Part shown: positions 1-60,490 of the stretch, one piece after another | Layout of the letters: each line of letters begins with the position of its first letter | Position numbering within the stretch: the first letter of the stretch is position 1 | Virus record (IMG/VR): IMGVR_UViG_3300010885_029854 | Span: 1 to 60,490 of that record | Direction: 5' to 3' (one strand) | DNA from: a virus | DNA: 60,490 nt | Notes under the pieces: model-generated | What the model saw: the letters and a program-made list of their open reading frames with translations, nothing else | Told to the model about the DNA's origin: nothing | Database searches by the model: none | Position numbers and translations under genes: made by a program

Positions 1-1
1 T

Positions 2-1189
2 ATAGAAATTTATTCTTTTGTTTCTGTTATATATTGGAATGCTGTTAACAGTTCTCATACGTATTTTGGTGATGAAAGACATGGTATTACAATGGATGGG
101 GCAACTCATTTGTACCTACATACAGTGTTTGGTGCTCAATATATTTTAGGTTTAGCCCTTCAGGGATTTAGCGTTGATGGTACAGGGGATGTGAATAGTG
201 ATGCTCAGTTTACTGCTGACGCTGGTGCAATTAGAGATGAGGATATATATCATACCATAGTATCTCAAGCGCAAATTCCAATATTATATAGAATTGGTCA
301 ATTATGGAATAAGAAAACTGCAGATGCATATCCAATAATCTATAGTGGAACTGCAGGATATACCGGATCAGCAGGACGACTTCCTTACAATCAATTAAAT
401 GGTGGAGGATCATGGCAATTAACAGAAGTAACTACAACGGATTTTGTTTTAGTTCATTTTTTTGCTACAAATGATAAAGAGAATCCGGTTATTGGTATTC
501 AAGGGATTGCTAAGTATAATTCAATCAGTGCAGCAAGAACAAGTGCTAATTCAGAAATATCTCAATTAACAGGACTTCCCTTTACTGAATTTGTTGCAAT
601 TGGTAGCGTTATTTTCCAAACTGCGACTACATATACGAATGCAACTAAAGGTCGTGTTCGATCAACTGACACAGGATCTGAATATGTAGACTTTAGAGGT
701 ACGCAATTATACAGCCCAGCTGGTACTGCAACAGACCACGGGTTACTATCAGGTCTAGCAGATGACGATCATATCCAGTATCATACCGACGCTAGAGGGG
801 ATATTAGATATTATACAAAGTCTCAGGTTGACGCGTTAATTGCTGGAATTTCATCAGCTGGCGATATCGATGAAACTTCATTTAACATATCGAATTCACA
901 AGCACTTCCTGATAATGTGCATAACTTTTTGTTTTCAAATGCCGTAGTCAGAGGATTTACAGCATTGGTAACAGTAGAGATAGATGCAACTACTGATCTA
1001 TTTGAGGAATTTACATTGAATGGCATACAAAAAGGAGCTTCATGGGGTATGTCCATAGAATCACAAGGAGATGATTCCGGGGTTGTATTTTCAATAACTT
1101 CTTCAGGACAGATACAATATACTTCAGATAATTATACCGGTTTTGTTTCTGGAATCATTAAATTTAGAGCAATTACTACGTCAATTTAA
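2..1189 (+). CDS. Phage tail/receptor-binding-type structural protein, C-terminal part (5' truncated)
   Basis: The reading frame is open from base 2, so this is the 3' end of a longer gene cut by the window edge; the first ATG at 92 is internal. The visible start contains GITMDGATHLYLH. Near residues 240-285 (counted from the ATG at 92) it has a DHGLLSGLADDDHIQYH stretch followed by RGDIRYYTKSQVDALI, a pattern common in phage tail fibre and baseplate proteins. The final ~100 residues look beta-rich. It opens the late plus-strand structural block. I infer a tail fibre or tail-associated protein; the enzymatic or adhesin domain, if any, lies outside the window. Confidence 0.7.
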   Translation: MEIYSFVSVIYWNAVNSSHTYFGDERHGITMDGATHLYLHTVFGAQYILGLALQGFSVDGTGDVNSDAQFTADAGAIRDEDIYHTIVSQAQIPILYRIGQLWNKKTADAYPIIYSGTAGYTGSAGRLPYNQLNGGGSWQLTEVTTTDFVLVHFFATNDKENPVIGIQGIAKYNSISAARTSANSEISQLTGLPFTEFVAIGSVIFQTATTYTNATKGRVRSTDTGSEYVDFRGTQLYSPAGTATDHGLLSGLADDDHIQYHTDARGDIRYYTKSQVDALIAGISSAGDIDETSFNISNSQALPDNVHNFLFSNAVVRGFTALVTVEIDATTDLFEEFTLNGIQKGASWGMSIESQGDDSGVVFSITSSGQIQYTSDNYTGFVSGIIKFRAITTSI

Positions 1190-1207
1190 CAACTTGTAAT
1201 ACAGGAG
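1185..1207 (+). promoter_or_regulatory. Candidate late promoter, TTTAACAACT motif (copy A)
   Basis: TTTAACAACT at 1185-1194 overlaps the stop codon of the tail gene and is followed by TGTAATACAGG. The same ten bases, sometimes with A or C first, precede other plus-strand genes at 8733, 55509, 56321, 57246 and 59559. Position upstream of the 1215 gene fits a late promoter. No sigma70 boxes fit. Confidence 0.45.
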
Positions 1208-1214
1208 AGTTTCT

Positions 1215-1580
1215 ATGTTTGGAAAAGATAAAATGAAAAAAATGACAGATTCTGAGAAAAAAGCCAAAATGACTGCGCTTAAAGAAGCTCATGGAATGGC
1301 TTCAGATATGCTCAAGGGTAACCTTGCTGGCGTTAAAAAAGTAACTGTTGCGGCTAAGTCTAAACCTGATCTTGAAAAAGGATTAGAGATGGCTAAAAGT
1401 CTTGTCGGTCGCTCTGAAGATGATAGCGAAGACGAGTATGATACTGAAGAGTCAGGTGAAGAATCAGACGAGGAAGCTTCTGAATATGAACCAGAAGTTC
1501 CTGAGGATTGTGATACTTCAGAAGAAATCGATGCTTTAATTGCTAAATTAGAAGAGAAGAAAAGATCACTTAAAGCTTAA
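1215..1580 (+). CDS. Small charged protein, basic N-terminus and acidic C-terminus
   Basis: This 121-residue protein has a lysine-rich first half (KDKMKKMTDSEKKAKM) and a very acidic Glu/Asp/Ser segment near residues 72-100, ending in a short charged helix. A good AGGAGAG ribosome binding site precedes the ATG. It sits between the tail protein and the next structural gene, so a virion-assembly or scaffolding-like role is possible, but I recognise no family. Confidence 0.75.
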   Translation: MFGKDKMKKMTDSEKKAKMTALKEAHGMASDMLKGNLAGVKKVTVAAKSKPDLEKGLEMAKSLVGRSEDDSEDEYDTEESGEESDEEASEYEPEVPEDCDTSEEIDALIAKLEEKKRSLKA

Positions 1581-1592
1581 TCGGAGGTAGTT

Positions 1593-2810
1593 ATGGCTAA
1601 AAAGCCTTATTATACTTCAAATACACTAATTGAAGCTGTCAAGAGAAAAATGGCTATGCCCATTTCTCAAGTTACATTTTTAAATGAAGACATTCTAGCT
1701 TTTGCCGATGAGGAAATGTTTCTTGCTCAAGTTCCTAGTATCCTTCAATATCATGAAGAATACTTGGTTTATGAACAATTAGTTCCCATGGTTCCAAAAC
1801 AATCTAAATATCCTATCCCTTCTCGCGCAATTGGTATGCGAATTCGTGATTTGTTTTATAGAGACTTGGCTGGACAGCTAGTTCAAATGTCAAGAATTAA
1901 TCCAGACGATAGATCATTTTTTGAAGTAAACTCAAATACTACTCCAATTCCTATTCATTATTACGTTCAAAACAATCAAATTATTATCACTCCAGCAGTT
2001 ACTCAGAACTCTACAGGTAATTTAGTATTCACATACTATATGCGTCCTAACTCTTTAGTGCCGGATGATCAAGCTGTGATTTGTGAAAAGTTCTCTAAAG
2101 ATATTACAGTATCTAATTTAACATTAGTTGCTGGAAATGTTTTAATAATAGACGGATATACTCTAACAGCGGGCACTGATTTTGCAATTGGAACAAGTGA
2201 TGCTGCTACAGCTTCTAATTTATCTAATGCAATTTCTTTATTAGATCCATTGCAATTTACAACTAGTAATACATCAAACATTATTACTGTTTTTTATAAA
2301 ACTAGAGCCTTGTATATTACTTCTAATAATGCTAATGCGCTAACTGTACAATCAACGATCACTATTCATATTCCAAGTACTGATACTATCCCAAGTTCCA
2401 TTCTTCCGGGAACTATGGTTGATATTTTACAATCTGAGGGCGGACATTCTACTCTTAATTTTGATGTCTTGTTACAAGCAGATGCAATTAGTGCATCTTC
2501 TCTAACATTTAAAGAAACTGATATCCCTTATGACTTTGTAGTTGGTGATTATATTTGTTCTCAATATCAATGTATCATTCCTCAAGTTCCAACCGATTTA
2601 CATAACTTATTAGCAGAAAGAACTTGTGCTAGAATTCTTGAATCTCTTGGAGATAAAGAAGGATTACAAGCTGCAAATCTTAAAATTAACGAATTAGAAC
2701 AGCGTCAATCTACTATTCTTGATAGTCGTGTCGAAGGTTCTCCTCTGAAAATATTAAACAGAACAGGATTATTAAGATCATCAAGAATTCGTTTTGGTAG
2801 ACGCGGTTAA
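1593..2810 (+). CDS. Virion structural protein, probable head-tail/tail-tube-adjacent protein
   Basis: 405 residues, with a strong GGAGGTAGTT ribosome binding site. The N-terminus (about residues 1-125) is a mixed alpha/beta segment containing NEDILAFADEEM and IPSRAIGMRIRDL, the kind seen in podovirus connector and tail-tube proteins. The middle (about 165-235) is beta-rich and Thr/Asn-rich, like an inserted decoration domain. It immediately precedes the giant nozzle-like protein, so I infer that it contacts it in the tail. The exact family is not certain. Confidence 0.6.
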   Translation: MAKKPYYTSNTLIEAVKRKMAMPISQVTFLNEDILAFADEEMFLAQVPSILQYHEEYLVYEQLVPMVPKQSKYPIPSRAIGMRIRDLFYRDLAGQLVQMSRINPDDRSFFEVNSNTTPIPIHYYVQNNQIIITPAVTQNSTGNLVFTYYMRPNSLVPDDQAVICEKFSKDITVSNLTLVAGNVLIIDGYTLTAGTDFAIGTSDAATASNLSNAISLLDPLQFTTSNTSNIITVFYKTRALYITSNNANALTVQSTITIHIPSTDTIPSSILPGTMVDILQSEGGHSTLNFDVLLQADAISASSLTFKETDIPYDFVVGDYICSQYQCIIPQVPTDLHNLLAERTCARILESLGDKEGLQAANLKINELEQRQSTILDSRVEGSPLKILNRTGLLRSSRIRFGRRG

Positions 2811-2824
2811 TATAAAGGATCTAA

Positions 2825-5800
2825 ATGTCCAGTTCTGTAATATTAAAAGCAACGGGGTTACAAACTTCCCCAAATGAATTAGATAGACCAGATGGTGCCT
2901 TGATTGAGGCATCTAACGTTATTATTAAACGCGATGGTATCATTGAGCAACGTAGAGGGTTTTCTTTATACGGGTCAGAACTCCCAGACGACACTACAAC
3001 TGTAAAACAATTAACTACATATCGTAATAGAATCCTTAGACATTTTTCAACTACATTACAATTCGATTCAGATGGTGCCGGTAATTTTCAATCTTTTGAC
3101 GGAAACTTTACTGAGACTATAGCAGGGCTTCGTATGAAGTTTATTGAGTCTAATGGTAATTTATATTTTACAACAGATGAAGGGATTAAGAAAATATCTG
3201 CTAGAAATGCAGATGATTTTACAACTAATCCAGATTTTGTTGTATCAGCTGGTGCTATTAAAGCTGTAGATTTAACAGGTAAAACTATATATGCTCCAAA
3301 CCTTCAGGGAGGATGGTTCCCTCAAGATTCAGCAGTTGCCTATAGAGTTCTGTGGGCATATAATGATTTAAATGCTAACTTGATTCAAGGTGCTCCATCT
3401 CAACGGCTAGTAGTATCTAACCCAATGATTAATTTTTTAATTAGAGATTATACTAGAATACTATCAAACCTAGATACATTTGACAATACAGGAACTACTG
3501 CTAGAATTAATGATAGAAATTACATGCAAACTCTAGGGTTAACATTAAATGCTACAGCAAATGAATTATATACAAATCTACTACAGTTAACTACTAAATT
3601 AGATAATGATATCTTGTATGCAAATCAAGCCCCTAGCACTCCCTCTGCCCCTCTTCAAATTGTATCAGCTGCTGTTGAATCGGGTATTAGCACAGTAAGT
3701 GTTACAGGCCCAGTTACGGGATATTTAAGTCCCGGTTCTAAGATCTATTTAGAAGGATTTACATTAACTACTCGACAAGAAATTCAAACAGTTAAATTTG
3801 CGGGCACTACTTCTCCAACTTCGGGAAAATTTAGATTAAAATATAGTTCTGTCGAAACTACTGATATATATTTTGACGATTCTTTAAATGTTTCAAATGA
3901 AAAAATCACATTCAGTGTTACTCCAACTGGAGGAACATTCACGTTAACATATTCTGGAAATACAACTACCCCATTGGCATCTGGCGCTACACCGGCAACA
4001 ATTCAAACTGCTCTAAGATTATTAGCCGGTTTATCGGATGTTGTTGTAACTGGAGCTGTAAACTCAGCTACCGGTTTAACTTTAATAAAACCGACTGGGA
4101 TTCCATCTTTAGTTACTGCAACAAGTAGTCTTACTGGCCCAACTGTACCAGTAATAACGACAGTTCTTTCTACTGGTATTCAACAAAAATTAAGAGCTGT
4201 TGCAGGATTAGAAAATGTTTCTGTGTCTGGAGCAGTTGATTTAGTTACAGGACTAACTTTGACATTTCCTGCAATTGATGGCGATTTAAGCCAAGTAACT
4301 GAAGGGACTGGGAATACTTTATCTCCTACTTCAACAATTACAACAGCAACTACCTCAAATGGTATTAAAACTACCTCTGGTGATATTAATAAAGGACAAG
4401 TTGTAGTTACTGCGCAAGAAATTCAAAAATTAACTCTTGCCCCGGCTGCAGCCAGTGGTTCTTTTACTATTTCATTTAATGGATATATTTCTGATCCAAT
4501 AAACTATAATTCAAGCAGTGCTAGTGTTGAGACAATAATTAAACAAGTAAAAGGCCTTGAAGACACTTCTATAATCACCGTGGGCGGCGGGACTAACATT
4601 TCCCAAATTTCAATTAATTTTGGTACAAATAGTTCTAAAAGTTCAATTATTTCAATAGCAACTAATTCAACTCCAAGCATTCCTACAATTGCAGTTAATT
4701 CTACTATTACATTTAATACAGATGCAATAGGCGCAGTGACCCTTACTTCTCCAAAAATTACATCAAATGAGTATAGAAGTTTAACTCAACCAACAAGTCC
4801 TAGTATTCCTGCCACGAATGATCAATTAGTTAATATGCAAGTATATTTAGAAGATATATTAACTAGGTTATCTGCTGAAAATAGTCGAGTTATATCATCA
4901 GATCAAAAAATCACTTTCAGTAAGGATGCCGCATCCGGGACATTCTCGCTGACCTATGGAAAATTTTCAACTGACCCAATAAATTTTGATACAACTTCTG
5001 GAGATATTCAAATAGCAATTAGAGATAAAACCATTGCTGGATTGGAAAATATAATAGTTACAGGGGCAGTAAATTCAACTACTGGACTGACTTTCAGCAC
5101 CGTAGATGGCTTATCTAGTACTTTAAAAATTGATGCCAGTGCATTACGTGACATTGATGATAATACAATAACTGCTACAGTATCTACATCTAATATATTA
5201 TCACTTGATGATATTTCAATTACAACAACTGCAACTACTGAATTAACCATTACTATACCTCAAGGGATTAATTCTAACTATTTTTTTCAGATATATAGAA
5301 CTTCAGTTGCTCAAGCTACTGGAGTGGCTACATTTGATGACCTTGTTCCAAATGAAGAATATCAGCTTGTATATGAAGCATACCCAACTGAATCAGAAAT
5401 GACATTATCTAGCATAACTGTTGAGGACGTTACCCCAGATGCTTTTAGAGGGGCAAATCTCTATACCAACTCTGCTACAGGAGAAGGGATTCTACAGGCT
5501 AATGAGACTCCTCCATTTGCTAAAGATATAAATAGGTATCGTAATTCTATTTTTTATGCCAATACTAGAACTAGGCAGCAACTTTTAATAAGTTTGCTTG
5601 GTGTTACTAATATGGTTAATTCATTTGATATTAATAATCCTCCTAAAATGACAATATCAGATGGTATAAAATCAAATACATATCAATTTGTAACTGGCCA
5701 AACCGAAGTCACTGATGTTTCGGTAACTACTATTGTAGTAAACTCTAAATATTTTTTAATTAGCTCAACTACAACAGATTATTATGTTTGGTTTAGCGTT

Positions 5801-8317
5801 GACGGAAATGGGATTGATCCAAAAGATGCTAATCCATTAACATTATCAACCAGAACGGGGATTAGAGTTAACATATCATCAACTGAAGATACTAATACAG
5901 ATAAAGTTGCTCAAAAAATTAAAAACGTATTATCTAGTTATTTAAGTGATTTTATTCCTACGGTTGATGGTAGTATTGTTACTATTCAAAACTATTCATT
6001 TGGTGTAGCTACTGATTCAGATCCTGGCGATACTGGCTTCAGTATTAATAAAGTTCAAGATGGTAGATCAGAAGACGAGTCAACTTTAAGTGTTCTCCTT
6101 TCTACTGTGGTGTCTCCTGCTAGAGCAGTAGATGAAACCGCTAAGTCGCTAGTTAGAATCATAAATAAAAATGTAAATGAAAACGTATATGCTTATTATG
6201 TATCTTCTGCATATGATGTTCCGGGTAAGATATATTTACAAGCTAGAACATTAGAGCAATCTGCAGCATTCTATATTTTAGGTAATAGTTCCATTATTGG
6301 ACAATCATTTAATCCTGATATTAGCCCGACGTCAGATAGTACAATTACTAGTATTACAATTGGGATAGATTTATTAACATCTGTAATAGTAACTAGCTCT
6401 CCTCATGGAATGTTAACTGGAGATCAGGTTATGATCACCGGGACTAATGAGGTATCTGATATTGACGGTCTTTACACAATTACTAGAATTGATTCTACTA
6501 GTTTTTCAATACTAAAGGCAGCTAGTGCTAATAGTACGACTGGTCAGTTTATTAAAGCATCATCTGCAGTGTATTCAGAAAATGAAAAACGTGCTAATCG
6601 TATATATTATTCTAAATTCCAACAACCTGAGGCAGTTCCTTCGGTAAATTACTTTGACGTTGGAGCACAAGATAAATCAATTTTAAGAATTTTACCCCTG
6701 CGGAATTCTTTATTTGTATTTAAAGAAGATGGTCTATATCGTATTTCTGGTGAAAGTGCTCCTTTCCAGCTTGAACTGTTTGATGTTTCCTTTAATGTAT
6801 TAGCTCCTGATAGCGTCGTTGTTTGTAATAACGTTATATATGCTTGGACTACTCAGGGAATTCAAAGTTTAACTGAGGGCGGAGCCTCTATTATTTCTAG
6901 ATCAATTGATAATATCATATTAAAAACTCAATCATCTAATTTTGCAAATTTTAAAACTGCTACGTGGGGGGTAGGGTATGAGTCAGACAATTCATACTTA
7001 GTATATACAGTATCTCAACAAGAAGATGAAGTTGCAACTATTGCATATAGATTTTCAACTTTAACGAATACATGGACTACATATAAATTAAGTCACGTTG
7101 CAGGAATTATTAACTCTGCTAATGATAAACTGTATCTGGCTGCGTCTGATGTTGCATTTATTGAACAAGAAAGAAAAACGTTTAGCAGATTAGATTATAC
7201 TGATAGGGAGATCGATTCCTACGCGTCTTCAAATAAAATATCCAAAAATGCTATAAAATTACCTACAGTCACAGGGTTATCAGTTGGCGATGTAATAACT
7301 CAAGACCAAACAATAACTACTACAAACTTTAATATTTTATTAGAAAAGTTAGATTTGGACAGCGGAGTTGCGGATAATGATTATTTATCTACATTAAAAT
7401 TAGTTCAAGGAATTAGTCCTAGAGATCAGTTGACTGGATTGGCAAATAAATTAGATCTAGATACAGGAGTTAATTACAATCAATTTCAAAATTCAATTGA
7501 AACTAAAAACGGTACTATTACATATGCGTCTGCCGCTACATCGACAGTCATAACAACTCCATCTCCACACGGTCTATTGAATGGTCGAGTTATTACAATA
7601 ACTGCTACCAATACGGTTCCTGTTATAGATGGTACATATCCAATTACTTTAATAAATAGCACTTCTTTTTCTATACCGGCTAAAGTTGTAATTGCTGGAA
7701 CTAGTGCTAATTGGGCAACTGTTGATTCAAATTTTGATGATTTAAAAGTATGTCATAACTTTATTGTATCTATTCTTAATACTGATACAGGTGTTTCATT
7801 TAATAATTATAGACCTATTACAAATAATACCTTAATGGAATCAATTATTGTTTCAATTAATGGTATTACAAAAAAATTAACATTAAATCTAGACTTAGAT
7901 TACTTAATTGGAGATATTAAAATTTATAAAGCATTTGAATCCTCATTTGCATACTCTCCGATTACATTTGGTGACCCTTTGATGCTTAAGCATGTCAGAG
8001 AGGCTACCATGATGTTTGAAACTAGAACCTTAACGAATGGCATCATTTCTTTTAGAACTGATCTATTGCCTGAATTGGTCGATGTTCCATTTAGTTTAGA
8101 TGGTAATGGAATTTTTGGTCATGTTGATGGGTTTGGAGATGGATTTTTTGGTGGATTATCAAATTCTGCTCCTTTTAGGACATATATACCTAGACAATGT
8201 CAACGATGTAGATATATAATTATAAGATTCTCCCATAACGTAGCTAGAGAAGATTATAGAGTCAATGGTTGTACCGTGACTGGTGAAATAGGTCAATCTA
8301 GCAGAGCATACAGGTAA
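2825..8317 (+). CDS. Giant tail nozzle-like protein with repeated beta-sandwich inserts
   Basis: 1830 residues. The N-terminus (ASNVIIKRDGIIEQRRGF) and C-terminus (RCRYIIIRFSHNVAREDY) resemble podovirus tail-nozzle or DNA-stabilisation proteins of the T7 gp12/P22 gp10 type, which close the tail channel. Those are usually about 500-800 residues; here the family-like ends enclose large inserts. At about residues 360-440, 535-600 and 695-760 there are related Thr/Ser-rich modules (GGTFTLTYSGN, SGSFTISFNGY, SGTFSLTYGKF), each followed by a QTAL-type helix and a VVVTGAVNS-like strand. Two further units share SSPHGMLTGDQV...IDGLYTITRI and PSPHGLLNGRV...IDGTYPITLI at about 1195 and 1580. The module additions look like in-gene duplications. 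Confidence 0.7.
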   Translation: MSSSVILKATGLQTSPNELDRPDGALIEASNVIIKRDGIIEQRRGFSLYGSELPDDTTTVKQLTTYRNRILRHFSTTLQFDSDGAGNFQSFDGNFTETIAGLRMKFIESNGNLYFTTDEGIKKISARNADDFTTNPDFVVSAGAIKAVDLTGKTIYAPNLQGGWFPQDSAVAYRVLWAYNDLNANLIQGAPSQRLVVSNPMINFLIRDYTRILSNLDTFDNTGTTARINDRNYMQTLGLTLNATANELYTNLLQLTTKLDNDILYANQAPSTPSAPLQIVSAAVESGISTVSVTGPVTGYLSPGSKIYLEGFTLTTRQEIQTVKFAGTTSPTSGKFRLKYSSVETTDIYFDDSLNVSNEKITFSVTPTGGTFTLTYSGNTTTPLASGATPATIQTALRLLAGLSDVVVTGAVNSATGLTLIKPTGIPSLVTATSSLTGPTVPVITTVLSTGIQQKLRAVAGLENVSVSGAVDLVTGLTLTFPAIDGDLSQVTEGTGNTLSPTSTITTATTSNGIKTTSGDINKGQVVVTAQEIQKLTLAPAAASGSFTISFNGYISDPINYNSSSASVETIIKQVKGLEDTSIITVGGGTNISQISINFGTNSSKSSIISIATNSTPSIPTIAVNSTITFNTDAIGAVTLTSPKITSNEYRSLTQPTSPSIPATNDQLVNMQVYLEDILTRLSAENSRVISSDQKITFSKDAASGTFSLTYGKFSTDPINFDTTSGDIQIAIRDKTIAGLENIIVTGAVNSTTGLTFSTVDGLSSTLKIDASALRDIDDNTITATVSTSNILSLDDISITTTATTELTITIPQGINSNYFFQIYRTSVAQATGVATFDDLVPNEEYQLVYEAYPTESEMTLSSITVEDVTPDAFRGANLYTNSATGEGILQANETPPFAKDINRYRNSIFYANTRTRQQLLISLLGVTNMVNSFDINNPPKMTISDGIKSNTYQFVTGQTEVTDVSVTTIVVNSKYFLISSTTTDYYVWFSVDGNGIDPKDANPLTLSTRTGIRVNISSTEDTNTDKVAQKIKNVLSSYLSDFIPTVDGSIVTIQNYSFGVATDSDPGDTGFSINKVQDGRSEDESTLSVLLSTVVSPARAVDETAKSLVRIINKNVNENVYAYYVSSAYDVPGKIYLQARTLEQSAAFYILGNSSIIGQSFNPDISPTSDSTITSITIGIDLLTSVIVTSSPHGMLTGDQVMITGTNEVSDIDGLYTITRIDSTSFSILKAASANSTTGQFIKASSAVYSENEKRANRIYYSKFQQPEAVPSVNYFDVGAQDKSILRILPLRNSLFVFKEDGLYRISGESAPFQLELFDVSFNVLAPDSVVVCNNVIYAWTTQGIQSLTEGGASIISRSIDNIILKTQSSNFANFKTATWGVGYESDNSYLVYTVSQQEDEVATIAYRFSTLTNTWTTYKLSHVAGIINSANDKLYLAASDVAFIEQERKTFSRLDYTDREIDSYASSNKISKNAIKLPTVTGLSVGDVITQDQTITTTNFNILLEKLDLDSGVADNDYLSTLKLVQGISPRDQLTGLANKLDLDTGVNYNQFQNSIETKNGTITYASAATSTVITTPSPHGLLNGRVITITATNTVPVIDGTYPITLINSTSFSIPAKVVIAGTSANWATVDSNFDDLKVCHNFIVSILNTDTGVSFNNYRPITNNTLMESIIVSINGITKKLTLNLDLDYLIGDIKIYKAFESSFAYSPITFGDPLMLKHVREATMMFETRTLTNGIISFRTDLLPELVDVPFSLDGNGIFGHVDGFGDGFFGGLSNSAPFRTYIPRQCQRCRYIIIRFSHNVAREDYRVNGCTVTGEIGQSSRAYR

Positions 8318-8320
8318 TAT

Positions 8321-8737
8321 ATGAGTAAATTGGCTACATATAAAAGATTGACTACCGCAGATTTTGAAGAAGATCAACAGAAATTTGTTGAACAACTAGC
8401 CTTTCCGGTTAACGATGGATTTAGTGAGTTGTATTTTGCTATGAATGGTAGAGTAGATCTTAGGAATAATTTGTTTTGCACAGTTAAAGATATTGATATA
8501 ACCGTAAAAGCTGATGGTTCTCCTGTAAACGCAACTAGTTTTTCTTTGGACAGAGATGGTAAGATCTTAGGATGTCAGGTTCTTTACGCTTCAAATCAAA
8601 CAAATACAGCAGTTTACCCTACGAGTCAACCTTTTGTTAGTTTCACTCAGAATGGTAAAACTGTAACAATTAATAATATCAGTGGGTTACAAGCTTCAAA
8701 TCGTTACACTATAAGAATTGTCGCATACTTAGATTAA
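8321..8737 (+). CDS. Small beta-rich virion protein
   Basis: 138 residues, starting 4 bases after the nozzle gene. It is predicted to be beta-rich, with an early segment FVEQLAFPVNDGFSELYF and a C-terminus ending IRIVAYLD. Proteins of this size and position in podovirus late operons are often minor tail components. I recognise no catalytic motif. Confidence 0.6.
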   Translation: MSKLATYKRLTTADFEEDQQKFVEQLAFPVNDGFSELYFAMNGRVDLRNNLFCTVKDIDITVKADGSPVNATSFSLDRDGKILGCQVLYASNQTNTAVYPTSQPFVSFTQNGKTVTINNISGLQASNRYTIRIVAYLD

Positions 8738-8756
8738 CAACTATATAAGTACATGG
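8733..8756 (+). promoter_or_regulatory. Candidate late promoter, ATTAACAACT motif (copy B)
   Basis: ATTAACAACT at 8733-8742 overlaps the end of the preceding gene and is followed by ATATAAGTACATGG, then the gene start at 8765. It matches the motif upstream of five other plus-strand genes. Confidence 0.45.
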
Positions 8757-8764
8757 AGATATAG

Positions 8765-10369
8765 ATGGCCCTTTTACCAGATGATAAAAAACCTCAACCA
8801 AGCTCAGTTAGTCCGGTTAAGCCCCAAAGAAAGGGAACCGGATTTACTAACTTAGCTCGTGTAATGCAGGCAAGTCAGGGATCTAAATTAGGACAAACGA
8901 TTGCTGGTGGTATATCTGGACAAGCTCAACAAGTTCAATCTGGCATCAAGACTGCTCAAGATGAATTCCAACAGGAAGCAAATAAAAAAAGAATAGATAC
9001 GGAAGAAAATAGAGCAAAAACAATAGAAGCCACTAAACATGCTGCCGATACGGGGGAAGTTAGTGGTGCAGACTTAGGTCTTTTTGGTACTATTAAAAAT
9101 GCTGAATATAAAGGCCCTATTGAATTAGCTAATCAACAACAATTGCAAGCTCAAGCTCAGCAAGCTCAAGCATTGGGATCTTTGGCTTCTGGCGTTGGTC
9201 AAAGATCTGGAACAGATCAAGGTGGAAGACAAGAATTACTACGTCGGTTTGTTGGTGGAGCAGATTACACATCGGGTCAACGTAAACTAGACGAATCTAT
9301 TTTGTCTAAGGATAAAGAATCTAATATTGCAGCTGCTGCTAGACAAACAAGAGGGGTTGCAGGCGAGGCTCAAAGAGCTACATTTGGAGCACGAGCTAAA
9401 GGTCAAGAGTATGGAAATTTAGCTAAACTTTTTGCTACAGAAACTGAACAAAGATTAGTCGATGCTCAAACTCCTATTCTTGGTGATGTCACTAAATCAT
9501 TAGGTGATGCAAGACAAAAAGAAAAAGAAAAACAAGATTATTTAACATCTTTAAGTAACGAATTAAGAACGACTGAGTGGGAAAAGAAAACCCCTGACCA
9601 AAAAAAGGCTCAATTCTTAGATTATTTAAATAAGGGCCGTGAATATATTTCTCCTGAGCAGATGCAACAAATTGAAGGAGAATCTGGATTATTGAAAACA
9701 AGTGATTTATTGAATAGATTATCAGGTTTAGATACTCAGTATGCTTCTAATTATAGAACTCCTACCCCTATAAGCTTTGGACACACTGGATGGGCCGAGC
9801 AAACTAGAAAAGGTATAGCGGATATTGATAGATGGAAAGAACTTAAAGCTGGGCTAGATCCTTATCAAAATTTAGATTATTCTTCATTGTTGGGAGGGTT
9901 TAATGACGTAAAACCTATAAACTTAACCGAAACTGGTATCGCTAGTGAAGATCAAGCTAAAAAATTAACAGCATTAGATCGATTACTTCAAAAGTCTGGA
10001 ACTGATTTGCGATATTCTCCAACTCGTCAATTATATCAAGCTGGACAAGTTAAGACTAGTGATGTTTCAGACATATCAGAACCAGCAATGAAAGATTCTA
10101 TTGAATATTCAAATAAAATAAAACAACGTGCAACTACTATGATTGATCAAGAAATGGCCAAAGCTAAATATGAATTAGGGAATACCTATGGATTAAACCG
10201 CGCCGAAAGAAATGATCATATAAAAGAATGGACCAATAAATTAAATGCAGCTCAAGCTAAAAAAACTGAAATGTTAAAAACTACTACCGAGGCTGCTGAT
10301 TATGCACAAAAATCATATGATGATTTTATTGCAAAAAGAGACGCAAATATTAAAAGTGGCAAAGCGTAA
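8765..10369 (+). CDS. Internal virion/ejection-type protein, Gln/Ala-rich
   Basis: 534 residues, rich in Gln, Ala and Lys, with long predicted helices. A repetitive QQLQAQAQQAQALGSLASG stretch lies near residue 120 and coiled-coil-like segments extend to the Lys-rich end. There is a TGGAGATATAG leader before the ATG. It heads a block of helical Ala/Gln/Gly-rich proteins containing a gp13-like protein, matching the internal core (DNA ejection) cassette of T7-type podoviruses. The role is inferred from composition and order. Confidence 0.6.
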   Translation: MALLPDDKKPQPSSVSPVKPQRKGTGFTNLARVMQASQGSKLGQTIAGGISGQAQQVQSGIKTAQDEFQQEANKKRIDTEENRAKTIEATKHAADTGEVSGADLGLFGTIKNAEYKGPIELANQQQLQAQAQQAQALGSLASGVGQRSGTDQGGRQELLRRFVGGADYTSGQRKLDESILSKDKESNIAAAARQTRGVAGEAQRATFGARAKGQEYGNLAKLFATETEQRLVDAQTPILGDVTKSLGDARQKEKEKQDYLTSLSNELRTTEWEKKTPDQKKAQFLDYLNKGREYISPEQMQQIEGESGLLKTSDLLNRLSGLDTQYASNYRTPTPISFGHTGWAEQTRKGIADIDRWKELKAGLDPYQNLDYSSLLGGFNDVKPINLTETGIASEDQAKKLTALDRLLQKSGTDLRYSPTRQLYQAGQVKTSDVSDISEPAMKDSIEYSNKIKQRATTMIDQEMAKAKYELGNTYGLNRAERNDHIKEWTNKLNAAQAKKTEMLKTTTEAADYAQKSYDDFIAKRDANIKSGKA

Positions 10370-10371
10370 TA

Positions 10372-10776
10372 ATGAATAAACAAGATTTATATAATTTATA
10401 TAAAACTGACTCTGAGTTGATTGAAAGATGGCATATCCGATCTGGTGATGGAATTGAAGTGTGTGTAAATGATACATGGGACATAATTAAAGACCATGAA
10501 TTATACTTATATGATTTTGGTTATTTTAGTATCGATCGGGATGGGGATATAGTGCCTAGATTAGGTGGGTTTTTTATTAAACCTGAATATAGAAACGCTG
10601 AAAATAAACAACTACTGTATATGGAGATTTGTTCCAAAATGCCGGGAGTTTTTTTGAGCGGATTGCACAATAAGAATACTAGAGGAATTAGGTTTTTGTC
10701 TAAATTACCCGGTTCTGAAATAATAACAATTACAGACAATTATACATATTTTTGTTTTAGACAGGAGAAGAAATAA
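10372..10776 (+). CDS. GNAT-fold protein resembling T7 internal virion protein gp13
   Basis: 134 residues. The segment FFIKPEYRN, then MEICSKMPG, then LHNKNTRGIRFLSKLPG follows the layout of a GNAT acetyltransferase: a beta strand, an acetyl-CoA-loop-like region and the Asn-containing C-terminal helix. T7 gp13 and relatives are small GNAT-fold virion proteins located beside the ejection proteins, which matches this position. The usual Q/RxxGxG/A acetyl-CoA loop is not clear, so activity is doubtful. Confidence 0.55.
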   Translation: MNKQDLYNLYKTDSELIERWHIRSGDGIEVCVNDTWDIIKDHELYLYDFGYFSIDRDGDIVPRLGGFFIKPEYRNAENKQLLYMEICSKMPGVFLSGLHNKNTRGIRFLSKLPGSEIITITDNYTYFCFRQEKK

Positions 10777-11801
10777 TGCCAATTGGATATGCTGCAGCGG
10801 GAGCTGGGGCTTCTGTATTAGGTGGAGTTGTTGGTAATATAATGGCTTCAGGCGATAGGGCTGAGCAACGTAAACGTATGAGAATGGCATTAGAGGAGTT
10901 AAGGAAAGTAGGAATGCCACCTGATCTATCTGCTCCATTAATTCTTAAAGAGCTTCAGCGTCAAGGAGCATATACTCCAGAGCTTGAAAAAGACCTCAGT
11001 GATTCATTTGCTGAGCTTAAATTAATTACAGAAGATCAAACTCTTAAGGATGCTCAGCGTCAAGCCCTCTCTATGATGCAAAATCAAGGACAAGTTGGGT
11101 TATCCGCCCAAGATAGAGCCGCTATATCTCAAGTTAGAAATCAATTAGAAAGAGATTCACAAGCTAAATCTCAACAAATAATGCAGCAATTTATGGCTCG
11201 TGGACAAGGTGGAGGAGGAGCTGAGCTTCAATCATTACTTCAATCCGGTCAATCTACTGCAGAGCAAGCATCACAAGCTTCTATGTCTCTTATGAGTCAA
11301 GCTCAACAGCGTGCATTGGAAGCAGTTAGACAATCTGCTGATATTGCTTCTGGTATGAGGTCTCAAGATTACAATGTTAATTCGACTAATACTGCTCAAC
11401 AAAATGAAAGAAATCGATTTTTAGCAGAAAATTCAATTACTAGACAACGTGCAAACATTGGAACAACTAATGAACAGTTGCGTCTTAATTTAGCAGAACA
11501 ACAAAGAATTTCTGATTATAACGATCAATTAAAAAATGCGGAAAAAGCAAGACAGCGTAATGAGAAGGGTAGTCTTTGGGATCGTAAATTAAGTTATGGG
11601 TCAGCTATGGCTAATGCTCAAATGGGTCAAGCTAGTCAAGCTGGGCAACAAGCCTCTAATACTGCAAATATGTGGTCTAATATTGGAGGAGCTATAGGGG
11701 GAGGATTGACTGCTTACGGTAAATCTGAAGCAGGAAAAAAACCAGCGGCTGGAGAATCCCCTTATAATCAAGCATTTGAAGAATTAAAAAGGACATCATA
11801 A
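10776..11801 (+). CDS. Internal virion/DNA ejection protein with glycine-zipper ends
   Basis: 341 residues; the start overlaps the stop of the previous gene by one base (TAATG). Both ends carry Gly/Ala zipper segments (AAAGAGASVLGGVVGNIMAS at the N-terminus, SNIGGAIGGGLTAYG near the C-terminus) that could insert in membranes. The centre is a long Gln-rich helix region. This resembles ejected podovirus proteins that form the trans-envelope DNA channel. Function is inferred from composition and neighbours. Confidence 0.6.
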   Translation: MPIGYAAAGAGASVLGGVVGNIMASGDRAEQRKRMRMALEELRKVGMPPDLSAPLILKELQRQGAYTPELEKDLSDSFAELKLITEDQTLKDAQRQALSMMQNQGQVGLSAQDRAAISQVRNQLERDSQAKSQQIMQQFMARGQGGGGAELQSLLQSGQSTAEQASQASMSLMSQAQQRALEAVRQSADIASGMRSQDYNVNSTNTAQQNERNRFLAENSITRQRANIGTTNEQLRLNLAEQQRISDYNDQLKNAEKARQRNEKGSLWDRKLSYGSAMANAQMGQASQAGQQASNTANMWSNIGGAIGGGLTAYGKSEAGKKPAAGESPYNQAFEELKRTS

Positions 11802-11803
11802 AA

Positions 11804-12244
11804 ATGAGTAATAAATATCGGACTCCAGAAGAAATTAAAAAAGCTTTAGAAAAAATGCTTAAACGTCCAGAGCGTGTTGACGCAGCATCGGTTTTTGGAG
11901 AAGAAGACGATTCTAGTAATTATAGTGTAGAGAATCCAGAGAAGCCTTACTCAGTTCCTGCTCAAATTAGAGCTGGCGTCAAGAAAGTGACTGAACGCGA
12001 AATGGATACTCCTGAAGTTGAACAGGAGACTGATGATTCAGGCGAAATGAAAGTTCAAGAGCCTAAAGAATTATATCATGCAGATCCAGAGATTACTAGA
12101 ATGATTAGAAAGCTTAAAGCTGGAGAATCATTACAAGATGAGTCTCAGTCTGAAGTTGAGGATACTATACAAGATCCATCTTCTGATTCTGAAACTAGAA
12201 AAGCTGCCCTTGCCAAGATTAAACAAAAATACTTGGGCAGATAA
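11804..12244 (+). CDS. Small acidic/charged hypothetical virion-operon protein
   Basis: 146 residues, highly charged, with an Asp/Ser/Glu-rich middle and a C-terminal KAALAKIKQKYLGR helix. Low complexity suggests a largely disordered protein. It lies between two ejection-type genes in the late operon. No recognised family. Confidence 0.65.
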   Translation: MSNKYRTPEEIKKALEKMLKRPERVDAASVFGEEDDSSNYSVENPEKPYSVPAQIRAGVKKVTEREMDTPEVEQETDDSGEMKVQEPKELYHADPEITRMIRKLKAGESLQDESQSEVEDTIQDPSSDSETRKAALAKIKQKYLGR

Positions 12245-12266
12245 TTTAATTTTAAATAGGTGATAT

Positions 12267-14369
12267 ATGAGTAAAGTAAAATGGTCTTTGGATGATTTGA
12301 TAAAATATGCCAAAGATATTGATTTTGGTGATATCAAATCTCCTAATATTAAAAAAGGTCGACCTAAGATTTCTCCCCGTATTGAGCCAAATCCAATAGA
12401 ACTTGGTTCAACCAAAAACAATTTAGAACTTGGTGGTATGCCTTCTTCTGATGTCTCATTAAATGAATTTGATCTAGGTAAGGCTGACCCTCTTGCTTTA
12501 AAACCGGGCCGAAATCCTAAGTCTCCCTTTATTGAGCCAAATCCAATAGAACTTGGTTCAACTAAGAATAATCTAGAACTCGGCGATACTCAATCTTCTC
12601 CTATTGCATTGAATGAACGCGTTATGCCTGATATTACTACCCCTAGTCAGCTATCATTAGCTGATGATGTGGTTGAGTCAATCCCTCCAAAGGCTTCTGC
12701 TCTGCCGGTTGACGTAGATGCAGCAGGAATTCCTAAAAAGACTTCCGCGATACCTACTGAAATCGATGCAGCGCCAGTTCCCAAGCTTGCTGATCTTACC
12801 GATGACGCTGGTAATGTTATATCTAAAGAAACTGCTGAAAAAACATTAGCTGCTGTAGACAAAATGCCTGAGGGTCCATTAAAAGAAATAGCTAAAAAGA
12901 AAACTTCAAAATTGCGAAGAACAATGGAAGTATTGACGATCGGTGGTCTTGTTGGAGCAGCTGCTATGTCAGGTAAAAAAACTCCAGACACTGTTCCTCC
13001 GGTATCTAAGCTTAATTCCGCTATTGCTAAAAGCGATGATCTCTTTTCTAGTAAATCTCCAAATTATAATACTGTAGCTCAAGGCGAGGTTCCCGGTTCT
13101 TTTTCTGCTGAAGAACAGTCCAGTAATCAACCTTCAACCAAATCATTAGAATCTCAACAACAAAATAAACCCATCTCAAAAGTTAATCAATTATTAGAAG
13201 AAGCTGGAGGTACTGAAAATAGTGCTCAAGCAAAGGATGATAGATTAAATTATATGATGATGATGCAAAATGCTCAAAATTCTGCTAATCAAAATCAGTT
13301 AGGGGCTGCGTTATTAAAAGCTGGGATGCAAGCTGGCGCTGCTATTGCAGGACCGGGAGTAAAGGCTGACTACTCGCTTGCTGATAGCTTGGCTGCTTCT
13401 GCTGATAAGTCAGTGTCTAATGTTAAAGAACTGATGGCGACTGACATCTCTTCTAAGAAATTACAACAAATTCAAAATGAAATGGACGATGAAGCTAAAA
13501 ATAGCGATCCTAATTCAGCAATTTCAAAAATAACAGCGGCTGTGGGTAAAAAGTATGGTTTGGATATAAAAACTGCAAAGGAAGCTAAACTTCTTCCTCC
13601 TCAACTTTACAATTTATTATCTCAAGAAATCGCACATTCACATTCTGAATCTATGGCTAATAAAGCTCAGGCTAACGCTCGATCTTTAGCAGATAAAGCT
13701 CAGACTAATGCTATGAGCATTGCTAAACTTGAAAATGAGACCCGTGCAGCTAAAGAACAAACTAGTTTAAATGAAAAACAAAGAAAATTTGGAGCTTCTC
13801 TGCGTAAAGAAGCTACTTCTGGCGAACTGGGTAAACTGTATACCAATTTTGTAACAGGGCAAAAATCGTTAGATTATTTTAGTAATTTCATGAAAAATCC
13901 GTCAGGGTATAAGGATTATGGGATGCTTTCTGGCAGCTTAAGAGCGCTTCAAGGTGATAATTCTGTAATTAAAGAAGCCGAACTTAGATTAGGTAAGGCA
14001 GCTACTTCAATCATTGATAAAGGATTGAACTATATGGATGAGCTTGCGTCTGGTAAGTCCTTGCAGCCTGGTCAACGTAAAGAAATGCTTGATGCTGTTA
14101 AGATTTTGACAGCAGCATCTAAGAATTCTTATATGACAGGAGTTAAACCAATTCTAAACCAAGCAGACGCTGAGGGTATTTCTCATAATTTAATATTAGA
14201 CGAATCATTACTCTCATCTTCTAATAGTTCTGAATCACAGGGTTTAACAACTCCCAATACTAGAACTTTTAAAGTTAAGCAAGTACCCGGTTCAAAGGTT
14301 ACAGTTAAGTCTGGTGAAACATATAAGATCGGTGCTGATGGCTTAACAGGTGTGGAGATTCCTAAATGA
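12267..14369 (+). CDS. Large internal virion-type protein with N-terminal tandem repeat
   Basis: 700 residues. The first ~120 residues contain two copies of IEPNPIELGSTKNNLELG about 50 residues apart, then Pro/Ala-rich sequence, a short hydrophobic segment near residue 228 (GGLVGAAAMSG), and a long helical Ala/Gln/Lys-rich body. AQANARSLADKAQTNAMSIA near 470-490 is a short repeat. The stop overlaps the next start (ATGA). Length and position suit an ejection-complex component like T7 gp15/gp16, without detectable sequence identity that I can claim. Confidence 0.6.
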   Translation: MSKVKWSLDDLIKYAKDIDFGDIKSPNIKKGRPKISPRIEPNPIELGSTKNNLELGGMPSSDVSLNEFDLGKADPLALKPGRNPKSPFIEPNPIELGSTKNNLELGDTQSSPIALNERVMPDITTPSQLSLADDVVESIPPKASALPVDVDAAGIPKKTSAIPTEIDAAPVPKLADLTDDAGNVISKETAEKTLAAVDKMPEGPLKEIAKKKTSKLRRTMEVLTIGGLVGAAAMSGKKTPDTVPPVSKLNSAIAKSDDLFSSKSPNYNTVAQGEVPGSFSAEEQSSNQPSTKSLESQQQNKPISKVNQLLEEAGGTENSAQAKDDRLNYMMMMQNAQNSANQNQLGAALLKAGMQAGAAIAGPGVKADYSLADSLAASADKSVSNVKELMATDISSKKLQQIQNEMDDEAKNSDPNSAISKITAAVGKKYGLDIKTAKEAKLLPPQLYNLLSQEIAHSHSESMANKAQANARSLADKAQTNAMSIAKLENETRAAKEQTSLNEKQRKFGASLRKEATSGELGKLYTNFVTGQKSLDYFSNFMKNPSGYKDYGMLSGSLRALQGDNSVIKEAELRLGKAATSIIDKGLNYMDELASGKSLQPGQRKEMLDAVKILTAASKNSYMTGVKPILNQADAEGISHNLILDESLLSSSNSSESQGLTTPNTRTFKVKQVPGSKVTVKSGETYKIGADGLTGVEIPK
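12381..12585 (+). repeat. Two near-identical 55-bp direct repeats, 150 bp apart, inside the 12267 gene
   Basis: 12381-12435 and 12531-12585 both begin ATTGAGCCAAATCCAATAGA and differ at only a few silent or near-silent positions. They encode the repeated IEPNPIELGSTKNNLELG segment and look like a recent in-frame duplication. Confidence 0.8.
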
Positions 14370-16600
14370 GTGAAGAATTAGATGATGATATTGTTAGCGT
14401 TGAACCTCCTTCACAAGAAGAAGACGATGATATTGTTAGCGTTAGTCCTCCACAACAAGAAGCTTCAATTCTTTCTCGTATAATGTCTGGTGCTAAAGAC
14501 GCTACTAATGCCACATTAGAGGCTATCCCGTCTGTGATTGATTCATTATCAGATAAAGCCACTTCTGCGTTGGAAACTGCCCACGATTCTTCTGTAGGCT
14601 ATATTAAAGGCGCTACTGGAGGCGCAGTAGATGAGCTTGGTGGAGTAGGCGGGGCTTTAACAGAAGAAGCTATGAGAGCTATGCCCGGATTAGAAAAACT
14701 ATCCCGAGGCGGGATTAATCTTTTATCTAAAATACCCGGACTGGAATCAATGGAATTGCCTGACTATAACCCAGCAGAAGTAGATGAGCAATTAAAAAAA
14801 CAAGGGTTTACTGTACCAGAAGAATCGTTTGGTCAAAAATACAGAGGCTATCAACAAGCTTCTGAGCAAGCTCAAAAAGATGCCGAGGAAAGATCTCGTC
14901 TTATGTTTTTCTTGTCTCAGATTGGTGGAGGGATGGCAGCTGGTTCTCTTATGAGTCCAGCCTTGGGTTTCAGTAGCGGTGCTAAGGCTAAATCGATTTT
15001 TGATATTGCTCGTGATTCTGGAAAAGCAAAAGCCGCTTTAGAGTTGTTGGGTCGCGGAGGATCGGCTTATGTAAAAGGTCTGCCTATGAATATAGCAGAA
15101 TCGGTTTTTACTTCTGAAAATCAATTATCTGGACCTGAATCTAATATACCCGGCGTGCTTAGTGATGTTGTATCAGATTCATTATTTAGTATTCCAGCTA
15201 TGTTAGGAATTGAAGCCGCTAGTAATCTTGCTCCTGCTATAAAGTCTGCGGCAAAACCATTGACTACTAATGTGTCTAAAAAAGTAAACAAAATAATTGA
15301 CGCTTCGCCTGTATTTAGTGGGATGAAACATAGTTTTAACTACTATGGAGATGAACTTGGTATAAGTCCTCGTGATTATGAAGCTGTAAAAAAAGGAGTT
15401 CCGGGAATAGAAGGCGGCACTGCTTGGGGTAATTTAGATTTAAAAAGAGCCACGAAAAATGTTGATGATATATTAAAAGTTAAAGGAGACTTAGGTGAAT
15501 TAGTAGATGCATCTTTAACTAATGAAAATGCTAAAAAAATTAAAATCGATGCAACTGACATTAAGTCTGATTTAATTGCTAAGATTGATGCATTAAAAAA
15601 AGAAATGCCTTATTTTGATGAGGATCGAATAAGTAATAACATATTGAATACTTTAACTAGTCGTGATTATTCAAATATGTCCCCAAGGGAATTAAAAGAT
15701 ACTCTAGACACAGTTAAAAATAATATTGAAAAATTAAATAGAATTACCATACCTTCTCCTGAAATGCAGGATACTGAACGAACATTGAGGGCGTTTAAAA
15801 AACAATTAGATGAAAAATTAAAACTTGAAGTTCCTGATTATAAAACTGCAGCTAATAGATATTCTAGTTTTATTCAGACTTATTTAGAGCAGCCAATTAG
15901 TGGAAGATATGATCCTACAACAAAAGGCGTGTTTTATTCAAAATTAGCTACTGGTAAACAAGATGCAAAAGAAGCTTATGAAAAACTAATAAGAAGAACT
16001 GGAGAAATAAGCCAATCTAGTGCTGATTCTCGATCAGCTTGGTCTGAATTAATGAAGGCTTCTGAGAAATTTCATGCAGAAGAACTGGATAGATTAGCAA
16101 AAGGTAAAATTTCTAGCGTCGTGGGAATTGACCCTGATTCGTTTGCTAAGAATCTTGATAAAAACGCAATTGATTCTGCTGTTAGAAGGTCTGTTACTAA
16201 AAGTCAAGAAGGTACTTCTGGTGGAAAATTAAGTATACTAGAAGGACTTGGACTTGCTCCTACTGGAGCTGGTAACCTTAATATGATGATGCAAAAGATG
16301 GGTGTAGTTCGCAAAGTAATTGTAAAATCTGCTCAGAAACCAATAATTAAAGGTCCTGCTGATTTTGCTAGAAAAATATATAACGCCCCCGCTCAATCAC
16401 TTACTAATATTGCTTCTAAATTAGAGGCAAATGGGCCGTTTAAAAGTTTAGGAAGATCACTTAGAGAATCAGTAGAGTCAGGGAATGCTTATAAAAAGAA
16501 TGCAGCATTATTTACAATTATGCAAAATCCAAATGCTAGAGTTTTAATCGATGATAATGATTTGGAAGATAATGAATATGTCACAGACAGAACAAGATAA
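14366..16600 (+). CDS. Large internal virion/ejection-type protein
   Basis: 744 residues, overlapping the previous gene by 4 bases (ATGA). It starts with an acidic internal repeat (DDDIVSVEPPSQEE, DDDIVSVSPPQQE). It then has Gly/Ala-rich amphipathic segments (IKGATGGAVDELGGVGGAL; FFLSQIGGGMAAGSLMSPAL) that could associate with membranes, followed by a long Lys/Glu-rich helical region. Composition and position match a podovirus ejection protein. No peptidoglycan hydrolase motif is visible in it. Confidence 0.6.
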   Translation: MSEELDDDIVSVEPPSQEEDDDIVSVSPPQQEASILSRIMSGAKDATNATLEAIPSVIDSLSDKATSALETAHDSSVGYIKGATGGAVDELGGVGGALTEEAMRAMPGLEKLSRGGINLLSKIPGLESMELPDYNPAEVDEQLKKQGFTVPEESFGQKYRGYQQASEQAQKDAEERSRLMFFLSQIGGGMAAGSLMSPALGFSSGAKAKSIFDIARDSGKAKAALELLGRGGSAYVKGLPMNIAESVFTSENQLSGPESNIPGVLSDVVSDSLFSIPAMLGIEAASNLAPAIKSAAKPLTTNVSKKVNKIIDASPVFSGMKHSFNYYGDELGISPRDYEAVKKGVPGIEGGTAWGNLDLKRATKNVDDILKVKGDLGELVDASLTNENAKKIKIDATDIKSDLIAKIDALKKEMPYFDEDRISNNILNTLTSRDYSNMSPRELKDTLDTVKNNIEKLNRITIPSPEMQDTERTLRAFKKQLDEKLKLEVPDYKTAANRYSSFIQTYLEQPISGRYDPTTKGVFYSKLATGKQDAKEAYEKLIRRTGEISQSSADSRSAWSELMKASEKFHAEELDRLAKGKISSVVGIDPDSFAKNLDKNAIDSAVRRSVTKSQEGTSGGKLSILEGLGLAPTGAGNLNMMMQKMGVVRKVIVKSAQKPIIKGPADFARKIYNAPAQSLTNIASKLEANGPFKSLGRSLRESVESGNAYKKNAALFTIMQNPNARVLIDDNDLEDNEYVTDRTR

Positions 16601-16616
16601 CCGTAGGGGATTACGT

Positions 16617-17009
16617 ATGAAAGATTATATAATGGGGCTTGTAGTCTCTACCGTTGCAGTATTCGCACCTATTCAGGCTGTATTAATTGTAACAGGAATC
16701 TTAATATTTGCAGATCTAATTACTGGCGTTATGGCTTCTAGAAAGAAAGGTCAACCAATCACATCTGCTGGACTTAGAAGAACAGTAACAAAGATTGCAA
16801 TTTACAATACTGCTATAGTAGTGGGGTTTTTAGCTGAAACGTATATGCTTGAGGGGTTTATTCCTATTTCTAAAATTGCTTCAGGTTTAATTGCTGTAGT
16901 AGAAATGGCTAGCTTGTATGAAAATTTAAATGTATTGAATGGCTCAAATATTTTTAATGCTCTGATTGAACGATTGGGTTCAGTTAATGACAAATCTAAG
17001 GATCAATAA
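16617..17009 (+). CDS. Holin (phage holin with two to three membrane segments)
   Basis: From the ATG at 16617 (AGGGGA ribosome binding site 8 bases upstream) the protein is 130 residues. The frame is open to 16551, but earlier ATGs overlap the previous gene and have weaker signals. Hydrophobic segments lie at about 4-36 (VVSTVAVFAPIQAVLIVTGI), 60-77 and 84-100. The segment FADLITGVMASRKKG, then ITSAGLRRTVTKIAIY, is typical of a widespread phage holin family that permeabilises the inner membrane at lysis. The endolysin is far away at 56.7 kb. Confidence 0.8.
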   Translation: MKDYIMGLVVSTVAVFAPIQAVLIVTGILIFADLITGVMASRKKGQPITSAGLRRTVTKIAIYNTAIVVGFLAETYMLEGFIPISKIASGLIAVVEMASLYENLNVLNGSNIFNALIERLGSVNDKSKDQ

Positions 17010-17266
17010 TGAACCCAAGTTTAATTAGACTATTAGCATTATTAGCACAGGGCGGAATGGTCGCCGGTGGAGTAGGAATGCTAGCCGATAAAGATAAAAA
17101 TAAACTAGATAAGAAACACGATAGTTATCAAGATTATTTACAAGATGAAGAAATTCCAATTGAAGAAAGAATGCAGAGAGTCGAGGATGTTCAGGCTAAT
17201 AAGTATAAAGATTCTGCTGCTCATAAAGCTAAATTACAAGCTCTAAAAAACTTAAGAGGACAATAA
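17009..17266 (+). CDS. Small protein with N-terminal membrane segment
   Basis: 85 residues, coupled to the holin by TAATG. Residues 5-27 are hydrophobic (LIRLLALLAQGGMVAGGVGM), followed by a charged, helical, Lys/Asp/Glu-rich tail. It may be an accessory lysis protein because of its place behind the holin, or a virion membrane protein. Not a recognised family. Confidence 0.65.
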   Translation: MNPSLIRLLALLAQGGMVAGGVGMLADKDKNKLDKKHDSYQDYLQDEEIPIEERMQRVEDVQANKYKDSAAHKAKLQALKNLRGQ

Positions 17267-17269
17267 TAT

Positions 17270-17602
17270 ATGGACTTAAAACAAGTATTGGAATATTTAA
17301 AGTCAAGAACTCAAGCCGGTCGCGATTCTCAAGAGTTAGATGAAATGGAACAAATGCGTCAAGCTGGTATTGATGCTAGAGAAAATTATGAATCTTCGCC
17401 AGCAAGAGAGGCTGCTGAACAAAGACAAATGCAGAGAGCCTTAGCTGAGAATCAAGAAATGTATATGGCTCCACAAAGACAAGCAGAGTCTGCAGAAAGA
17501 CAGCAAAATGCTGATGCTGATAAACTATTCTATCAACAAGAAGAAGCTAAGAAAGAAGAGAGATATAGAAAATTAAGAGATTCTATGAATAAAAATCGTT
17601 AA
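17270..17602 (+). CDS. Gln/Glu/Arg-rich coiled-coil protein
   Basis: 110 residues, almost entirely charged and Gln-rich (EQRQMQRALAENQEMY; QAESAERQQNADADK), predicted helical. It is the last plus-strand gene of the late block and its stop overlaps the stop of the convergent minus-strand gene by a few bases, leaving no room for a hairpin terminator. Function unknown. Confidence 0.65.
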   Translation: MDLKQVLEYLKSRTQAGRDSQELDEMEQMRQAGIDARENYESSPAREAAEQRQMQRALAENQEMYMAPQRQAESAERQQNADADKLFYQQEEAKKEERYRKLRDSMNKNR

Positions 17603-18024
17603 TCTACCTCAGTATCATCTGCATCATTATCATATATAAGTCTTTCCATCTCTTGGTCGTTCTCGATTAGATTCAATCTATTCTGTGCAGCTTCTTCAGT
17701 ATACCAACACCTGTTCCTAGAATTGTTTCTATCGTTACAGATCTTTCTTTCTTTAGCATTTAAATGAAATACGGCATGTTGTGTATCTGCATCATTGTAT
17801 TCTTTCATGAATTGATTCATCCACGCCTTCTCTTCATTATTTAATAAATGAGCATAACTTGCAACATCCTCTACTTCTTCTCTACGCTTTACTAATGAAA
17901 CGCTAGGTTCTAAGTATGGATGAGCAAAGTCTGATCTACGCTGTCTCTTCTGATTTGGAGATGCTTTCCTTCTTACTCCGCCTCGTTTTTTGCCTTGCTT
18001 CTCTGATAACATTTTTTTCCTCAT
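17599..18024 (-). CDS. Conserved phage protein of unknown function
   Basis: 141 residues. A basic N-terminus (KQGKKRGGVRRK) precedes LNNEEKAWMNQFMKEYNDAD and KICNDRNNSRNRCWYT, a layout I have seen in other phage proteins of unknown role. The first ~30 codons overlap the end of the upstream gene in another frame (17936-18024), so translation may be coupled to it. It is the most distal gene of the minus-strand block. Confidence 0.6.
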   Translation of the reverse strand: MRKKMLSEKQGKKRGGVRRKASPNQKRQRRSDFAHPYLEPSVSLVKRREEVEDVASYAHLLNNEEKAWMNQFMKEYNDADTQHAVFHLNAKERKICNDRNNSRNRCWYTEEAAQNRLNLIENDQEMERLIYDNDADDTEVD

Positions 18025-18619
18025 TTGATAATATACTATATGTATCTTGATCTACTTTAAACCAAAGAGATCGATTCCCTTTAATTCGTTTATTTTGAAA
18101 ATGTAGTTTTAAAAACTTATGATAATTAACGTAACCTAACTTAGGATTGACTCTTCTTGATTTGCAGAAATCCTTATAGATATAAAATAAAACAAATCCT
18201 TCCACCCATTTACTACCAGTCTTTACTTGTTTTTCTGTAATAAACCAATTAAAATGTTTCTGATAGATCAAGCTCTTTGTCTTATCTCTTTTTGCAGTCT
18301 CTGAATAAATATACTTAGATATAGCAAAGTTATCATAGTTTATGTAATAATAAAGGGTTGACTTGTCTGTAATATACTCACCCACCTTAGTACTGAATTC
18401 ATTTATGAGTATGGCGTTTTTAGAATATGTCTTGTATAATTTATATAAAAGTTTTTTAGATACTGGAACATTTCCAGGAGTTATTCCGTAGTTAGTTAGA
18501 AATGGAACTACGTCATTTGTGTATTCCAAAATTTGTTCAGTTGGTTCTGGTTCTGATGAACCGAGTAGATTTATTAATTCTTCGTAGGATAATTGGGAGG
18601 GTAGGATTTTTGTCGCCAT
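17936..18619 (-). CDS. Hypothetical protein, Lys/Tyr-rich
   Basis: 227 residues, rich in Lys and Tyr, mixed secondary structure, ending in a basic Ser/Lys/Glu tail. Its ATG lies at the stop of the preceding spanin-like gene. No motif recognised. Confidence 0.7.
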   Translation of the reverse strand: MATKILPSQLSYEELINLLGSSEPEPTEQILEYTNDVVPFLTNYGITPGNVPVSKKLLYKLYKTYSKNAILINEFSTKVGEYITDKSTLYYYINYDNFAISKYIYSETAKRDKTKSLIYQKHFNWFITEKQVKTGSKWVEGFVLFYIYKDFCKSRRVNPKLGYVNYHKFLKLHFQNKRIKGNRSLWFKVDQDTYSILSNEEKNVIREARQKTRRSKKESISKSEETA

Positions 18620-19017
18620 TACTTAGCAAGACTCCCTGCTCCGTATACTGCAATGCCTGTCGCTAGAACTCCTAGTCCAAACCAAACATATTGCATAGTA
18701 TTTGACGATTGTTCACTTACCAGAAGTCGTTGATTTTGCTTTCTATAGAGTTCAATTTCCGTTTCTTTAAGTTGAATAATCTGCTGTAGATTTGAGCTTT
18801 TGTATAATTGTGATTGAAGGAGGATCTTAGTCTTATCGGATTCGAGAATATCGTTCCTGAGGTCCTTCGCTTTACTCTCAGTGAAAAGTAATCCATCAAA
18901 AGGAGCCGGGCTGTTTTTGTTGATAAAAACCACATCACTGTCCGCCTTTACGGTTGTTGAAAAAATCAGCAAGAGCATTACCAACGAGTTCAATATTCTG
19001 TTCTTTTGTAATTTCAT
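18619..19017 (-). CDS. Exported/membrane protein with APFDG motif and C-terminal membrane segment (possible lysis protein)
   Basis: The frame opens at 19053, but MKLQKNR at 19017 gives a clean signal peptide (SLVMLLLIFSTTVKA) with likely cleavage before DSD. The mature protein has VFINKNSPAPFDGLLFT, then a coiled-coil (LKETEIELYRKQNQRL), and a C-terminal membrane helix (VWFGLGVLATGIAVYGAG). The start is nested in the end of the upstream spanin-like gene in another frame, an arrangement known from spanin pairs. No lipobox cysteine is present, so it is not a classical o-spanin. Confidence 0.6.
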   Translation of the reverse strand: MKLQKNRILNSLVMLLLIFSTTVKADSDVVFINKNSPAPFDGLLFTESKAKDLRNDILESDKTKILLQSQLYKSSNLQQIIQLKETEIELYRKQNQRLLVSEQSSNTMQYVWFGLGVLATGIAVYGAGSLAK

Positions 19018-19201
19018 TAACTGCACCTTGGGTTTTCTTTTCTTCTTCAGCACTAGCTTTAGTTAATTCAGCAGTTTTTTCTTTTATGCTTTTAACTTTT
19101 TGTTCTAGCTCGTTTTGCTTTTTATTATTATTAAATTTGTTAAATTGCGACAAAAGGAATAATCCACCAATCGCACCAAATAAAACTACTACAAGATCCA
19201 T
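18935..19201 (-). CDS. i-spanin-like protein: N-terminal membrane helix plus coiled coil
   Basis: The start at 19201 (MDLVVVLFG) has a GGAAGAG ribosome binding site 5 bases upstream, better than the ATG at 19228. 88 residues: a membrane helix (VVVLFGAIGGLFLLSQF) and then a Lys/Glu/Gln coiled coil, the layout of Rz-type i-spanins that act in the periplasm. The following gene starts inside its 3' end. The assignment rests on topology only. Confidence 0.5.
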   Translation of the reverse strand: MDLVVVLFGAIGGLFLLSQFNKFNNNKKQNELEQKVKSIKEKTAELTKASAEEEKKTQGAVNEITKEQNIELVGNALADFFNNRKGGQ

Positions 19202-19202
19202 A

Positions 19203-19568
19203 TTACTCTTCCTTTGTTTGTTTGTCAATATAAATAATATTTTTAAAATTAGGGAGATAAGGTCTTAATACTTCGATATTTATATCAGTCTCAATATATG
19301 CAATATCAACCACCGAACCTCGTAATGATTCTAGTGAATTTGGAGTTTTAAAGTATACATATTTAAAGGTCTCTCCATTGGAATATTCAATTAAAAGCTG
19401 ATCACTATATGAAATACAGAATCTAGGCATATGGTTTTGTTGTACTGAGTATGCTGCAAGTCTAAATAACTGGTTAGCGTCATTACTAATGATGTAGTCC
19501 ACTTTAGGTCGAATTGGTTCTATATAAGGTTTAATTCCTAATATACCATATAATTGTTCAGGCTTCAT
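19203..19568 (-). CDS. Degenerate terminase-ATPase-like protein (unknown function)
   Basis: 121 residues. The central segment (SNGETFKYVYFKT, then NSLESLRGSVVDIAYIET) parallels the large terminase of this same window (KNGSQIQMAGSDGN, then SAERLRGQKSDLILVDEA). The acidic Walker B pair DE is replaced by ET, and no GKS/GKT Walker A is present near the N-terminus. It would be an inactive or remodelled ATPase core fragment. Resemblance judged by eye; other folds are possible. Ends just before the spanin-like gene. Confidence 0.5.
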   Translation of the reverse strand: MKPEQLYGILGIKPYIEPIRPKVDYIISNDANQLFRLAAYSVQQNHMPRFCISYSDQLLIEYSNGETFKYVYFKTPNSLESLRGSVVDIAYIETDINIEVLRPYLPNFKNIIYIDKQTKEE

Positions 19569-19998
19569 TCTTTTTTCCTTTCTTCTTTGTATGTCTTTTG
19601 TCTGCCGTGAAATCTGGTATATTCTCTTTTTCAGCTTTGTAATGTTCTCTCATGGCATCTTCGACTTGAGTCTTTGCATCATGGCAAACATTACAGATAA
19701 CTTGAAATCCTTCTGCTGCACAGAATAACCGAGCGATATAATCATCCCATGTAGTAAAACCTAGCTTAGGGTCTACTACTGGTTGAATATGATCTAGTGC
19801 CACATCCTTTGGTCCAAATAGGTCTTGACAGCTAGCACATTTATACTTACCACGTTCTACTCTGGCGGCAGTCATGGCTTCTGTACGTGCTCTCCAATGG
19901 AACGAACCTCGTCTTAATAAGCCTTTGATAAATGTAGATAGGGTTTGTTTGCCCTTGGACTTCTTGGCTACAACCCGGGCACTTTTATTATCTTCCAT
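19558..19998 (-). CDS. HNH endonuclease
   Basis: 146 residues. Zinc-ribbon cysteines CASC and CNVCH flank a core with VALDHIQPV, giving the beta-beta-alpha-metal HNH fold used by phage homing or packaging endonucleases. The N-terminus is basic. It overlaps both neighbours by about 11 bases and may be free-standing or packaging-related; it is not beside the terminase. Confidence 0.8.
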   Translation of the reverse strand: MEDNKSARVVAKKSKGKQTLSTFIKGLLRRGSFHWRARTEAMTAARVERGKYKCASCQDLFGPKDVALDHIQPVVDPKLGFTTWDDYIARLFCAAEGFQVICNVCHDAKTQVEDAMREHYKAEKENIPDFTADKRHTKKKGKKNEA

Positions 19999-20182
19999 TT
20001 GAAATATTATTGATTAATTCTAAAATAGATTCAACACTCTGTTTTACAAGTATTGATCTGCTCTCGCCAAATACGATATTACTTCCAACTATTTTACCAT
20101 TTGCATAGACGGGTACAACATATGTTATACTATTAGTATTTACTAGGATACTGTCATCATCACCATTTGTCAACTGTATCAT
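19988..20182 (-). CDS. Small hypothetical protein
   Basis: 64 residues, beta-rich first half (ILVNTNSITYVVPVY) and a short C-terminal helix. ATGA overlap with the upstream zinc-ribbon gene supports translation. No family recognised. Confidence 0.6.
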   Translation of the reverse strand: MIQLTNGDDDSILVNTNSITYVVPVYANGKIVGSNIVFGESRSILVKQSVESILELINNISNGR

Positions 20183-20451
20183 TTATTCCTCACTTGTCTA
20201 AACCCACATCCAGCGCTGCACAATTCCATCTTGGCATGTGGTAAATCTGTTACTCTTATTTCTTTTCCGCAGTCTGGACAAGGCTTAACTATAACCTTCC
20301 CTGGCTTCTTTTTAGTGTCTGGGTCTTTAACTTCTAACTTGTCTAGGCTTTTCTTTAGCTTTTTAATTTCATCTTCTAGCCTACCGTTTTGTTCCTTTAA
20401 TTCTTTAATTTGACGCTTAAGTTCGTATTCTCGATCTGAAGGTCTTGCCAT
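20179..20451 (-). CDS. Coiled-coil zinc-ribbon protein
   Basis: 90 residues. Residues 5-45 form a charged coiled coil (KRQIKELKEQNGRLEDEIKK); the C-terminus has CPDCG and CSAGC, a four-cysteine zinc ribbon. GGAG ribosome binding site. Probably a nucleic-acid or protein adaptor; the exact role is unknown. Confidence 0.7.
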   Translation of the reverse strand: MARPSDREYELKRQIKELKEQNGRLEDEIKKLKKSLDKLEVKDPDTKKKPGKVIVKPCPDCGKEIRVTDLPHAKMELCSAGCGFRQVRNK

Positions 20452-20457
20452 ATACTC

Positions 20458-20886
20458 CTATTTACCGGATGAGCCAAATCCGGATTGTCCTCGGGTTGTA
20501 TCGCTTAATTCTTCAACTTCTTCAAAAATAGCTTGTCTTACTGGGGATATAACTCCCTGTGCTATTCTATCACCAACGGTTACAGTATATGGTAAATGTC
20601 CTATATTGTCAACAATAATCTTAATCTCCCCACGGAAATCTTCATCAATTGTCCCGGGGGAGTTACTGATTCGTAGTTTGGTTTTAAGTGACAATCCCGA
20701 TCTAGGTCTTATCTGTAGTTCTGTCAATAAAGGGAGTTCCACTGATAGTCCAGTTCCTATTAGTTGAGTTTCCCCGGGCATAATTAATTTAGTTTCGGTA
20801 GCGTGGAGATCAAACCCAGCGGCTCCCTCTGTCTGATACTTCGGAATTACTGCGTTCTCGTTTAGTTTTTTTATCTTTACGTTCAT
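20458..20886 (-). CDS. dut: dUTPase (dUTP diphosphatase)
   Basis: Hydrolyses dUTP to dUMP and pyrophosphate, keeping uracil out of phage DNA and supplying dUMP. All five trimeric-dUTPase motifs are visible: AGFDLHA, PRSGLS, GTIDEDFRGEI, GDRIAQGVISP and RGQSGFGSSG. The start at 20886 (MNVKIKKL) overlaps the stop of the upstream Cys-rich microprotein as ATGA, so the longer frame from 20913 is less likely. 142 residues, normal for the family. Confidence 0.95.
   Translation of the reverse strand: MNVKIKKLNENAVIPKYQTEGAAGFDLHATETKLIMPGETQLIGTGLSVELPLLTELQIRPRSGLSLKTKLRISNSPGTIDEDFRGEIKIIVDNIGHLPYTVTVGDRIAQGVISPVRQAIFEEVEELSDTTRGQSGFGSSGK
20584..20612 (-). promoter_or_regulatory. Possible internal sigma70-type promoter within dut
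   Basis: On the minus strand TTGACA (20612-20607), 17 bp spacer, TATACT (20589-20584). An 11/12 match inside the dUTPase coding region, so it may be chance, but it would drive the genes downstream of dut. Confidence 0.35.
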
Positions 20887-21017
20887 TTCTTCTCCTCTGG
20901 AGTGTAGGGACAATAGGGTGAATTACACGGCTTCTCTGGAGGACAGAACGGACAAGTTCCATTTACCATCAAGTCTACACCTAATGCAATTAGTCTATCT
21001 AATTGATCATTACTCAT
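20883..21017 (-). CDS. Cys/Pro-rich 44-residue microprotein
   Basis: Starts MSNDQLDRL at 21017 and ends PYTPEEKK. It contains CPFCPPEKPC and then CPYT, four cysteines suggesting a small metal-binding knuckle. It overlaps the dNMP kinase stop upstream and the dut start downstream (ATGA), so it fits the coupled operon exactly. Confidence 0.6.
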   Translation of the reverse strand: MSNDQLDRLIALGVDLMVNGTCPFCPPEKPCNSPYCPYTPEEKK

Positions 21018-21678
21018 AAACAAACACCTTGTAAAGATTTAAATCATTTTTTCTTAAAGTATACCACATATCTACAGTAGATTGAAATTCACTTAGAGAC
21101 CCATTATTAGTAAAGACTACGTCATATTCTTCTTCTTCGCCAAGGTCATGTTCGTGTCTTTCTTCTTGATCGTCAATTCGTTTAACCAATACCATAACCG
21201 CTCCACATCGTTCAAATGCTTCTCTTTCATTTTCAAACCGACAATCAGTTATAACAATCTTTGGTCCGATTGTTCGTATTTTGTTAATGGCCAGCTCAAT
21301 CCAGATATCACGGCTAACACAATTACGCAATAACTTAGTTCCAATGCACCGCAAAATATCCCGAGGGGTTTCAAACTCTTCATCGTAATACTCCTCCATA
21401 TTCTCTCTCATATCGTAGCTTATTGTATATCCCCATTCATTTTGAACAATTTCTCTAATTTTATCAATATGATGGTAATCTAGTATTATAGTATTAATTT
21501 CTTTATCTTTTTTATCATGATCTAAAAACATGTTGTAATCCATTCTAAAAACTTTTGAACAAAGTTCTCTTAAAGGATCAGCTAACGCTACTCTAGTGAA
21601 TCCATGCTTTTTAACTAAAACATCTGCCATAGTATCTTTACCAGCTCCTGCTTTTCCGGCTATTGCCAATATGGTCAT
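21010..21678 (-). CDS. Deoxynucleoside monophosphate kinase
   Basis: Phosphorylates dNMPs to dNDPs for phage DNA synthesis (T4 gp1-like P-loop kinase). The P-loop AGKAGAGKDT lies at the N-terminus; later ITDCRFENE suits the family. The start at 21678 (MTILAIAGK) has a GGGAGGG site and overlaps the previous stop as TAATG. The frame extends to 21726, but those extra residues are non-conserved. 222 residues. It forms a nucleotide-supply pair with dut. Confidence 0.85.
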   Translation of the reverse strand: MTILAIAGKAGAGKDTMADVLVKKHGFTRVALADPLRELCSKVFRMDYNMFLDHDKKDKEINTIILDYHHIDKIREIVQNEWGYTISYDMRENMEEYYDEEFETPRDILRCIGTKLLRNCVSRDIWIELAINKIRTIGPKIVITDCRFENEREAFERCGAVMVLVKRIDDQEERHEHDLGEEEEYDVVFTNNGSLSEFQSTVDMWYTLRKNDLNLYKVFVYE

Positions 21679-22022
21679 TATTCCCTCCCTAAGAATTTTT
21701 CCGCTATTCGGTCTGTCCATAAACAAATTTCTAGTGAATGATGCCCAACAATCTCCGCAGAGATTTCTTCTACTTGAGAAGGAGTTAATTCTGCAGATCC
21801 TGACAAACTCATGTTGTATAACACATGAAAAATCTCATGTCTAATTGTAATCAAGTCCCAGTTGGATTTACGAAAATGCACTTCATAAATAGTTCCTACT
21901 GTCATTGCCACATTTAATCCTTCTTGATTATCTAGATTATTGTGTAGCTTGTCAAATCTTTTATCTGCCATTAAAATAAAAGTCCAATCTCTACCCTTGA
22001 TACTCAAAGTTATACTAGACAT
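21678..22022 (-). CDS. Small HExxH zinc metalloprotease-like protein
   Basis: 114 residues. RHEIFHVLYN near residues 60-70 is an HExxH zinc motif and a downstream helix EEISAEIVGHH could give the third ligand (Glu). The size resembles compact phage metallopeptidase-like proteins. Substrate unknown. Two other HExxH proteins occur in this window (35339-36106 and 47274-47813). Confidence 0.6.
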   Translation of the reverse strand: MSSITLSIKGRDWTFILMADKRFDKLHNNLDNQEGLNVAMTVGTIYEVHFRKSNWDLITIRHEIFHVLYNMSLSGSAELTPSQVEEISAEIVGHHSLEICLWTDRIAEKFLGRE

Positions 22023-22025
22023 AGG

Positions 22026-22817
22026 TTACTTCTTTTTAGCGGCTTGATATGCGCGTAATGCATCTGTAGTTGGGATTGTCTTATCAAACTCAGAAAGTTT
22101 TAAGAATAATTCTTCTGTTGCTGAAACATCTGCCATGTTATATATCTTCATTTCTTTCCAAGCTTCTTTATTACCTTTTTCACATTGGTCCCATAAAGAG
22201 AATCCTGGAAACTTACTATGAGCCAGCTTTTTAATAGTACATAACTTTTTAGATAAATACTCTAGCTTATTACTGAGAAATCCATAATGCTTTCTAGCCA
22301 TTCGTAATGTGTCAATTTTCTTATACTCACTAGGACACCCTAGCTTATATTCAAGAAATTTAGCATTAAGTTTTTTAATATCGAATGAGTTAGAGTTTTG
22401 ACCAATTACAATATCAGCATCGTCCATTAACTTCCAAAGAGGGGCAAGTAATTCTTTTTCTTTAGACTTGTCACCTTTAACATCTTTGTATAGAACTGTA
22501 TCAGAGCCGATCCATTTAGCAGACCAGCTCAGTATTCCGCCATCTTCTACCACTTGGTTTAATCCGATATTCTGATCGAACAATCCCCAAGTCTTAACTA
22601 CTAAGCTTCTGGTTTCAATATCTATAATTAGAACTTTCTTTATATCTTTCTCAATACTTGATCCATGAGTGTCAATGCAGTGCTTAATAGAGTCTTGACT
22701 TCTATCACTATCGTATTTAGAATTAAATTCTTTAGCGATCTGCTTGCGTGACAGTCCTTTTTTATGTTGTTTTAACACAAAAGTTATTTCAGATTTTAAC
22801 CACGGTTTCTTTTTCAT
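22026..22817 (-). CDS. RNase H-fold 3'-5' exonuclease with N-terminal helix-turn-helix
   Basis: 263 residues. Residues 1-55 (LSRKQIAKEFNSKYDSDRSQ) form a helix-turn-helix. From about residue 63 a DnaQ-like domain has LIIDIETRS (Exo I), IGQNSNSFDIKKLN (Exo II) and YNMADVSATEELF (Exo III, with Asp). It probably trims or degrades nucleic acid near replication. It may be a structure-specific or host-DNA nuclease; the HTH suggests sequence targeting. Confidence 0.75.
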   Translation of the reverse strand: MKKKPWLKSEITFVLKQHKKGLSRKQIAKEFNSKYDSDRSQDSIKHCIDTHGSSIEKDIKKVLIIDIETRSLVVKTWGLFDQNIGLNQVVEDGGILSWSAKWIGSDTVLYKDVKGDKSKEKELLAPLWKLMDDADIVIGQNSNSFDIKKLNAKFLEYKLGCPSEYKKIDTLRMARKHYGFLSNKLEYLSKKLCTIKKLAHSKFPGFSLWDQCEKGNKEAWKEMKIYNMADVSATEELFLKLSEFDKTIPTTDALRAYQAAKKK

Positions 22818-23043
22818 TTTGTAACCTTTTTAATACTTCAATCTTTTTATTTTTATGAAGTTTAATGTCTTGATAAAGAACAAATAGATCATCAAGTCTT
22901 CTTCTGATACTACTATAATGATCAAACTTTGTCAAGTCCTGAATGGATTTTTTTAAAATGATAGAAATTTGAGTTAGTTCTTTAATGTTCTTATCAAGAT
23001 GTTTAATCTTTTTATAATCACTTAAATCAATAACATTGCTCAT
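22789..23043 (-). CDS. Small Lys-rich helical protein
   Basis: 84 residues, helical and basic (KKIKHLDKNIKELTQ; LKRLQNEKETVVKI). Overlaps the start of the exonuclease gene by 29 bases, with AGGAT before its own ATG. Function unknown. Confidence 0.6.
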   Translation of the reverse strand: MSNVIDLSDYKKIKHLDKNIKELTQISIILKKSIQDLTKFDHYSSIRRRLDDLFVLYQDIKLHKNKKIEVLKRLQNEKETVVKI

Positions 23044-23050
23044 TTAAATC

Positions 23051-23170
23051 CTATTGTTTTAAATAATTACATACAATAATAAAATCAAGAGCAAATCCAA
23101 CAACAACTGCGATTGGAATTAATTCTGGGGTTTTTATTTTTTGACATATAACTGCTAGAATAGTTGCCAT
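23051..23170 (-). CDS. 39-residue membrane microprotein
   Basis: MATILAVICQK to CNYLKQ, with a hydrophobic core IPIAVVVGFALDFIIV. Its ATG overlaps the stop of the upstream 29-residue frame as TAATG. Coupling and hydrophobicity are the evidence; no clear ribosome binding site of its own. Confidence 0.4.
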   Translation of the reverse strand: MATILAVICQKIKTPELIPIAVVVGFALDFIIVCNYLKQ

Positions 23171-23259
23171 TATTTTTTCTCACATTTTTGACAAGCACAA
23201 ACGTACTCTGTGTTTTTTACTTCTTCTTTAACGCATACAGATCCAATTGATTCAATCAT
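23170..23259 (-). CDS. 29-residue Cys-motif microprotein
   Basis: MIESIGSVCVKEE to CEKK, containing CACQKC, a possible metal site. It starts at the TAATG overlap with the upstream zinc protein and ends at the TAATG overlap with the next microprotein. It is very short, so it could be a coupling relic. Confidence 0.4.
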   Translation of the reverse strand: MIESIGSVCVKEEVKNTEYVCACQKCEKK

Positions 23260-23591
23260 TAATACCTCTCAATATTTTCACTCTTACAAAAGGGACAGTT
23301 AACATTTAACAGTTTTTTGTATGTAAGTTCATATAACTCTGGTTGACTTTTAGTGCTTTTATTGTTTCCGCAAGGATTGCCCCTGCTATACTTATAAAAT
23401 ACTCTATCGCAATCATCGCACTGTAGATGATTATTCTCATCTCGGTCTGCTTTTTGTCTAGCAACTCTAAACTTTTCATATTCGCTACTACAACTTTTAC
23501 AGATACCACGTAGGCTTTCTACTAATCTTTTTTCTTTTTTCATTTGACTTAATTCAAGATTGCTTGATGTGCATACTCGACATGTAAACAT
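23259..23591 (-). CDS. Multi-zinc-finger protein
   Basis: 110 residues with four CxxC-type pairs: CRVC, CKSC, CDDC and CPFC. The first two and last two probably bind two or more zinc ions. Its start overlaps the stop of the AAA+ gene as TAATG. A nucleic-acid-binding role is likely but unproven. Confidence 0.7.
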   Translation of the reverse strand: MFTCRVCTSSNLELSQMKKEKRLVESLRGICKSCSSEYEKFRVARQKADRDENNHLQCDDCDRVFYKYSRGNPCGNNKSTKSQPELYELTYKKLLNVNCPFCKSENIERY

Positions 23592-24574
23592 TAATCATCC
23601 TCGTATATCATTAGTCCAGTTCGTTTGTTACCTTTCTCGGCAAATGCCTTCTGGTACTCCTCAATCTCCTTGATCATAGCACGAATAGTCAAGGTTGGCA
23701 ATGCTGAATATATAGCTGATCGAATAATTACTTCTCTTAAGTGAGCTGGGCTAAATTCGTCACATTTTTTAGATGCAATAAGAGATAGAGCTTCTTCATC
23801 TACAAGTCCCTCTTTATCATAGAACTTCAATAGTTGCTGTCTAGCTTCGCCTTTAGGATATCCTACTCTAATCTTATCATCAAAACGATTCGGTCTATTT
23901 GTTAAGTTACCCATGAAGTTCTCTGGATAGTTTGTAGTAGCAAGGATATAAACAGGAATTTTAAATGTTTGCTCTTGATTGTCCAATAGACTTAGTAGTG
24001 CTGACTCTGATCTAATTCTAGCCTGATCAATTTCAACTCCACCAATATCTTCGGCAACTAGAATCATCTTGGTCACACCTTCATACTTCAAATGCTTAAC
24101 AAAGTCTTTTACATCCCCTGCTTCAATTTTATCAGTATGCCATAGAAGGATAAACGTATCTCCCTCTCTAGTATGTTTCCGGCATGTCTCGGCAATGATC
24201 GTAGTTTTACCTGTTCCTGGAGGTCCAAATAGTAAAGCTCCTCGTTTTGGGAAGATTCCATATTTGTCATATTTAGGAATAGCTTGGAAAAACATTTCAA
24301 TCTTGTCAGTAACTTCTTTTGTGTTTACAAAATCCTTTAACACATCATCTTTAGTGAATTCTGTTTTTTCTAGTTTGAGTCCAGCCATTGTTTTAACAAT
24401 ACTGAAAATCCCGGGTTTAGCAGTTTCGCCTTCAATTTGATCATCTTCTTCTACATATTCAAATTGACAAAAGTTACCTGAATCGGTAAGAGTTGAAAAA
24501 TCTGATTCCTCAATTCTGGAACCCAGCGGCATATCGTCAAGAGCGATTTTAGATTTTAGACGAAGAAAGCCCAT
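23591..24574 (-). CDS. AAA+ ATPase
   Basis: 327 residues. Walker A GPPGTGKTT near residue 118, Walker B-like MILVAEDIGG, sensor 1 ILATTNYP and an arginine-finger region NRPNRFDD place it in the classical AAA family. The acidic pair is ED rather than DE, as in Bcs1-like AAA proteins. The first ~85 residues are a variable substrate domain. It could remodel replication or virion proteins; the partner is not evident. Confidence 0.8.
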   Translation of the reverse strand: MGFLRLKSKIALDDMPLGSRIEESDFSTLTDSGNFCQFEYVEEDDQIEGETAKPGIFSIVKTMAGLKLEKTEFTKDDVLKDFVNTKEVTDKIEMFFQAIPKYDKYGIFPKRGALLFGPPGTGKTTIIAETCRKHTREGDTFILLWHTDKIEAGDVKDFVKHLKYEGVTKMILVAEDIGGVEIDQARIRSESALLSLLDNQEQTFKIPVYILATTNYPENFMGNLTNRPNRFDDKIRVGYPKGEARQQLLKFYDKEGLVDEEALSLIASKKCDEFSPAHLREVIIRSAIYSALPTLTIRAMIKEIEEYQKAFAEKGNKRTGLMIYEDD

Positions 24575-24575
24575 T

Positions 24576-24722
24576 TTACCACCCCAAATATTGTTTCGTT
24601 AAATGTCCTAAAAGTATAATCATGAATGGAGCACCCATCGTAGCTATAAACCTTAAAAAATCAACTTTAAGTTTATACCTTTCGTAGGGACTCATTTTTT
24701 GAAACTCGTCTGTAATTTTCAT
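24576..24722 (-). CDS. 48-residue membrane microprotein
   Basis: MKITDEFQKMSP to KQYLGW. Hydrophobic segment FLRFIATMGAPFMIILLG follows a charged N-terminus. Overlaps the upstream microprotein as ATGA and stops 1 base before the AAA+ start codon. Confidence 0.5.
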   Translation of the reverse strand: MKITDEFQKMSPYERYKLKVDFLRFIATMGAPFMIILLGHLTKQYLGW

Positions 24723-24868
24723 TTTCTAATTAAAATCGCTTTGATAAAAAACAAAGCCCCTGTTAATCCAAAAACAATACCCAATGTGTTTAGTCTAGTC
24801 CCAATTAATAATAGATTAACTGCAGTTAAAGTGTACCCAATTAATATATATTTAAGTTTATCTTGCAT
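24719..24868 (-). CDS. 49-residue two-segment membrane microprotein
   Basis: MQDKLKYILIG to ILIRK with two hydrophobic stretches (ILIGYTLTAVNLLLIGT; GIVFGLTGALFFIKAIL). AAGGAAATTAA precedes the ATG. It heads the microprotein-AAA+-zinc-protein operon. Confidence 0.55.
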   Translation of the reverse strand: MQDKLKYILIGYTLTAVNLLLIGTRLNTLGIVFGLTGALFFIKAILIRK

Positions 24869-24920
24869 TTAATTTCCTTGTAGATATGGCGTAGAGTCTT
24901 TCCAACTCGTAACGCCAAAC

Positions 24921-27215
24921 TCAGGATACCTGTTGCGATGCTTGATTGTCAAGTAGTTTATAATTTTTCTTTAGACTGTAGTTTATAAATAACTCTTTTA
25001 CTGGGAGTATAGTATCAAATATACTCATTGTGTCCCAGATATTTTGAAGCATGTGGACTTTATCGTACTCTCCAGAGAAATTCTCGCATAGACATAGGGT
25101 GTCGTCCGCTCTTGGGAACACAAAGAACCGGTCGCCTTCCCTATAGTCAGACCCCTTGATTGCGTCTATTACCTTAGTTTCATTCTTCCTGCTTGACTTG
25201 ATCATTGTTTCAGATAGTGTTTTTCTTGATGACCATCTTTTAATATCTGTAATGTTTAAGGCTTCTGATACAAATTCAGTATAGAGAGATTTTAGTTCTT
25301 CCTTTGCAGTATCTGGTTTGTATGCCAGTGTTTCAATTGTTTTACGAGTAAACTCTTTCATTGCTTCAGACTTAGTGCTTGCTTTTAATGCAGAGCCTTT
25401 AATCTTAAGTTTCTTCCCATCATATAAAACATAGTTCTTAGCTTTAAGGGCTATGATTGTTTTAAAGTACCCGTCATCTTCCCAGAATATCTTCTCTGGA
25501 GATTGTTCATTTATTTCTTTAAGGAGAGTTTTTAGTTCTTCTGGAGTAAACTCGCTCATATCATTTTTACAGAATGAAATAGAGTCAGTGTCGCTGGGTC
25601 CTATTGTAAAGTTATGCCGATACTTGATTGGGAGTTCTGATCCTGGTAAAGACAGGAATACTCGGTCTTCAACCTTTTCTCCCACTGCTTCATAGAAATT
25701 ATTAGCCCAATGGTTGTAACCATTACCACTAGCCCACCTAAGAGACATGTCAATAATGGCACGAGATTCCACGGTGATTTTACGGGCCACAGCAGCGGAA
25801 TTGTAATTGAGACCACTTGTATTAGCAACACCGTAAGAACTATTAATAAATATCTTCGCCATGGCATCGAGGTTTTTATAATGAGACTCCCCTGTTTCAA
25901 TCATCAGTTTTTTATATTCAAATCTTTGTAATGTAAAATATTCTACAAGCTGGTAGTAATAGGATTTTGGATCCTTCTTTGTATCGTGTAGTTTAAATCT
26001 TAGAATTTGTGAAGGGTAGCAAGATTTAATATCTACTTTAAATACATTCTTATATATTCCCGGAACAGCAAAGGAAATACCTCCCTCCACTACTTCGTTA
26101 GTTAGGTCATCTGATTTAGCTACAGAGTGTCTATCCTGTAGGTAGGCTCTAACTAGGAGCGAATTGATCTGTGATCCTGTAGCAGATTCTACTACTAACT
26201 GGAATGGCTTGGGTATTGACTGAGTTAAGTAGAATGTAGGAGCTACCATTAAATCATACAGAGTCAGTGAATCATCTGAGTCGTCCTTACAGTATTCTTT
26301 AATTATTTCAAACTCATGTTTATCTTTGTAATTAACCCGTATCTTGCTGGCATCGTAGAATACTCGATTTTCCTTCTCTAACCCTTCAGCAGCTATAATC
26401 TTCTTTAATCCATAAGATTCATATTTTTTTTCTACAGAATCATACTTATAAGCTAGAAACATCGTGTCTACAATTTCTCTTCCATAGATTTGTACTTTGT
26501 GATAGTTAAGCTCACGACTTCCATCGACCCTATACTTAGATGGATAGCTATTGAAATATATAACCTTATCTAGTCTTCCTAGGATTATACCATTATCCGA
26601 ATATTTAGAATGACAAAAATTCATGTAAGGTAAATCATATGCATAGATGTTGTGTCCTATCATGACGCTAGGATCTACATCTCTTACCCAATTAGCCCAG
26701 TCATCAATCATTTCAGCACAATTAGAATAATCGTCATACGAAAACAACTTACGAGTAATTACTCCTTTTTTTCTAAATGTATTAGAAATAAGAATAACTT
26801 TAGAATCTGTAGTATGCTCTAGCCCGGTTGTCTCAATATCAAAACTTAGGATTGATATGTCGGTATGCTTCATACCTTTAAACATAGTCAGTCCATCTTT
26901 AATCATTAACGATTCTACGGCGTTTCCAACAGTATAGATTTCCTTGTACGGCAATTTCTTTTTTTCTTCTAGATAAGTTGAAAACTTTGTATATTGTTTT
27001 CCATATTTAAAATACTGATCACCTTCTAGTTTAACCCATCCTGACCCAAATGCTCTTGATCCTAATATCCAAAATCGATTTGAATGTTTACGAATATCTA
27101 AAGAACCGTCTTCTAGTTCTCTAAAGATAGTAGCAGTGTCGTCCTGAACTTCAATTGATACAATTCTTTCTAAAGCATTTTTACCATAGATAAGTTTATT
27201 AGTATAATCTGACAT
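24921..27215 (-). CDS. Family B DNA polymerase
   Basis: 764 residues. Proofreading exonuclease: Exo I SFDIETTG (about 124-131), Exo II GHNIYAYDLPYM (187-198), Exo III YCKDDSDDSLTLYD (308-321). Polymerase: motif A VDIKSCYPSQI (394-404), motif B KIFINSSYG (454-462), motif C SDTDS (541-545), then KAKNY (KxY). Motif C has Ser in place of the usual leading Tyr. No TPR insertion typical of protein-primed enzymes is obvious, so replication is probably RNA-primed by the primase-helicase at 29.5 kb. Start coupled by TAATG to a 57-residue gene. Confidence 0.92.
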   Translation of the reverse strand: MSDYTNKLIYGKNALERIVSIEVQDDTATIFRELEDGSLDIRKHSNRFWILGSRAFGSGWVKLEGDQYFKYGKQYTKFSTYLEEKKKLPYKEIYTVGNAVESLMIKDGLTMFKGMKHTDISILSFDIETTGLEHTTDSKVILISNTFRKKGVITRKLFSYDDYSNCAEMIDDWANWVRDVDPSVMIGHNIYAYDLPYMNFCHSKYSDNGIILGRLDKVIYFNSYPSKYRVDGSRELNYHKVQIYGREIVDTMFLAYKYDSVEKKYESYGLKKIIAAEGLEKENRVFYDASKIRVNYKDKHEFEIIKEYCKDDSDDSLTLYDLMVAPTFYLTQSIPKPFQLVVESATGSQINSLLVRAYLQDRHSVAKSDDLTNEVVEGGISFAVPGIYKNVFKVDIKSCYPSQILRFKLHDTKKDPKSYYYQLVEYFTLQRFEYKKLMIETGESHYKNLDAMAKIFINSSYGVANTSGLNYNSAAVARKITVESRAIIDMSLRWASGNGYNHWANNFYEAVGEKVEDRVFLSLPGSELPIKYRHNFTIGPSDTDSISFCKNDMSEFTPEELKTLLKEINEQSPEKIFWEDDGYFKTIIALKAKNYVLYDGKKLKIKGSALKASTKSEAMKEFTRKTIETLAYKPDTAKEELKSLYTEFVSEALNITDIKRWSSRKTLSETMIKSSRKNETKVIDAIKGSDYREGDRFFVFPRADDTLCLCENFSGEYDKVHMLQNIWDTMSIFDTILPVKELFINYSLKKNYKLLDNQASQQVS
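24923..24952 (-). promoter_or_regulatory. Possible sigma70-type promoter at the 3' end of the polymerase gene
   Basis: Minus strand: TTGACA (24952-24947), 18 bp spacer, TATCCT (24928-24923). It would drive the microprotein/AAA+ operon. The -10 is imperfect and lies in the last polymerase codons. Confidence 0.35.
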
Positions 27216-27388
27216 TACATTCCTCTATATCTATATAGTAGATGTTTTGCTATTTCAAAGTCAATAGGTTTTTTGAATTGGACACATTCTTTTATATACC
27301 TTCTAAATTCAATTAGATATATAATATTTGAAGCAGAAACAGTCGATAAACGACTGTTTCTGTGAAAAGTATGATCACTAAACTTCAT
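27215..27388 (-). CDS. 57-residue protein coupled to the DNA polymerase gene
   Basis: MKFSDHTFHRN to YRYRGM. ATG immediately follows the stop (TAG) of the upstream 58-residue gene; its own stop overlaps the polymerase ATG as TAATG. It contains the coding strand of a perfect inverted repeat. Function unknown; basic, helical. Confidence 0.55.
   Translation of the reverse strand: MKFSDHTFHRNSRLSTVSASNIIYLIEFRRYIKECVQFKKPIDFEIAKHLLYRYRGM
27334..27362. repeat. Perfect inverted repeat, 12-bp arms, 5-base loop
   Basis: Arms CAGAAACAGTCG (27334-27345) and CGACTGTTTCTG (27351-27362) around ATAAA. It lies inside the 57-residue gene, about 120 bases upstream of the polymerase start. It could form an mRNA hairpin or bind a dimeric regulator. 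There is no U-run, so it is not an intrinsic terminator. Confidence 0.7.
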
Positions 27389-27565
27389 CTAGTCTTTTTC
27401 CCGAAGTTCCTTCATCGCAGTACCAAACCAAGAATCGTCTTCATCATTTATTACAATTTCAAAATTAGAATTTACAGCTAATACTTTAGCCAGTTCTTCT
27501 GCTGTATAAAAATCGCCTTTATACTCAACTAGTTGATTTCGATTAAGTCTAATTACATTTGACAT
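27389..27565 (-). CDS. 58-residue acidic protein
   Basis: MSNVIRLNRNQ to KELREKD. Excellent GGGAGGTAACT ribosome binding site and a promoter just upstream. TAEELAKVLAVNSNFEIVIN looks like a small alpha/beta domain. First gene of the polymerase operon. Confidence 0.65.
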   Translation of the reverse strand: MSNVIRLNRNQLVEYKGDFYTAEELAKVLAVNSNFEIVINDEDDSWFGTAMKELREKD

Positions 27566-27588
27566 AGTTACCTCCCAGCAACAAATAC

Positions 27589-27618
27589 AATATACATTAA
27601 AGATACCTATTTTGTCAA
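27589..27618 (-). promoter_or_regulatory. Sigma70-type promoter for the DNA polymerase operon
   Basis: Minus strand TTGACA (27618-27613), 18 bp, TATATT (27594-27589), followed within 30 bases by the GGGAGG site and ATG at 27565. Lies just after the ClpX-like stop codon. Confidence 0.6.
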
Positions 27619-27620
27619 TA

Positions 27621-28553
27621 CTAATAAACCCATTTAGGTTTTTTTGTAATCATCACATGAGCATCTAGGACAAACTGTCTGGGCTTAGTTGTAAGACTAG
27701 GGGCTTGAAATTGTGCGTCTATTAATACTTCCTCTAGACTACCTTGTAGTCCTCGTGCTCCTAACCCCTTAGCCATTGCATTATTGGCTAATATATTAAT
27801 AGCATCTTCAGTTACAATTAATTCAATTCCTTCAGTTGAAAACCATTCTCTAAATGAATTTAAAATAGACCCCTTTGAGTCTTTTAAAATTTGTTTAAAA
27901 TTACTAATTGTTAATTCATTTAATTTTGTTATAATGGAAAATCTTCCTAAAAATTCAGGAATCATTCCATATTTAATCAGTGAAGTTGTTTCAATATTAG
28001 GTAAATCAACAAATGCTCCAGAACAAATAAATAACATATTTTTAGTGTTTATTTTACTATCATGTTTTTTACCTTGGGAGTTACCACTTTCAGAAGTATA
28101 TACAACATCACTACCTTCAACTAGTTTGAGTAATGCTTGTTGTACTCCTAATCCATTAACGTCATTTTCTGTATTCTTCTTTTTAATCTTATCAATTTCA
28201 TCTAAATATATAATTGAGTATTCAGCTAAAGTTTCATCTCCATCACAAGCATTAACCAGTTCTGTCATAATATCTTCTACGCTTCTACCCTCATAACCAG
28301 ATGCGGTCAATTGAGTCGAATCTATTGTGATGAATGGAACTTGTAAAATATCAGACAAGCATGATACCAAGTATGTTTTCCCACATCCGGTAGGTCCTAT
28401 GATCATAACATTAGTTTTTTTAATGTTATCACCGCGCATTCGTTTATAATGATTATATGCAGCTACTGATAAGTATTTCTTGGATTGTTCATGCCCAATT
28501 ACATACTCATCTAGCAGCTGTTTAATCTCTTGTGGAGTTTTTATTACTCCCAT
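27621..28553 (-). CDS. ClpX-like AAA+ unfoldase lacking zinc domain and ClpP-docking loop
   Basis: 310 residues versus about 420 for ClpX. It begins at the AAA+ core (TPQEIKQLLDEYVIGHEQ), so the N-terminal zinc-binding domain is absent. Walker A GPTGCGKT (53-60), pore loop GYEG (86-89, GYVG in ClpX), Walker B IIYLDEID (114-121), KKH loop (162-164, RKH in ClpX), sensor 2 GARG near 277. Between CSGAF (177-181) and YGMIPEFLGR the segment holding the IGF loop is missing, so it should not dock ClpP. It probably remodels a phage or host protein alone. Confidence 0.9.
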   Translation of the reverse strand: MGVIKTPQEIKQLLDEYVIGHEQSKKYLSVAAYNHYKRMRGDNIKKTNVMIIGPTGCGKTYLVSCLSDILQVPFITIDSTQLTASGYEGRSVEDIMTELVNACDGDETLAEYSIIYLDEIDKIKKKNTENDVNGLGVQQALLKLVEGSDVVYTSESGNSQGKKHDSKINTKNMLFICSGAFVDLPNIETTSLIKYGMIPEFLGRFSIITKLNELTISNFKQILKDSKGSILNSFREWFSTEGIELIVTEDAINILANNAMAKGLGARGLQGSLEEVLIDAQFQAPSLTTKPRQFVLDAHVMITKKPKWVY

Positions 28554-28640
28554 CCTGATTTCTCTTCTTTTGTTGCGTTCTTAAGCTTCATAAGTTCTTT
28601 CAATTCTACCCTTTCATGGTCTTCTAGAGTGTAGTATACG
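28551..28640 (-). pseudogene. Orphan copy of the primase-helicase C-terminus
   Basis: Minus-strand frame reads YTLEDHERVELKELMKLKNA and ends GWE-stop. The intact primase-helicase ends YTLEDHERQELKEYMKLKNA with final GWE. About 24 of 30 residues agree, whereas the DNA differs at many third positions. The ClpX-like ATG overlaps the stop of this remnant. It marks an insertion or recombination junction. Confidence 0.75.
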
Positions 28641-28661
28641 GAAATATAGCGGGGTTGTCAA
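28633..28661 (-). promoter_or_regulatory. Strong sigma70-type promoter for the ClpX-like gene
   Basis: Minus strand TTGACA (28661-28656), 17 bp spacer, TATACT (28638-28633): an 11/12 match with ideal spacing. The -10 box sits at the very start of the orphan primase-helicase remnant. Confidence 0.65.
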
Positions 28662-29224
28662 GATTTCTTTTGAAAAGATATAGATTTTAGTTTAATATTA
28701 TCTGGAATCAAATCCTTGATCTTAAAATGATAAGCTAGTTTCCATGCTAAATTCATATTCTCTAACTGATCGCCTTTACTATTGAATTGGCTTACCCATA
28801 AAGAGTAAGCTTCTTTGTGATCCTTTTTGTTTAGATTCTGTCCTTTGATATACTCTAAAAATACTGGATGTTTTGGAGTAAGATTAGATGTATCTATTTT
28901 TTGAAAGACCGAGTGAAGTCCGTGAGTTGAATATTCCCAAGTATATCCGGGACGGGGCTTTACGCCTCTGAAGTAGTTTCCCAGTTCTCTTAGTCTATTA
29001 GCTTCGGCGCTACAATATGAAGATTCCATGCTAGAATTAGATTCGTATGGTTGTCCCATTCCTTGACTTACTCTAGGTTCTGTTATCCCTCGTTCATGTA
29101 AGCTATAAGCTGTACCTTCTAGTGAAGATACATAACTATCGAACTCTTTAGAAGTACAGAAAGCTCTGGCATCATCTTCTGAATTAAACTGTTTATAGGA
29201 CCAACCCGGACTAAAACTATTCAT
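28658..29224 (-). CDS. Hypothetical protein, 188 residues
   Basis: Starts MNSFSPGWSYKQF and is Ser/Tyr-rich with no catalytic motif that I recognise. Overlaps the upstream 61-residue gene by 8 bases. It lies between the two copies of the primase-helicase 3' end, so it is probably part of an inserted cassette. Confidence 0.65.
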   Translation of the reverse strand: MNSFSPGWSYKQFNSEDDARAFCTSKEFDSYVSSLEGTAYSLHERGITEPRVSQGMGQPYESNSSMESSYCSAEANRLRELGNYFRGVKPRPGYTWEYSTHGLHSVFQKIDTSNLTPKHPVFLEYIKGQNLNKKDHKEAYSLWVSQFNSKGDQLENMNLAWKLAYHFKIKDLIPDNIKLKSISFQKKS

Positions 29225-29402
29225 TTGTACTCCTAATATATACCTTTTTAATCCAAAATTTATTGGACCAAGTTAAATACGGATAGTCGCTGGTATCTAA
29301 ATATTGTTCTAGTTCTTTTTCAGAATTAAATGTTTGATATTCGTGATCCTCTGAGTTTCTAGTTTCCCCATGTAATTCATATTTTATGATAAATTTATTC
29401 AT
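29217..29402 (-). CDS. Hypothetical protein, 61 residues
   Basis: Beta-alpha-type small protein (MNKFIIKYELHGETRN; NSEKELEQYLD). AAGGAG ribosome binding site follows directly on the 3' end of the tRNA-like RNA. Part of the putative cassette with the 188-residue gene. Confidence 0.65.
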   Translation of the reverse strand: MNKFIIKYELHGETRNSEDHEYQTFNSEKELEQYLDTSDYPYLTWSNKFWIKKVYIRSTNE

Positions 29403-29417
29403 TTGTACTCCTTAAAA

Positions 29418-29506
29418 TGGTGACAAGGGCGAGACTTCCACTCGCGCTCTGAAGGCTGGTGGCGCCAGCTTTAACTTCCGCTTTAGTACACATAAGCTAC
29501 CTCGTC
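29418..29506 (-). ncRNA. tRNA-like RNA 1 with encoded CCA
   Basis: The 89-nt minus strand can fold as a cloverleaf. A 7-bp acceptor GACGAGG/CCTTGTC (one G-T) is followed by A and CCA. Then come TA, a D-like arm GCTT/AAGC, a long middle arm GAAG/CTTC enclosing GCTGG/CCAGC, a 5-base variable loop, and a T-like arm GCGAG/CTCGC with a 7-base loop. The T-loop is TGGAAGT rather than TTCRANY, and the middle arm has no normal anticodon loop. It is probably not a decoding tRNA. It sits between the primase-helicase and the next gene's ribosome binding site. Confidence 0.45.
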
Positions 29507-29513
29507 GTAAATA

Positions 29514-31457
29514 CTATTCCCATCCGTCTGATTTTTCTTTCACTGCATTCTTTAATTTCATATATTCTTTAAGTTCTTGTCTTTCGTGGTCCTCTAGTGT
29601 GTAAATTTCACCAGTTTTACCAACCCAACCCATCTCGAACCGATCCTGAGCACCTAAATCGTTCTTAAGGATATTGATTACCATGTATTTATCAATCTCT
29701 TTCGTCTCTGGAGTGTAAAATGGGCGACTGAGACTAACAATTCCTCGAAATGACTGATAAAGAAACGAACTACCCTTGATTGCAGTGTAAGATTTAATCT
29801 CTGTGTCAGGTCCGCCACCAAGACTAAACTTATTTGGCTGAACTAACGTGATAGCTGCAACGTCTAGGTCGTTTACTAAGTCTTGAATCTGTCCAGCAAC
29901 GATTTTAGAAGATGCAGTATCATCAGATACTGAACTACTGATACGCTCGAAGTAATCAAACATCACCATCTTAACTTTTTGACCGCTAGTAGCTTCAACT
30001 TGTAGTACATAGTTTCTAATATCTTCAACTGTGGCAGAACTTCTATCATAAAACCATACATTACCATAATGTTTCTTAACTAGGTCAGTAAGTTCTTTGC
30101 CTTTCCCAGCTTTAAACTTAGCGTATACATCTTCTCTGCTAAATCCAGTAATGTTGTAGATTACTTTTTCAAATAATCGGTTTCTGTGCATGTCTAGAGA
30201 TGCAAATACAGTAGGAATACCCTGTTCGCTGTTGTGTCTTAGAATCTTTAAAGCTAAAGCGGTTTTCCCTGCCCCTGCTGCGGCTACTACACCAATGTTA
30301 CTACCAACAGTGATAGGCATAGCCTTATCTAGTTCATCAATCCCGGTCTTAACTGTATTCTTCTCAATGTTCATCAAGTAATGAGTGAATCCTGCGCTAA
30401 TACCGTCTAACGTTGCCGGTCCTTCCTCTTCCTTTACGTTGAGTCCCATCTTCTTAACATACTGAGCAAGCCAGTTATTAGGGTCTCTAGTAGTGAACTG
30501 TCCACCTTTCCAGTTTGGACCATATACTTGATTAATAATCAACTCTACTTCTTTCTCAGGGAAAGCTGATTCGCCTGTACGGGATGACTGTAGCTCTGCT
30601 GCACCATTTAACATTCCTCTAGTAACTTCTAGAGGATAGTTTAAATTATGCAATGTTGAGGCTAGACATAGCATTGAATGATTGCGCTCACCGCTACGGA
30701 AGAACCCATTTAATAGAAGAAACCGTGGCTCGTCAATACCTTTAGGTCTAGACTTCATATCAATCGTTGAGATATCAAAAGTTAGTTCTTTTCCAATCTG
30801 ATCAATTGTTTTTTCTTTAAGCACTTCAACATCTTTGATATTTTTAGGCAAGTTTGCAACTGTTAACATTCTATTAGCCCTAGGATTTTTAGCTAGTAGT
30901 TTGATTTCAGGAATAGTCAAATTAACTAGTTCATCTGGAGTTAGAGGGATTTTATATAACCCAGAGTTTTGATGCTTAGTGTTGGAGATACGAACAATTC
31001 TGTTAGGATCGTTAACTACACCATCAAATGTGTCTAGGTCACCGGCGATATCAAATACGACAGCTTTAAATTTATCTGGAGTAAGATACTCATTCATTTC
31101 AATTTCTACACTGAAACCTTTACCACCTGTAAAGTAACATCCGATCTCATCTTCTTCAAAGCCTCTTGTGATAAGTCGATTTGCCACTTCAATAGCATCG
31201 TTCTGTGCTTTCTCAAGAGAGTCCTTTGAATCAAAGTCAAAGTACAATGCATTAGTTAATGTATCCTTAACTCCCGCTAAAGAACCCTTTTCTTCTAGCA
31301 ATGCTTTATGTTTTTCTGTATACTTATACAAAGATACATACCAGTCACGATCTCTTGATGTGATGTAATTGTTAATGTCTTCTTTTGTGCTGATTAGCTG
31401 CGGCTTTGAGTTGAGTCCCGATCTTAAATTTACAAACAATGCTTCCCCCTTGTTCAT
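29514..31457 (-). CDS. Primase-helicase: AEP-type primase fused to RecA/DnaB-like helicase
   Basis: 647 residues. The N-terminal half carries archaeo-eukaryotic primase signatures: LYFDFDSKD (71-79, catalytic acids), TGGKGFSVEIE (110-120) and DPNRIVRISNTKHQNSGLYK (150-169). The C-terminal half has Walker A AAAGAGKTALAL near 390, a Walker B-like VKMVMFDYFE and later ITLVQPNK, like replicative helicases. It makes primers and unwinds at the fork with the family B polymerase. The 3' end is duplicated at 28551-28640. Confidence 0.88.
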   Translation of the reverse strand: MNKGEALFVNLRSGLNSKPQLISTKEDINNYITSRDRDWYVSLYKYTEKHKALLEEKGSLAGVKDTLTNALYFDFDSKDSLEKAQNDAIEVANRLITRGFEEDEIGCYFTGGKGFSVEIEMNEYLTPDKFKAVVFDIAGDLDTFDGVVNDPNRIVRISNTKHQNSGLYKIPLTPDELVNLTIPEIKLLAKNPRANRMLTVANLPKNIKDVEVLKEKTIDQIGKELTFDISTIDMKSRPKGIDEPRFLLLNGFFRSGERNHSMLCLASTLHNLNYPLEVTRGMLNGAAELQSSRTGESAFPEKEVELIINQVYGPNWKGGQFTTRDPNNWLAQYVKKMGLNVKEEEGPATLDGISAGFTHYLMNIEKNTVKTGIDELDKAMPITVGSNIGVVAAAGAGKTALALKILRHNSEQGIPTVFASLDMHRNRLFEKVIYNITGFSREDVYAKFKAGKGKELTDLVKKHYGNVWFYDRSSATVEDIRNYVLQVEATSGQKVKMVMFDYFERISSSVSDDTASSKIVAGQIQDLVNDLDVAAITLVQPNKFSLGGGPDTEIKSYTAIKGSSFLYQSFRGIVSLSRPFYTPETKEIDKYMVINILKNDLGAQDRFEMGWVGKTGEIYTLEDHERQELKEYMKLKNAVKEKSDGWE

Positions 31458-31459
31458 TC

Positions 31460-31663
31460 TTACTCCTTCGTAATCCGTCCCAATGTTACTACAGGTTCCT
31501 CGTAGTAGTCAACTGTATTGTGGGTTTGTTGATAATAGGAACCGGATTCTGTTTTTGTTAATTCTTTATTTATTATAATCTGATTAAATCGTAGGTCGGG
31601 ATGAGATTCTACTTCTTTTGTTAATAGTTCTAGAATCTTGCGATTGGCTTCTTGTCTTGTCAT
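31460..31663 (-). CDS. Hypothetical protein, 67 residues
   Basis: I place the start at 31663 (MTRQEANRKIL, AGGAC site upstream); the longer frame to 31747 would run into the structured RNA. N-terminal helix then an extended, Thr/Tyr-rich tail. Directly precedes the primase-helicase gene. Confidence 0.6.
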   Translation of the reverse strand: MTRQEANRKILELLTKEVESHPDLRFNQIIINKELTKTESGSYYQQTHNTVDYYEEPVVTLGRITKE

Positions 31664-31684
31664 ATATGTCCTATTGAAAAAGGA

Positions 31685-31804
31685 GCGGGTGGTAGGGACT
31701 CGAACCCCGGAGCTTACCATGGAACTCCGTTTAACTTCCTTATGCACTTACATACTAGCTAAGTATGTAGTAATCATCTAAACTTCCACTCGTTATACAC
31801 CCGC
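31685..31804 (-). ncRNA. tRNA-like RNA 2 with canonical T-loop and extra hairpin
   Basis: On the minus strand a 7-bp acceptor GCGGGTG/CACCCGC brackets 120 nt. Near the 3' end GGGGTTCGAGTCCC has the canonical T-loop TTCGAGT. The 5' side has TAACGAGTGGAAGTTT, a D-arm-like segment with AGTGGAA. A class II-like variable arm CGGAG/CTCCG precedes the T arm. A long hairpin TACATACT/AGTATGTA replaces a normal anticodon arm. No CCA is encoded (TCC follows). It is too long and lacks a clear anticodon, so it is a tRNA relic or tRNA-mimic. Confidence 0.5.
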
Positions 31805-31815
31805 ATTGAAATGAT

Positions 31816-31851
31816 GCCGGTCTTTCCCGGCTGTCAGGTGTTATTTACACC
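31816..31851 (-). other. Two adjacent hairpins upstream of tRNA-like RNA 2
   Basis: GCCGG/CCGGC (31816-31831, loop TCTTTC on the plus strand) and GGTGT/ACACC (31837-31851, loop TATTT). With RNA 2 they fill the gap between coding regions at 31664-31889. No U-run follows. Confidence 0.5.
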
Positions 31852-31889
31852 ATGTAATCATAGATAACAAAGGAGGGGGAGGACTTGCT

Positions 31890-32171
31890 CTATGCTTCTT
31901 TAGTCACTTTAACGATTTCAAAAAATACAAAATCTGGCATCTTATTAATACGCTCTAACGCTTTTTCATAATTCTCTGCTGACATCTTTTCACGACCAGC
32001 TTCTAGAGAGGCTAGCTTGAATACTTTATTTTCTAAGTTAAGATACTCGCCAGCCTTAAGTGTGATATCTTCTGTAACTTTTACAGAGAATTCCTTGACT
32101 CCAGGAAATCGCTGCTTATCTTCTGATTTTTTTATTACTGATCCAATTTGTCTACGATTCCACTTAGCCAT
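31890..32171 (-). CDS. Hypothetical protein in recombination/replication operon
   Basis: 93 residues: basic N-terminus (MAKWNRRQIGSVIKK), a beta-rich middle (TEDITLKAGEYLNLEN) and a C-terminal strand VFFEIVKV. Overlaps the upstream gene by 8 bases. No family recognised. Confidence 0.65.
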   Translation of the reverse strand: MAKWNRRQIGSVIKKSEDKQRFPGVKEFSVKVTEDITLKAGEYLNLENKVFKLASLEAGREKMSAENYEKALERINKMPDFVFFEIVKVTKEA

Positions 32172-32601
32172 TGTTTTCTCCTTCGATTTGTTGTTTAATT
32201 TCTGCTTCTTGTTCTTCTGTTAGGGGAGTGACTGCAGCATCATATAATTGTTCTGCATTAAGTCTATACTGATCTAGGATCATAATAAACTTTGCCTCTA
32301 CCAAACTATTAACAAGCTGCATCATTTCTTTTTCAAACTGACTTGCTGCTTTAATATCATCCTGTTCGAGAGGATATAGAATAAGATTGTTCAATACCCT
32401 GCGAAGACCTCGCGTTGATAGCTTGGATACGGCTCTCTTGTAATGTGGTACATACATACTGTACATTTGAGCAGCTGTCTCTGTTGGGTCTTGAGATTTC
32501 TCTTGAGCTTGACGAATCATCTCCTGTTCGATCTCTCTAGCATTAATTTGTAATCTTTCTAATTCGTCAGTGCTTTCTGTTTCTAATGTTTCATCGGTCA
32601 T
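32164..32601 (-). CDS. Helical hypothetical protein
   Basis: 145 residues, helical and acidic at both ends. The core SKLSTRGLRRVLNNLILYPL is helical and likely a protein-interaction segment. Starts 2 bases after the stop of the ERF gene. Function unknown. Confidence 0.65.
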   Translation of the reverse strand: MTDETLETESTDELERLQINAREIEQEMIRQAQEKSQDPTETAAQMYSMYVPHYKRAVSKLSTRGLRRVLNNLILYPLEQDDIKAASQFEKEMMQLVNSLVEAKFIMILDQYRLNAEQLYDAAVTPLTEEQEAEIKQQIEGENNG

Positions 32602-32602
32602 A

Positions 32603-33160
32603 TTAGTTCCATCCTTCTTCTTCTGTTGATACTGTAGTTACTTCAGCTTTAACTCCGAATCCTTTCTTAGGGGCAACGGATGTAGCTGTAGCATTGGCTA
32701 GGTTAGTAGTCACGCTTACTGTTTCAGTAACTGTTGCTGTCTTTACTGGAGCGGCAGATTTTACATTACGACCCATTGCTTTCTCCCCATCGTCATCATC
32801 CGCACCGATACATAAAAATGATTGCAACCCATAACGTCTTGCATAAGAAACCCCTGAGCCGTGAGCTTGGGGGTCATTCTGCTTTGGAGCAATGATCTCT
32901 GTCAATGACGAGAGATACTCACCTGAGTCATGTAGGAGAGTAGTCTCTACATAAGGCTTACCTTCTGAGACTGTAGTTCCCTGCAATACAGCAATACCAT
33001 GTAGATTCAATACTGGAAGACAAGCTTCTCTAATTGCATTTAAATCTGCATAACGAGACTTAAAAAAGGGATTAGAAGACCCTTTACTTGCGTTACCCAT
33101 TTCACTTTGAGCCTTTACTAATGCTGCCGAAATTTTAACAATTGTATCTGATTTATTCAT
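32603..33160 (-). CDS. erf: ERF-family single-strand DNA annealing protein
   Basis: 185 residues. The family signature is clear: NPFFKSRYADLNAI near residue 27, then QNDPQAHGSGVSYARRYGLQ and FLCIGADDDDGEKA. ERF proteins anneal complementary single strands in phage recombination and genome circularisation. The Thr/Val-rich tail (145-185) is a flexible linker. A strong promoter lies directly upstream, and the PD-(D/E)XK nuclease gene at 33.5-34.5 kb could be its exonuclease partner. Confidence 0.9.
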   Translation of the reverse strand: MNKSDTIVKISAALVKAQSEMGNASKGSSNPFFKSRYADLNAIREACLPVLNLHGIAVLQGTTVSEGKPYVETTLLHDSGEYLSSLTEIIAPKQNDPQAHGSGVSYARRYGLQSFLCIGADDDDGEKAMGRNVKSAAPVKTATVTETVSVTTNLANATATSVAPKKGFGVKAEVTTVSTEEEGWN

Positions 33161-33178
33161 CGTTCACCTCTCAATAGT

Positions 33179-33207
33179 ATATTACCTATATTATGCCATG
33201 TTGTCAA
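33179..33207 (-). promoter_or_regulatory. Sigma70-type promoter for the ERF operon
   Basis: Minus strand TTGACA (33207-33202), 17 bp spacer, TAATAT (33184-33179), about 20 bases before the ERF start codon and its GAGAGG site. Intergenic position supports it. Confidence 0.6.
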
Positions 33208-33208
33208 T

Positions 33209-33466
33209 CTAAATAATATTATTTCTAACTACTTGTAATTTAAACTTCTCAACTGCCTCTGCTTTAGTTGCTGCTTTACCTATAACTTCTAATTCTCCAG
33301 CGTTTAAGTTTTTTGTATCTAATGGCACCTTTACTATTAAGTATTCTTTATTTGATGTTTTGATAATGCTTAAAGCTGCTCCATCAAATACTACTTGCTC
33401 AACTGTGCTTCCTTTTAATTCTGATTCAAAATCATCCTGGGTTTGAGCTTTGTTTTTTTTAGACAT
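33209..33466 (-). CDS. Hypothetical protein, 85 residues
   Basis: Charged N-terminus, then beta strands (VVFDGAALSIIK; EYLIVKVPLD) and a C-terminal helix. Overlaps the end of the nuclease gene by 8 bases. Unknown function. Confidence 0.6.
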   Translation of the reverse strand: MSKKNKAQTQDDFESELKGSTVEQVVFDGAALSIIKTSNKEYLIVKVPLDTKNLNAGELEVIGKAATKAEAVEKFKLQVVRNNII

Positions 33467-34505
33467 TAGTTTCTTCCTTTTTATATAGCCCAGTCATACA
33501 ACCAGACTCACAGTATTTTTTGTATGGACATTCTCTTCCGTAGTATCTGTCACAGCCCGTTTCATTTTTTGGGAATTCATTTGTCTTAATTGATTCTAGT
33601 GTCACATTAAACTTCTGTATTGTTGCGTCAATAAAGTCCTGCGGAATCTCATCATGAATATACTGAAGATTAACTTCAGGGTCAATTACTTCGTCGAACT
33701 CTCCGTGACATCTATTCTTACCAGTACCGACTGAACAAGTCTTCTCGCGACCGATTGTAACATTTCCACACTTCTTACAAGTCTTAGTACGATTCTTCTT
33801 AATCATCTTATTCAATACTAGAAAAGCTGCTCTCTCCATATCTGGATATTTTGTATTCTTTAAGTATAGGAAATACAAGGCTAACTGTTCTGACTCTTTG
33901 ACTGACCCGCGTTCGTAATATCTTCCGGCAGTTTTTAAGTCTACTAGGATAGGGTTATTGTATCCGTTGATTTTAATTACAAAGTCGGCAAAGCCTGTTA
34001 CTTGATTTCCTTCCTCGTCCTCTAGCTCGATTGCAACCTGAGCACCTAGCACTTCTTCTACGTTCTCATCTACCCATTGGATAAACTTGTCTACAAGCAT
34101 TAGTCCTTTGCGATACAGGCTAATCCAGTTAGCATAGGCTATTCGTTCTTTGTCTTCTCCCGCTTTGACAATGCTGGATACAGACGTACATACTGAATCT
34201 TTAAGAATAAGTTCGTTATCGGATTGAAGGAGAAGCTCATGATCAAAGTCATTACTAGCATATTCAATTTTTGTAAATTCGTCATCTTGTAGTTTTTTCC
34301 ATTCATTTTTAAATATTGATCTTGCTCTAAATCCGTCTCTTTGTAACATGTAATCTTCACAAGCTTTGTCAATCGCCGATCCAAAAAGTAGAGCTGAAGT
34401 AGTCCCTTCTTGTCTAATCTTATCAACATAATGTAATTTATACATCATCGCACAATGATCATGTTTTTGTCTTGCCGAATGGCTTAATCTTATTTTAGAT
34501 TCCAT
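33459..34505 (-). CDS. PD-(D/E)XK nuclease with C-terminal Cys cluster (RecB/Cas4-like)
   Basis: 348 residues. LSHSARQKHDHCAMMYKLHY at the start, then VTGFADFVIKING (catalytic Asp), ILVDLKTA (D/E-X-K) and SEQLALYFLYL (motif with Gln) match the RecB-type nuclease fold. A CKKCGNVT insertion and a C-terminal CDRYYGRECPYKKYCESGC cluster, together with the early Cys, suggest an iron-sulphur or zinc site like Cas4/AddB nucleases. A likely exonuclease that makes ssDNA for the ERF annealing protein. Confidence 0.82.
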   Translation of the reverse strand: MESKIRLSHSARQKHDHCAMMYKLHYVDKIRQEGTTSALLFGSAIDKACEDYMLQRDGFRARSIFKNEWKKLQDDEFTKIEYASNDFDHELLLQSDNELILKDSVCTSVSSIVKAGEDKERIAYANWISLYRKGLMLVDKFIQWVDENVEEVLGAQVAIELEDEEGNQVTGFADFVIKINGYNNPILVDLKTAGRYYERGSVKESEQLALYFLYLKNTKYPDMERAAFLVLNKMIKKNRTKTCKKCGNVTIGREKTCSVGTGKNRCHGEFDEVIDPEVNLQYIHDEIPQDFIDATIQKFNVTLESIKTNEFPKNETGCDRYYGRECPYKKYCESGCMTGLYKKEETNV

Positions 34506-35031
34506 TATGCTTCACCAGTCTTTTGATCCAACCCTTAAATTCTTCAACGGTTAAATCGGTTTTTGCATTATTGCAAAGTTTACAACAAGGTACACAGTTT
34601 TCTAAAGTATAACCTATTGAATTATCTACCCTGTCGATTCCATTATAAATATAATCAGGTTGATATTTTGTTGTTTTACACACCGAACTTGGTTCAATCC
34701 CACAATAATAACAATCTTGTTTTGTTAAGTATTTTACTTGTTCCGGAGTTAGATCAAAGTTAAGATTTCTAGTGCAGGCTCCTTTTTTATATGTCCAAAG
34801 GACTTTCTTAAAAGAAGTTTCAGCGGCTGGTTTAAATTTAGCGCAACCACAACTATTTCCGTGACCCCTCGTTAGAACTCTTTTAAACATTATTTTTTCA
34901 GTTCCACAATCGCACCGTACATTATAGGAGGCATTACTCCCTGCTTCATTTAGAGACACTACCGTTAGTCTACCATATCTTCTACCTAAAAGAAGGTTAT
35001 GATCTCTCATCCACTTATCTTTAGTTGACAT
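34495..35031 (-). CDS. HNH endonuclease with N-terminal zinc module (homing-type)
   Basis: 178 residues. RLTVVSLNE, CDCGTEKIMF and NSCGCAKF form the N-terminal cysteine module common in phage homing endonucleases. The C-terminal part has CYYCGIEP, NGIDRVDNSIGYTLENCVPCC and CNNAKTDLT, an HNH core. GGGAAGTAT site. Sits between unrelated genes, consistent with a mobile free-standing endonuclease. Confidence 0.85.
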   Translation of the reverse strand: MSTKDKWMRDHNLLLGRRYGRLTVVSLNEAGSNASYNVRCDCGTEKIMFKRVLTRGHGNSCGCAKFKPAAETSFKKVLWTYKKGACTRNLNFDLTPEQVKYLTKQDCYYCGIEPSSVCKTTKYQPDYIYNGIDRVDNSIGYTLENCVPCCKLCNNAKTDLTVEEFKGWIKRLVKHNGI

Positions 35032-35206
35032 ATACTTCCCAGTGTTTCATAGCAGACTTCATTATTTTAACATTACGTTGTTCTGTTATAAGGCGGTTAG
35101 ACCCTTTGCTGAAATAACGTAGGTGACATTTAACATACTTATCGTTCTGATACTTGATCCGAACAATAGAAACAAAGAATGAATTAATCTTCGTGTGGTA
35201 CATCAT
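35021..35206 (-). CDS. Small basic hypothetical protein
   Basis: 61 residues, Lys/Tyr/Arg-rich (KYVKCHLRYFSKGSNRLI). Starts within the last codons of the upstream microprotein and overlaps the HNH start by 11 bases. No clear own ribosome binding site, so moderate confidence. Confidence 0.45.
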   Translation of the reverse strand: MMYHTKINSFFVSIVRIKYQNDKYVKCHLRYFSKGSNRLITEQRNVKIMKSAMKHWEVYVN

Positions 35207-35339
35207 ATGGACAATCTACCATTAGAGCAATTACATTGTCAATGTCTTTCTTTACATCTTGTGCTTGTTTCAATAGAGCTTCCAGTCTAGCTTCTTGTGC
35301 TGCGATGTACTCTTCATACATCTGTCTTTCTGTTTTCAT
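35184..35339 (-). CDS. 51-residue helical protein
   Basis: MKTERQMYEEY to VPHED. The ATG overlaps the stop of the thioredoxin fusion as TAATG. Residues 1-35 form a charged amphipathic helix. Function unknown. Confidence 0.55.
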   Translation of the reverse strand: MKTERQMYEEYIAAQEARLEALLKQAQDVKKDIDNVIALMVDCPYDVPHED

Positions 35340-35617
35340 TATTTAAACAACTTTTCAATTTCAGGTTTAGGTTGATTGCCTACCAAGGTAGAAGTTACTG
35401 CATTGTTTTTAATTTGAATCATACAGGGGATACCCCTAACGTTCATCTCTGTAGCTAGTTCAGGGTTCTGATCTACGTCCACCACATATACCACAACATC
35501 CGGATTATCTTTAGCTATCTCATCAAAGACTGGAGCAAGGGCTTTGCATGGGGGACACCATGTTGCAGTAAACCTAACAACCGCGTGAGTGTTATTCAGT
35601 AGTTCTGTTTTAGTCAC
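35339..35617 (-). CDS. Thioredoxin from internal GTG start (alternative product)
   Basis: AAAGGAG, six bases, then GTG at 35617 begins (M)TKTELLNNTHAVVRF, 92 residues ending at the fusion stop. It contains the WCPPC redox site. This is a standard thioredoxin length and would be cytoplasmic, unlike the membrane-anchored fusion. It might also serve a polymerase, as host thioredoxin does in T7, but that enzyme is family A, so this is only a thought. Confidence 0.5.
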   Translation of the reverse strand: MTKTELLNNTHAVVRFTATWCPPCKALAPVFDEIAKDNPDVVVYVVDVDQNPELATEMNVRGIPCMIQIKNNAVTSTLVGNQPKPEIEKLFK

Positions 35618-36106
35618 TTTTATCTCCTTTGATGATTCGTATTTATTCCTATCCCATTCTACATCAACATACTGAAATTCGTCAAATAAATAATTTATTA
35701 AGTAATGGTAATGAGTTCTGTATATTTCTGGATCATGTAGCCCTACTGCTTTCATTATGCCTACCTCACTATGATCTCGTTTTTTTAAAACACAATGACC
35801 TAGCTCATGAAATATTACTTCTTCTTTATTCTCAATAGGAAGCTTGTCCCAATATTTAGTATTGATGGTGATCTCGTCATAGTAATAATTACAGTTGGCA
35901 AGTTCTTTATTGGTTTTAATAGTATCAAACTTAATCTTAATGTTTAATGTATTTTGTTCAATGTCTTTAATTTTAAACAGCTTGCCTAATCTAATGAATT
36001 CATTAACAAATGGTTTGGCTCTGATGTCTTGATGTCTATAATTGCTGGCAGGAACAGTTATCATTATAAATAGAATGAATCCTATGACAAATGGTTTAAT
36101 CAACAT
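35339..36106 (-). CDS. Membrane-anchored HExxH metalloprotease fused to thioredoxin
   Basis: Start at 36106 (MLIKPFVIGF) with AGGG upstream; the frame is open to 36136. Residues 3-20 are a membrane/signal segment (FVIGFILFIMITVPAS). The middle has IFHELGHCVLKKRDH, an HExxH zinc motif with downstream His/Asp. The last ~92 residues are a complete thioredoxin domain with TATWCPPCKALAPVF and the cis-Pro region RGIPCMIQI. Both modules are in one open frame (255 residues). A ribosome binding site and GTG lie exactly at the domain junction, so thioredoxin may also be made alone. Confidence 0.85.
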   Translation of the reverse strand: MLIKPFVIGFILFIMITVPASNYRHQDIRAKPFVNEFIRLGKLFKIKDIEQNTLNIKIKFDTIKTNKELANCNYYYDEITINTKYWDKLPIENKEEVIFHELGHCVLKKRDHSEVGIMKAVGLHDPEIYRTHYHYLINYLFDEFQYVDVEWDRNKYESSKEIKVTKTELLNNTHAVVRFTATWCPPCKALAPVFDEIAKDNPDVVVYVVDVDQNPELATEMNVRGIPCMIQIKNNAVTSTLVGNQPKPEIEKLFK

Positions 36107-36359
36107 TATTATCCCTTTCATGATTACATTCACCACATACCGCCCTTAAGTTTACAAATGAGTTTCCTCCGCCTTTGCTTATTGGCACAATATGATCAGC
36201 CGTTAGCAAGTCAGTTCGCCATCTAGATTCATTTATTTGATTTCTATACAACGGAGCCTTGTAACAAAGCTCACATGTATATTTTCCAAACTTGTCAAAG
36301 TTTACTTGGAATAATCTTTTCTTATTCTTCTTGTAAGTTTGTCCGCCTCTTCTTGCCAT
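36096..36359 (-). CDS. Small HNH endonuclease
   Basis: 87 residues: YTCELCYKAPLY, LTADHIVPISKGGGNSFVNL and AVCGECNHERDN form a full HNH motif. Basic N-terminus. AGGAAA before the ATG. Small HNH proteins of this kind are often packaging-associated or homing enzymes. Confidence 0.85.
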   Translation of the reverse strand: MARRGGQTYKKNKKRLFQVNFDKFGKYTCELCYKAPLYRNQINESRWRTDLLTADHIVPISKGGGNSFVNLRAVCGECNHERDNNVD

Positions 36360-36471
36360 TTTTAATTTTCCTAGTATAATCTTTTTTAGATTTCATTACA
36401 GTGTTTGGTTTCTTGCATACAGGCTTCCTGATCTTTGGAGCAGGGATATAAATCTTATCCTTTAGTACCAT
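36322..36471 (-). CDS. 49-residue basic protein, HNH-associated type
   Basis: MVLKDKIYIPAPK to NLQEE, Lys/Arg-rich, with KPNTVMKSKKDYTRK resembling short basic proteins found in other phages. TGAGG lies 10 bases upstream. It overlaps the HNH start by 38 bases in another frame. Confidence 0.45.
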   Translation of the reverse strand: MVLKDKIYIPAPKIRKPVCKKPNTVMKSKKDYTRKIKNGKKRRTNLQEE

Positions 36472-36490
36472 ATATTGTCAACCTCAATTA

Positions 36491-36730
36491 TTATAGAGTC
36501 CAGTTCTTTTCTTTAACAATCTCAAAAATTCTGGTATGACAGTGTCCGTGAATAATTATAACGTTTGCTTGTTTCAACTTTTGTAAGTATCGCTGGGTTG
36601 ATTCTTTAGATAGACCTAGTTCCCATTGCATATCTTTGTTGTGAAATTCAGGATGATGCTTGGCATATGTATATAGTACAAATGCAATATACCCAAGTTT
36701 TTTAACTAGAAGCTTTTCATTCTCATTCAT
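36491..36730 (-). CDS. Winged-helix DNA-binding protein (paralogue 1)
   Basis: 79 residues with HNKDMQWELGLSKESTQRYLQKL as the HTH region, then a wing (ANVIIIHGHCHTRIFEIV). Similar layout and length to the 36891 gene on the other side of RNA 3. Likely a small transcription regulator of the phage. Confidence 0.65.
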   Translation of the reverse strand: MNENEKLLVKKLGYIAFVLYTYAKHHPEFHNKDMQWELGLSKESTQRYLQKLKQANVIIIHGHCHTRIFEIVKEKNWTL

Positions 36731-36746
36731 GTTAGTCCTTTTAAAA

Positions 36747-36882
36747 TGGTGAGCGGTGTCGGGCGCTACTCCGATCTATTGTCTCTACTGTGGAGTCCCA
36801 CCTGTTCGAGATCACTCTATTGTCTTTCGCCTGTGTCCCAGAGGAATCCGCATGCGTACCTTCAGCCTCACAGCTACCGCTC
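36747..36882 (-). ncRNA. tRNA-like RNA 3 with encoded CCA
   Basis: Minus strand: perfect 7-bp acceptor GAGCGGT/ACCGCTC, then A and CCA, bracketing 136 nt. The 5' side has a D-like AGC/GCT arm; inside are CGCATGCG, CCTCTGGGACACAGG and two AGACAATAGA copies. TCGG/CCGA forms a stem near the 3' end, but no TTCRA loop is present. It lies between two winged-helix genes and ends just before the next ribosome binding site, as RNA 1 does. Confidence 0.4.
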
Positions 36883-36890
36883 ATTAATAG

Positions 36891-37148
36891 TTAATGAAAC
36901 TTCCATGTTTCTTTTTGTTCATTCGATGAATACAAGAATCCTTTACAATATCTTAAGAATACTTTTTCTCTTGTAACAATACCACATTCAATTAAATTCT
37001 TTAAGATAACCTTTAGTTGTCTATCCGTCATTCCGGATTCTACTTCTAAATCTTTTAGAGATAGTTTTGAGTTATGTTTTAATGTTTGATAAACAAAAAA
37101 ACAACTAGGTCCAAGAGTTCTACCAATCTCAATTTCTAATTCGTTCAT
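36891..37148 (-). CDS. Winged-helix DNA-binding protein (paralogue 2)
   Basis: 85 residues. LSLKDLEVESGMTDRQLKVILKNL is a helix-turn-helix; CGIVTREKVFLRYCKGFLY resembles the wing. It shares its overall pattern (LGxxxFxxYxxxKH start, HTH spacing) with the 36491 protein, suggesting an old duplication with RNA 3 between. Confidence 0.65.
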   Translation of the reverse strand: MNELEIEIGRTLGPSCFFVYQTLKHNSKLSLKDLEVESGMTDRQLKVILKNLIECGIVTREKVFLRYCKGFLYSSNEQKETWKFH

Positions 37149-37155
37149 GATACTC

Positions 37156-37323
37156 CTAGTGTAGGATTCTAAGTTGAATAGTATCGCCTTTGAGTTCTAG
37201 TAAGAGAAGCTCAATTGCATTACCGATTTTTGTAACTTTGTCATTATCGTTCTCGGTAATAGCTAGGTCTAGTTGCTCAATCAAGTCATTGATACTTACT
37301 TCATAAGTAGCTAAGTTGTCCAT
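37156..37323 (-). CDS. 55-residue acidic helical protein
   Basis: MDNLATYEVSIND to LRILH. AGGAA ribosome binding site and an adjacent sigma70-type promoter. Helical acidic sequence (INDLIEQLDLAITENDND). Function unknown; first gene of the winged-helix operon. Confidence 0.6.
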   Translation of the reverse strand: MDNLATYEVSINDLIEQLDLAITENDNDKVTKIGNAIELLLLELKGDTIQLRILH

Positions 37324-37363
37324 GTTGCTATTCCTTTGTTTGGCTAAGTGCCGTTGGGTCTAT

Positions 37364-37391
37364 GTTATATTAAGTATGATATGATTGTCAA
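37364..37391 (-). promoter_or_regulatory. Sigma70-type promoter upstream of the winged-helix operon
   Basis: Minus strand TTGACA (37391-37386), 16 bp, TATAAC (37369-37364), about 40 bases upstream of the 37323 start codon and outside coding sequence. Confidence 0.6.
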
Positions 37392-37402
37392 TGTAAAGAT
37401 TA

Positions 37403-38011
37403 CTATCGCTTGTATAGATTACAGAGTTTATTAAATATTCTGGCGGTATTTAATGCGTCTGCTTCTGCCCAGTGCTTACCTTTGTTCTTACCTTTGTATC
37501 TAGTTCCTTTGAACTCTAGTCCGACCTTGGTCATAGAGGATGATAATCCTCCTTGTCGCTTCTTCCCATTCATCATAGCATATACCTGAAACAGGACTTT
37601 GACATTAATTGTAGACCTAGCGAATCCATAAACTAAGTTCATTGCTGTTTCTGTTAGCTCTGCTTGCTCTGTAATAAAAGTTACATCTCCGCTACCCCAT
37701 TCTACTAATTGTCTAGATGTATCAAATAGCTGTTGAAGATGTCTCAACCTAGTAACTGCATCAAGTGCTGAATTTTCAGATTCATTAACGTCCTCGTCTG
37801 TAATAGAGGTTAGAGTCTTGATAAAAGCAGACAGAGGATAATTGTAATTTATGTTCATTGTCTCGCTGTGTATGATAGTGGGTTCGTCTTCTGCTATTTC
37901 AAATACTACAATACCAACTTGAATTAGTTTGGGTACTATAGTAGCTGAGTCTTTTGTATCCTCTCTAGTGTAAGGTTGTTCTATTTCTGTATCTAGTGCA
38001 ATGAACCTCAT
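37403..38011 (-). CDS. DEDDh 3'-5' exonuclease (DnaQ/RNase T-like)
   Basis: 202 residues. FIALDTEIEQ (Exo I), LIQVGIVVFE, VEWGSGDVTFITEQ (Exo II region) and KHWAEADALNTARIFNKL (HxAxxDA, Exo III) define the DEDDh class. It probably acts on DNA or RNA ends. It is distinct from the DEDD exonuclease at 22.0 kb and from the polymerase proofreading domain. Confidence 0.8.
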   Translation of the reverse strand: MRFIALDTEIEQPYTREDTKDSATIVPKLIQVGIVVFEIAEDEPTIIHSETMNINYNYPLSAFIKTLTSITDEDVNESENSALDAVTRLRHLQQLFDTSRQLVEWGSGDVTFITEQAELTETAMNLVYGFARSTINVKVLFQVYAMMNGKKRQGGLSSSMTKVGLEFKGTRYKGKNKGKHWAEADALNTARIFNKLCNLYKR

Positions 38012-38012
38012 A

Positions 38013-38216
38013 CTATTTGTCCTTATAATCTTTTTTACTTATTTCTTTTACTGATTTATATATAAAGGGAATAGTTATTAAACATCCTAATATATATAAC
38101 TCTGTATTACTAGTTGAAATCAAATATGGTATACCCCACATAAAAATCATCAATATGATTAGTGCTTGTATAAATATTTTATTTAAAAGCGTAGGGATTT
38201 TCTTTCCATTATACAT
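38013..38216 (-). CDS. Small membrane protein
   Basis: 67 residues with two hydrophobic segments (IFIQALIILMIFMWGIPYLI; LYILGCLITIPFIYKSV) and charged ends. Overlaps the upstream Cys-rich small gene. Function unknown. Confidence 0.6.
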   Translation of the reverse strand: MYNGKKIPTLLNKIFIQALIILMIFMWGIPYLISTSNTELYILGCLITIPFIYKSVKEISKKDYKDK

Positions 38217-38350
38217 TTAGTTAAAGCTTCTTGTTTTTTTAAAGTAATTGTTTTTACACTCACACAATGAACATATGATTGTTGACATCTTAATTTTTCA
38301 TCTGAGCTTGGTAGGTTGCATAGCAAAGCGATTGCAATAAACATTTCCAT
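38183..38350 (-). CDS. 55-residue Cys-containing small protein with hydrophobic N-terminus
   Basis: MEMFIAIALLCNL to KSLRF. AGGAAG site upstream. The N-terminus is a weak signal peptide/membrane segment, followed by four cysteines (CNLP, RCQQ, HCVS, KCIM). Overlaps the next gene by 34 bases. Confidence 0.5.
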   Translation of the reverse strand: MEMFIAIALLCNLPSSDEKLRCQQSYVHCVSVKTITLKKQEALTKCIMERKSLRF

Positions 38351-38364
38351 AATTACTTCCTATA

Positions 38365-38754
38365 TTAGTTAGGTTCACAACTTAATAGATGAACTCTATT
38401 GTGGTTATGTCGTTTTTCTAAATGATAAAACATCCCCGTATCATCCTTTAATGTTATGACTGTAGTGCCTGAGTGATCCTCATTAGATACTACAGTTAGT
38501 ACAGTAGGTTTCATTCTTGACTTAGAAAGTTCTCGACCTGTTTTTTTATTATAGTTTTCTTTATCAGAGCATCTAGCTTTACCTACTAACTTTGTAAAGA
38601 AGTCATCAGGCTTAAGGTCTTTTATGAACCAGTCATTAAGTTCTTCCATTGCAATAGTTTGGCCGCCTGTTGCTGATAGTTCAAGTTCATAAAAAATTAT
38701 GAGTATAGTTTCAACTTTACTAATTTTTCTCAAATGATAATACTGTATATTCAT
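38365..38754 (-). CDS. Hypothetical protein, 129 residues
   Basis: Beta-rich C-terminal half (TVVSNEDHSGTTVITL; MFYHLEKRHNHNRVHLL). ATGA overlap with the cytochrome gene. No recognised motif. Confidence 0.65.
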   Translation of the reverse strand: MNIQYYHLRKISKVETILIIFYELELSATGGQTIAMEELNDWFIKDLKPDDFFTKLVGKARCSDKENYNKKTGRELSKSRMKPTVLTVVSNEDHSGTTVITLKDDTGMFYHLEKRHNHNRVHLLSCEPN

Positions 38755-39089
38755 TTCTTTGTACTCCTGATATAGTTATATATCAAATCAGTCTTGGTTG
38801 TCAAGCTAGGAAATTTCTGCATAGCTTTCGTGTGTCTCTTGGGTTTGTACCCGCTCGGGTAAGTTCCATACGGCACCTTTGTTCTGAATACGTCTGACGG
38901 GGTAGTGATAAGTTCTGGACCCATTGATCCTGGTTTACTTGGCTGAGAGTTATGACAGCTAACACAATATAATACATATAATCTTTTACCTTCAATGTGT
39001 TGAACTTTATCAGTTGGAATAGTAGTAGATGCTTTAACGCATTGAGATAGAATTAAAAATACAATAAGTATAGATAATAATCTAATCAT
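38751..39089 (-). CDS. Exported c-type cytochrome
   Basis: 112 residues. The signal peptide is LLSILIVFLILSQCVKAS, with likely cleavage near KAS. The mature protein has GKRLYVLYCVSCHNSQPSKP, where CVSCH is the haem-attachment motif. GSMGPEL and a Met (KAMQKFP) suited as the distal haem ligand follow. This is a class I cytochrome c layout, about 93 residues mature. Haem attachment would need the host Ccm machinery in the periplasm. Start coupled to the upstream gene (TAATG). A cytochrome in a phage is unusual. Confidence 0.8.
   Translation of the reverse strand: MIRLLSILIVFLILSQCVKASTTIPTDKVQHIEGKRLYVLYCVSCHNSQPSKPGSMGPELITTPSDVFRTKVPYGTYPSGYKPKRHTKAMQKFPSLTTKTDLIYNYIRSTKK
38775..38804 (-). 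promoter_or_regulatory. Sigma70-type promoter within the end of the cytochrome gene
   Basis: Minus strand TTGACA (38804-38799), 18 bp, TATAAC (38780-38775), upstream of the 38754 gene. It lies in the last cytochrome codons, so it is less certain than the intergenic ones. Confidence 0.5.
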
Positions 39090-39406
39090 TATCCCCTCAA
39101 CTCATAGAAGCTATTCTCTGTTTCAATCTTAAAGCCGCCGTCTATTTTTGTACAGGATAATACTGGACTAGTTTTAAACCAGTTGGACGGGCTAGATAAA
39201 AAAATCCATACATAGTTATCTTGTGCTAAGATTGTGACATTTCCTGTCCCGCAATCCATAGTGTCGCCGTATCCATGAGGAGATGCATTCTTTGCTCCAG
39301 TCTTTTGTAAAGTATACATAACGTTACCTTTGATCTTATTAAGTCCAGTAGCTCTAGCTAGGTTCTTAGCATTCTCTTTGTCTTGAACATGTGGATGAAT
39401 TTTCAT
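39089..39406 (-). CDS. Hypothetical protein, 105 residues
   Basis: MKIHPHVQDKENAK start; later HGYGDTMDCGTGNVTIL and a beta-rich C-terminus. AGAGG site. Coupled to the cytochrome gene by TAATG, so possibly functionally linked. No family recognised. Confidence 0.6.
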   Translation of the reverse strand: MKIHPHVQDKENAKNLARATGLNKIKGNVMYTLQKTGAKNASPHGYGDTMDCGTGNVTILAQDNYVWIFLSSPSNWFKTSPVLSCTKIDGGFKIETENSFYELRG

Positions 39407-39422
39407 TTAGCGACCTCTGAGT

Positions 39423-40049
39423 TTATAGCTCAACAGTTATTGGGTTGTAGATAACATCTGAATATGGTATACCACAAATAGAAGCATTAACTGTTAACAC
39501 TCCGTTACGTAATAGAGTACCACGGCTTTCATGTATGTGTCCAGTAACATGTAGCTTTAAATTGCTAAGCTCGTCTAGTCGGTGAGCTAATGCTGTGCTA
39601 CCTACCTTACCATTCGGACACCAGTCGAGTCTATCGTAAGCCGGTCCATGTGTTATTACTATATCAGTAGTGGGTGAGATATGATCATACAAGTTAGCTA
39701 AGCCCGTTTCGTCTAGTCCGTATGCCCAGTCTCCAAACTTCTTAGAGTAGGGAGACCCCCAGATTGTAAACCCTTCTATTACAGTATGGGTATTACATAG
39801 CAACTGAATGCCTTGATTCTCGCATAGTGACTTGAGTAGGTCACCTTGTCGGGTAATCCATTTCTCATGGTTACCACATATTAGAATCTTATGCTTGGCT
39901 TTCTGTTCTCCATACCATATAAGAAACTTTTCTACTTCGTCTAGCTCTCCGTGATATGTAAAGTCCCCAGCGCATATAATCATATCAGTGCTAGGCATCT
40001 TGATCTTCTTATGATGTTGATGAGTATCAGAAATGCATGTAATCTTCAT
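39423..40049 (-). CDS. Calcineurin-like metallophosphoesterase
   Basis: 208 residues. ISDTHQHH (D-x-H), ICAGDFTYHG (GD), ICGNHEKWI (GNHE), VITHGPAYDRLD and HVTGHIHESRG (GHxH) are the five metal-binding motifs. Hydrolyses a phosphoester; nucleotide, RNA 2',3'-cyclic phosphate or signalling nucleotide substrates are possible. Good AGGAAG site. Confidence 0.88.
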   Translation of the reverse strand: MKITCISDTHQHHKKIKMPSTDMIICAGDFTYHGELDEVEKFLIWYGEQKAKHKILICGNHEKWITRQGDLLKSLCENQGIQLLCNTHTVIEGFTIWGSPYSKKFGDWAYGLDETGLANLYDHISPTTDIVITHGPAYDRLDWCPNGKVGSTALAHRLDELSNLKLHVTGHIHESRGTLLRNGVLTVNASICGIPYSDVIYNPITVEL

Positions 40050-40050
40050 A

Positions 40051-40254
40051 TTATTCTTCCTCCCATCTATTCCCTATCAAATCTAAACTTGTATCGCTCT
40101 CATATTGATCTACAAAAGGAGGCAACATGCCAAGAGCTTCTATTCTCTTAAGTATTCTTTCAGCATCTTGCTCATCTCTACCGTCATCGCAATAGTGATT
40201 ACCAGTTAGGCGCAGTACGTTTATGATGTTCTCTATTGCTACACTTCTTTTCAT
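40051..40254 (-). CDS. Small acidic protein, tandem paralogue A
   Basis: 67 residues, MKRSVAIENIINVLRLTG start, EALGMLPP in the middle and a WEEE end. The neighbouring 66-residue protein has MKRSEALEEI, ESIGMLPP and WEDE at equivalent places. TAATG coupling to the other copy. Confidence 0.7.
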   Translation of the reverse strand: MKRSVAIENIINVLRLTGNHYCDDGRDEQDAERILKRIEALGMLPPFVDQYESDTSLDLIGNRWEEE

Positions 40255-40454
40255 TACTCATCCTCCCAGGAGTTAGGGTTGTACCCTCCCGGTTCATCCC
40301 CAGAATAGTAGGTTTCTGTATAGTCTGGAGGAGGAAGCATACCAATACTTTCCACAGTATGTAACAACGCTTCTTCCAGTTCTCCCATTCCATCATCCTT
40401 GCCATTCATAGCAAGTATCTTGCGTATTTCTTCTAGTGCTTCAGATCTTTTCAT
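40254..40454 (-). CDS. Small acidic protein, tandem paralogue B
   Basis: 66 residues, homologous along its whole length to the 40051 protein (MKRS start, GMLPP core, W-E-acidic end). Coupled on both sides by TAATG. The tandem copy implies duplication; function unknown. Confidence 0.7.
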   Translation of the reverse strand: MKRSEALEEIRKILAMNGKDDGMGELEEALLHTVESIGMLPPPDYTETYYSGDEPGGYNPNSWEDE

Positions 40455-40867
40455 TAGAAGTCAACCCTTAGTGAGTGAGTAATAATTCCAAACGATATCA
40501 AATTATCAATAGATATATTGTTTGTCAATTTAATTCTATAGTCTATCCCTATGACTGGGGTAATTCCGAGTACAGAAGGTGGTTCAATGTTTAGTTTATT
40601 GAATTCTTTAAAGTTTGTATTATAGAATCCAGCTATGAAATCAAAATCCTCTGCAATGTTTACAGAAGAGATTGGTCCTACTATGTTTCCACATGCAGAA
40701 TCTTTTCCTGCGATTGCACCTATCTTATATTCCTTTGTTCCAACTAATCCAATAACATATTCATTGTGGATAGTTCCAAACAGGCTATCTCCAATACGAT
40801 TGCAATAAGGTAAGTTAGAAGCGAGATAGTGATGAGTGATACCGCCGTACAATAAAGATAAAACCAT
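40454..40867 (-). CDS. Beta-barrel-like protein without signal peptide
   Basis: Start at 40867 (MVLSLLYGG) with GGAGAG 5 bases upstream rather than 40891. 137 residues of alternating hydrophobic/polar strands (YVIGLVGTKEYKIGAIAG; GITPVIGIDYRIKL), ending SLRVDF with a terminal Phe as in outer-membrane barrel beta-signals. No export signal is visible. Similar terminal strands occur in the small FRLxF proteins at 46-49 kb. Confidence 0.55.
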   Translation of the reverse strand: MVLSLLYGGITHHYLASNLPYCNRIGDSLFGTIHNEYVIGLVGTKEYKIGAIAGKDSACGNIVGPISSVNIAEDFDFIAGFYNTNFKEFNKLNIEPPSVLGITPVIGIDYRIKLTNNISIDNLISFGIITHSLRVDF

Positions 40868-40907
40868 GTTCTCTCCACTTGTTAAATCCATGTTATTTTA
40901 TTATGTT

Positions 40908-41105
40908 TCAATTATTTTCATCTCCAAGAATACTATATATACTTTCTTTTAATTCATCAATGGTGATGTTTTTTCTATCATCATGTTTAAATTTACGAAT
41001 ATAGTTTTCAATTTCATTTAATTTATATGCATTAGATGAAGCTTTTTGAAATAATTCTAATTCATATTTATCTTCATAAGGATCAAACTCATATATAATT
41101 TTCAT
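40908..41105 (-). CDS. Conserved phage small protein (YEFDPYED type)
   Basis: Start at 41105 (MKIIYEFDPYEDKYELELF), overlapping the upstream stop as TAATG. 65 residues. The opening YEFDPxED resembles small proteins found in many phages with no known role. Helical middle (LNEIENYIRKFK). Confidence 0.65.
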   Translation of the reverse strand: MKIIYEFDPYEDKYELELFQKASSNAYKLNEIENYIRKFKHDDRKNITIDELKESIYSILGDENN

Positions 41106-41566
41106 TATGACCATGCCGGTTGTCGCTTATCTTGATCCCAACGATCATTAAGATAAAGTTGATAAGCTAAATATATATCATCGACACTGGTATAGTCAAT
41201 GCCTTTTTCTTTTGATCTAGCACAATTACTAAATGGTAGTAATCCAATGTTTGGTAATAGGTCTTCATTGCCTATCATGTTGTATAACATTTTAACACAG
41301 GCATGTTCTTTTCCGTATATGCGATTATACTCTGAGCATAGAGCTACCGCATGTTCCCACAACCATATCCAGTTTTGTTTAGACTGTCTAGCCCAAATTG
41401 AACAAGGGTGATTAAGATGTGCAGTCTTATATCCTGTATGAATTCCGTGAACATTCAATGCAGTTGCTAGCATTTGAGTAGACTCTAGTGCCATTTTAAT
41501 CTTACGTTTATCGTCTAGGAACTTAGCTGATTCTGTTGGGCAAGAAGAAGTTACAAATATATTCAT
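41105..41566 (-). CDS. Conserved phage protein (DDKRxxKMxLExxQML type)
   Basis: 153 residues. LDDKRKIKMALESTQMLATA near residue 17, then HLNHPCSIWARQSKQNWIWL and RIYGKEHACVKM. This layout recurs in phages and is sometimes linked by annotators to pyrimidine-dimer glycosylase-like folds. I treat the function as unknown. Downstream of RNA 4. Confidence 0.6.
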   Translation of the reverse strand: MNIFVTSSCPTESAKFLDDKRKIKMALESTQMLATALNVHGIHTGYKTAHLNHPCSIWARQSKQNWIWLWEHAVALCSEYNRIYGKEHACVKMLYNMIGNEDLLPNIGLLPFSNCARSKEKGIDYTSVDDIYLAYQLYLNDRWDQDKRQPAWS

Positions 41567-41587
41567 GATACTCCTTTAGGATTTAAG

Positions 41588-41675
41588 GGCTGTCGCGATA
41601 CATTTATCTTCCCTGCCCGCGTATTTGTGGAAGCACCCAACCATTATCTAGAATGAAGCCGCCATTACGACAGCC
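41588..41675 (-). ncRNA. Structured RNA candidate 4 (long terminal stem)
   Basis: Minus strand: perfect 8-bp GGCTGTCG/CGACAGCC encloses 72 nt, with a D-like hairpin AATG/CATT and GATA/TATC near the 3' end. No CCA and no T-loop, so the tRNA likeness is weak. It follows the ribonucleotide reductase stop and precedes the next gene's AAAGGAG, the same placement as RNAs 1-3. Confidence 0.35.
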
Positions 41676-41684
41676 GCATGGCTC

Positions 41685-43538
41685 CTATAAATCTATACTG
41701 CACTGTCCTCCAGCGCAAGCTAATTGCTCTGCTCGATTTGTATTATCTTCCATCTCCATTACCTTTGTCAAGTCAATATCTTTTACCATCGCATCAAACT
41801 TATGAAAGGTTGCTTCGTCGCATCCCTCGAAGGGTGCTTGTTGGTAAATCGTATCGCTTGCTGGTAGCAATGCAACTGCTGCATATGATTCTCTATCTTG
41901 CCATAGCTTGATCTTAAGTAGCTCGGTTTCTTCTGGTCGGTAGTTAATAGTACAACTTACGTTGTGTGTATTAACTCCTGACCTATGACCAGGCACTACC
42001 CAGTTCTCGTAGTATAGTTTGACTCTATCGAATAGCTCTATAGCTGACTCGTTGTTACGTAACACTGCCCCTGCTGGTGACTCTTGTGGGATGGTGACTA
42101 CTACTCCAGTCTGAGAGAATAGGTCAGCTTCTACAAGCTCAGGACATACTCTTGTGAGATACTTAGCTAGTTCGTCGTCTCGGTTCATTCTTACTCGTCT
42201 GAGGTAAAATTGATCATGCCTTGCATGGATTCCACTGCTTGATCCGAGAACACATGATGCAGTTCCTTCAGGCTTAATAGCAGTAGCCCTTGCTGCCTGG
42301 TTGATCCCGAGTTTTTTTGAATACTTAGTATTAACTTCGAGAACTGTTCTTGCAGATTTTCGGAGGCTTTCGCCAGACAGTAAGCTTGAGTCAGCAATCC
42401 CAGTAAAGCTACATCCGATAAGGGCTTCTTCCTCCGTGACTTTTTTCCACCTTTCACTGAGGTACGGGAAGTCCGTGTAGCTTGCTTGGAGCGTTCCGAG
42501 GAAGCTTGCTGCGTAGATGCGGTTATCGAAGTCTTTTTCATTCTTAATTCCTGTTAAGTTTGTAGTAGTTAGGTTACAGAACTGGTTAGACTGTAATCCG
42601 ATCTCTGCACATGGGTTTGTTCCCCACTCTGGATCGTTTGTCCAGAAGAATCCCGGCTCTCCAGCGTTAGATGCGATACATTGGTCGTATACATGGTAGA
42701 ATTCTTCCATACTAACCTGTCCACGTATTAAAACCGCTGAATTGTTAGCACGAGCACGGTGAGGATGCTTCTCCCACCAGTTTCCATGCTTTGAAGTTAA
42801 CATTCTACTGCTAGTTCGGTCGAAGAGACTAATAAGTGCTGCTCTACGTATGCCTCCAGCTAGTACACAGTCTGCAATCAAACAAATTATGTCATGAGTC
42901 TCTAGATCATTAAGCTTTCTACCAATACAAGTCTTTAGTATCGTCTCTACCTTACCCAGCATCTGTCGAAGCGGTTCAGGACCGGGGGCTTTTGCTCCTG
43001 TTGTTACAAGATAGCTACCTTTTTGGCGAACAAGACTAAGATCGAACAGTGGACGGATGGCTCCATAGAAGTATGCCTCCATTAATCGGTTTAATGCTTC
43101 AGCCCAACCCTCAATACTATCATGAACTACGTATGTTCCCTCTTCTTTAGGGAGTTTAATGCTAGGTAGTTGTGAAATGTGACTTCCTTGTACAGAGAAG
43201 CCGAAGCCTGTACCTGACAGAAGCAAATACAGGGCTTCTGCGAAAACTCTGACGTATTTAATATGAGCAAAGCTACAATTGAATAGCCTTACGTTGTTCT
43301 TAGTGATTGCTTCTCCTCCAAACTGAAGAGATCGCATACTTGGCATAACCTTTAGATCATGTACTTGCTTATATGCTTTAATGATATCTCGACTTAAGGT
43401 TGGGAACTTATCAAGATGCATTGTCATGTTACGATTGATTGTTTCGGCTAAGCTTTCTCTTCGACTAGCGTGAGATAAATACTTAGCGTATGTACGATAA
43501 GCAACTAGTTCTGCCAATAGACGATTCGATTTATTCAT
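41685..43538 (-). CDS. nrdJ: Class II (adenosylcobalamin-dependent) ribonucleotide reductase
   Basis: 617 residues. Reduces ribonucleotides to deoxyribonucleotides. FNCSFAH has the first redox Cys near residue 88. NPCAEIGLQSNQFCNLTTTN holds the catalytic NPC-x-E core and second redox Cys. A C-terminal CAGGQC pair shuttles electrons. The monomeric ribonucleoside-triphosphate reductase type fits, though it is about 120 residues shorter than the Lactobacillus enzyme. It needs host cobalamin. Genes for a class I small subunit or an activase are absent. Confidence 0.9.
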   Translation of the reverse strand: MNKSNRLLAELVAYRTYAKYLSHASRRESLAETINRNMTMHLDKFPTLSRDIIKAYKQVHDLKVMPSMRSLQFGGEAITKNNVRLFNCSFAHIKYVRVFAEALYLLLSGTGFGFSVQGSHISQLPSIKLPKEEGTYVVHDSIEGWAEALNRLMEAYFYGAIRPLFDLSLVRQKGSYLVTTGAKAPGPEPLRQMLGKVETILKTCIGRKLNDLETHDIICLIADCVLAGGIRRAALISLFDRTSSRMLTSKHGNWWEKHPHRARANNSAVLIRGQVSMEEFYHVYDQCIASNAGEPGFFWTNDPEWGTNPCAEIGLQSNQFCNLTTTNLTGIKNEKDFDNRIYAASFLGTLQASYTDFPYLSERWKKVTEEEALIGCSFTGIADSSLLSGESLRKSARTVLEVNTKYSKKLGINQAARATAIKPEGTASCVLGSSSGIHARHDQFYLRRVRMNRDDELAKYLTRVCPELVEADLFSQTGVVVTIPQESPAGAVLRNNESAIELFDRVKLYYENWVVPGHRSGVNTHNVSCTINYRPEETELLKIKLWQDRESYAAVALLPASDTIYQQAPFEGCDEATFHKFDAMVKDIDLTKVMEMEDNTNRAEQLACAGGQCSIDL

Positions 43539-43545
43539 TAATCTC

Positions 43546-43764
43546 CTACAAAATATAAGTGTTAATTACTAGAGCTACCAATACTGCACTGTTAATAAAT
43601 ATCAATCCGACATTAATAAGATACAATAGTACAGCCGCATTAAAGAAAAATGATTTACCTAATTCTTCATCTGTTTTATCTAAACCGATATAAAATTTTA
43701 AAACTGAGCTGCTTAATAATATTAACACGAAACTTATAAGGATGGCAATTAAAAATATACTCAT
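43546..43764 (-). CDS. Two-segment membrane protein
   Basis: 72 residues with two membrane helices (FLIAILISFVLILLSSSVL; AAVLLYLINVGLIFINSAVL) and a short charged loop between. Upstream neighbour of the reductase. Function unknown. Confidence 0.6.
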   Translation of the reverse strand: MSIFLIAILISFVLILLSSSVLKFYIGLDKTDEELGKSFFFNAAVLLYLINVGLIFINSAVLVALVINTYIL

Positions 43765-43788
43765 TGGGTATTTTCCAATTAGGGTTAT

Positions 43789-44181
43789 TTACTTTTCTTT
43801 TAGTACAAAACTTTCGCCCTGCATGTGTCTAGTCTGTGCTTCTAATGCGATCTCGCTAGCAGAAGGTCCAGTCCGTAATGGTGCATCCATTACAAAAGTA
43901 AACTCTTCTTCCTTTTGAATAGGATTAGTTCTAGCTACTGGAGGTTGTGGACTTGACTGAGTCTTAGCCCGCATTGCTTTCATTCGTTCTTCCTGATCGA
44001 ATAAGGTTGAGTAATGTCCGATGGCACCTAGTCCATCCATTAGTTCTTCTACATCTACTACCATTCGATTGTTTCCTAGGGAGAGTAACATGTACTTGTT
44101 TGTACCGTCGTCTACTCTACTGATTCTAATTGCCTCGCCTTCCTCATTTGAATTTACAAATACAACAAGTTCCTTTTTCAT
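43789..44181 (-). CDS. Hypothetical protein, 130 residues
   Basis: Beta-rich first half (KKELVVFVNSNEEGEAIRI; NKYMLLSLGNNRMVV), flexible Pro/Gln/Thr-rich linker, short C-terminal helix. AGGAG within the end of the lipoprotein gene. No family recognised. Confidence 0.65.
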   Translation of the reverse strand: MKKELVVFVNSNEEGEAIRISRVDDGTNKYMLLSLGNNRMVVDVEELMDGLGAIGHYSTLFDQEERMKAMRAKTQSSPQPPVARTNPIQKEEEFTFVMDAPLRTGPSASEIALEAQTRHMQGESFVLKEK

Positions 44182-44189
44182 TTAATCTC

Positions 44190-44318
44190 CTATCTATTAT
44201 TAAAATCAATTGGCTTAGCCGAATTGTTTTCATTTAAAACAAAATCATTTGAATTAACTGGTTCATTTTTAAGACTTGAACATGCAGTAATTAAAATTAA
44301 TATTACAAATAGTTTCAT
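44190..44318 (-). CDS. 42-residue lipoprotein
   Basis: MKLFVILILITAC starts a signal peptide ending in the lipobox ITAC-S; the mature part (about 30 residues) is Asn/Asp/Pro-rich and ends DFNNR. GGAAGGG site. It could be an outer-membrane lipoprotein such as a superinfection or o-spanin-like factor, but it is not beside an i-spanin. Confidence 0.65.
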   Translation of the reverse strand: MKLFVILILITACSSLKNEPVNSNDFVLNENNSAKPIDFNNR

Positions 44319-44320
44319 AA

Positions 44321-44530
44321 TTAATCCCTTCCTGTTGGAGTCACTCTACCCATTCTCAAATTTAGTTCTAATAGTTCATTCATAATTCTAACATGATTAG
44401 TTATTTGTTTTCGATGTGATGCCATGGTATCTATCACAAATACTTTATCACTTAATTGAGAGACGCTAATTATTTCACCATTTTCTTTTGTATAAGAAAA
44501 GCTAAACGTTACCTTAGTATTTTCTATCAT
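44321..44530 (-). CDS. Hypothetical protein, 69 residues
   Basis: Beta-rich N-terminus (VTFSFSYTKENGEIISV) and a helix (IMNELLELNLRMG). ATGA overlap with the upstream gene. Unknown. Confidence 0.6.
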   Translation of the reverse strand: MIENTKVTFSFSYTKENGEIISVSQLSDKVFVIDTMASHRKQITNHVRIMNELLELNLRMGRVTPTGRD

Positions 44531-44826
44531 ACTGGATGCCCCATGATATCGTCAAGTTCTTTATCTGTCTCATCTAGAAGGAACTCAGCTCGATCCATTC
44601 CGTAAAGTATATCGCTAAACATCTTATGTTTAATAAGGTCATTACCTATTGAGATCTTTCTTGTATTGCCTGCGTCGGGTAATCCGATAACTACTTCATC
44701 ATGTAACTCGTATCCACTTAGCTTACATTCGGGAAACACTTGGTTGAATGTTAGAACAGTTTGAACTTCCAGGTTATCGAAGTCATTAATTCTTTTACCT
44801 ACGTCTGAGTTTAGATTTTTAATCAT
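44527..44826 (-). CDS. Hypothetical protein, 99 residues
   Basis: Contains QTVLTFNQVFPECKLSGYEL and an acidic C-terminus. GGAGAACTAC site and a strong promoter just upstream. Unknown function. Confidence 0.65.
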   Translation of the reverse strand: MIKNLNSDVGKRINDFDNLEVQTVLTFNQVFPECKLSGYELHDEVVIGLPDAGNTRKISIGNDLIKHKMFSDILYGMDRAEFLLDETDKELDDIMGHPV

Positions 44827-44845
44827 GTAGTTCTCCGTTATTAGT

Positions 44846-44874
44846 ATTCTATTATAAAACTTACATTATGTCAA
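44846..44874 (-). promoter_or_regulatory. Sigma70-type promoter upstream of the 44826 gene
   Basis: Minus strand TTGACA (44874-44869), 17 bp spacer, TAGAAT (44851-44846), entirely between genes. Confidence 0.6.
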
Positions 44875-44878
44875 GATA

Positions 44879-45049
44879 CTAAACCCAATTCTCTAGTGCA
44901 GGAATATTAATATCAATCCTGTCATCTATACTCAGATCAACCATGTCAGGGGTTATCTCGGTTATATCCCCGCCCCCGTCGTAAAGAAACGCTCTGACAT
45001 TTTTATCTTTCACATTTTCAAGCAAACTTATCAATTCGTTCACTGTCAT
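44879..45049 (-). CDS. Small acidic hypothetical protein
   Basis: Start at 45049 (MTVNELISLLENV) with GAGGAGGATAC upstream. 56 residues; VRAFLYDGGGDITEI looks like a small alpha/beta protein. Unknown. Confidence 0.6.
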   Translation of the reverse strand: MTVNELISLLENVKDKNVRAFLYDGGGDITEITPDMVDLSIDDRIDINIPALENWV

Positions 45050-45059
45050 GTATCCTCCT

Positions 45060-45401
45060 CTATATTTTAATACCACTTAAATCAATGTGAGCGTGAGTAG
45101 CTTTGAAGATTGGTAACTCGTTGTCTTTTATAACAAATGAATTATATTTATACGGGTTATAAGTAACGTCAATAGGTCGATCGTTGATGATAGGGTTAGC
45201 TACATATCCTACTACCCCAGCGTGTACGTTCTTACGTCGTTCATTTAGAACCCTCTGTCTTCCAGCTTGGCTGACCTTAAACGTAACGTCGATCAAGTCA
45301 ATACTATCTACGTGTGCAATAACTCTCCCAGTCTTAAGGGACTTAACACTATAACATTTCTTATGCAAGTTCCTGTATATGAATACTCTTTCGCCTATCA
45401 T
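45060..45401 (-). CDS. Conserved phage protein of unknown function (NLHKKCYSVK type)
   Basis: 113 residues: VFIYRNLHKKCYSVKSLKTG, VTFKVSQAGRQRVLNERR, KNVHAGVVGYV and TYNPYKYNSFV. I have seen this layout in proteins of many phages without a known role. Beta-rich, basic centre. Confidence 0.7.
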   Translation of the reverse strand: MIGERVFIYRNLHKKCYSVKSLKTGRVIAHVDSIDLIDVTFKVSQAGRQRVLNERRKNVHAGVVGYVANPIINDRPIDVTYNPYKYNSFVIKDNELPIFKATHAHIDLSGIKI

Positions 45402-45419
45402 GGTATCTCCTATTGATTA

Positions 45420-45701
45420 TTAGAACGCAGTCTCTTCATCGCAGAACTCACTCTTAGCTTTATCTTTGTGAGCACCGCAATACTTGCAGTCATATACTGG
45501 ATGATTCAGTAACATAATAGGAACCCATTCATGTCTCTTACGTTTTGAATTAGGAGACCAGTCATCATCGTACTCGTATGACCAGTCCGAGGCTCTCCAC
45601 TTGTCATCCCAGTTATTCTTGATAGGGTCTCCATGAAAGTCATTCCACAACGTATTAAGGTGGGCAATCTCTTCATCAGTTAGATATAAAGATTTTGACA
45701 T
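45420..45701 (-). CDS. Hypothetical protein with C-terminal CxxC
   Basis: Start at 45701 (MSKSLYLTDEEIAHL) with GGAGATCATT upstream. 93 residues, Trp/Asp-rich centre (NWDDKWRASDWSYEYDDD) and CKYCGAHKDKAKSEFC, a possible zinc knuckle. Confidence 0.65.
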   Translation of the reverse strand: MSKSLYLTDEEIAHLNTLWNDFHGDPIKNNWDDKWRASDWSYEYDDDWSPNSKRKRHEWVPIMLLNHPVYDCKYCGAHKDKAKSEFCDEETAF

Positions 45702-45772
45702 AATGATCTCCATGAGTGCAATTGCTATGACTTAGTAATGATTAGTATTTTCAATTATTTTTAAAATAGTTC

Positions 45773-45800
45773 TTGACAAGGGTAATTTGGAGGGTATATA
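45773..45800 (+). promoter_or_regulatory. Possible antisense promoter
   Basis: Plus strand TTGACA (45773-45778), 16 bp, TATATA (45795-45800), with TATAAT also present at 45799. It faces the minus-strand genes at 45.8-46.3 kb, so its transcript would be antisense. Confidence 0.35.
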
Positions 45801-45839
45801 TAATTATACATATAATGGTTTCGACATTTAAGGATAGCT

Positions 45840-46079
45840 CTATCTATTTCTAATCTCTCCCTCAAGTTTGAGACCAAGGCTAATAAGAGATTGTCTAAGT
45901 AGATCCTTTACTTGTCTAGAATTTTTACCAGTAACATAGTCAATAGTATGTCCTTGTATATCTAAGACCTCTCCATGTAGATCGGGGAATACAACAGCCT
46001 TGATTACTAGGTTAGGACCTACTGTAAACAACCCGCTTACTAATAGGTCATCTCTCTTAGTATATCTTATTCTAATCAT
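45840..46079 (-). CDS. Hypothetical protein, 79 residues
   Basis: Start at 46079 (MIRIRYTKRDD) with GGAGTCAG upstream, overlapping the previous gene's stop. Beta strands (LVIKAVVFPDLHGEVLDI) and a C-terminal helix. Unknown. Confidence 0.6.
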   Translation of the reverse strand: MIRIRYTKRDDLLVSGLFTVGPNLVIKAVVFPDLHGEVLDIQGHTIDYVTGKNSRQVKDLLRQSLISLGLKLEGEIRNR

Positions 46080-46344
46080 CTGACTCCTCATCCTGTGTAC
46101 TGTAGATAGGTACTTCAAGTTCATCGTCAATCATAAATGAAACATTAGATCTATCTACTTGACCAACTGGGCTAATGTAATGTACAGTAGTTACTATGTT
46201 AGTTGTTACAATCTCTACTGCTGCAACTACTAACTCTGAAGCTGATAGATCAGATATACCCGCTAGGTCTTCTAGTTCCAGGAACTCTTCTATCTGCTCC
46301 TTAACGAGAGCAAGGATATAATCAATCTTGTCTCGCTTATTCAT
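46072..46344 (-). CDS. Hypothetical protein, 90 residues
   Basis: Acidic helical N-terminal half (IDYILALVKEQIEEFLELED) and a beta-rich C-terminus. GGAG site. Overlaps the next gene by 8 bases. Confidence 0.6.
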   Translation of the reverse strand: MNKRDKIDYILALVKEQIEEFLELEDLAGISDLSASELVVAAVEIVTTNIVTTVHYISPVGQVDRSNVSFMIDDELEVPIYSTQDEESDD

Positions 46345-46346
46345 GC

Positions 46347-46544
46347 CTACTCCATTGTAAAGATTAATCTAAATTCATTTTTATTTGTTTGATTATTATT
46401 TGCAACCAAGTTATTATATCCACTTGCTCTAAAGTCTGGATTGCTACCTAATCGGTGTAGTTTTTTATCATTGGTATACAAAAGGAATGTATCTTTCCAT
46501 TGGTCGTCAACTGAGTAGTCATTTGTGAATTGAGCAATAATCAT
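46347..46544 (-). CDS. FRLxF-family small protein e
   Basis: Start at 46544 (MIIAQFTNDYSVD) with AGGAGATTACAA upstream; the frame open to 46592 lacks this site. 65 residues. Ends NEFRLIFTME. It shares the MIIxQF start and F(R/K)LxF end with the small genes at 47147, 47806, 48637 and 48810. Looks like a short beta-hairpin protein. Confidence 0.6.
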   Translation of the reverse strand: MIIAQFTNDYSVDDQWKDTFLLYTNDKKLHRLGSNPDFRASGYNNLVANNNQTNKNEFRLIFTME

Positions 46545-46560
46545 TTGTAATCTCCTTATA

Positions 46561-46740
46561 TTATCTTCGACACAATAGCAATAGAAGGACAACTGCTGGA
46601 AATAGAAAGGTTCCTATGGTTAGTAATGCAAACTGTATTACAACCAAAACTCCTTTTAACATTACATTACCAGCTAGGCTAACCCCTAGAAATCTAACCG
46701 CAAACAATGTGATACTTAATACGAAAAGAATTACTACTAT
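46561..46740 (-). CDS. Two-segment membrane protein with apparent ATA start
   Basis: A 59-residue open frame of almost entirely hydrophobic residues (VVILFVLSITLFAVRFLG; VLVVIQFALLTIGTFLF; PAVVLLLL) ending CRR. No ATG, GTG or TTG is available near the start, but GGGAGG lies six bases before an ATA codon at 46740. Either a rare ATA start or an alternative start is used. Confidence 0.4.
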   Translation of the reverse strand: MVVILFVLSITLFAVRFLGVSLAGNVMLKGVLVVIQFALLTIGTFLFPAVVLLLLLCRR

Positions 46741-47138
46741 CGTATACCTCCCTGAATTAAATTATATAACACTATATAGCAAACACCATGAAGTAATTGA
46801 TCTAATGCAATGAAATTATAGAACCATCTATCATCATAGTAAGTAAACAGTTCCAAATGTTTGAATCTTTTCTTAACAGTGTAAGCATACAGTTTCCAAA
46901 TGTTCCAATCAATGATACCATGTAGTATACAATTAGCAACCGCAAAAACAAAAGCCTGTTTATGATTTAGACCAGCTGCAAATAATCCCCACAACATTAG
47001 ACCAATATATATAAGGAACAGATGAGGGAATAAGTATTTGAAATTGTGAGATTTGTTTTTAGCAGTTTCGCGATCTTGAAGAAGCCAATCGAATACAACA
47101 TGAACGATCATCAATGTTACCAGAGATGATACTGACAT
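46737..47138 (-). CDS. DUF3307-like integral membrane protein
   Basis: 133 residues. MIVHVVFDWLLQDRETA, FPHLFLIYIGLMLWGLF, NCILHGIIDWNIW and LDQLLHGVCYIVLY show four membrane segments with the H-xxx-D and H-GIIDW pattern typical of DUF3307 proteins. AAGGAG site. Role unknown. Confidence 0.65.
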   Translation of the reverse strand: MSVSSLVTLMIVHVVFDWLLQDRETAKNKSHNFKYLFPHLFLIYIGLMLWGLFAAGLNHKQAFVFAVANCILHGIIDWNIWKLYAYTVKKRFKHLELFTYYDDRWFYNFIALDQLLHGVCYIVLYNLIQGGIR

Positions 47139-47146
47139 ACTACTCC

Positions 47147-47299
47147 TTATTCAAAGATTAATTTAAATCCTGCCATATTAGGTGGGTAACTCCAGTGTCT
47201 ACTTTTATGCTGGAACATGCTATAATTGTAACTTATTCCAAATATATATGTACCATTATTTATTCCAAAATCATCATGCGACGTTTGAATTATTATCAT
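47147..47299 (-). CDS. FRLxF-family small protein d
   Basis: 50 residues, MIIIQTSHDDFGI to GFKLIFE. GGAGATCAT site; the start overlaps the end of the metallopeptidase gene. Alternating beta pattern (GTYIFGISYNYS) and a terminal FKLIFE strand relate it to the other members. Confidence 0.55.
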   Translation of the reverse strand: MIIIQTSHDDFGINNGTYIFGISYNYSMFQHKSRHWSYPPNMAGFKLIFE

Positions 47300-47813
47300 A
47301 TGATCTCCTTATGTTCATTTCATACTTAGCAATTAAATAACACTTAACATAGTCTAACTCTTTATCAAAACTAATATCGTCATCACAAAAGAACTTAACA
47401 GCCGCAACAACTTCCATCCATGGAATAACCATATCGTTAGTATAGTTCTTGCTGATACCATCTTCAATAACAATAGAGGTATATTTGTTTAGTAGTCCTA
47501 GCTTTGCACAAGCAACCATCGTACATATCTCAGCGATACATTCTTCCATCTTGAATGCCATTGAGTTTTCTTTATATACTTCATTGCCATAAACCTTAAG
47601 CAATCTTTCGATTCTATTTGTTCTCTTTGCTACAAACGTAGAATGAAACATTTCATGTAAGATAATAATCTTTTGCATTACAGGGAACTCGTTTATTACA
47701 GTAGTGTCTACTATGATAACATCTCGTTTTGAATCGTACAGTCCTACTGATCCTGTAGGTTCTATATCATCAGTAACAATCCCAACATCAAACTTGCTGA
47801 ATAAATTATACAT
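47274..47813 (-). CDS. HExxH zinc metallopeptidase-like protein
   Basis: 179 residues. IIILHEMFHSTFVAKRTNR near residue 51 is an HExxH motif; MEECIAEICTMVAC about 35 residues later supplies a likely Glu third ligand (gluzincin-like). No signal peptide. Within the amidoligase/ATP-grasp cluster it might process peptides or proteins. Start overlaps FRLxF-family gene c. Confidence 0.7.
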   Translation of the reverse strand: MYNLFSKFDVGIVTDDIEPTGSVGLYDSKRDVIIVDTTVINEFPVMQKIIILHEMFHSTFVAKRTNRIERLLKVYGNEVYKENSMAFKMEECIAEICTMVACAKLGLLNKYTSIVIEDGISKNYTNDMVIPWMEVVAAVKFFCDDDISFDKELDYVKCYLIAKYEMNIRRSYDNNSNVA

Positions 47814-47925
47814 AGCGTATCTCCAGTCTAAATGAAGTTAAGGCTCCGCCTATCTTACAATACTTTGCAGCTTGAAAGTTATAATCACCTCCGACAATTC
47901 GCATAAGAATATTATACTGAAACAC
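47806..47925 (-). CDS. FRLxF-family small protein c (GTG or internal ATG start)
   Basis: From GTG at 47925: (M)FQYNILMRIVGGDYN to LTSFRLEIRYV, 39 residues; from ATG at 47904 it is 32. It aligns with gene b: QxxxxMRxxGxxxxxQxAxY, then CKxG, then SFRLE. It overlaps the end of the ATP-grasp gene and the start of the metallopeptidase gene. No strong ribosome binding site. Confidence 0.45.
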   Translation of the reverse strand: MFQYNILMRIVGGDYNFQAAKYCKIGGALTSFRLEIRYV

Positions 47926-48640
47926 ATAAGTAATTTTTGATTTCATCTACCCACCTTTTTATATTAGAACTATTCAATCCTGGAGCTGAGTTAACCTCAC
48001 ATACAAAGAAGTTCTTATCCTTATCTCTAATTAAATCTACCCCCCCGCATAATAAACCGAGGGCATTTACAGCCTGAATGCAAATTTCTTGGGCATTCTG
48101 GTCGACGCGACTAATTAGCGGATCGCACCTAACGAACTTACACGTATCAGACTTGAACAATGCGGGTCTACCCTCAGCATTAGGAATCTTTTCGTAAATT
48201 CCTATAACCTTACTATTGAAAACATGAACACGATACTCTCTACGTTTTAAAGGAATCGGTTTAGTATAATAAGAGTCACTGATTGGATTATAATCATTAG
48301 CATATCTAACAATCCCAGACTTACTTCTTATATATAAATTACCAGTATCATCTTTATGCGAATCAATTAGCTGAATGTCTGTATCAAATAAAGGTACAGG
48401 TACATTAGCAGAAGATAAAGCTCTAAGCATTTCTAATTTGTTTACAGTCCTTTTAACTGATTCTAATGAGTTTAATTGTTTAACACTTGTCAATGATGTA
48501 AACTCCTCAGTATTACCCCATCTAATAAATAGATCACACTTAGCTTTCCTAGGAGTCACCTTTCTCTTTCCTTCTAGTGCAAGCTTGAGAGCTTTACCTG
48601 TAACGCAAGACCTATCAGAGTAGGCAATGAATACTTTCAT
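47912..48640 (-). CDS. ATP-grasp ligase
   Basis: 242 residues. KLEMLRALSSANVPVPL (start of the ATP-grasp fold), EYRVHVFNSKVIGIYEK, and GGVDLIRDKDKNFFVCEVNSAPGL, where Asp, Glu and Asn bind Mg-ATP, mark a RimK-like ATP-grasp carboxylate-amine ligase. The family activates a carboxylate as acyl-phosphate and joins it to an amine. ATGA-coupled to small protein b, and in the same operon as the amidotransferase and amidoligase, suggesting one pathway. Confidence 0.82.
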   Translation of the reverse strand: MKVFIAYSDRSCVTGKALKLALEGKRKVTPRKAKCDLFIRWGNTEEFTSLTSVKQLNSLESVKRTVNKLEMLRALSSANVPVPLFDTDIQLIDSHKDDTGNLYIRSKSGIVRYANDYNPISDSYYTKPIPLKRREYRVHVFNSKVIGIYEKIPNAEGRPALFKSDTCKFVRCDPLISRVDQNAQEICIQAVNALGLLCGGVDLIRDKDKNFFVCEVNSAPGLNSSNIKRWVDEIKNYLCVSV

Positions 48641-48813
48641 ACAAACTCCAATCTAAATGTTGAGAAGTAGTTCTCACGTAACCCAGTGTCTACGCTCATA
48701 TGCTCACCAGTTTTGCATACAGCCCGAGGACTTGAATCGGAATATCTTGCGAACTGCCAAGTTAACGTGGTTCCAAATACTCTCATAGCACTTCCGAATT
48801 GTATAATCCTCAT
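48637..48813 (-). CDS. FRLxF-family small protein b
   Basis: 58 residues, MRIIQFGSAMRVFG to YFSTFRLEFV. VCKTGEHMSVDTG in the middle closely matches VCKTGQYLHLNLN of protein a. ATGA overlaps on both sides (upstream with protein a, downstream with the ATP-grasp gene) show a tightly coupled set. Confidence 0.65.
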   Translation of the reverse strand: MRIIQFGSAMRVFGTTLTWQFARYSDSSPRAVCKTGEHMSVDTGLRENYFSTFRLEFV

Positions 48814-48977
48814 ACAAACCTCAGTCTAAACGTAGTAAAGTATTTGTCACTATTTAAATTAAGATGTAGGTATTGACCAGTTTTACATACAGCCGTTTCG
48901 TGCTTAACTTTTGTAAACTGTCCAATAATTGCACCGTCATAAGCTGACATCGTATATCCAAATTGTAGAACACTCAT
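48810..48977 (-). CDS. FRLxF-family small protein a
   Basis: 55 residues, MSVLQFGYTMSAYD to YFTTFRLRFV. Clear paralogue of protein b (QFGxxM start, AVCKTG middle, YF(T/S)TFRL end). GAGG and the stop of the amidotransferase gene lie just upstream. Confidence 0.65.
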   Translation of the reverse strand: MSVLQFGYTMSAYDGAIIGQFTKVKHETAVCKTGQYLHLNLNSDKYFTTFRLRFV

Positions 48978-48978
48978 G

Positions 48979-50208
48979 TTACCTCGCTATTGTTTTTACA
49001 TTACATAATTCAGCAATAAGTTGTCGTGCTTCCTTGAATCCTCTCATGAAGTCGGTCTCTCTGACATACTCTTTTAAATCTTCAGGCAAAGATTCATAAT
49101 CACAAGTGTAATTTTTATTGTATACAATATCAAATACATCTAGTCTATCAATGAAGGCCTCTGATTCAGTCTCGCAATACTTCTTAACCTTACGGAAATC
49201 AATGCGTCCTTTTGCATCTACCAAGTCAGGGAATACATCTGAATTATCCATGCTACACATTAGCAATTGATTGTTGTACTCAACATCTTTCTTACTCATC
49301 TCAGTAGATTTGCTAAAGGGAGTTGACTGACTACTAATCCCAGCCTTCCCACTCTGATAGTTAGACCCCATATAGTTGTAACTTGTATTATAATGAGGGT
49401 TGACGAATACCTTAGCAGGCTTAACATCAATCGTTTCAAGTAACTCGCCACTGATTGCATCAAATCTAAACATTGAATCCATATCTAATAGAGTAGGTTC
49501 TGTTAACAAATTAAGAGACATATCCTTAGCAATAGAGATAAGATCATCTTTGTCAGTAACAAAGACACTACCCAGTCCCTCAACTTGAGAATGGAATAAC
49601 GAACTCGTCCCCCGCACAACATCAAGAATCCTCTTATTATTAGAATCTCTACTAATAATACCAAAAGCCCATGAGCCATTAAGCATATCAAGCCATCCCT
49701 TAGCTTTATTAGTTTCAAGGGGTACTCCACTGTTAAGATATGTTTGTAATGCAGCCTCACTATCGCAAGAGCTAATCTTATTTACATTTAACTTATCGGC
49801 GTTACGAATTGTTCCGTTATGAACTAGAGAAGTATCTCCAAAGATAAATGGGTGAGTATTAGCAAACTCTTTACCACAAGTAGCAAACCTAGTGTGCATT
49901 GTAACAGAAGTCATATCACTCATGTCAATATCGCCACGTTGATCGTAGTTAGTATTCAATGCACCATAAGGCAATCTATTCTTATAAGCAATTAACTCAC
50001 TAGCAATTGCAGGAACCATTACAGAATTGTATTCCATAAATGATTCATTGTTATGCCAACGCTCAGAGAATAGACTTCCGTCAGACTTTACAGCCGTATA
50101 CCCAATACCATCTCTGTTAGACCTAGACATAGGAATACTAATCCTAGACATAAATTCTTTTGCCACTAAAGGCTCAGTGATACCAGTCATTAGTAATAAT
50201 TTACACAT
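48979..50208 (-). CDS. Class II glutamine amidotransferase (Ntn)
   Basis: 409 residues. Cys2 directly after Met (MCKLLLMTG) is the N-terminal nucleophile. MHTRFATCGKEFANTHPF and LVHNGTIRN match the GATase II glutamine pocket, and MLNGSWAFGI is the conserved Ntn strand. It releases ammonia from glutamine, probably for the neighbouring ligases. The ~170-residue C-terminal part is not a phosphosugar isomerase or synthase domain known to me. Confidence 0.85.
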   Translation of the reverse strand: MCKLLLMTGITEPLVAKEFMSRISIPMSRSNRDGIGYTAVKSDGSLFSERWHNNESFMEYNSVMVPAIASELIAYKNRLPYGALNTNYDQRGDIDMSDMTSVTMHTRFATCGKEFANTHPFIFGDTSLVHNGTIRNADKLNVNKISSCDSEAALQTYLNSGVPLETNKAKGWLDMLNGSWAFGIISRDSNNKRILDVVRGTSSLFHSQVEGLGSVFVTDKDDLISIAKDMSLNLLTEPTLLDMDSMFRFDAISGELLETIDVKPAKVFVNPHYNTSYNYMGSNYQSGKAGISSQSTPFSKSTEMSKKDVEYNNQLLMCSMDNSDVFPDLVDAKGRIDFRKVKKYCETESEAFIDRLDVFDIVYNKNYTCDYESLPEDLKEYVRETDFMRGFKEARQLIAELCNVKTIAR

Positions 50209-50474
50209 TAATTAGTCCTTTGATTTAAAATTTCAAGAGCTGCACAATACCTTTCTCCCCATCCAACAACCTGAATAAACCTATAATTTTTGGAGATAGT
50301 TGACCCGTTACAATACAGATCATCGCAATCAAACTCTGGTTCCTCAACTGACTTTATATAAATTGTTGTCCCATTCACTTCGACCTCCTCAGTACGAAAC
50401 TTAATCTTTGTGTTGTGTAACTGCATTATTTCTATAGCGTCTCCAATCTTAAAATAAAAGTATGGCACTAACAT
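50208..50474 (-). CDS. Small protein between amidoligase and amidotransferase
   Basis: 88 residues, starting at an ATG that overlaps the amidoligase stop and ending at a TAATG with the amidotransferase. Beta-rich; FIQVVGWGERYCAALEILN near the end resembles FQAAKYCKIGGALTSFRLE of protein c. It has DCDDLYCNG in the middle. Possibly a longer substrate-like relative or an adaptor. Confidence 0.6.
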   Translation of the reverse strand: MLVPYFYFKIGDAIEIMQLHNTKIKFRTEEVEVNGTTIYIKSVEEPEFDCDDLYCNGSTISKNYRFIQVVGWGERYCAALEILNQRTN

Positions 50475-51916
50475 ACGTGAGCAATTGTTACAGATTGAAA
50501 TTTTTCAATACGAGAGTCTACATAACTCAGAGAATCAGCAGGAATTAAAATATTGGTGGCCGCGACTAATTCCCTTGCCGTTCTGAATTTGTTTACAGGA
50601 ATCTCAACATTACATGATGCAATCGAATCAAGAAACATAGCCCAGTTTACAATACCCTTAACATCTACAGTCCCCTCATGAATACGAACCTCAATTGTTG
50701 TATGCTTCTCGTATGAGTTAGGATTCACAACTAGATACCTACTGTTCTCATTAGCAAACTCGTCGGACTTGTTAGGCTTACAATGAGTATTCTTTAATCG
50801 TCCGATAGGCTGGGCACCTCTTAGAATATCCTGAACTCTTACTAGATTTCTAAAGCAAGAAACGTAATCTCGATTTCTCATATCAAGATGCACATGGGTT
50901 CCACAAGATCGGTTAGCATATCCGTCAATCAATGGGTTATTTAATACAGTCTCAAGTCTACTCATTACACTCTCTAGCTCAGTAGTTTTTGCAATGATCT
51001 GTAGCTCAGCAGTACCATACCCACTATTATGACAAGCACGTAAAGAACCATCACCCTCTACTCGAATGTTTTTATGTAGACGTTTCTCAATTAATAGACG
51101 ACGCAAATCCTTATCGTTACCAGAATAAATAAACTCAACCTCTACGCCTACATATGTAGCATTTGGATCGCTAGGTTTTTTGTAATCATTCAATGACTCA
51201 GTAAGGCTTGCCTCAAAAGCCTTAAGTAATTCCCCAGAATTAACGAATGTCCCGCCGCAGTATTTAACATTAGTTCCAAACGCATTATAGTCTGAAGCAT
51301 TAACTCTATTTTTCAATCGTAAGATTCTAAGCTTACCAACCAACAATCTTTTAAATGATGCAATTGATTCATCTGATTCATCAGGTACTTCAGAAGGATC
51401 TAATTTAATAGTGATACGCTGCTTAGGAAGATACACACTTGCCTCTCCAACTAGAGGGATAGTTCCCTTAAGCTCACCTCTAAGGATTCTAATTTGTTTC
51501 CAGTTAGCAACCATCTCAGGTTGGATACGTGACAAGCCTTGAGCCTTAAGCTTTCTTCTATCCTCAAACAAGTCGGCAATCATTTGAGTTTTATTTTTAA
51601 CTGTGCTACTTAAAACATAATTGAGTGTTGTCTTTGTATTAGCATGAACCAAATCATCTAGTGGAATAAATGCTTGACCCTCACTGGTGACACTCTTAAC
51701 ACCTTTCAAATCTTTCATTAGTTCTTCAGCATTAGTAAGACTTACCCATGCACACATACCTCGGTGAGAGTCAGATGAGATACTGATTACTTTCCAGATA
51801 GCATTTTTAAATATACCAATATAACCTAATGACCCATACATTTGTTGAGGGTCACACGTCTCACCAAAAATCTCAGGATTAATTTTAACTAGAGAGTCTA
51901 CGCCAATTGTTTTCAT
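50468..51916 (-). CDS. Amidoligase_2-type carboxylate-amine ligase
   Basis: The start at 51916 (MKTIGVDSL) has GGAGTAAAC upstream and is preferred to 51940. 482 residues. The C-terminal half has YVGVEVEFIYSG, IRVEGDGSLRAC, RSCGTHVHLDMR and HTTIEVRIHEGTVD, the glutamine-synthetase/GCS-like signature of the predicted amidoligase superfamily that links amines to carboxylates. The N-terminal ~240 residues are less conserved. Together with GATase II and ATP-grasp it resembles predicted peptide-modification operons. Confidence 0.82.
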   Translation of the reverse strand: MKTIGVDSLVKINPEIFGETCDPQQMYGSLGYIGIFKNAIWKVISISSDSHRGMCAWVSLTNAEELMKDLKGVKSVTSEGQAFIPLDDLVHANTKTTLNYVLSSTVKNKTQMIADLFEDRRKLKAQGLSRIQPEMVANWKQIRILRGELKGTIPLVGEASVYLPKQRITIKLDPSEVPDESDESIASFKRLLVGKLRILRLKNRVNASDYNAFGTNVKYCGGTFVNSGELLKAFEASLTESLNDYKKPSDPNATYVGVEVEFIYSGNDKDLRRLLIEKRLHKNIRVEGDGSLRACHNSGYGTAELQIIAKTTELESVMSRLETVLNNPLIDGYANRSCGTHVHLDMRNRDYVSCFRNLVRVQDILRGAQPIGRLKNTHCKPNKSDEFANENSRYLVVNPNSYEKHTTIEVRIHEGTVDVKGIVNWAMFLDSIASCNVEIPVNKFRTARELVAATNILIPADSLSYVDSRIEKFQSVTIAHVC

Positions 51917-51924
51917 GTTTACTC

Positions 51925-52239
51925 CTATGCTATATTCCAATTAATATTATCATTTTCCTCATCAAAATTAACGTCCATACTTATTAGGGTATATTTTAAA
52001 TTCCTTCTAACCATATACCCACGATTGTCATCTGCTAAGTAATCATCGAAGCTATCGAAATAGGATACGCAAGGCTTATCAATGTAGATAGAATCACCTT
52101 CGTCATCATCTCCATCATAAAATTCATTCTCCGTATCTTCGTCATCTAATATAAACCACTTACCTACCATTGTTCTACCAGATCTATCGTCCGAATCCTC
52201 TGTATGATTATGAAATTGTATAAGTGTAATTGTTCTCAC
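51925..52239 (-). CDS. Acidic protein with GTG start
   Basis: The frame is open to 52383 but overlaps the next gene there. GAGGAG seven bases before GTG at 52239 gives (M)RTITLIQFHNHTEDSD, 104 residues, ending NINWNIA. Strongly acidic middle (DDEDTENEFYDGDDDEGD). First gene before the amidoligase. Unknown function. Confidence 0.6.
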   Translation of the reverse strand: MRTITLIQFHNHTEDSDDRSGRTMVGKWFILDDEDTENEFYDGDDDEGDSIYIDKPCVSYFDSFDDYLADDNRGYMVRRNLKYTLISMDVNFDEENDNINWNIA

Positions 52240-52243
52240 GCAT

Positions 52244-52504
52244 TTACTCCTCTTTTTTCTGAGCAATTTTATCCATGTTCTCAATAAGAAACTGAGAAAA
52301 ATCAGGGGAGTTAATTGTCGCCTGTAATTTCTGGAGCTGCGATAGGTATAGGCAAACAGGGAATTTACCCAGTCCGTAAACATTTACAGTCCCCTTTTCT
52401 CCAATCTTCACAGTGATTTTATTAGAGAATGTTTTGCTAACTACTTGAGATTGTAATGCCTGAAGCTGAGCCTTAGCTAATTTGATTTGTTCTTGAATTG
52501 TCAT
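52244..52504 (-). CDS. Helical hypothetical protein
   Basis: 86 residues: helix (KLAKAQLQALQSQVV), a short beta segment (KITVKIGEKGTVNVYGLG) and a C-terminal helix. It starts like the 52514 protein's end (Gln/Leu-rich). Unknown. Confidence 0.6.
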   Translation of the reverse strand: MTIQEQIKLAKAQLQALQSQVVSKTFSNKITVKIGEKGTVNVYGLGKFPVCLYLSQLQKLQATINSPDFSQFLIENMDKIAQKKEE

Positions 52505-52513
52505 GAGATACTC

Positions 52514-52732
52514 CTATTGTTTTTGTTTAAGGGCTTGTAATTGTTTCTTAAGACTTTCTAATTGTTTCATTTGTTGAGGTGTTAATTTGTTTACTGTATT
52601 ATAAGCATGATAAATACCTAACAGGTTAGCCTCACGCCCTACCTTATTAGAGTTCTTTCCTAGTAGTTTAGCACTTTCAGTGGTTAGCCTAGGCACAGGC
52701 TTAGGGAAAATTTTCTTACGACTCTTCGCCAT
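52514..52732 (-). CDS. Small basic protein
   Basis: 72 residues: basic N-terminus (KSRKKIFPKPVPR) and a Gln/Lys/Leu helix at the end (MKQLESLKKQLQALKQKQ). Overlaps the upstream gene by 17 bases. Possibly nucleic-acid-binding. Confidence 0.6.
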   Translation of the reverse strand: MAKSRKKIFPKPVPRLTTESAKLLGKNSNKVGREANLLGIYHAYNTVNKLTPQQMKQLESLKKQLQALKQKQ

Positions 52733-52913
52733 TTTCTACCTCTCTTAATTGTGTTAATAGTTCAAGACATTCCATGTCTAACTTAATATATTTTTCTTTG
52801 TGCATATCGTGAGCGAAGCGATCCGTCCTAGAGTAGATATCAATTTTAATATCTAACTCCCTGAGTTTCTTGGCGATCTCATCAATGCGATCCTTAATAA
52901 ATTGAGCAGACAT
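52716..52913 (-). CDS. Small coiled-coil protein
   Basis: 65 residues, charged helices (IKDRIDEIAKKLRELDIK; CLELLTQLREVENGEES). Unknown function. Confidence 0.6.
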   Translation of the reverse strand: MSAQFIKDRIDEIAKKLRELDIKIDIYSRTDRFAHDMHKEKYIKLDMECLELLTQLREVENGEES

Positions 52914-52921
52914 AAATCCTC

Positions 52922-53146
52922 CTAAGCGGGAAAGCTTTCCATAAATAATTCGTTTAGTTCATTCATGTTATAATTCTTTAATAGCTCACGCTCAAGTTTA
53001 TATAATTCTTTCTCAGCTTCTTCTGCCTTAATAAAATTATTAGCCTTGAGAAACTTTTCAATCTTAATATCAATCCGATCAATTTTTTTCATGATAAAAT
53101 GTTTTCTTACTTGTGAAGCGTTGCGATAAAATTTTGCCTGATTCAT
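52922..53146 (-). CDS. Small basic helical protein
   Basis: 74 residues, Lys/Glu-rich helices (KIDRIDIKIEKFLKAN; EEAEKELYKLERELL). Good AGGGGACTAC site. Overlaps the small membrane gene upstream. Confidence 0.6.
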   Translation of the reverse strand: MNQAKFYRNASQVRKHFIMKKIDRIDIKIEKFLKANNFIKAEEAEKELYKLERELLKNYNMNELNELFMESFPA

Positions 53147-53240
53147 GTAGTCCCCTTTTATAGTTTGGTGTAAAGAAAACCGATAACACCAAGGTAAATG
53201 TTAAAAATATAAATAAAGATACTGCAATTAATACCCTCAT
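53079..53240 (-). CDS. Small single-pass membrane protein
   Basis: Start at 53240 (MRVLIAVSLFIFL) with AAGGAAAAT upstream. 53 residues, one membrane helix (LIAVSLFIFLTFTLVLSVFF), basic tail. It overlaps the following gene by 68 bases, which lowers confidence. Confidence 0.45.
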   Translation of the reverse strand: MRVLIAVSLFIFLTFTLVLSVFFTPNYKRGLHESGKILSQRFTSKKTFYHEKN

Positions 53241-53296
53241 ATTTTCCTTTCGTTCTTTTGAACTCATCAGTTTAGGTACACACCTAAATAGGAAAA

Positions 53297-53329
53297 GCCT
53301 ACGGTCAGGATTATGTCCTCACCGTAGGC
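53297..53329. other. Strong hairpin with 9-bp outer stem
   Basis: GCCTACGGT (53297-53305) pairs with ACCGTAGGC (53321-53329), with an inner AGGA/TCCT stem and TTATG loop. On the minus strand it is followed by TTTTCC, so it might be a weak terminator or leader element ahead of the 53240 gene. Confidence 0.55.
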
Positions 53330-53671
53330 CGTTCATTTTGTTTAGTACCCTTCACTCGCCGTGTCAGATACAGTGTTAATTTTAACGCTCAACGAATTAT
53401 ATTTTCATTCGTAGCCCGACACTTTCATTGTTTCATCATGATGGCTTTAAAAAAAGCGGGCATGGTCGAAGTGTGGTGCACAATGAGGGAAGGCCTATGC
53501 CTAGAACTATTGACTTAATTACCTAAACCTTAGTCGTTCCAATACGCATCTCATGACTTGTATTCACCGCGTCCAATTTTCGGCCCCATCAATAGTTTAC
53601 TCATCTCGCCCACTATTTGTGGGACTACTCATGTTTGATTTCCTAGCCCAAACAATCAACCATTTTACAGG

Positions 53672-53701
53672 AAAATAGGACGTTAAACCTATTTTTTTAT
53701 T
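53672..53701 (+). terminator. Candidate intrinsic terminator (plus strand)
   Basis: AAAATAGG, loop ACGTTAAA, CCTATTTT with a T-run. The stem is AT-rich, so weak. On the plus strand it would end a transcript from within the non-coding region. Confidence 0.35.
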
Positions 53702-53767
53702 TTACACTATACGTCTCACTCAGCTTTTTAAATCCCGACTTGTGACGGGCATAGGTAGCTTTAAGAC

Positions 53768-53800
53768 AAGGGAAGGATTTAAACCCCTTCCCTTTTTAAT
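53768..53800 (+). terminator. Intrinsic terminator (plus strand)
   Basis: Perfect 9-bp stem AAGGGAAGG/CCTTCCCTT (53768-53776 and 53786-53794), 9-base loop, tail TTTTTAATTTTA. It faces the convergent minus gene at 53802; no annotated plus-strand gene precedes it, hinting at an unannotated plus-strand RNA. The minus side lacks a U-run. Confidence 0.55.
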
Positions 53801-53801
53801 T

Positions 53802-54065
53802 TTAGACTCTTTTTACTAGGACAATCTTAGTCGGTTTTTCCTGCATGATTTTAAGTTTTCTCGTTCTTAAAAAATCAAGCTCTAGTTGACCGCCCGATTT
53901 CATATAATGCCCGTTATTTATAAGCCTTGTTTCTTTTGTAAGAATGGCATGTTGAGACTGGACATATCCCGAAGCCTGTAATTTTTGAGCATTGACTTTA
54001 CGAGCAATCTCTTTTTTTCTTTCACGAGCGATAAGTAATTCTTGTTTCTGTTCTTTTGAAATCAT
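53802..54065 (-). CDS. Basic helical protein, first gene of the minus-strand block
   Basis: The start at 54065 (MISKEQKQELL) has AAAGGGGACAAC upstream, the same type of site as the 52922 gene. 87 residues: charged helices (LLIARERKKEIARKVNAQK) and a basic end (KIVLVKRV). As the first gene after the control region it may be an early host-takeover or regulatory protein; no family recognised. Confidence 0.65.
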   Translation of the reverse strand: MISKEQKQELLIARERKKEIARKVNAQKLQASGYVQSQHAILTKETRLINNGHYMKSGGQLELDFLRTRKLKIMQEKPTKIVLVKRV

Positions 54066-54371
54066 GTTGTCCCCTTTAAAAAGTTTATAAATACTCACAA
54101 AATCTTACATTCAATAATCATGCCAAACCTTAAACTAAAAAATCTCATCAAACATAACCGCAAAAACATAAGATGCAACAACGAAGCCAAGTAGATAAAA
54201 CATAAAACCTCACAATGTTTAGAGCTTCATGCTCAAATTGAACGTTGCAATCATCATGCCAACGTTGTCGGCTTGTCGTTTGATTGACTCGCCGTTTCGA
54301 GATTGAATGAAGCAAATGCCATGCCAAGTCTAACTCATTGAAATCACATGAAACCCCACCATGGCAAAGTA

Positions 54372-54576
54372 GCACCACTAGAGCCAAACTGGCCCCGATC
54401 CAGTGTCAACCCGCACCACTTCCAAGGCTATCAACTACTTAGGTAGACAAGGGCCACTACGGCACCACTTAGAGCCAAAACGGCACCACTCAGCGTCACA
54501 ATGCACCACTAGAGCCATAACGCACCGCTTGGAGTCACAATGACCCCGATCCAGTGTCACAATGCACCTAGTCAAT
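54372..54576. repeat. Degenerate ~20-bp tandem repeat array (iteron-like)
   Basis: About eight units of 19-22 bp start at 54372, 54392, 54413, 54462, 54483, 54503, 54522, 54542 and 54564. Typical units are GCACCACTAGAGCC, GCACCACTTAGAGCC, GCACCACTCAGCGTCACAAT and GCACCGCTTGGAGTCACAAT. CCCCGATCCAGTGTCA occurs exactly twice (54393 and 54544). Spacing near two helical turns puts sites on one face of DNA, as in iterons or regulator arrays. Bases 54099-54371 hold no gene, only scattered CATGCC/GGCATG motifs. Confidence 0.7.
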
Positions 54577-54684
54577 CCACTATATATAGATACTAGGCAG
54601 GGCATAGCATAGGGTAAGGGCATGGCATGAATGTTGCATGATACCCTTTGACTGGTAAGGTTCAAACTACACGAAGGGGATACA

Positions 54685-54855
54685 ATGAAAACAGTGACGC
54701 TTGAGACAATGAAACGATTCGCAGTAAGGCATGACTTTGACGTAAGAGATCTAGATGAGTCAAGCATAGGCAAAGAGTACAAAGATCAGTATGACCTAAT
54801 GAAGCTACTAGGTTGCAAAATTGATGAGCATGGTTCGATTGAGTTGGCATGGTAG
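54685..54855 (+). CDS. 56-residue protein in the control region
   Basis: MKTVTLETMKRFAV to SIELAW, with GAAGGGGATACA before the ATG. YKDQYDLMKLLGCKIDEHG looks like a compact helical domain. It lies directly downstream of the repeat array and is the first plus-strand gene, so it could bind the array. Unknown function. Confidence 0.55.
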   Translation: MKTVTLETMKRFAVRHDFDVRDLDESSIGKEYKDQYDLMKLLGCKIDEHGSIELAW

Positions 54856-55168
54856 TTGCAATGTAAGTTTAGGGGAGTGTAAGATTGAGGGTAGGTTGAT
54901 ATAAACAATATCGGTCTACCCCTATTTTACCCCCCTAGTATTTTCATTCCATGCCATACAATGCCAGTTTTTCTACTAGGCATAGCCTAGAATATTCTAT
55001 GCCATTATAGAATGTGCGTATATTCTTACCTAGGTATTTGTATTTGTTATATTATACCCCCTAGCCTACCCCCCTTGGGACAATTACATTTGACATGGAC
55101 AAGTATACTACACATGCAAATTCCAGTATTTACAAATATAGAAACATACTTCTCGCGTGCAGTAACTA

Positions 55169-55197
55169 GTATATATGTATATTATATTATATATATA
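55169..55197. other. AT-rich tract, candidate DNA-unwinding element
   Basis: About 29 bases of alternating A/T (ATATATGTATATTATATTAT core) with a single G, next to the repeat-bearing control region. Suited to strand opening, but function is inferred only from position. Confidence 0.4.
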
Positions 55198-55508
55198 GCA
55201 TACCCTTCCTAATAAGGTTTCCCTTTCAAACTCCGTAATTGGCTTTAAAAGTGTTTTAAACAGGGGGTAGCCATCATCTATCAGACCCCTACCCAAAAAT
55301 GGTAAATAACAGGGTTTCTATTTGAATCAGAATGGGTGTAGTTTGGTATACGGATGGGTTTGAGGGGATGGAATTTGGTCGCGGATTGGGTAATGTGAAA
55401 ATGTTACATATATAAGGACAAAGATAGTTGTTGACAAGGTTATCGTGATTATAGTAGTTTAGTGGTTGGGCGGGTATAGAAACAGGGTCTTTTTGGATAG
55501 TGTAAGTA

Positions 55509-55540
55509 CTTAACAACTTTGATGTACAAACATGAGAAAA
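55509..55540 (+). promoter_or_regulatory. Candidate late promoter, CTTAACAACT motif (copy C)
   Basis: CTTAACAACT at 55509-55518, then TTGATG and TACAAACA. Upstream of the first gene of the right-hand late operon (55571). Confidence 0.5.
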
Positions 55541-55570
55541 ACATGGTAATACAATGTGACTGGAGGGACT

Positions 55571-55780
55571 ATGAGTAGTAAAAATAGAAACAGGAAAAAG
55601 TTCCAGCTAATTAATACAGTGGACTGGTTAATCGATAGAAGGGACTATCTTGTTGATAAGAACAGCATGCCCATCAATAATGGTACGGAAGAATATGCGC
55701 TCAATGAGTGCGGCTGGCGGACAAGGAAGAACAAATTCAAAATTGGTCTTTTAAAGAAGGAAACCCCTCGTGTTAAGTGA
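55571..55780 (+). CDS. Small basic protein
   Basis: Start at 55571 (MSSKNRNRKKFQL) with GGAGGGACT upstream. 69 residues, basic at both ends (RTRKNKFKIGLLKKE). Precedes the 55770 gene with overlap. Unknown. Confidence 0.6.
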   Translation: MSSKNRNRKKFQLINTVDWLIDRRDYLVDKNSMPINNGTEEYALNECGWRTRKNKFKIGLLKKETPRVK

Positions 55781-56282
55781 TTACTTAAAGTTACCACAAT
55801 CATGTGTATATTTGGTCATAAATGAGCAGCAAAAATTAGCCACTGTCAATTATACCGAGAACATAGCTGGAGCACTGTATCGTTTGTATGATGATCTGGC
55901 TGGTAGGTCCCCGGAAACAGCTCTGGTTCTCCAGATACTATCGGTCACTACCGATATAGAAACATTGAAGCTTCATTCAGAGTATTGGAAGAATCAATAT
56001 AGAAACAATGGATATACCGATCTGATTCCTGCTAGTCGGAAGACTCTCCAGTATAGGGCTAGGATATTGGTTGATCCGGATATGCGGTCGGTTAATGTAG
56101 AACTGGTTACAGCTAGAGGTCAAGGAAAAGTGGTCGGGAAGTTCAAAACTCAGACCGAGGCAAGTGACTTTATCATGATGTATTATGGGGGGGACAATGA
56201 GTACCGTCTTCCCGTGTACGCGGTCAACTCCTTAACTAAGGAGTTTGTTGTGAGTAGTCGGAAGACGACTATAAGTATATAA
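55770..56282 (+). CDS. Hypothetical protein, possibly degenerate GIY-YIG-like
   Basis: GTG start at 55770 overlapping the previous gene. 170 residues. CVYLVINEQQKLATVNYTEN, then LYRLYDDL, LQILSVTTDIETLKLHSEYW and NQYRNNGY follow the order of a GIY-YIG domain. The diagnostic GIY/YIG and catalytic Arg are not preserved. The C-terminal ~70 residues are beta-rich. Likeness by eye only. Confidence 0.55.
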   Translation: MLSDYLKLPQSCVYLVINEQQKLATVNYTENIAGALYRLYDDLAGRSPETALVLQILSVTTDIETLKLHSEYWKNQYRNNGYTDLIPASRKTLQYRARILVDPDMRSVNVELVTARGQGKVVGKFKTQTEASDFIMMYYGGDNEYRLPVYAVNSLTKEFVVSSRKTTISI

Positions 56283-56320
56283 AGTATTTTTATAATCGGA
56301 AACTCTTCGAGTTTCTATTA

Positions 56321-56346
56321 TTTAACAACTTAGTATATAGAAACAT
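56321..56346 (+). promoter_or_regulatory. Candidate late promoter, TTTAACAACT motif (copy D)
   Basis: TTTAACAACT at 56321-56330, 7 bases (TAGTATA), then TAGAAACAT, 15 bases before the 56361 gene. The overall look recalls promoters of phage single-subunit RNA polymerases (SP6-like ATTTAGGTGACACTATAG), but no such enzyme is in the window. Confidence 0.55.
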
Positions 56347-56360
56347 AAAAGGGTGCTAGG

Positions 56361-56576
56361 ATGGAGGAGTCGGATCTGAGTAAGTGTTCGGGGTGTGGGC
56401 GGATTGAGGTCCGTAAGCACACTGGTTCATTTGACGGTAAAAATAAGAAATTTGTCGATGCTCAAGGTAAGCTCTGGAACGGGAGGAAGTGTCCTTCTTG
56501 TCATAAGAATAAAGTAAAAACACAAATCAAAGAAAAGAGATTAAATGCAAAGTCCGGAGATGAACCTAAGAATTGA
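56361..56576 (+). CDS. Small zinc-finger protein
   Basis: 71 residues with CSGCG and CPSCH, a four-Cys (or CCCH) zinc site, and a basic C-terminus (KVKTQIKEKRLNAK). Directly downstream of promoter copy D; likely regulatory or nucleic-acid-binding. Confidence 0.7.
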   Translation: MEESDLSKCSGCGRIEVRKHTGSFDGKNKKFVDAQGKLWNGRKCPSCHKNKVKTQIKEKRLNAKSGDEPKN

Positions 56577-56835
56577 GATGTTTGGTAACCTTATCGAAGA
56601 TCTTAATTATTGGCACAACTGCTGTGATAATGAGGAAGGCGATGAAGAACTGCAGTATTGTGAACAGATGTTTATAGACGTTCTATCGTCGGTTAAAGAG
56701 ATGAGAGAGATTTTGCTATTAGATTTTGAGGAGTATTTTAATGATTGTAAATTTAATGAAGTCCCTGTTGACCTCGGTTACTGGAGGGTCAAAAAACAGC
56801 TCGAAGACTCCACCTTTGAACTCATCAGATCTTAA
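56545..56835 (+). CDS. Acidic hypothetical protein
   Basis: 96 residues, acidic and Cys-containing (YWHNCCDNEEGDEELQYC). Start overlaps the zinc-finger gene; an alternative ATG lies at 56560. Unknown. Confidence 0.55.
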   Translation: MQSPEMNLRIEMFGNLIEDLNYWHNCCDNEEGDEELQYCEQMFIDVLSSVKEMREILLLDFEEYFNDCKFNEVPVDLGYWRVKKQLEDSTFELIRS

Positions 56836-57250
56836 GGAAGATGAGGGATATTACATCTGGAAGAAAGGAGAGTCTATTGTATTGTCTAAGTACTTCAATA
56901 CAAAGGAATTTACTTGTCGTTGTAATTTTCCGGATTGTCCAAAACAAAGAATATCAAAAACACTAATTACAAGATTAGACAATATTAGATCCGAAGTTAA
57001 TCTCCCCCTAGTTATAACTTCCGGATTTCGTTGTGTAAAGTATCAAGCATTTCTTCGGGCTGCGGGAGTTAATTCTGTCGTAGCCAAGAAATCAACTCAT
57101 GAGCTAGGAGATGCAGCGGACATAGTTCCATCAAATGGGAAGATGGATGGGTTTGAAGCTATCTGTGCTAAACAATTTGACTCGATAGGAATAGCCACTA
57201 ATTTCTTGCATGTTGATACAAGAATCGGAAAGAGACGATGGAAATATTAA
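56741..57250 (+). CDS. Endolysin, peptidase M15 (D-Ala-D-Ala carboxypeptidase-like)
   Basis: The core from about residue 50 has LSKYFNTKEFTCRC, ITSGFRCVKYQAF, KKSTHELGDAADI (His and Asp zinc ligands) and NFLHVDTR (His ligand), the M15 zinc endopeptidase signature. It cuts peptidoglycan cross-links at lysis. The start is uncertain: ATG 56741 has GAGGAG but overlaps the previous gene by 95 bases, and TTG 56882 with AAGGAG would begin at SKYF. Holin-type genes lie at 57348 and at 16.6 kb. Confidence 0.85.
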   Translation: MIVNLMKSLLTSVTGGSKNSSKTPPLNSSDLKEDEGYYIWKKGESIVLSKYFNTKEFTCRCNFPDCPKQRISKTLITRLDNIRSEVNLPLVITSGFRCVKYQAFLRAAGVNSVVAKKSTHELGDAADIVPSNGKMDGFEAICAKQFDSIGIATNFLHVDTRIGKRRWKY

Positions 57251-57275
57251 CAACTACTTATGAGACAAGTACAAC
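57246..57275 (+). promoter_or_regulatory. Candidate late promoter, ATTAACAACT motif (copy E)
   Basis: ATTAACAACT at 57246-57255 overlaps the endolysin stop; the TAGAAACA-like half is not clear here. Upstream of the membrane-protein/terminase operon; TTTTTTAACAAGG also occurs at about 57328. Confidence 0.4.
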
Positions 57276-57347
57276 TCCGATAATGTCTAGTGACATAATT
57301 TTTAACGCGGCTAACGGAACATCTCAATTTTTTAACAAGGTAATAAA

Positions 57348-57650
57348 ATGCACCTAACCTATGGAAACATCGTGAGGGCACTGTACCTCGTTTTGTTCAT
57401 AATTTCATCCATCGTTGCACTCGCTCATTACCACACAAATGCAGTCATTATTTCAGCACTATGTTTAGTAGGCTTTATTGCGTTTGATATCATTTGTTAC
57501 TTCAGAAAAAAAATAGAACCAGTTATTATTCCAGATATTAATCCAGAATTAAAAAGACTTCTGGAAAAACAAGAAGCTATGGAAACTAAGTTTAATACAA
57601 TAGCAAGTGAAGCTGGACTAGCGAAGTTAGCATCAACACTTAGGAGATAG
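57348..57650 (+). CDS. Two-segment membrane protein, possible holin/lysis accessory
   Basis: 100 residues with membrane helices (ALYLVLFIISSIVALAHY; AVIISALCLVGFIAFDIICY), then a charged helical tail (PELKRLLEKQEAMETKF). Next to the endolysin, so a second holin or antiholin is possible. Topology N-in, C-in fits class II holins. Confidence 0.55.
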   Translation: MHLTYGNIVRALYLVLFIISSIVALAHYHTNAVIISALCLVGFIAFDIICYFRKKIEPVIIPDINPELKRLLEKQEAMETKFNTIASEAGLAKLASTLRR

Positions 57651-57652
57651 AC

Positions 57653-58087
57653 ATGTCTAATGATTCTATTGATAAACTAGCCGAGCAATATGCTTCAACT
57701 GAAGATGATGCTAAAGCTTATCAGAAAGCACAAGCTTCTACCATTATTTCTCAGACAAAAGAAATCAATGTCCTAAGAAAACAACGTGAACAACTTGAGG
57801 CACAGATTGCTCAATTGATCATGGAGAATACACAATTCAAAGCACTTAACCCAACAACTACATTTGATATCTCAGATGAGGAAACCATCTGCGTTGTCCA
57901 GATTGCTCTGCTTAAAAACCTAGCAATGCAAAGAGAATTAACTTTAGAGGAATGTAAAAAAACGGAAATCTATTGTAAGGTATTAAAAGATATAAGATCT
58001 AAAGTCCCTGTAAAAAACGAAGAGAATATTGATGGCTTAACCAATGACCAACTTCTAGAACTTATGAAGTCGGCGGGTGAAGCTTAA
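57653..58087 (+). CDS. terS: Probable terminase small subunit
   Basis: 144 residues: N-terminal coiled coil (INVLRKQREQLEAQIAQLIM), then ISDEETICVVQIALLKNLA and LEECKKTEIYCKVLKDIR, a layout like small terminases. Position directly upstream of the large subunit is the main argument. It would recognise the packaging site. Confidence 0.65.
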   Translation: MSNDSIDKLAEQYASTEDDAKAYQKAQASTIISQTKEINVLRKQREQLEAQIAQLIMENTQFKALNPTTTFDISDEETICVVQIALLKNLAMQRELTLEECKKTEIYCKVLKDIRSKVPVKNEENIDGLTNDQLLELMKSAGEA

Positions 58088-58089
58088 TA

Positions 58090-59556
58090 ATGAACCCAAG
58101 TATTTCCAAACAAGCAGTTCGACATGAATTATGGAGAAGGGGATTAATCCATTATAAGTTTCACATTGTCCAAAAGGAAATGTTTGAACTTTATAATAAA
58201 GCCCCCGATGGATCGACTCTTGTATGGTTGCTTGCCAGACAAACAGGTAAATCATATTGTCTTGGTTTAATTGGAACAATGGCTTGTATCTCAAAACCTA
58301 ATACAATCGTTAAGTTATTAACAGATACCAAGCTCCATGCTCGTACGATTTTTGAACCCATCTTTAGAGAAATATTTGAGGACTGTCCGGAAGATTTAAA
58401 ACCTGAATATATTGCATCTAATTTCGTATACATATTTAAAAATGGTAGTCAGATTCAAATGGCTGGTTCTGATGGTAACTCAGCAGAAAGACTTAGGGGA
58501 CAGAAGTCTGATCTAATCTTAGTAGATGAGGCAGGGTTCTGTGATAAATTAGATTACAACGTTAAGTCGGTTCTATTTCCAACTACGACACATACAGGTG
58601 GTAAAATCATTCTTGCTTCTACCCCACCAGCTGAACCTGATCATGAGTTTGTCGGATTCATTGAAGAAGCTGAATCAAATCATTTACTTACCAAAAAAAC
58701 ACTTGATGACAACCCATTACTCACACAGCAACAAAAAGATAATATCGTTTCTAAATTTAAAGGAGGAAGAACTAATTCTCAATTTAGAAGAGAGTATCTT
58801 TGTGAAATTGTTAAAGATGAGACACTGTCTGTATTGCCTGAAGTGGACGATGAGCTAATTTCTCAGATAGTAAAGGACCATCCTATTCCTCCGTTCTACC
58901 ACAGATATGTCGCAATGGATATTGGGTTTAAAGATTTAACAGTTGTATTGTTTGGCTATTATGATTTTCGCGAAAACACTATTGTTATTCAAGATGAGAT
59001 AGTAAGAAATGGTAAACAAATTCATCTCCCTGTATTTACTAAAGAAATTCAAGATAAAGAATCTAGCTTATGGACAAACGATCTTACTAGTGAATTCATT
59101 AAACCAGACATAAGAGTTTCAGATGTTAATCCTTTTGTAATACAAGAGATTAGTATTTATTCTAAAAAACATAATTCCCTGCACCCCGTTGATTTTGCTA
59201 TAGCCAGTAAAAACGATAAGTTAGCGAACCTTAATAAACTCAGAGTAATGCTTGCTAATAAAAAAATTATAATACATCCTAAGTGTGAAACGTTAATTCG
59301 ACATCTTAAACATTGTAAATGGAAAGATAAATCATCTAAAGATGAATTTGCTAGATCGCAAGATGACGGACATTATGATGGAGTAGATGCTTTACTATAT
59401 TTTAGCAGAGCTATTAATTATAATAAAAACCCATACCCATCAACTTATGGATATGATACAAGAAACCTGTATGTAAATAATACCGAAAAGTTTTCAAGCC
59501 AAACCCCTCAAGATATATATAAACAAATTTTTGGGTCCAATCCTAAACGTAAGTAG
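58090..59556 (+). CDS. terL: Terminase large subunit
   Basis: 488 residues. Walker A ARQTGKS (49-55), coupling region SAERLRGQKS, Walker B LILVDEA (141-147), then ILASTPP (motif III). The nuclease part has AMDIGFKD, RVSDVNPF and GHYDGVDALLYFSR, giving the acidic metal-binding residues. It powers DNA packaging and cuts concatemers. Start 2 bases after the small subunit. Confidence 0.95.
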   Translation: MNPSISKQAVRHELWRRGLIHYKFHIVQKEMFELYNKAPDGSTLVWLLARQTGKSYCLGLIGTMACISKPNTIVKLLTDTKLHARTIFEPIFREIFEDCPEDLKPEYIASNFVYIFKNGSQIQMAGSDGNSAERLRGQKSDLILVDEAGFCDKLDYNVKSVLFPTTTHTGGKIILASTPPAEPDHEFVGFIEEAESNHLLTKKTLDDNPLLTQQQKDNIVSKFKGGRTNSQFRREYLCEIVKDETLSVLPEVDDELISQIVKDHPIPPFYHRYVAMDIGFKDLTVVLFGYYDFRENTIVIQDEIVRNGKQIHLPVFTKEIQDKESSLWTNDLTSEFIKPDIRVSDVNPFVIQEISIYSKKHNSLHPVDFAIASKNDKLANLNKLRVMLANKKIIIHPKCETLIRHLKHCKWKDKSSKDEFARSQDDGHYDGVDALLYFSRAINYNKNPYPSTYGYDTRNLYVNNTEKFSSQTPQDIYKQIFGSNPKRK

Positions 59557-59558
59557 TA

Positions 59559-59581
59559 TTTAACAACTAGAAATAGAAACA
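59559..59581 (+). promoter_or_regulatory. Candidate late promoter, TTTAACAACT motif (copy F)
   Basis: TTTAACAACT at 59559-59568, 5 bases (AGAAA), then TAGAAACAACC; upstream of the protease/portal operon. Confidence 0.55.
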
Positions 59582-59597
59582 ACCAACAAGGGATAGT

Positions 59598-60335
59598 ATG
59601 TTAAAAAAACTAAAAATTCTAAGCGTTTGCGTAGCTTGTACTGCTTTTTTTATTTTTGCAATTGTAGCTCAACCGGAAGCACATAATGCATATTTAAGAT
59701 GGGAAGTTGGAGAGTCAGTAGTTCAAGTCGTTTCTCCCGCTGGTGGAGGCGGAACTGGGTTTGCAATTAAATCTAGTTCAGGAGAACATTATATTGTAAC
59801 AAATAAACATGTTTGTGAAGCAGCAGTTAATGGATGGATGGTTATTAAACAAGATACAGGATTTTCTCCTGTGTTCAAGAAAGTTGTTTACAAAGATAGT
59901 CGTCATGATCTATGCTTGATTCAAGGTGATAAAAGGTTGAGTCCTCTTACATTAGGATCGCATCCGGACAAAGGTAACTTTCATTACATAGTAGGTCATC
60001 CTGGTCTTCGTCAACTAACTGTTTCTAAAGGGGAATACATCGGATACGGAGTAGTTAAATTACTTGATAAAGTACAACAGCGATCTCAGTGTAGAGGAGA
60101 TATTATTGAATTAAATGTTATGCAACAAATTTTATATGGTATGGAATTTGCTTGTATTAGATCTTATAAATCATATTCTTCTACTGCAGTGGCTTATCCG
60201 GGCAATTCAGGATCGCCAGTTGTAAATAAATATGGTAATGTCATTGGTGTGTTATTTGCTGGAAGTAATAAAGAAGAAAGAGATAATTACATTGTTCCTC
60301 TTGCTGAACTTAATCGTGTTTTAAATAAATTCTAA
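59598..60335 (+). CDS. Membrane-anchored or exported trypsin-like serine protease
   Basis: 245 residues. Residues 5-25 form a signal/anchor (ILSVCVACTAFFIFAIVA). Catalytic triad in order: IVTNKHVC (His), DSRHDLCLI (Asp), PGNSGSPVVN (Ser). GGGGTGFAI is the typical first strand. Chymotrypsin/DegP-like without a PDZ domain. It sits between the terminase and probable portal genes, where a prohead protease might be expected, but the signal segment argues for envelope action. Confidence 0.85.
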   Translation: MLKKLKILSVCVACTAFFIFAIVAQPEAHNAYLRWEVGESVVQVVSPAGGGGTGFAIKSSSGEHYIVTNKHVCEAAVNGWMVIKQDTGFSPVFKKVVYKDSRHDLCLIQGDKRLSPLTLGSHPDKGNFHYIVGHPGLRQLTVSKGEYIGYGVVKLLDKVQQRSQCRGDIIELNVMQQILYGMEFACIRSYKSYSSTAVAYPGNSGSPVVNKYGNVIGVLFAGSNKEERDNYIVPLAELNRVLNKF

Positions 60336-60344
60336 GGATAAAAA

Positions 60345-60490
60345 ATGGCTGCTGATGAATTTTCAAACTCAGATGATAATCGATATTTTGCTGCAAGAGA
60401 ACCAGAAAAAACAGCAACGGCTTTACTACATAAAGGTAGAACTTTCTTTAATATTTTAGAAAGTAACCAATATTTATTTAAACTTCAAGA
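60345..60490 (+). CDS. Probable portal protein, N-terminal fragment (3' truncated)
   Basis: ATG at 60345 (MAADEFSNSDDNRYF) preceded by AAGGATAAAAA; the frame runs off the window after 48 codons. LLHKGRTFFNILES reads like a helical portal N-terminus, and gene order (terminase, protease, this) supports it. Too short to confirm. Confidence 0.45.
   Translation, partial: MAADEFSNSDDNRYFAAREPEKTATALLHKGRTFFNILESNQYLFKLQ

What the first reader, a model, noticed from the sequence alone, without database searches (positions are those of the whole stretch)
46347..51916. Amidoligase, GATase II, ATP-grasp and metallopeptidase interleaved with tiny repeated proteins: a candidate peptide-modification system
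Seen: an Amidoligase_2-like gene, a class II glutamine amidotransferase with Cys2, a RimK-like ATP-grasp ligase and an HExxH protein lie in one minus-strand operon with stop/start overlaps. Between them are small related proteins (a, b, c, d, e) and an 88-residue protein. Known: ATP-grasp and amidoligase enzymes form amide bonds on peptides, often using small gene-encoded substrates beside them. Inferred: the small proteins are substrates or scaffolds. The product might modify a host peptide, cell-wall precursor or virion protein.
Basis: partly seen in the sequence, partly recalled or inferred. Interest (0 to 1): 0.88.

Follow-up and report, generated by a model that had tools for sequence, protein, structure and literature searches.

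The report
Phage amide-ligase cassette with tiny proteins
An uncultivated phage carries a known type of three-enzyme amide-bond-forming gene set, and the tiny proteins wedged between the enzymes are a fast-changing family whose shared ends double as ribosome-binding sites for the next gene, so the shared ends by themselves do not show that the tiny proteins are the enzymes' substrates.

Summary
One minus-strand operon encodes Amidoligase_2, a class II GATase with Cys2, a RimK-like ATP-grasp and an HExxH zincin, with small proteins between them. Active-site motifs are conserved across relatives. The trio is a known phage set, called a "peptidoglycan modification cassette" in the literature. This version adds an ArdC/polyvalent-type zincin, has an ATP-grasp without the GHSGxGI loop, and shows neither a second ligase nor a cyclotransferase.

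The small proteins are new to the databases. a and b are paralogues, c looks like a truncated b, d has a positional counterpart in L013, and e fits by motif and position only. Small proteins with the N-terminal motif MxIxQ cluster around the cassette in four of four related phages. They are absent from seven RNR-related phages without the cassette. They evolve faster than the enzymes.

Their shared C-terminus is largely explained by DNA: it encodes the Shine-Dalgarno sequence of the next gene. The same device appears in unrelated small-protein families of Citrobacter phage CVT22 and other phages.

I read them as diversifying accessory proteins riding in the operon with built-in ribosome-binding sites. 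A partner or substrate role is not excluded. New variant of a known kind.

The parts
51925..52239 (-). 104-aa protein upstream of the amidoligase; N-terminus MRTITLIQFH fits the MxIxQ motif; membership of the small family unproven
50468..51916 (-). Amidoligase_2 enzyme (482 aa): about 240-aa N-terminal extension, then the ligase domain; conserved ExE, DGS, HVHxD, ExR
   Evidence: Pfam and PHROG hits; residues invariant (G265 E267 E269 D297 S299 H349 H351 R381 N406 E417 R419, numbered from the 490-aa TTG start)
50208..50474 (-). 88-aa protein between amidoligase and GATase; no database match
   Evidence: dN/dS 0.20 against L002
48979..50208 (-). class II glutamine amidotransferase (409 aa), N-terminal Cys2; HTRxAT, HNG and CDSE conserved
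48810..48977 (-). small protein a (55 aa), ends FTTFRLRFV; tail contains GAGG in front of the ATG of b
48637..48813 (-). small protein b (58 aa), paralogue of a, ends FSTFRLEFV; tail contains GGAG in front of the ATP-grasp ATG
47912..48640 (-). RimK-like ATP-grasp ligase (242 aa); Mg ligands D202, E215, N217 kept; GHSGxGI loop missing in the whole clade
47806..47946 (-). small protein c (46 aa, or 39 aa from 47925), probably a truncated b-like copy; tail contains GGAG in front of the zincin ATG
47274..47813 (-). MPTase-PolyVal zincin (179 aa), HExxH plus downstream EE; homologues directly after ATP-grasp in L015 and L016
47147..47299 (-). small protein d (50 aa), MIIIQ...FKLIFE; L013:1589-1774 is in the same position
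46737..47138 (-). DUF3307 membrane protein (133 aa)
46347..46544 (-). small protein e (65 aa), MIIAQF...FRLIFTME; member by motif and position only

Best explanation
Two things are interleaved. (1) The enzymes form a phage amidoligase-GATase II-ATP-grasp cassette. The GATase would release ammonia from glutamine, and the two ligases would activate carboxylates with ATP and form amide or peptide bonds. The target is most likely a peptide in the host cell envelope or another small peptide; this is inferred and no step of the chemistry was shown. (2) The tiny proteins are a lineage-specific, fast-evolving family of small, predicted all-beta accessory proteins. They sit in the operon as translation-coupled units: the last strand of each protein is encoded by DNA that also serves as the Shine-Dalgarno site of the following gene, so a copy can be gained, lost or swapped without silencing the enzyme downstream. 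The double coding is shown by codon and spacing data. The idea that the proteins are independent effectors, such as counter-defence or host-modulating proteins, and not ligase substrates is inference.
For: Enzyme families and conserved active sites. The same gene set is described in podoviruses as a peptidoglycan modification cassette (PMC5498523; PMC10580990). Tails: in a, b, c and three L013 proteins the tail carries GGAG or GAGG a few nt before the next ATG, and the L-E residue is coded YTG-GAG; where another Shine-Dalgarno site exists (d, e) the E is replaced by I (ATC). In CVT22, 18 of 18 tail LENE/LENK motifs use GAG for the first Glu against 41% GAG elsewhere, and 15 of 19 tails lie 6-11 nt before the next start. 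Fast evolution against the 97-99%-identical relative L002: a, b, d, e dN/dS 0.25-0.70 and dS 0.26-0.50; the four enzymes dN/dS 0.07-0.11 and dS 0.05-0.12 (pooled Fisher test p 2e-8). The same cassette with a non-homologous small family: L015/L016, CVT22.
Against: The MxIxQ family clusters only around the cassette in four genomes and is missing from seven cassette-less relatives, which is what a functional partner would also show. Structure models are weak (pLDDT 67 and 72, no firm fold match), so the all-beta statement is tentative. The small-gene slots also have raised dS, so part of the divergence may be recombination rather than selection.
Confidence: 0.6

Rival explanations
1. The small proteins are dedicated substrates, carriers or adaptors of the ligases (the first reader's reading, in the manner of LysW with LysX, Pup with PafA, or graspetide precursors): a ligase joins amino acids or another protein to them.
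For: Two or three copies always sit between GATase and ATP-grasp in the MxIxQ clade; family and cassette occur together in 4 of 4 genomes and are absent together in 7 of 7 (Fisher p 0.003 ignoring kinship); termini conserved, middle variable.
Against: The same cassette occurs with unrelated small families or with no shared family. C-terminal conservation is accounted for by the Shine-Dalgarno site and is lost in L011 and L014. No acceptor residue is shared by all members. The co-occurrence sample is small and phylogenetically dependent.
Confidence: 0.2
2. The small genes are merely debris or selfish duplications of an ORF-plus-ribosome-binding-site unit, without function for the phage.
For: Tail families recur in unrelated phages; c looks like a truncated copy.
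Against: Reading frames stay open in both near relatives with dN/dS of 0.25-0.70, below 1; several copies are kept in every clade member.
Confidence: 0.12
3. The operon is a counter-defence island: zincin of the polyvalent/ArdC type, small inhibitors, and ligases that modify a host defence or surface protein.
For: Zincin matches MPTase-PolyVal and an anti-restriction PHROG and follows ATP-grasp in three lineages; such zincins are typical of counter-defence polyvalent proteins (PMC5512222); the small genes diversify fast.
Against: No enzyme matches a defence family (PADLOC); no direct evidence of a defence target.
Confidence: 0.3

Closest known systems
Phage amidoligase / GATase II / ATP-grasp set ('peptidoglycan modification cassette' of RIO-1, phiEco32, LUZ24, PA11 and relatives; PMC5498523, PMC3890496)
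   Same: Same three enzyme families, contiguous, in the early or DNA-metabolism part of a tailed phage, with small unknown genes between them.
   Different: No second COOH-NH2 ligase, GATase I or gamma-glutamyl cyclotransferase recognised in the operon; zincin added; ATP-grasp lacks the GHSGxGI loop; amidoligase has a long N-terminal extension.
Zobellviridae phage CVT22 cassette with LENE-tailed small proteins (KP774835)
   Same: Interleaved multiplied small proteins with a common C-terminus that encodes the next gene's Shine-Dalgarno site.
   Different: The small proteins are 63-118 aa, often begin with a GDxV stretch, and are not alignable with MxIxQ; copies also lie outside the cassette, near DNA polymerase.
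Start-Associated Sequences of cluster K mycobacteriophages (PMC3203893)
   Same: A repeated ribosome-binding-site-like element in front of many phage genes.
   Different: There the element lies upstream of start sites as a 13-bp DNA repeat; here it is coded into the end of the upstream protein and travels with small genes.
ArdC / polyvalent-protein zincin (MPTase-PolyVal)
   Same: HExxH zincin matching MPTase-PolyVal.
   Different: Stand-alone 179-aa protein without the ArdC-N DNA-binding domain.
LysW/LysX carrier system and Pup/PafA (from general knowledge)
   Same: Small protein of about 55-65 aa beside a RimK-like or GS-like ligase.
   Different: No conserved C-terminal Glu/Gln acceptor across the MxIxQ family; no modification shown.

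Membership tests
Phage amidoligase-GATase-ATP-grasp cassette | Amidoligase_2, class II GATase and RimK-like ATP-grasp adjacent in one operon | tested here: met
Phage amidoligase-GATase-ATP-grasp cassette | Active-site residues of the three enzymes conserved | tested here: met
   exception: Gly-rich GHSGxGI loop of ATP-grasp missing in this clade
Phage amidoligase-GATase-ATP-grasp cassette | Fuller form with a second COOH-NH2 ligase and gamma-glutamyl cyclotransferase, as in RIO-1 and phiEco32 relatives | tested here: not met
   None recognised among the proteins of 46-52 kb; one or both are annotated in most of L003-L008; the core trio is met, the fuller form is not
Phage amidoligase-GATase-ATP-grasp cassette | Modifies peptidoglycan or surface peptides and blocks superinfection | not testable with these tools
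MPTase-PolyVal zincin | Pfam model match above the gathering score and HExxH with a third ligand downstream | tested here: met
   29.2 bits against a cut-off of 27.5; H53 E54 H57 and E90/E91 invariant in four homologues
ArdC | N-terminal ssDNA-binding ArdC-N domain fused to the zincin | tested here: not met
   Only the zincin is found in the 179-aa protein
Carrier or ubiquitin-like tag (LysW, Pup) | Conserved C-terminal acceptor residue used by the ligase | tested here: not met
   C-termini differ among members (V, E, L, R, T, N, K ...) and vary between clade members
RiPP precursor of the graspetide type | Conserved leader followed by a repeated Thr/Ser/Lys-Asp/Glu core | tested here: inconclusive
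   Short conserved N-terminus MxIxQ but no repeated core seen; best ATP-grasp hits are the RimK families, with MvdC and grasp-with-spasm only weak

The most novel reading that the evidence does not exclude
The lineage-specific small families are obligate working partners of the cassette: rapidly diversifying carrier or adaptor proteins on or with which the amidoligase and ATP-grasp act, replaced wholesale between phage lineages while the enzymes stay.
Probability: 0.15. Interest if true: 0.85.

Novelty: new variant of a known kind. Interest (0 to 1): 0.5.

Why it matters
The function of the phage amidoligase cassette has been open since it was predicted, and its small companion genes have drawn little attention in the papers found here. 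The data give a concrete handle. A tiny-protein family comes and goes with the cassette among close relatives, and a simple double-coding trick (the next gene's ribosome-binding site inside the previous protein's tail) would let phages insert and swap small genes in an operon without breaking the genes downstream. It also warns annotators that a shared C-terminal tag on phage small proteins can be a translation signal rather than a protein motif.

Tried and rejected
DNA-level search of the phage collection with the whole operon found nothing. tblastn with the zincin in phage records found nothing. Small family against Pfam, PHROGs and PDB sequences: no credible match. Pup- or LysW-like C-terminal tag: considered strongly after seeing LENE tails in CVT22, rejected as the main reading because the tail codons follow Shine-Dalgarno needs and tails vary between relatives. 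A tail-sharing association specific to cassette phages: 8 of 76 cassette loci (6 or so distinct phages) against 3 of 139 control loci, but one cassette-less phage (L207) also has a tail set, so it is not treated as specific; control loci are not matched. Structure: two AlphaFold2 models (pLDDT 67, 72) are all-beta; the first resembles SH3 folds weakly (Z at most 4.6, no Foldseek E below 0.7), the second does not; no fold is claimed. Genome-contig scan gave only distant ATP-grasp relatives in MAGs; no host was identified. One profile built from all small proteins scored d and e well only because they were in the seed; leave-one-out removed that support.
Full report
OBSERVATION. The window is a 60,490-base IMG/VR virus record with a phage large terminase, a family B DNA polymerase, a DnaB-like helicase and a B12-dependent ribonucleotide reductase (RNR). 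The operon lies on the minus strand. From upstream to downstream it is: 104-aa protein, amidoligase (482 aa), 88-aa protein, class II GATase (409 aa), small a, small b, ATP-grasp (242 aa), small c, zincin (179 aa), small d, DUF3307 membrane protein, a 48-aa hydrophobic ORF, small e. Enzyme assignments come from Pfam and PHROGs. Stop and start codons overlap or nearly touch throughout.

ENZYMES. Alignment with phages phiM6, CVT22, two oyster-associated phages, Vibrio 172P1 and Escherichia phage Paul, and with uncultivated relatives at 40-62% ATP-grasp identity (L011-L016; alignments 48, 51-53), shows that the expected catalytic residues are kept. For the amidoligase these are ExE, DGS, HVHxD and ExR; for the GATase Cys2, HTRxAT, HNG and CDSE; for the ATP-grasp the Mg ligands D202, E215 and N217 and basic residues R105, R137 and K151. 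One real difference: the whole clade lacks the GHSGxGI loop of other phage ATP-grasp enzymes, so its nucleotide handling may differ. The zincin is conserved at the same place in L015 and L016. The set is known: it is called a peptidoglycan modification cassette and proposed to change the host surface against superinfection (PMC5498523; PMC10580990; LUZ24-like gene table in PMC3890496). That function is a hypothesis in those papers. The primary paper cited for it (Iyer et al. 2009) was not available here.

SMALL PROTEINS: WHAT THEY ARE. Leave-one-out profiles and shuffles show that a and b are homologous to each other and to L013 proteins. c resembles b, d resembles L013:1589-1774 (both lie just before the DUF3307 gene), and e is not supported by alignment. 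A loose N-terminal motif, M-x-I-x-Q-[aromatic or hydrophobic], marks about 10-14 small proteins in L011/G001 against about 1 expected, 7 in L014/G003, 4 in L013/G002 and 4-5 in the window. Genome-wide these lie within about 10 kb of the cassette; elsewhere hits are at chance level. The motif also selects some unrelated short ORFs, so counts are approximate.

CO-OCCURRENCE. A scan with the RNR found phages 62-78% identical in that protein. Twelve of these contigs have no ATP-grasp of this clade and no Amidoligase_2 above the cut-off. Seven of them, read over 60-80 kb, have no cluster of MxIxQ proteins, whereas all four genomes with cassette and related RNR do. Fisher p is 0.003, but the genomes are related and few. 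The neighbouring small genes of the island are mostly missing too, so this shows linkage to the island rather than proof of partnership. L015 and L016 have the cassette but a different multiplied small family ending in IGEV-like tails around it.

TAILS. In a, b, c and three L013 proteins the shared FRLEFV/FKLEFI end reads ...YTG GAG TTY...ATGA (AGG in a), that is a GGAG or GAGG a few bases before the next start; in d and e, which have GGAG elsewhere, the codon is ATC. CVT22 gives the statistics: first Glu of LENE/LENK is GAG in 18 of 18 tails (background 232 of 563), last Glu GAA in 16 of 18, spacing 6-11 nt to the next start in 15 of 19. Where the tail is not used (SLINE, TTAGAG) the GGAG is lost; QLENE, with no annotated gene within 100 nt downstream, keeps it. 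Other loci show FKGNK, VERLV, xENK and KAQEK tails with the same logic. The tail is therefore doubly constrained: hydrophobic strand residues at protein level, Shine-Dalgarno at DNA level.

EVOLUTION. Against L002 the four enzymes are 97-99% identical with dN/dS 0.07-0.11; a, b, d and e are 69-85% identical with dN/dS 0.25-0.70 and with raised dS. This fits exchange by recombination of small-gene alleles plus relaxed or diversifying selection; with two sequences these cannot be separated.

MECHANISM. I consider it most likely that the enzymes amidate or extend a peptide, probably in the cell envelope, and that the small proteins are separate, rapidly changing effectors kept in the same operon by translation coupling. 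Shown: gene content, conserved active sites, double-coded tails, fast evolution, clustering. Inferred: substrate of the ligases, role of the small proteins, role of the zincin. The substrate or partner reading keeps about 0.15-0.2.

LIMITS. Structure models were too weak to name a fold. The window and its clade are metagenomic, and no host was found. The gene caller used in scripts is simple, and small-ORF counts include spurious frames.

Noticed in passing
L010 (Citrobacter phage CVT22, KP774835.2) 28002-43249, minus strand: About 19 small proteins of mostly 63-118 aa, many starting with a GDxV-type stretch, end in LENE or close variants; the tail encodes the Shine-Dalgarno site of the next gene.
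   Followed up: yes
L038:12292-13590, L027:3341-12000, L075, L082/L084: Further multiplied small-protein sets with shared C-termini (VERLV, FKGNK, xENK, KAQEK) in phages with the ATP-grasp gene, including proteins with unrelated bodies.
   Followed up: partly
L207 (cassette-less phage contig): Five small ORFs with loosely shared tails of the SLExELL type; possible further case of the tail device without the cassette.
   Followed up: no
window 35339-36106, minus strand: Protein with a HExxH-like segment (FHELGHC) followed by a thioredoxin-like domain with CPPC; unusual fusion in a phage.
   Followed up: no
window 40051-40454, minus strand: Two adjacent small paralogues starting MKRSEAL/MKRSVAI (66 and 67 aa), another tandem duplication outside the cassette.
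   Followed up: no
window 47912-48640 and relatives L011-L016: ATP-grasp clade without the GHSGxGI glycine-rich loop although the metal ligands are kept.
   Followed up: partly
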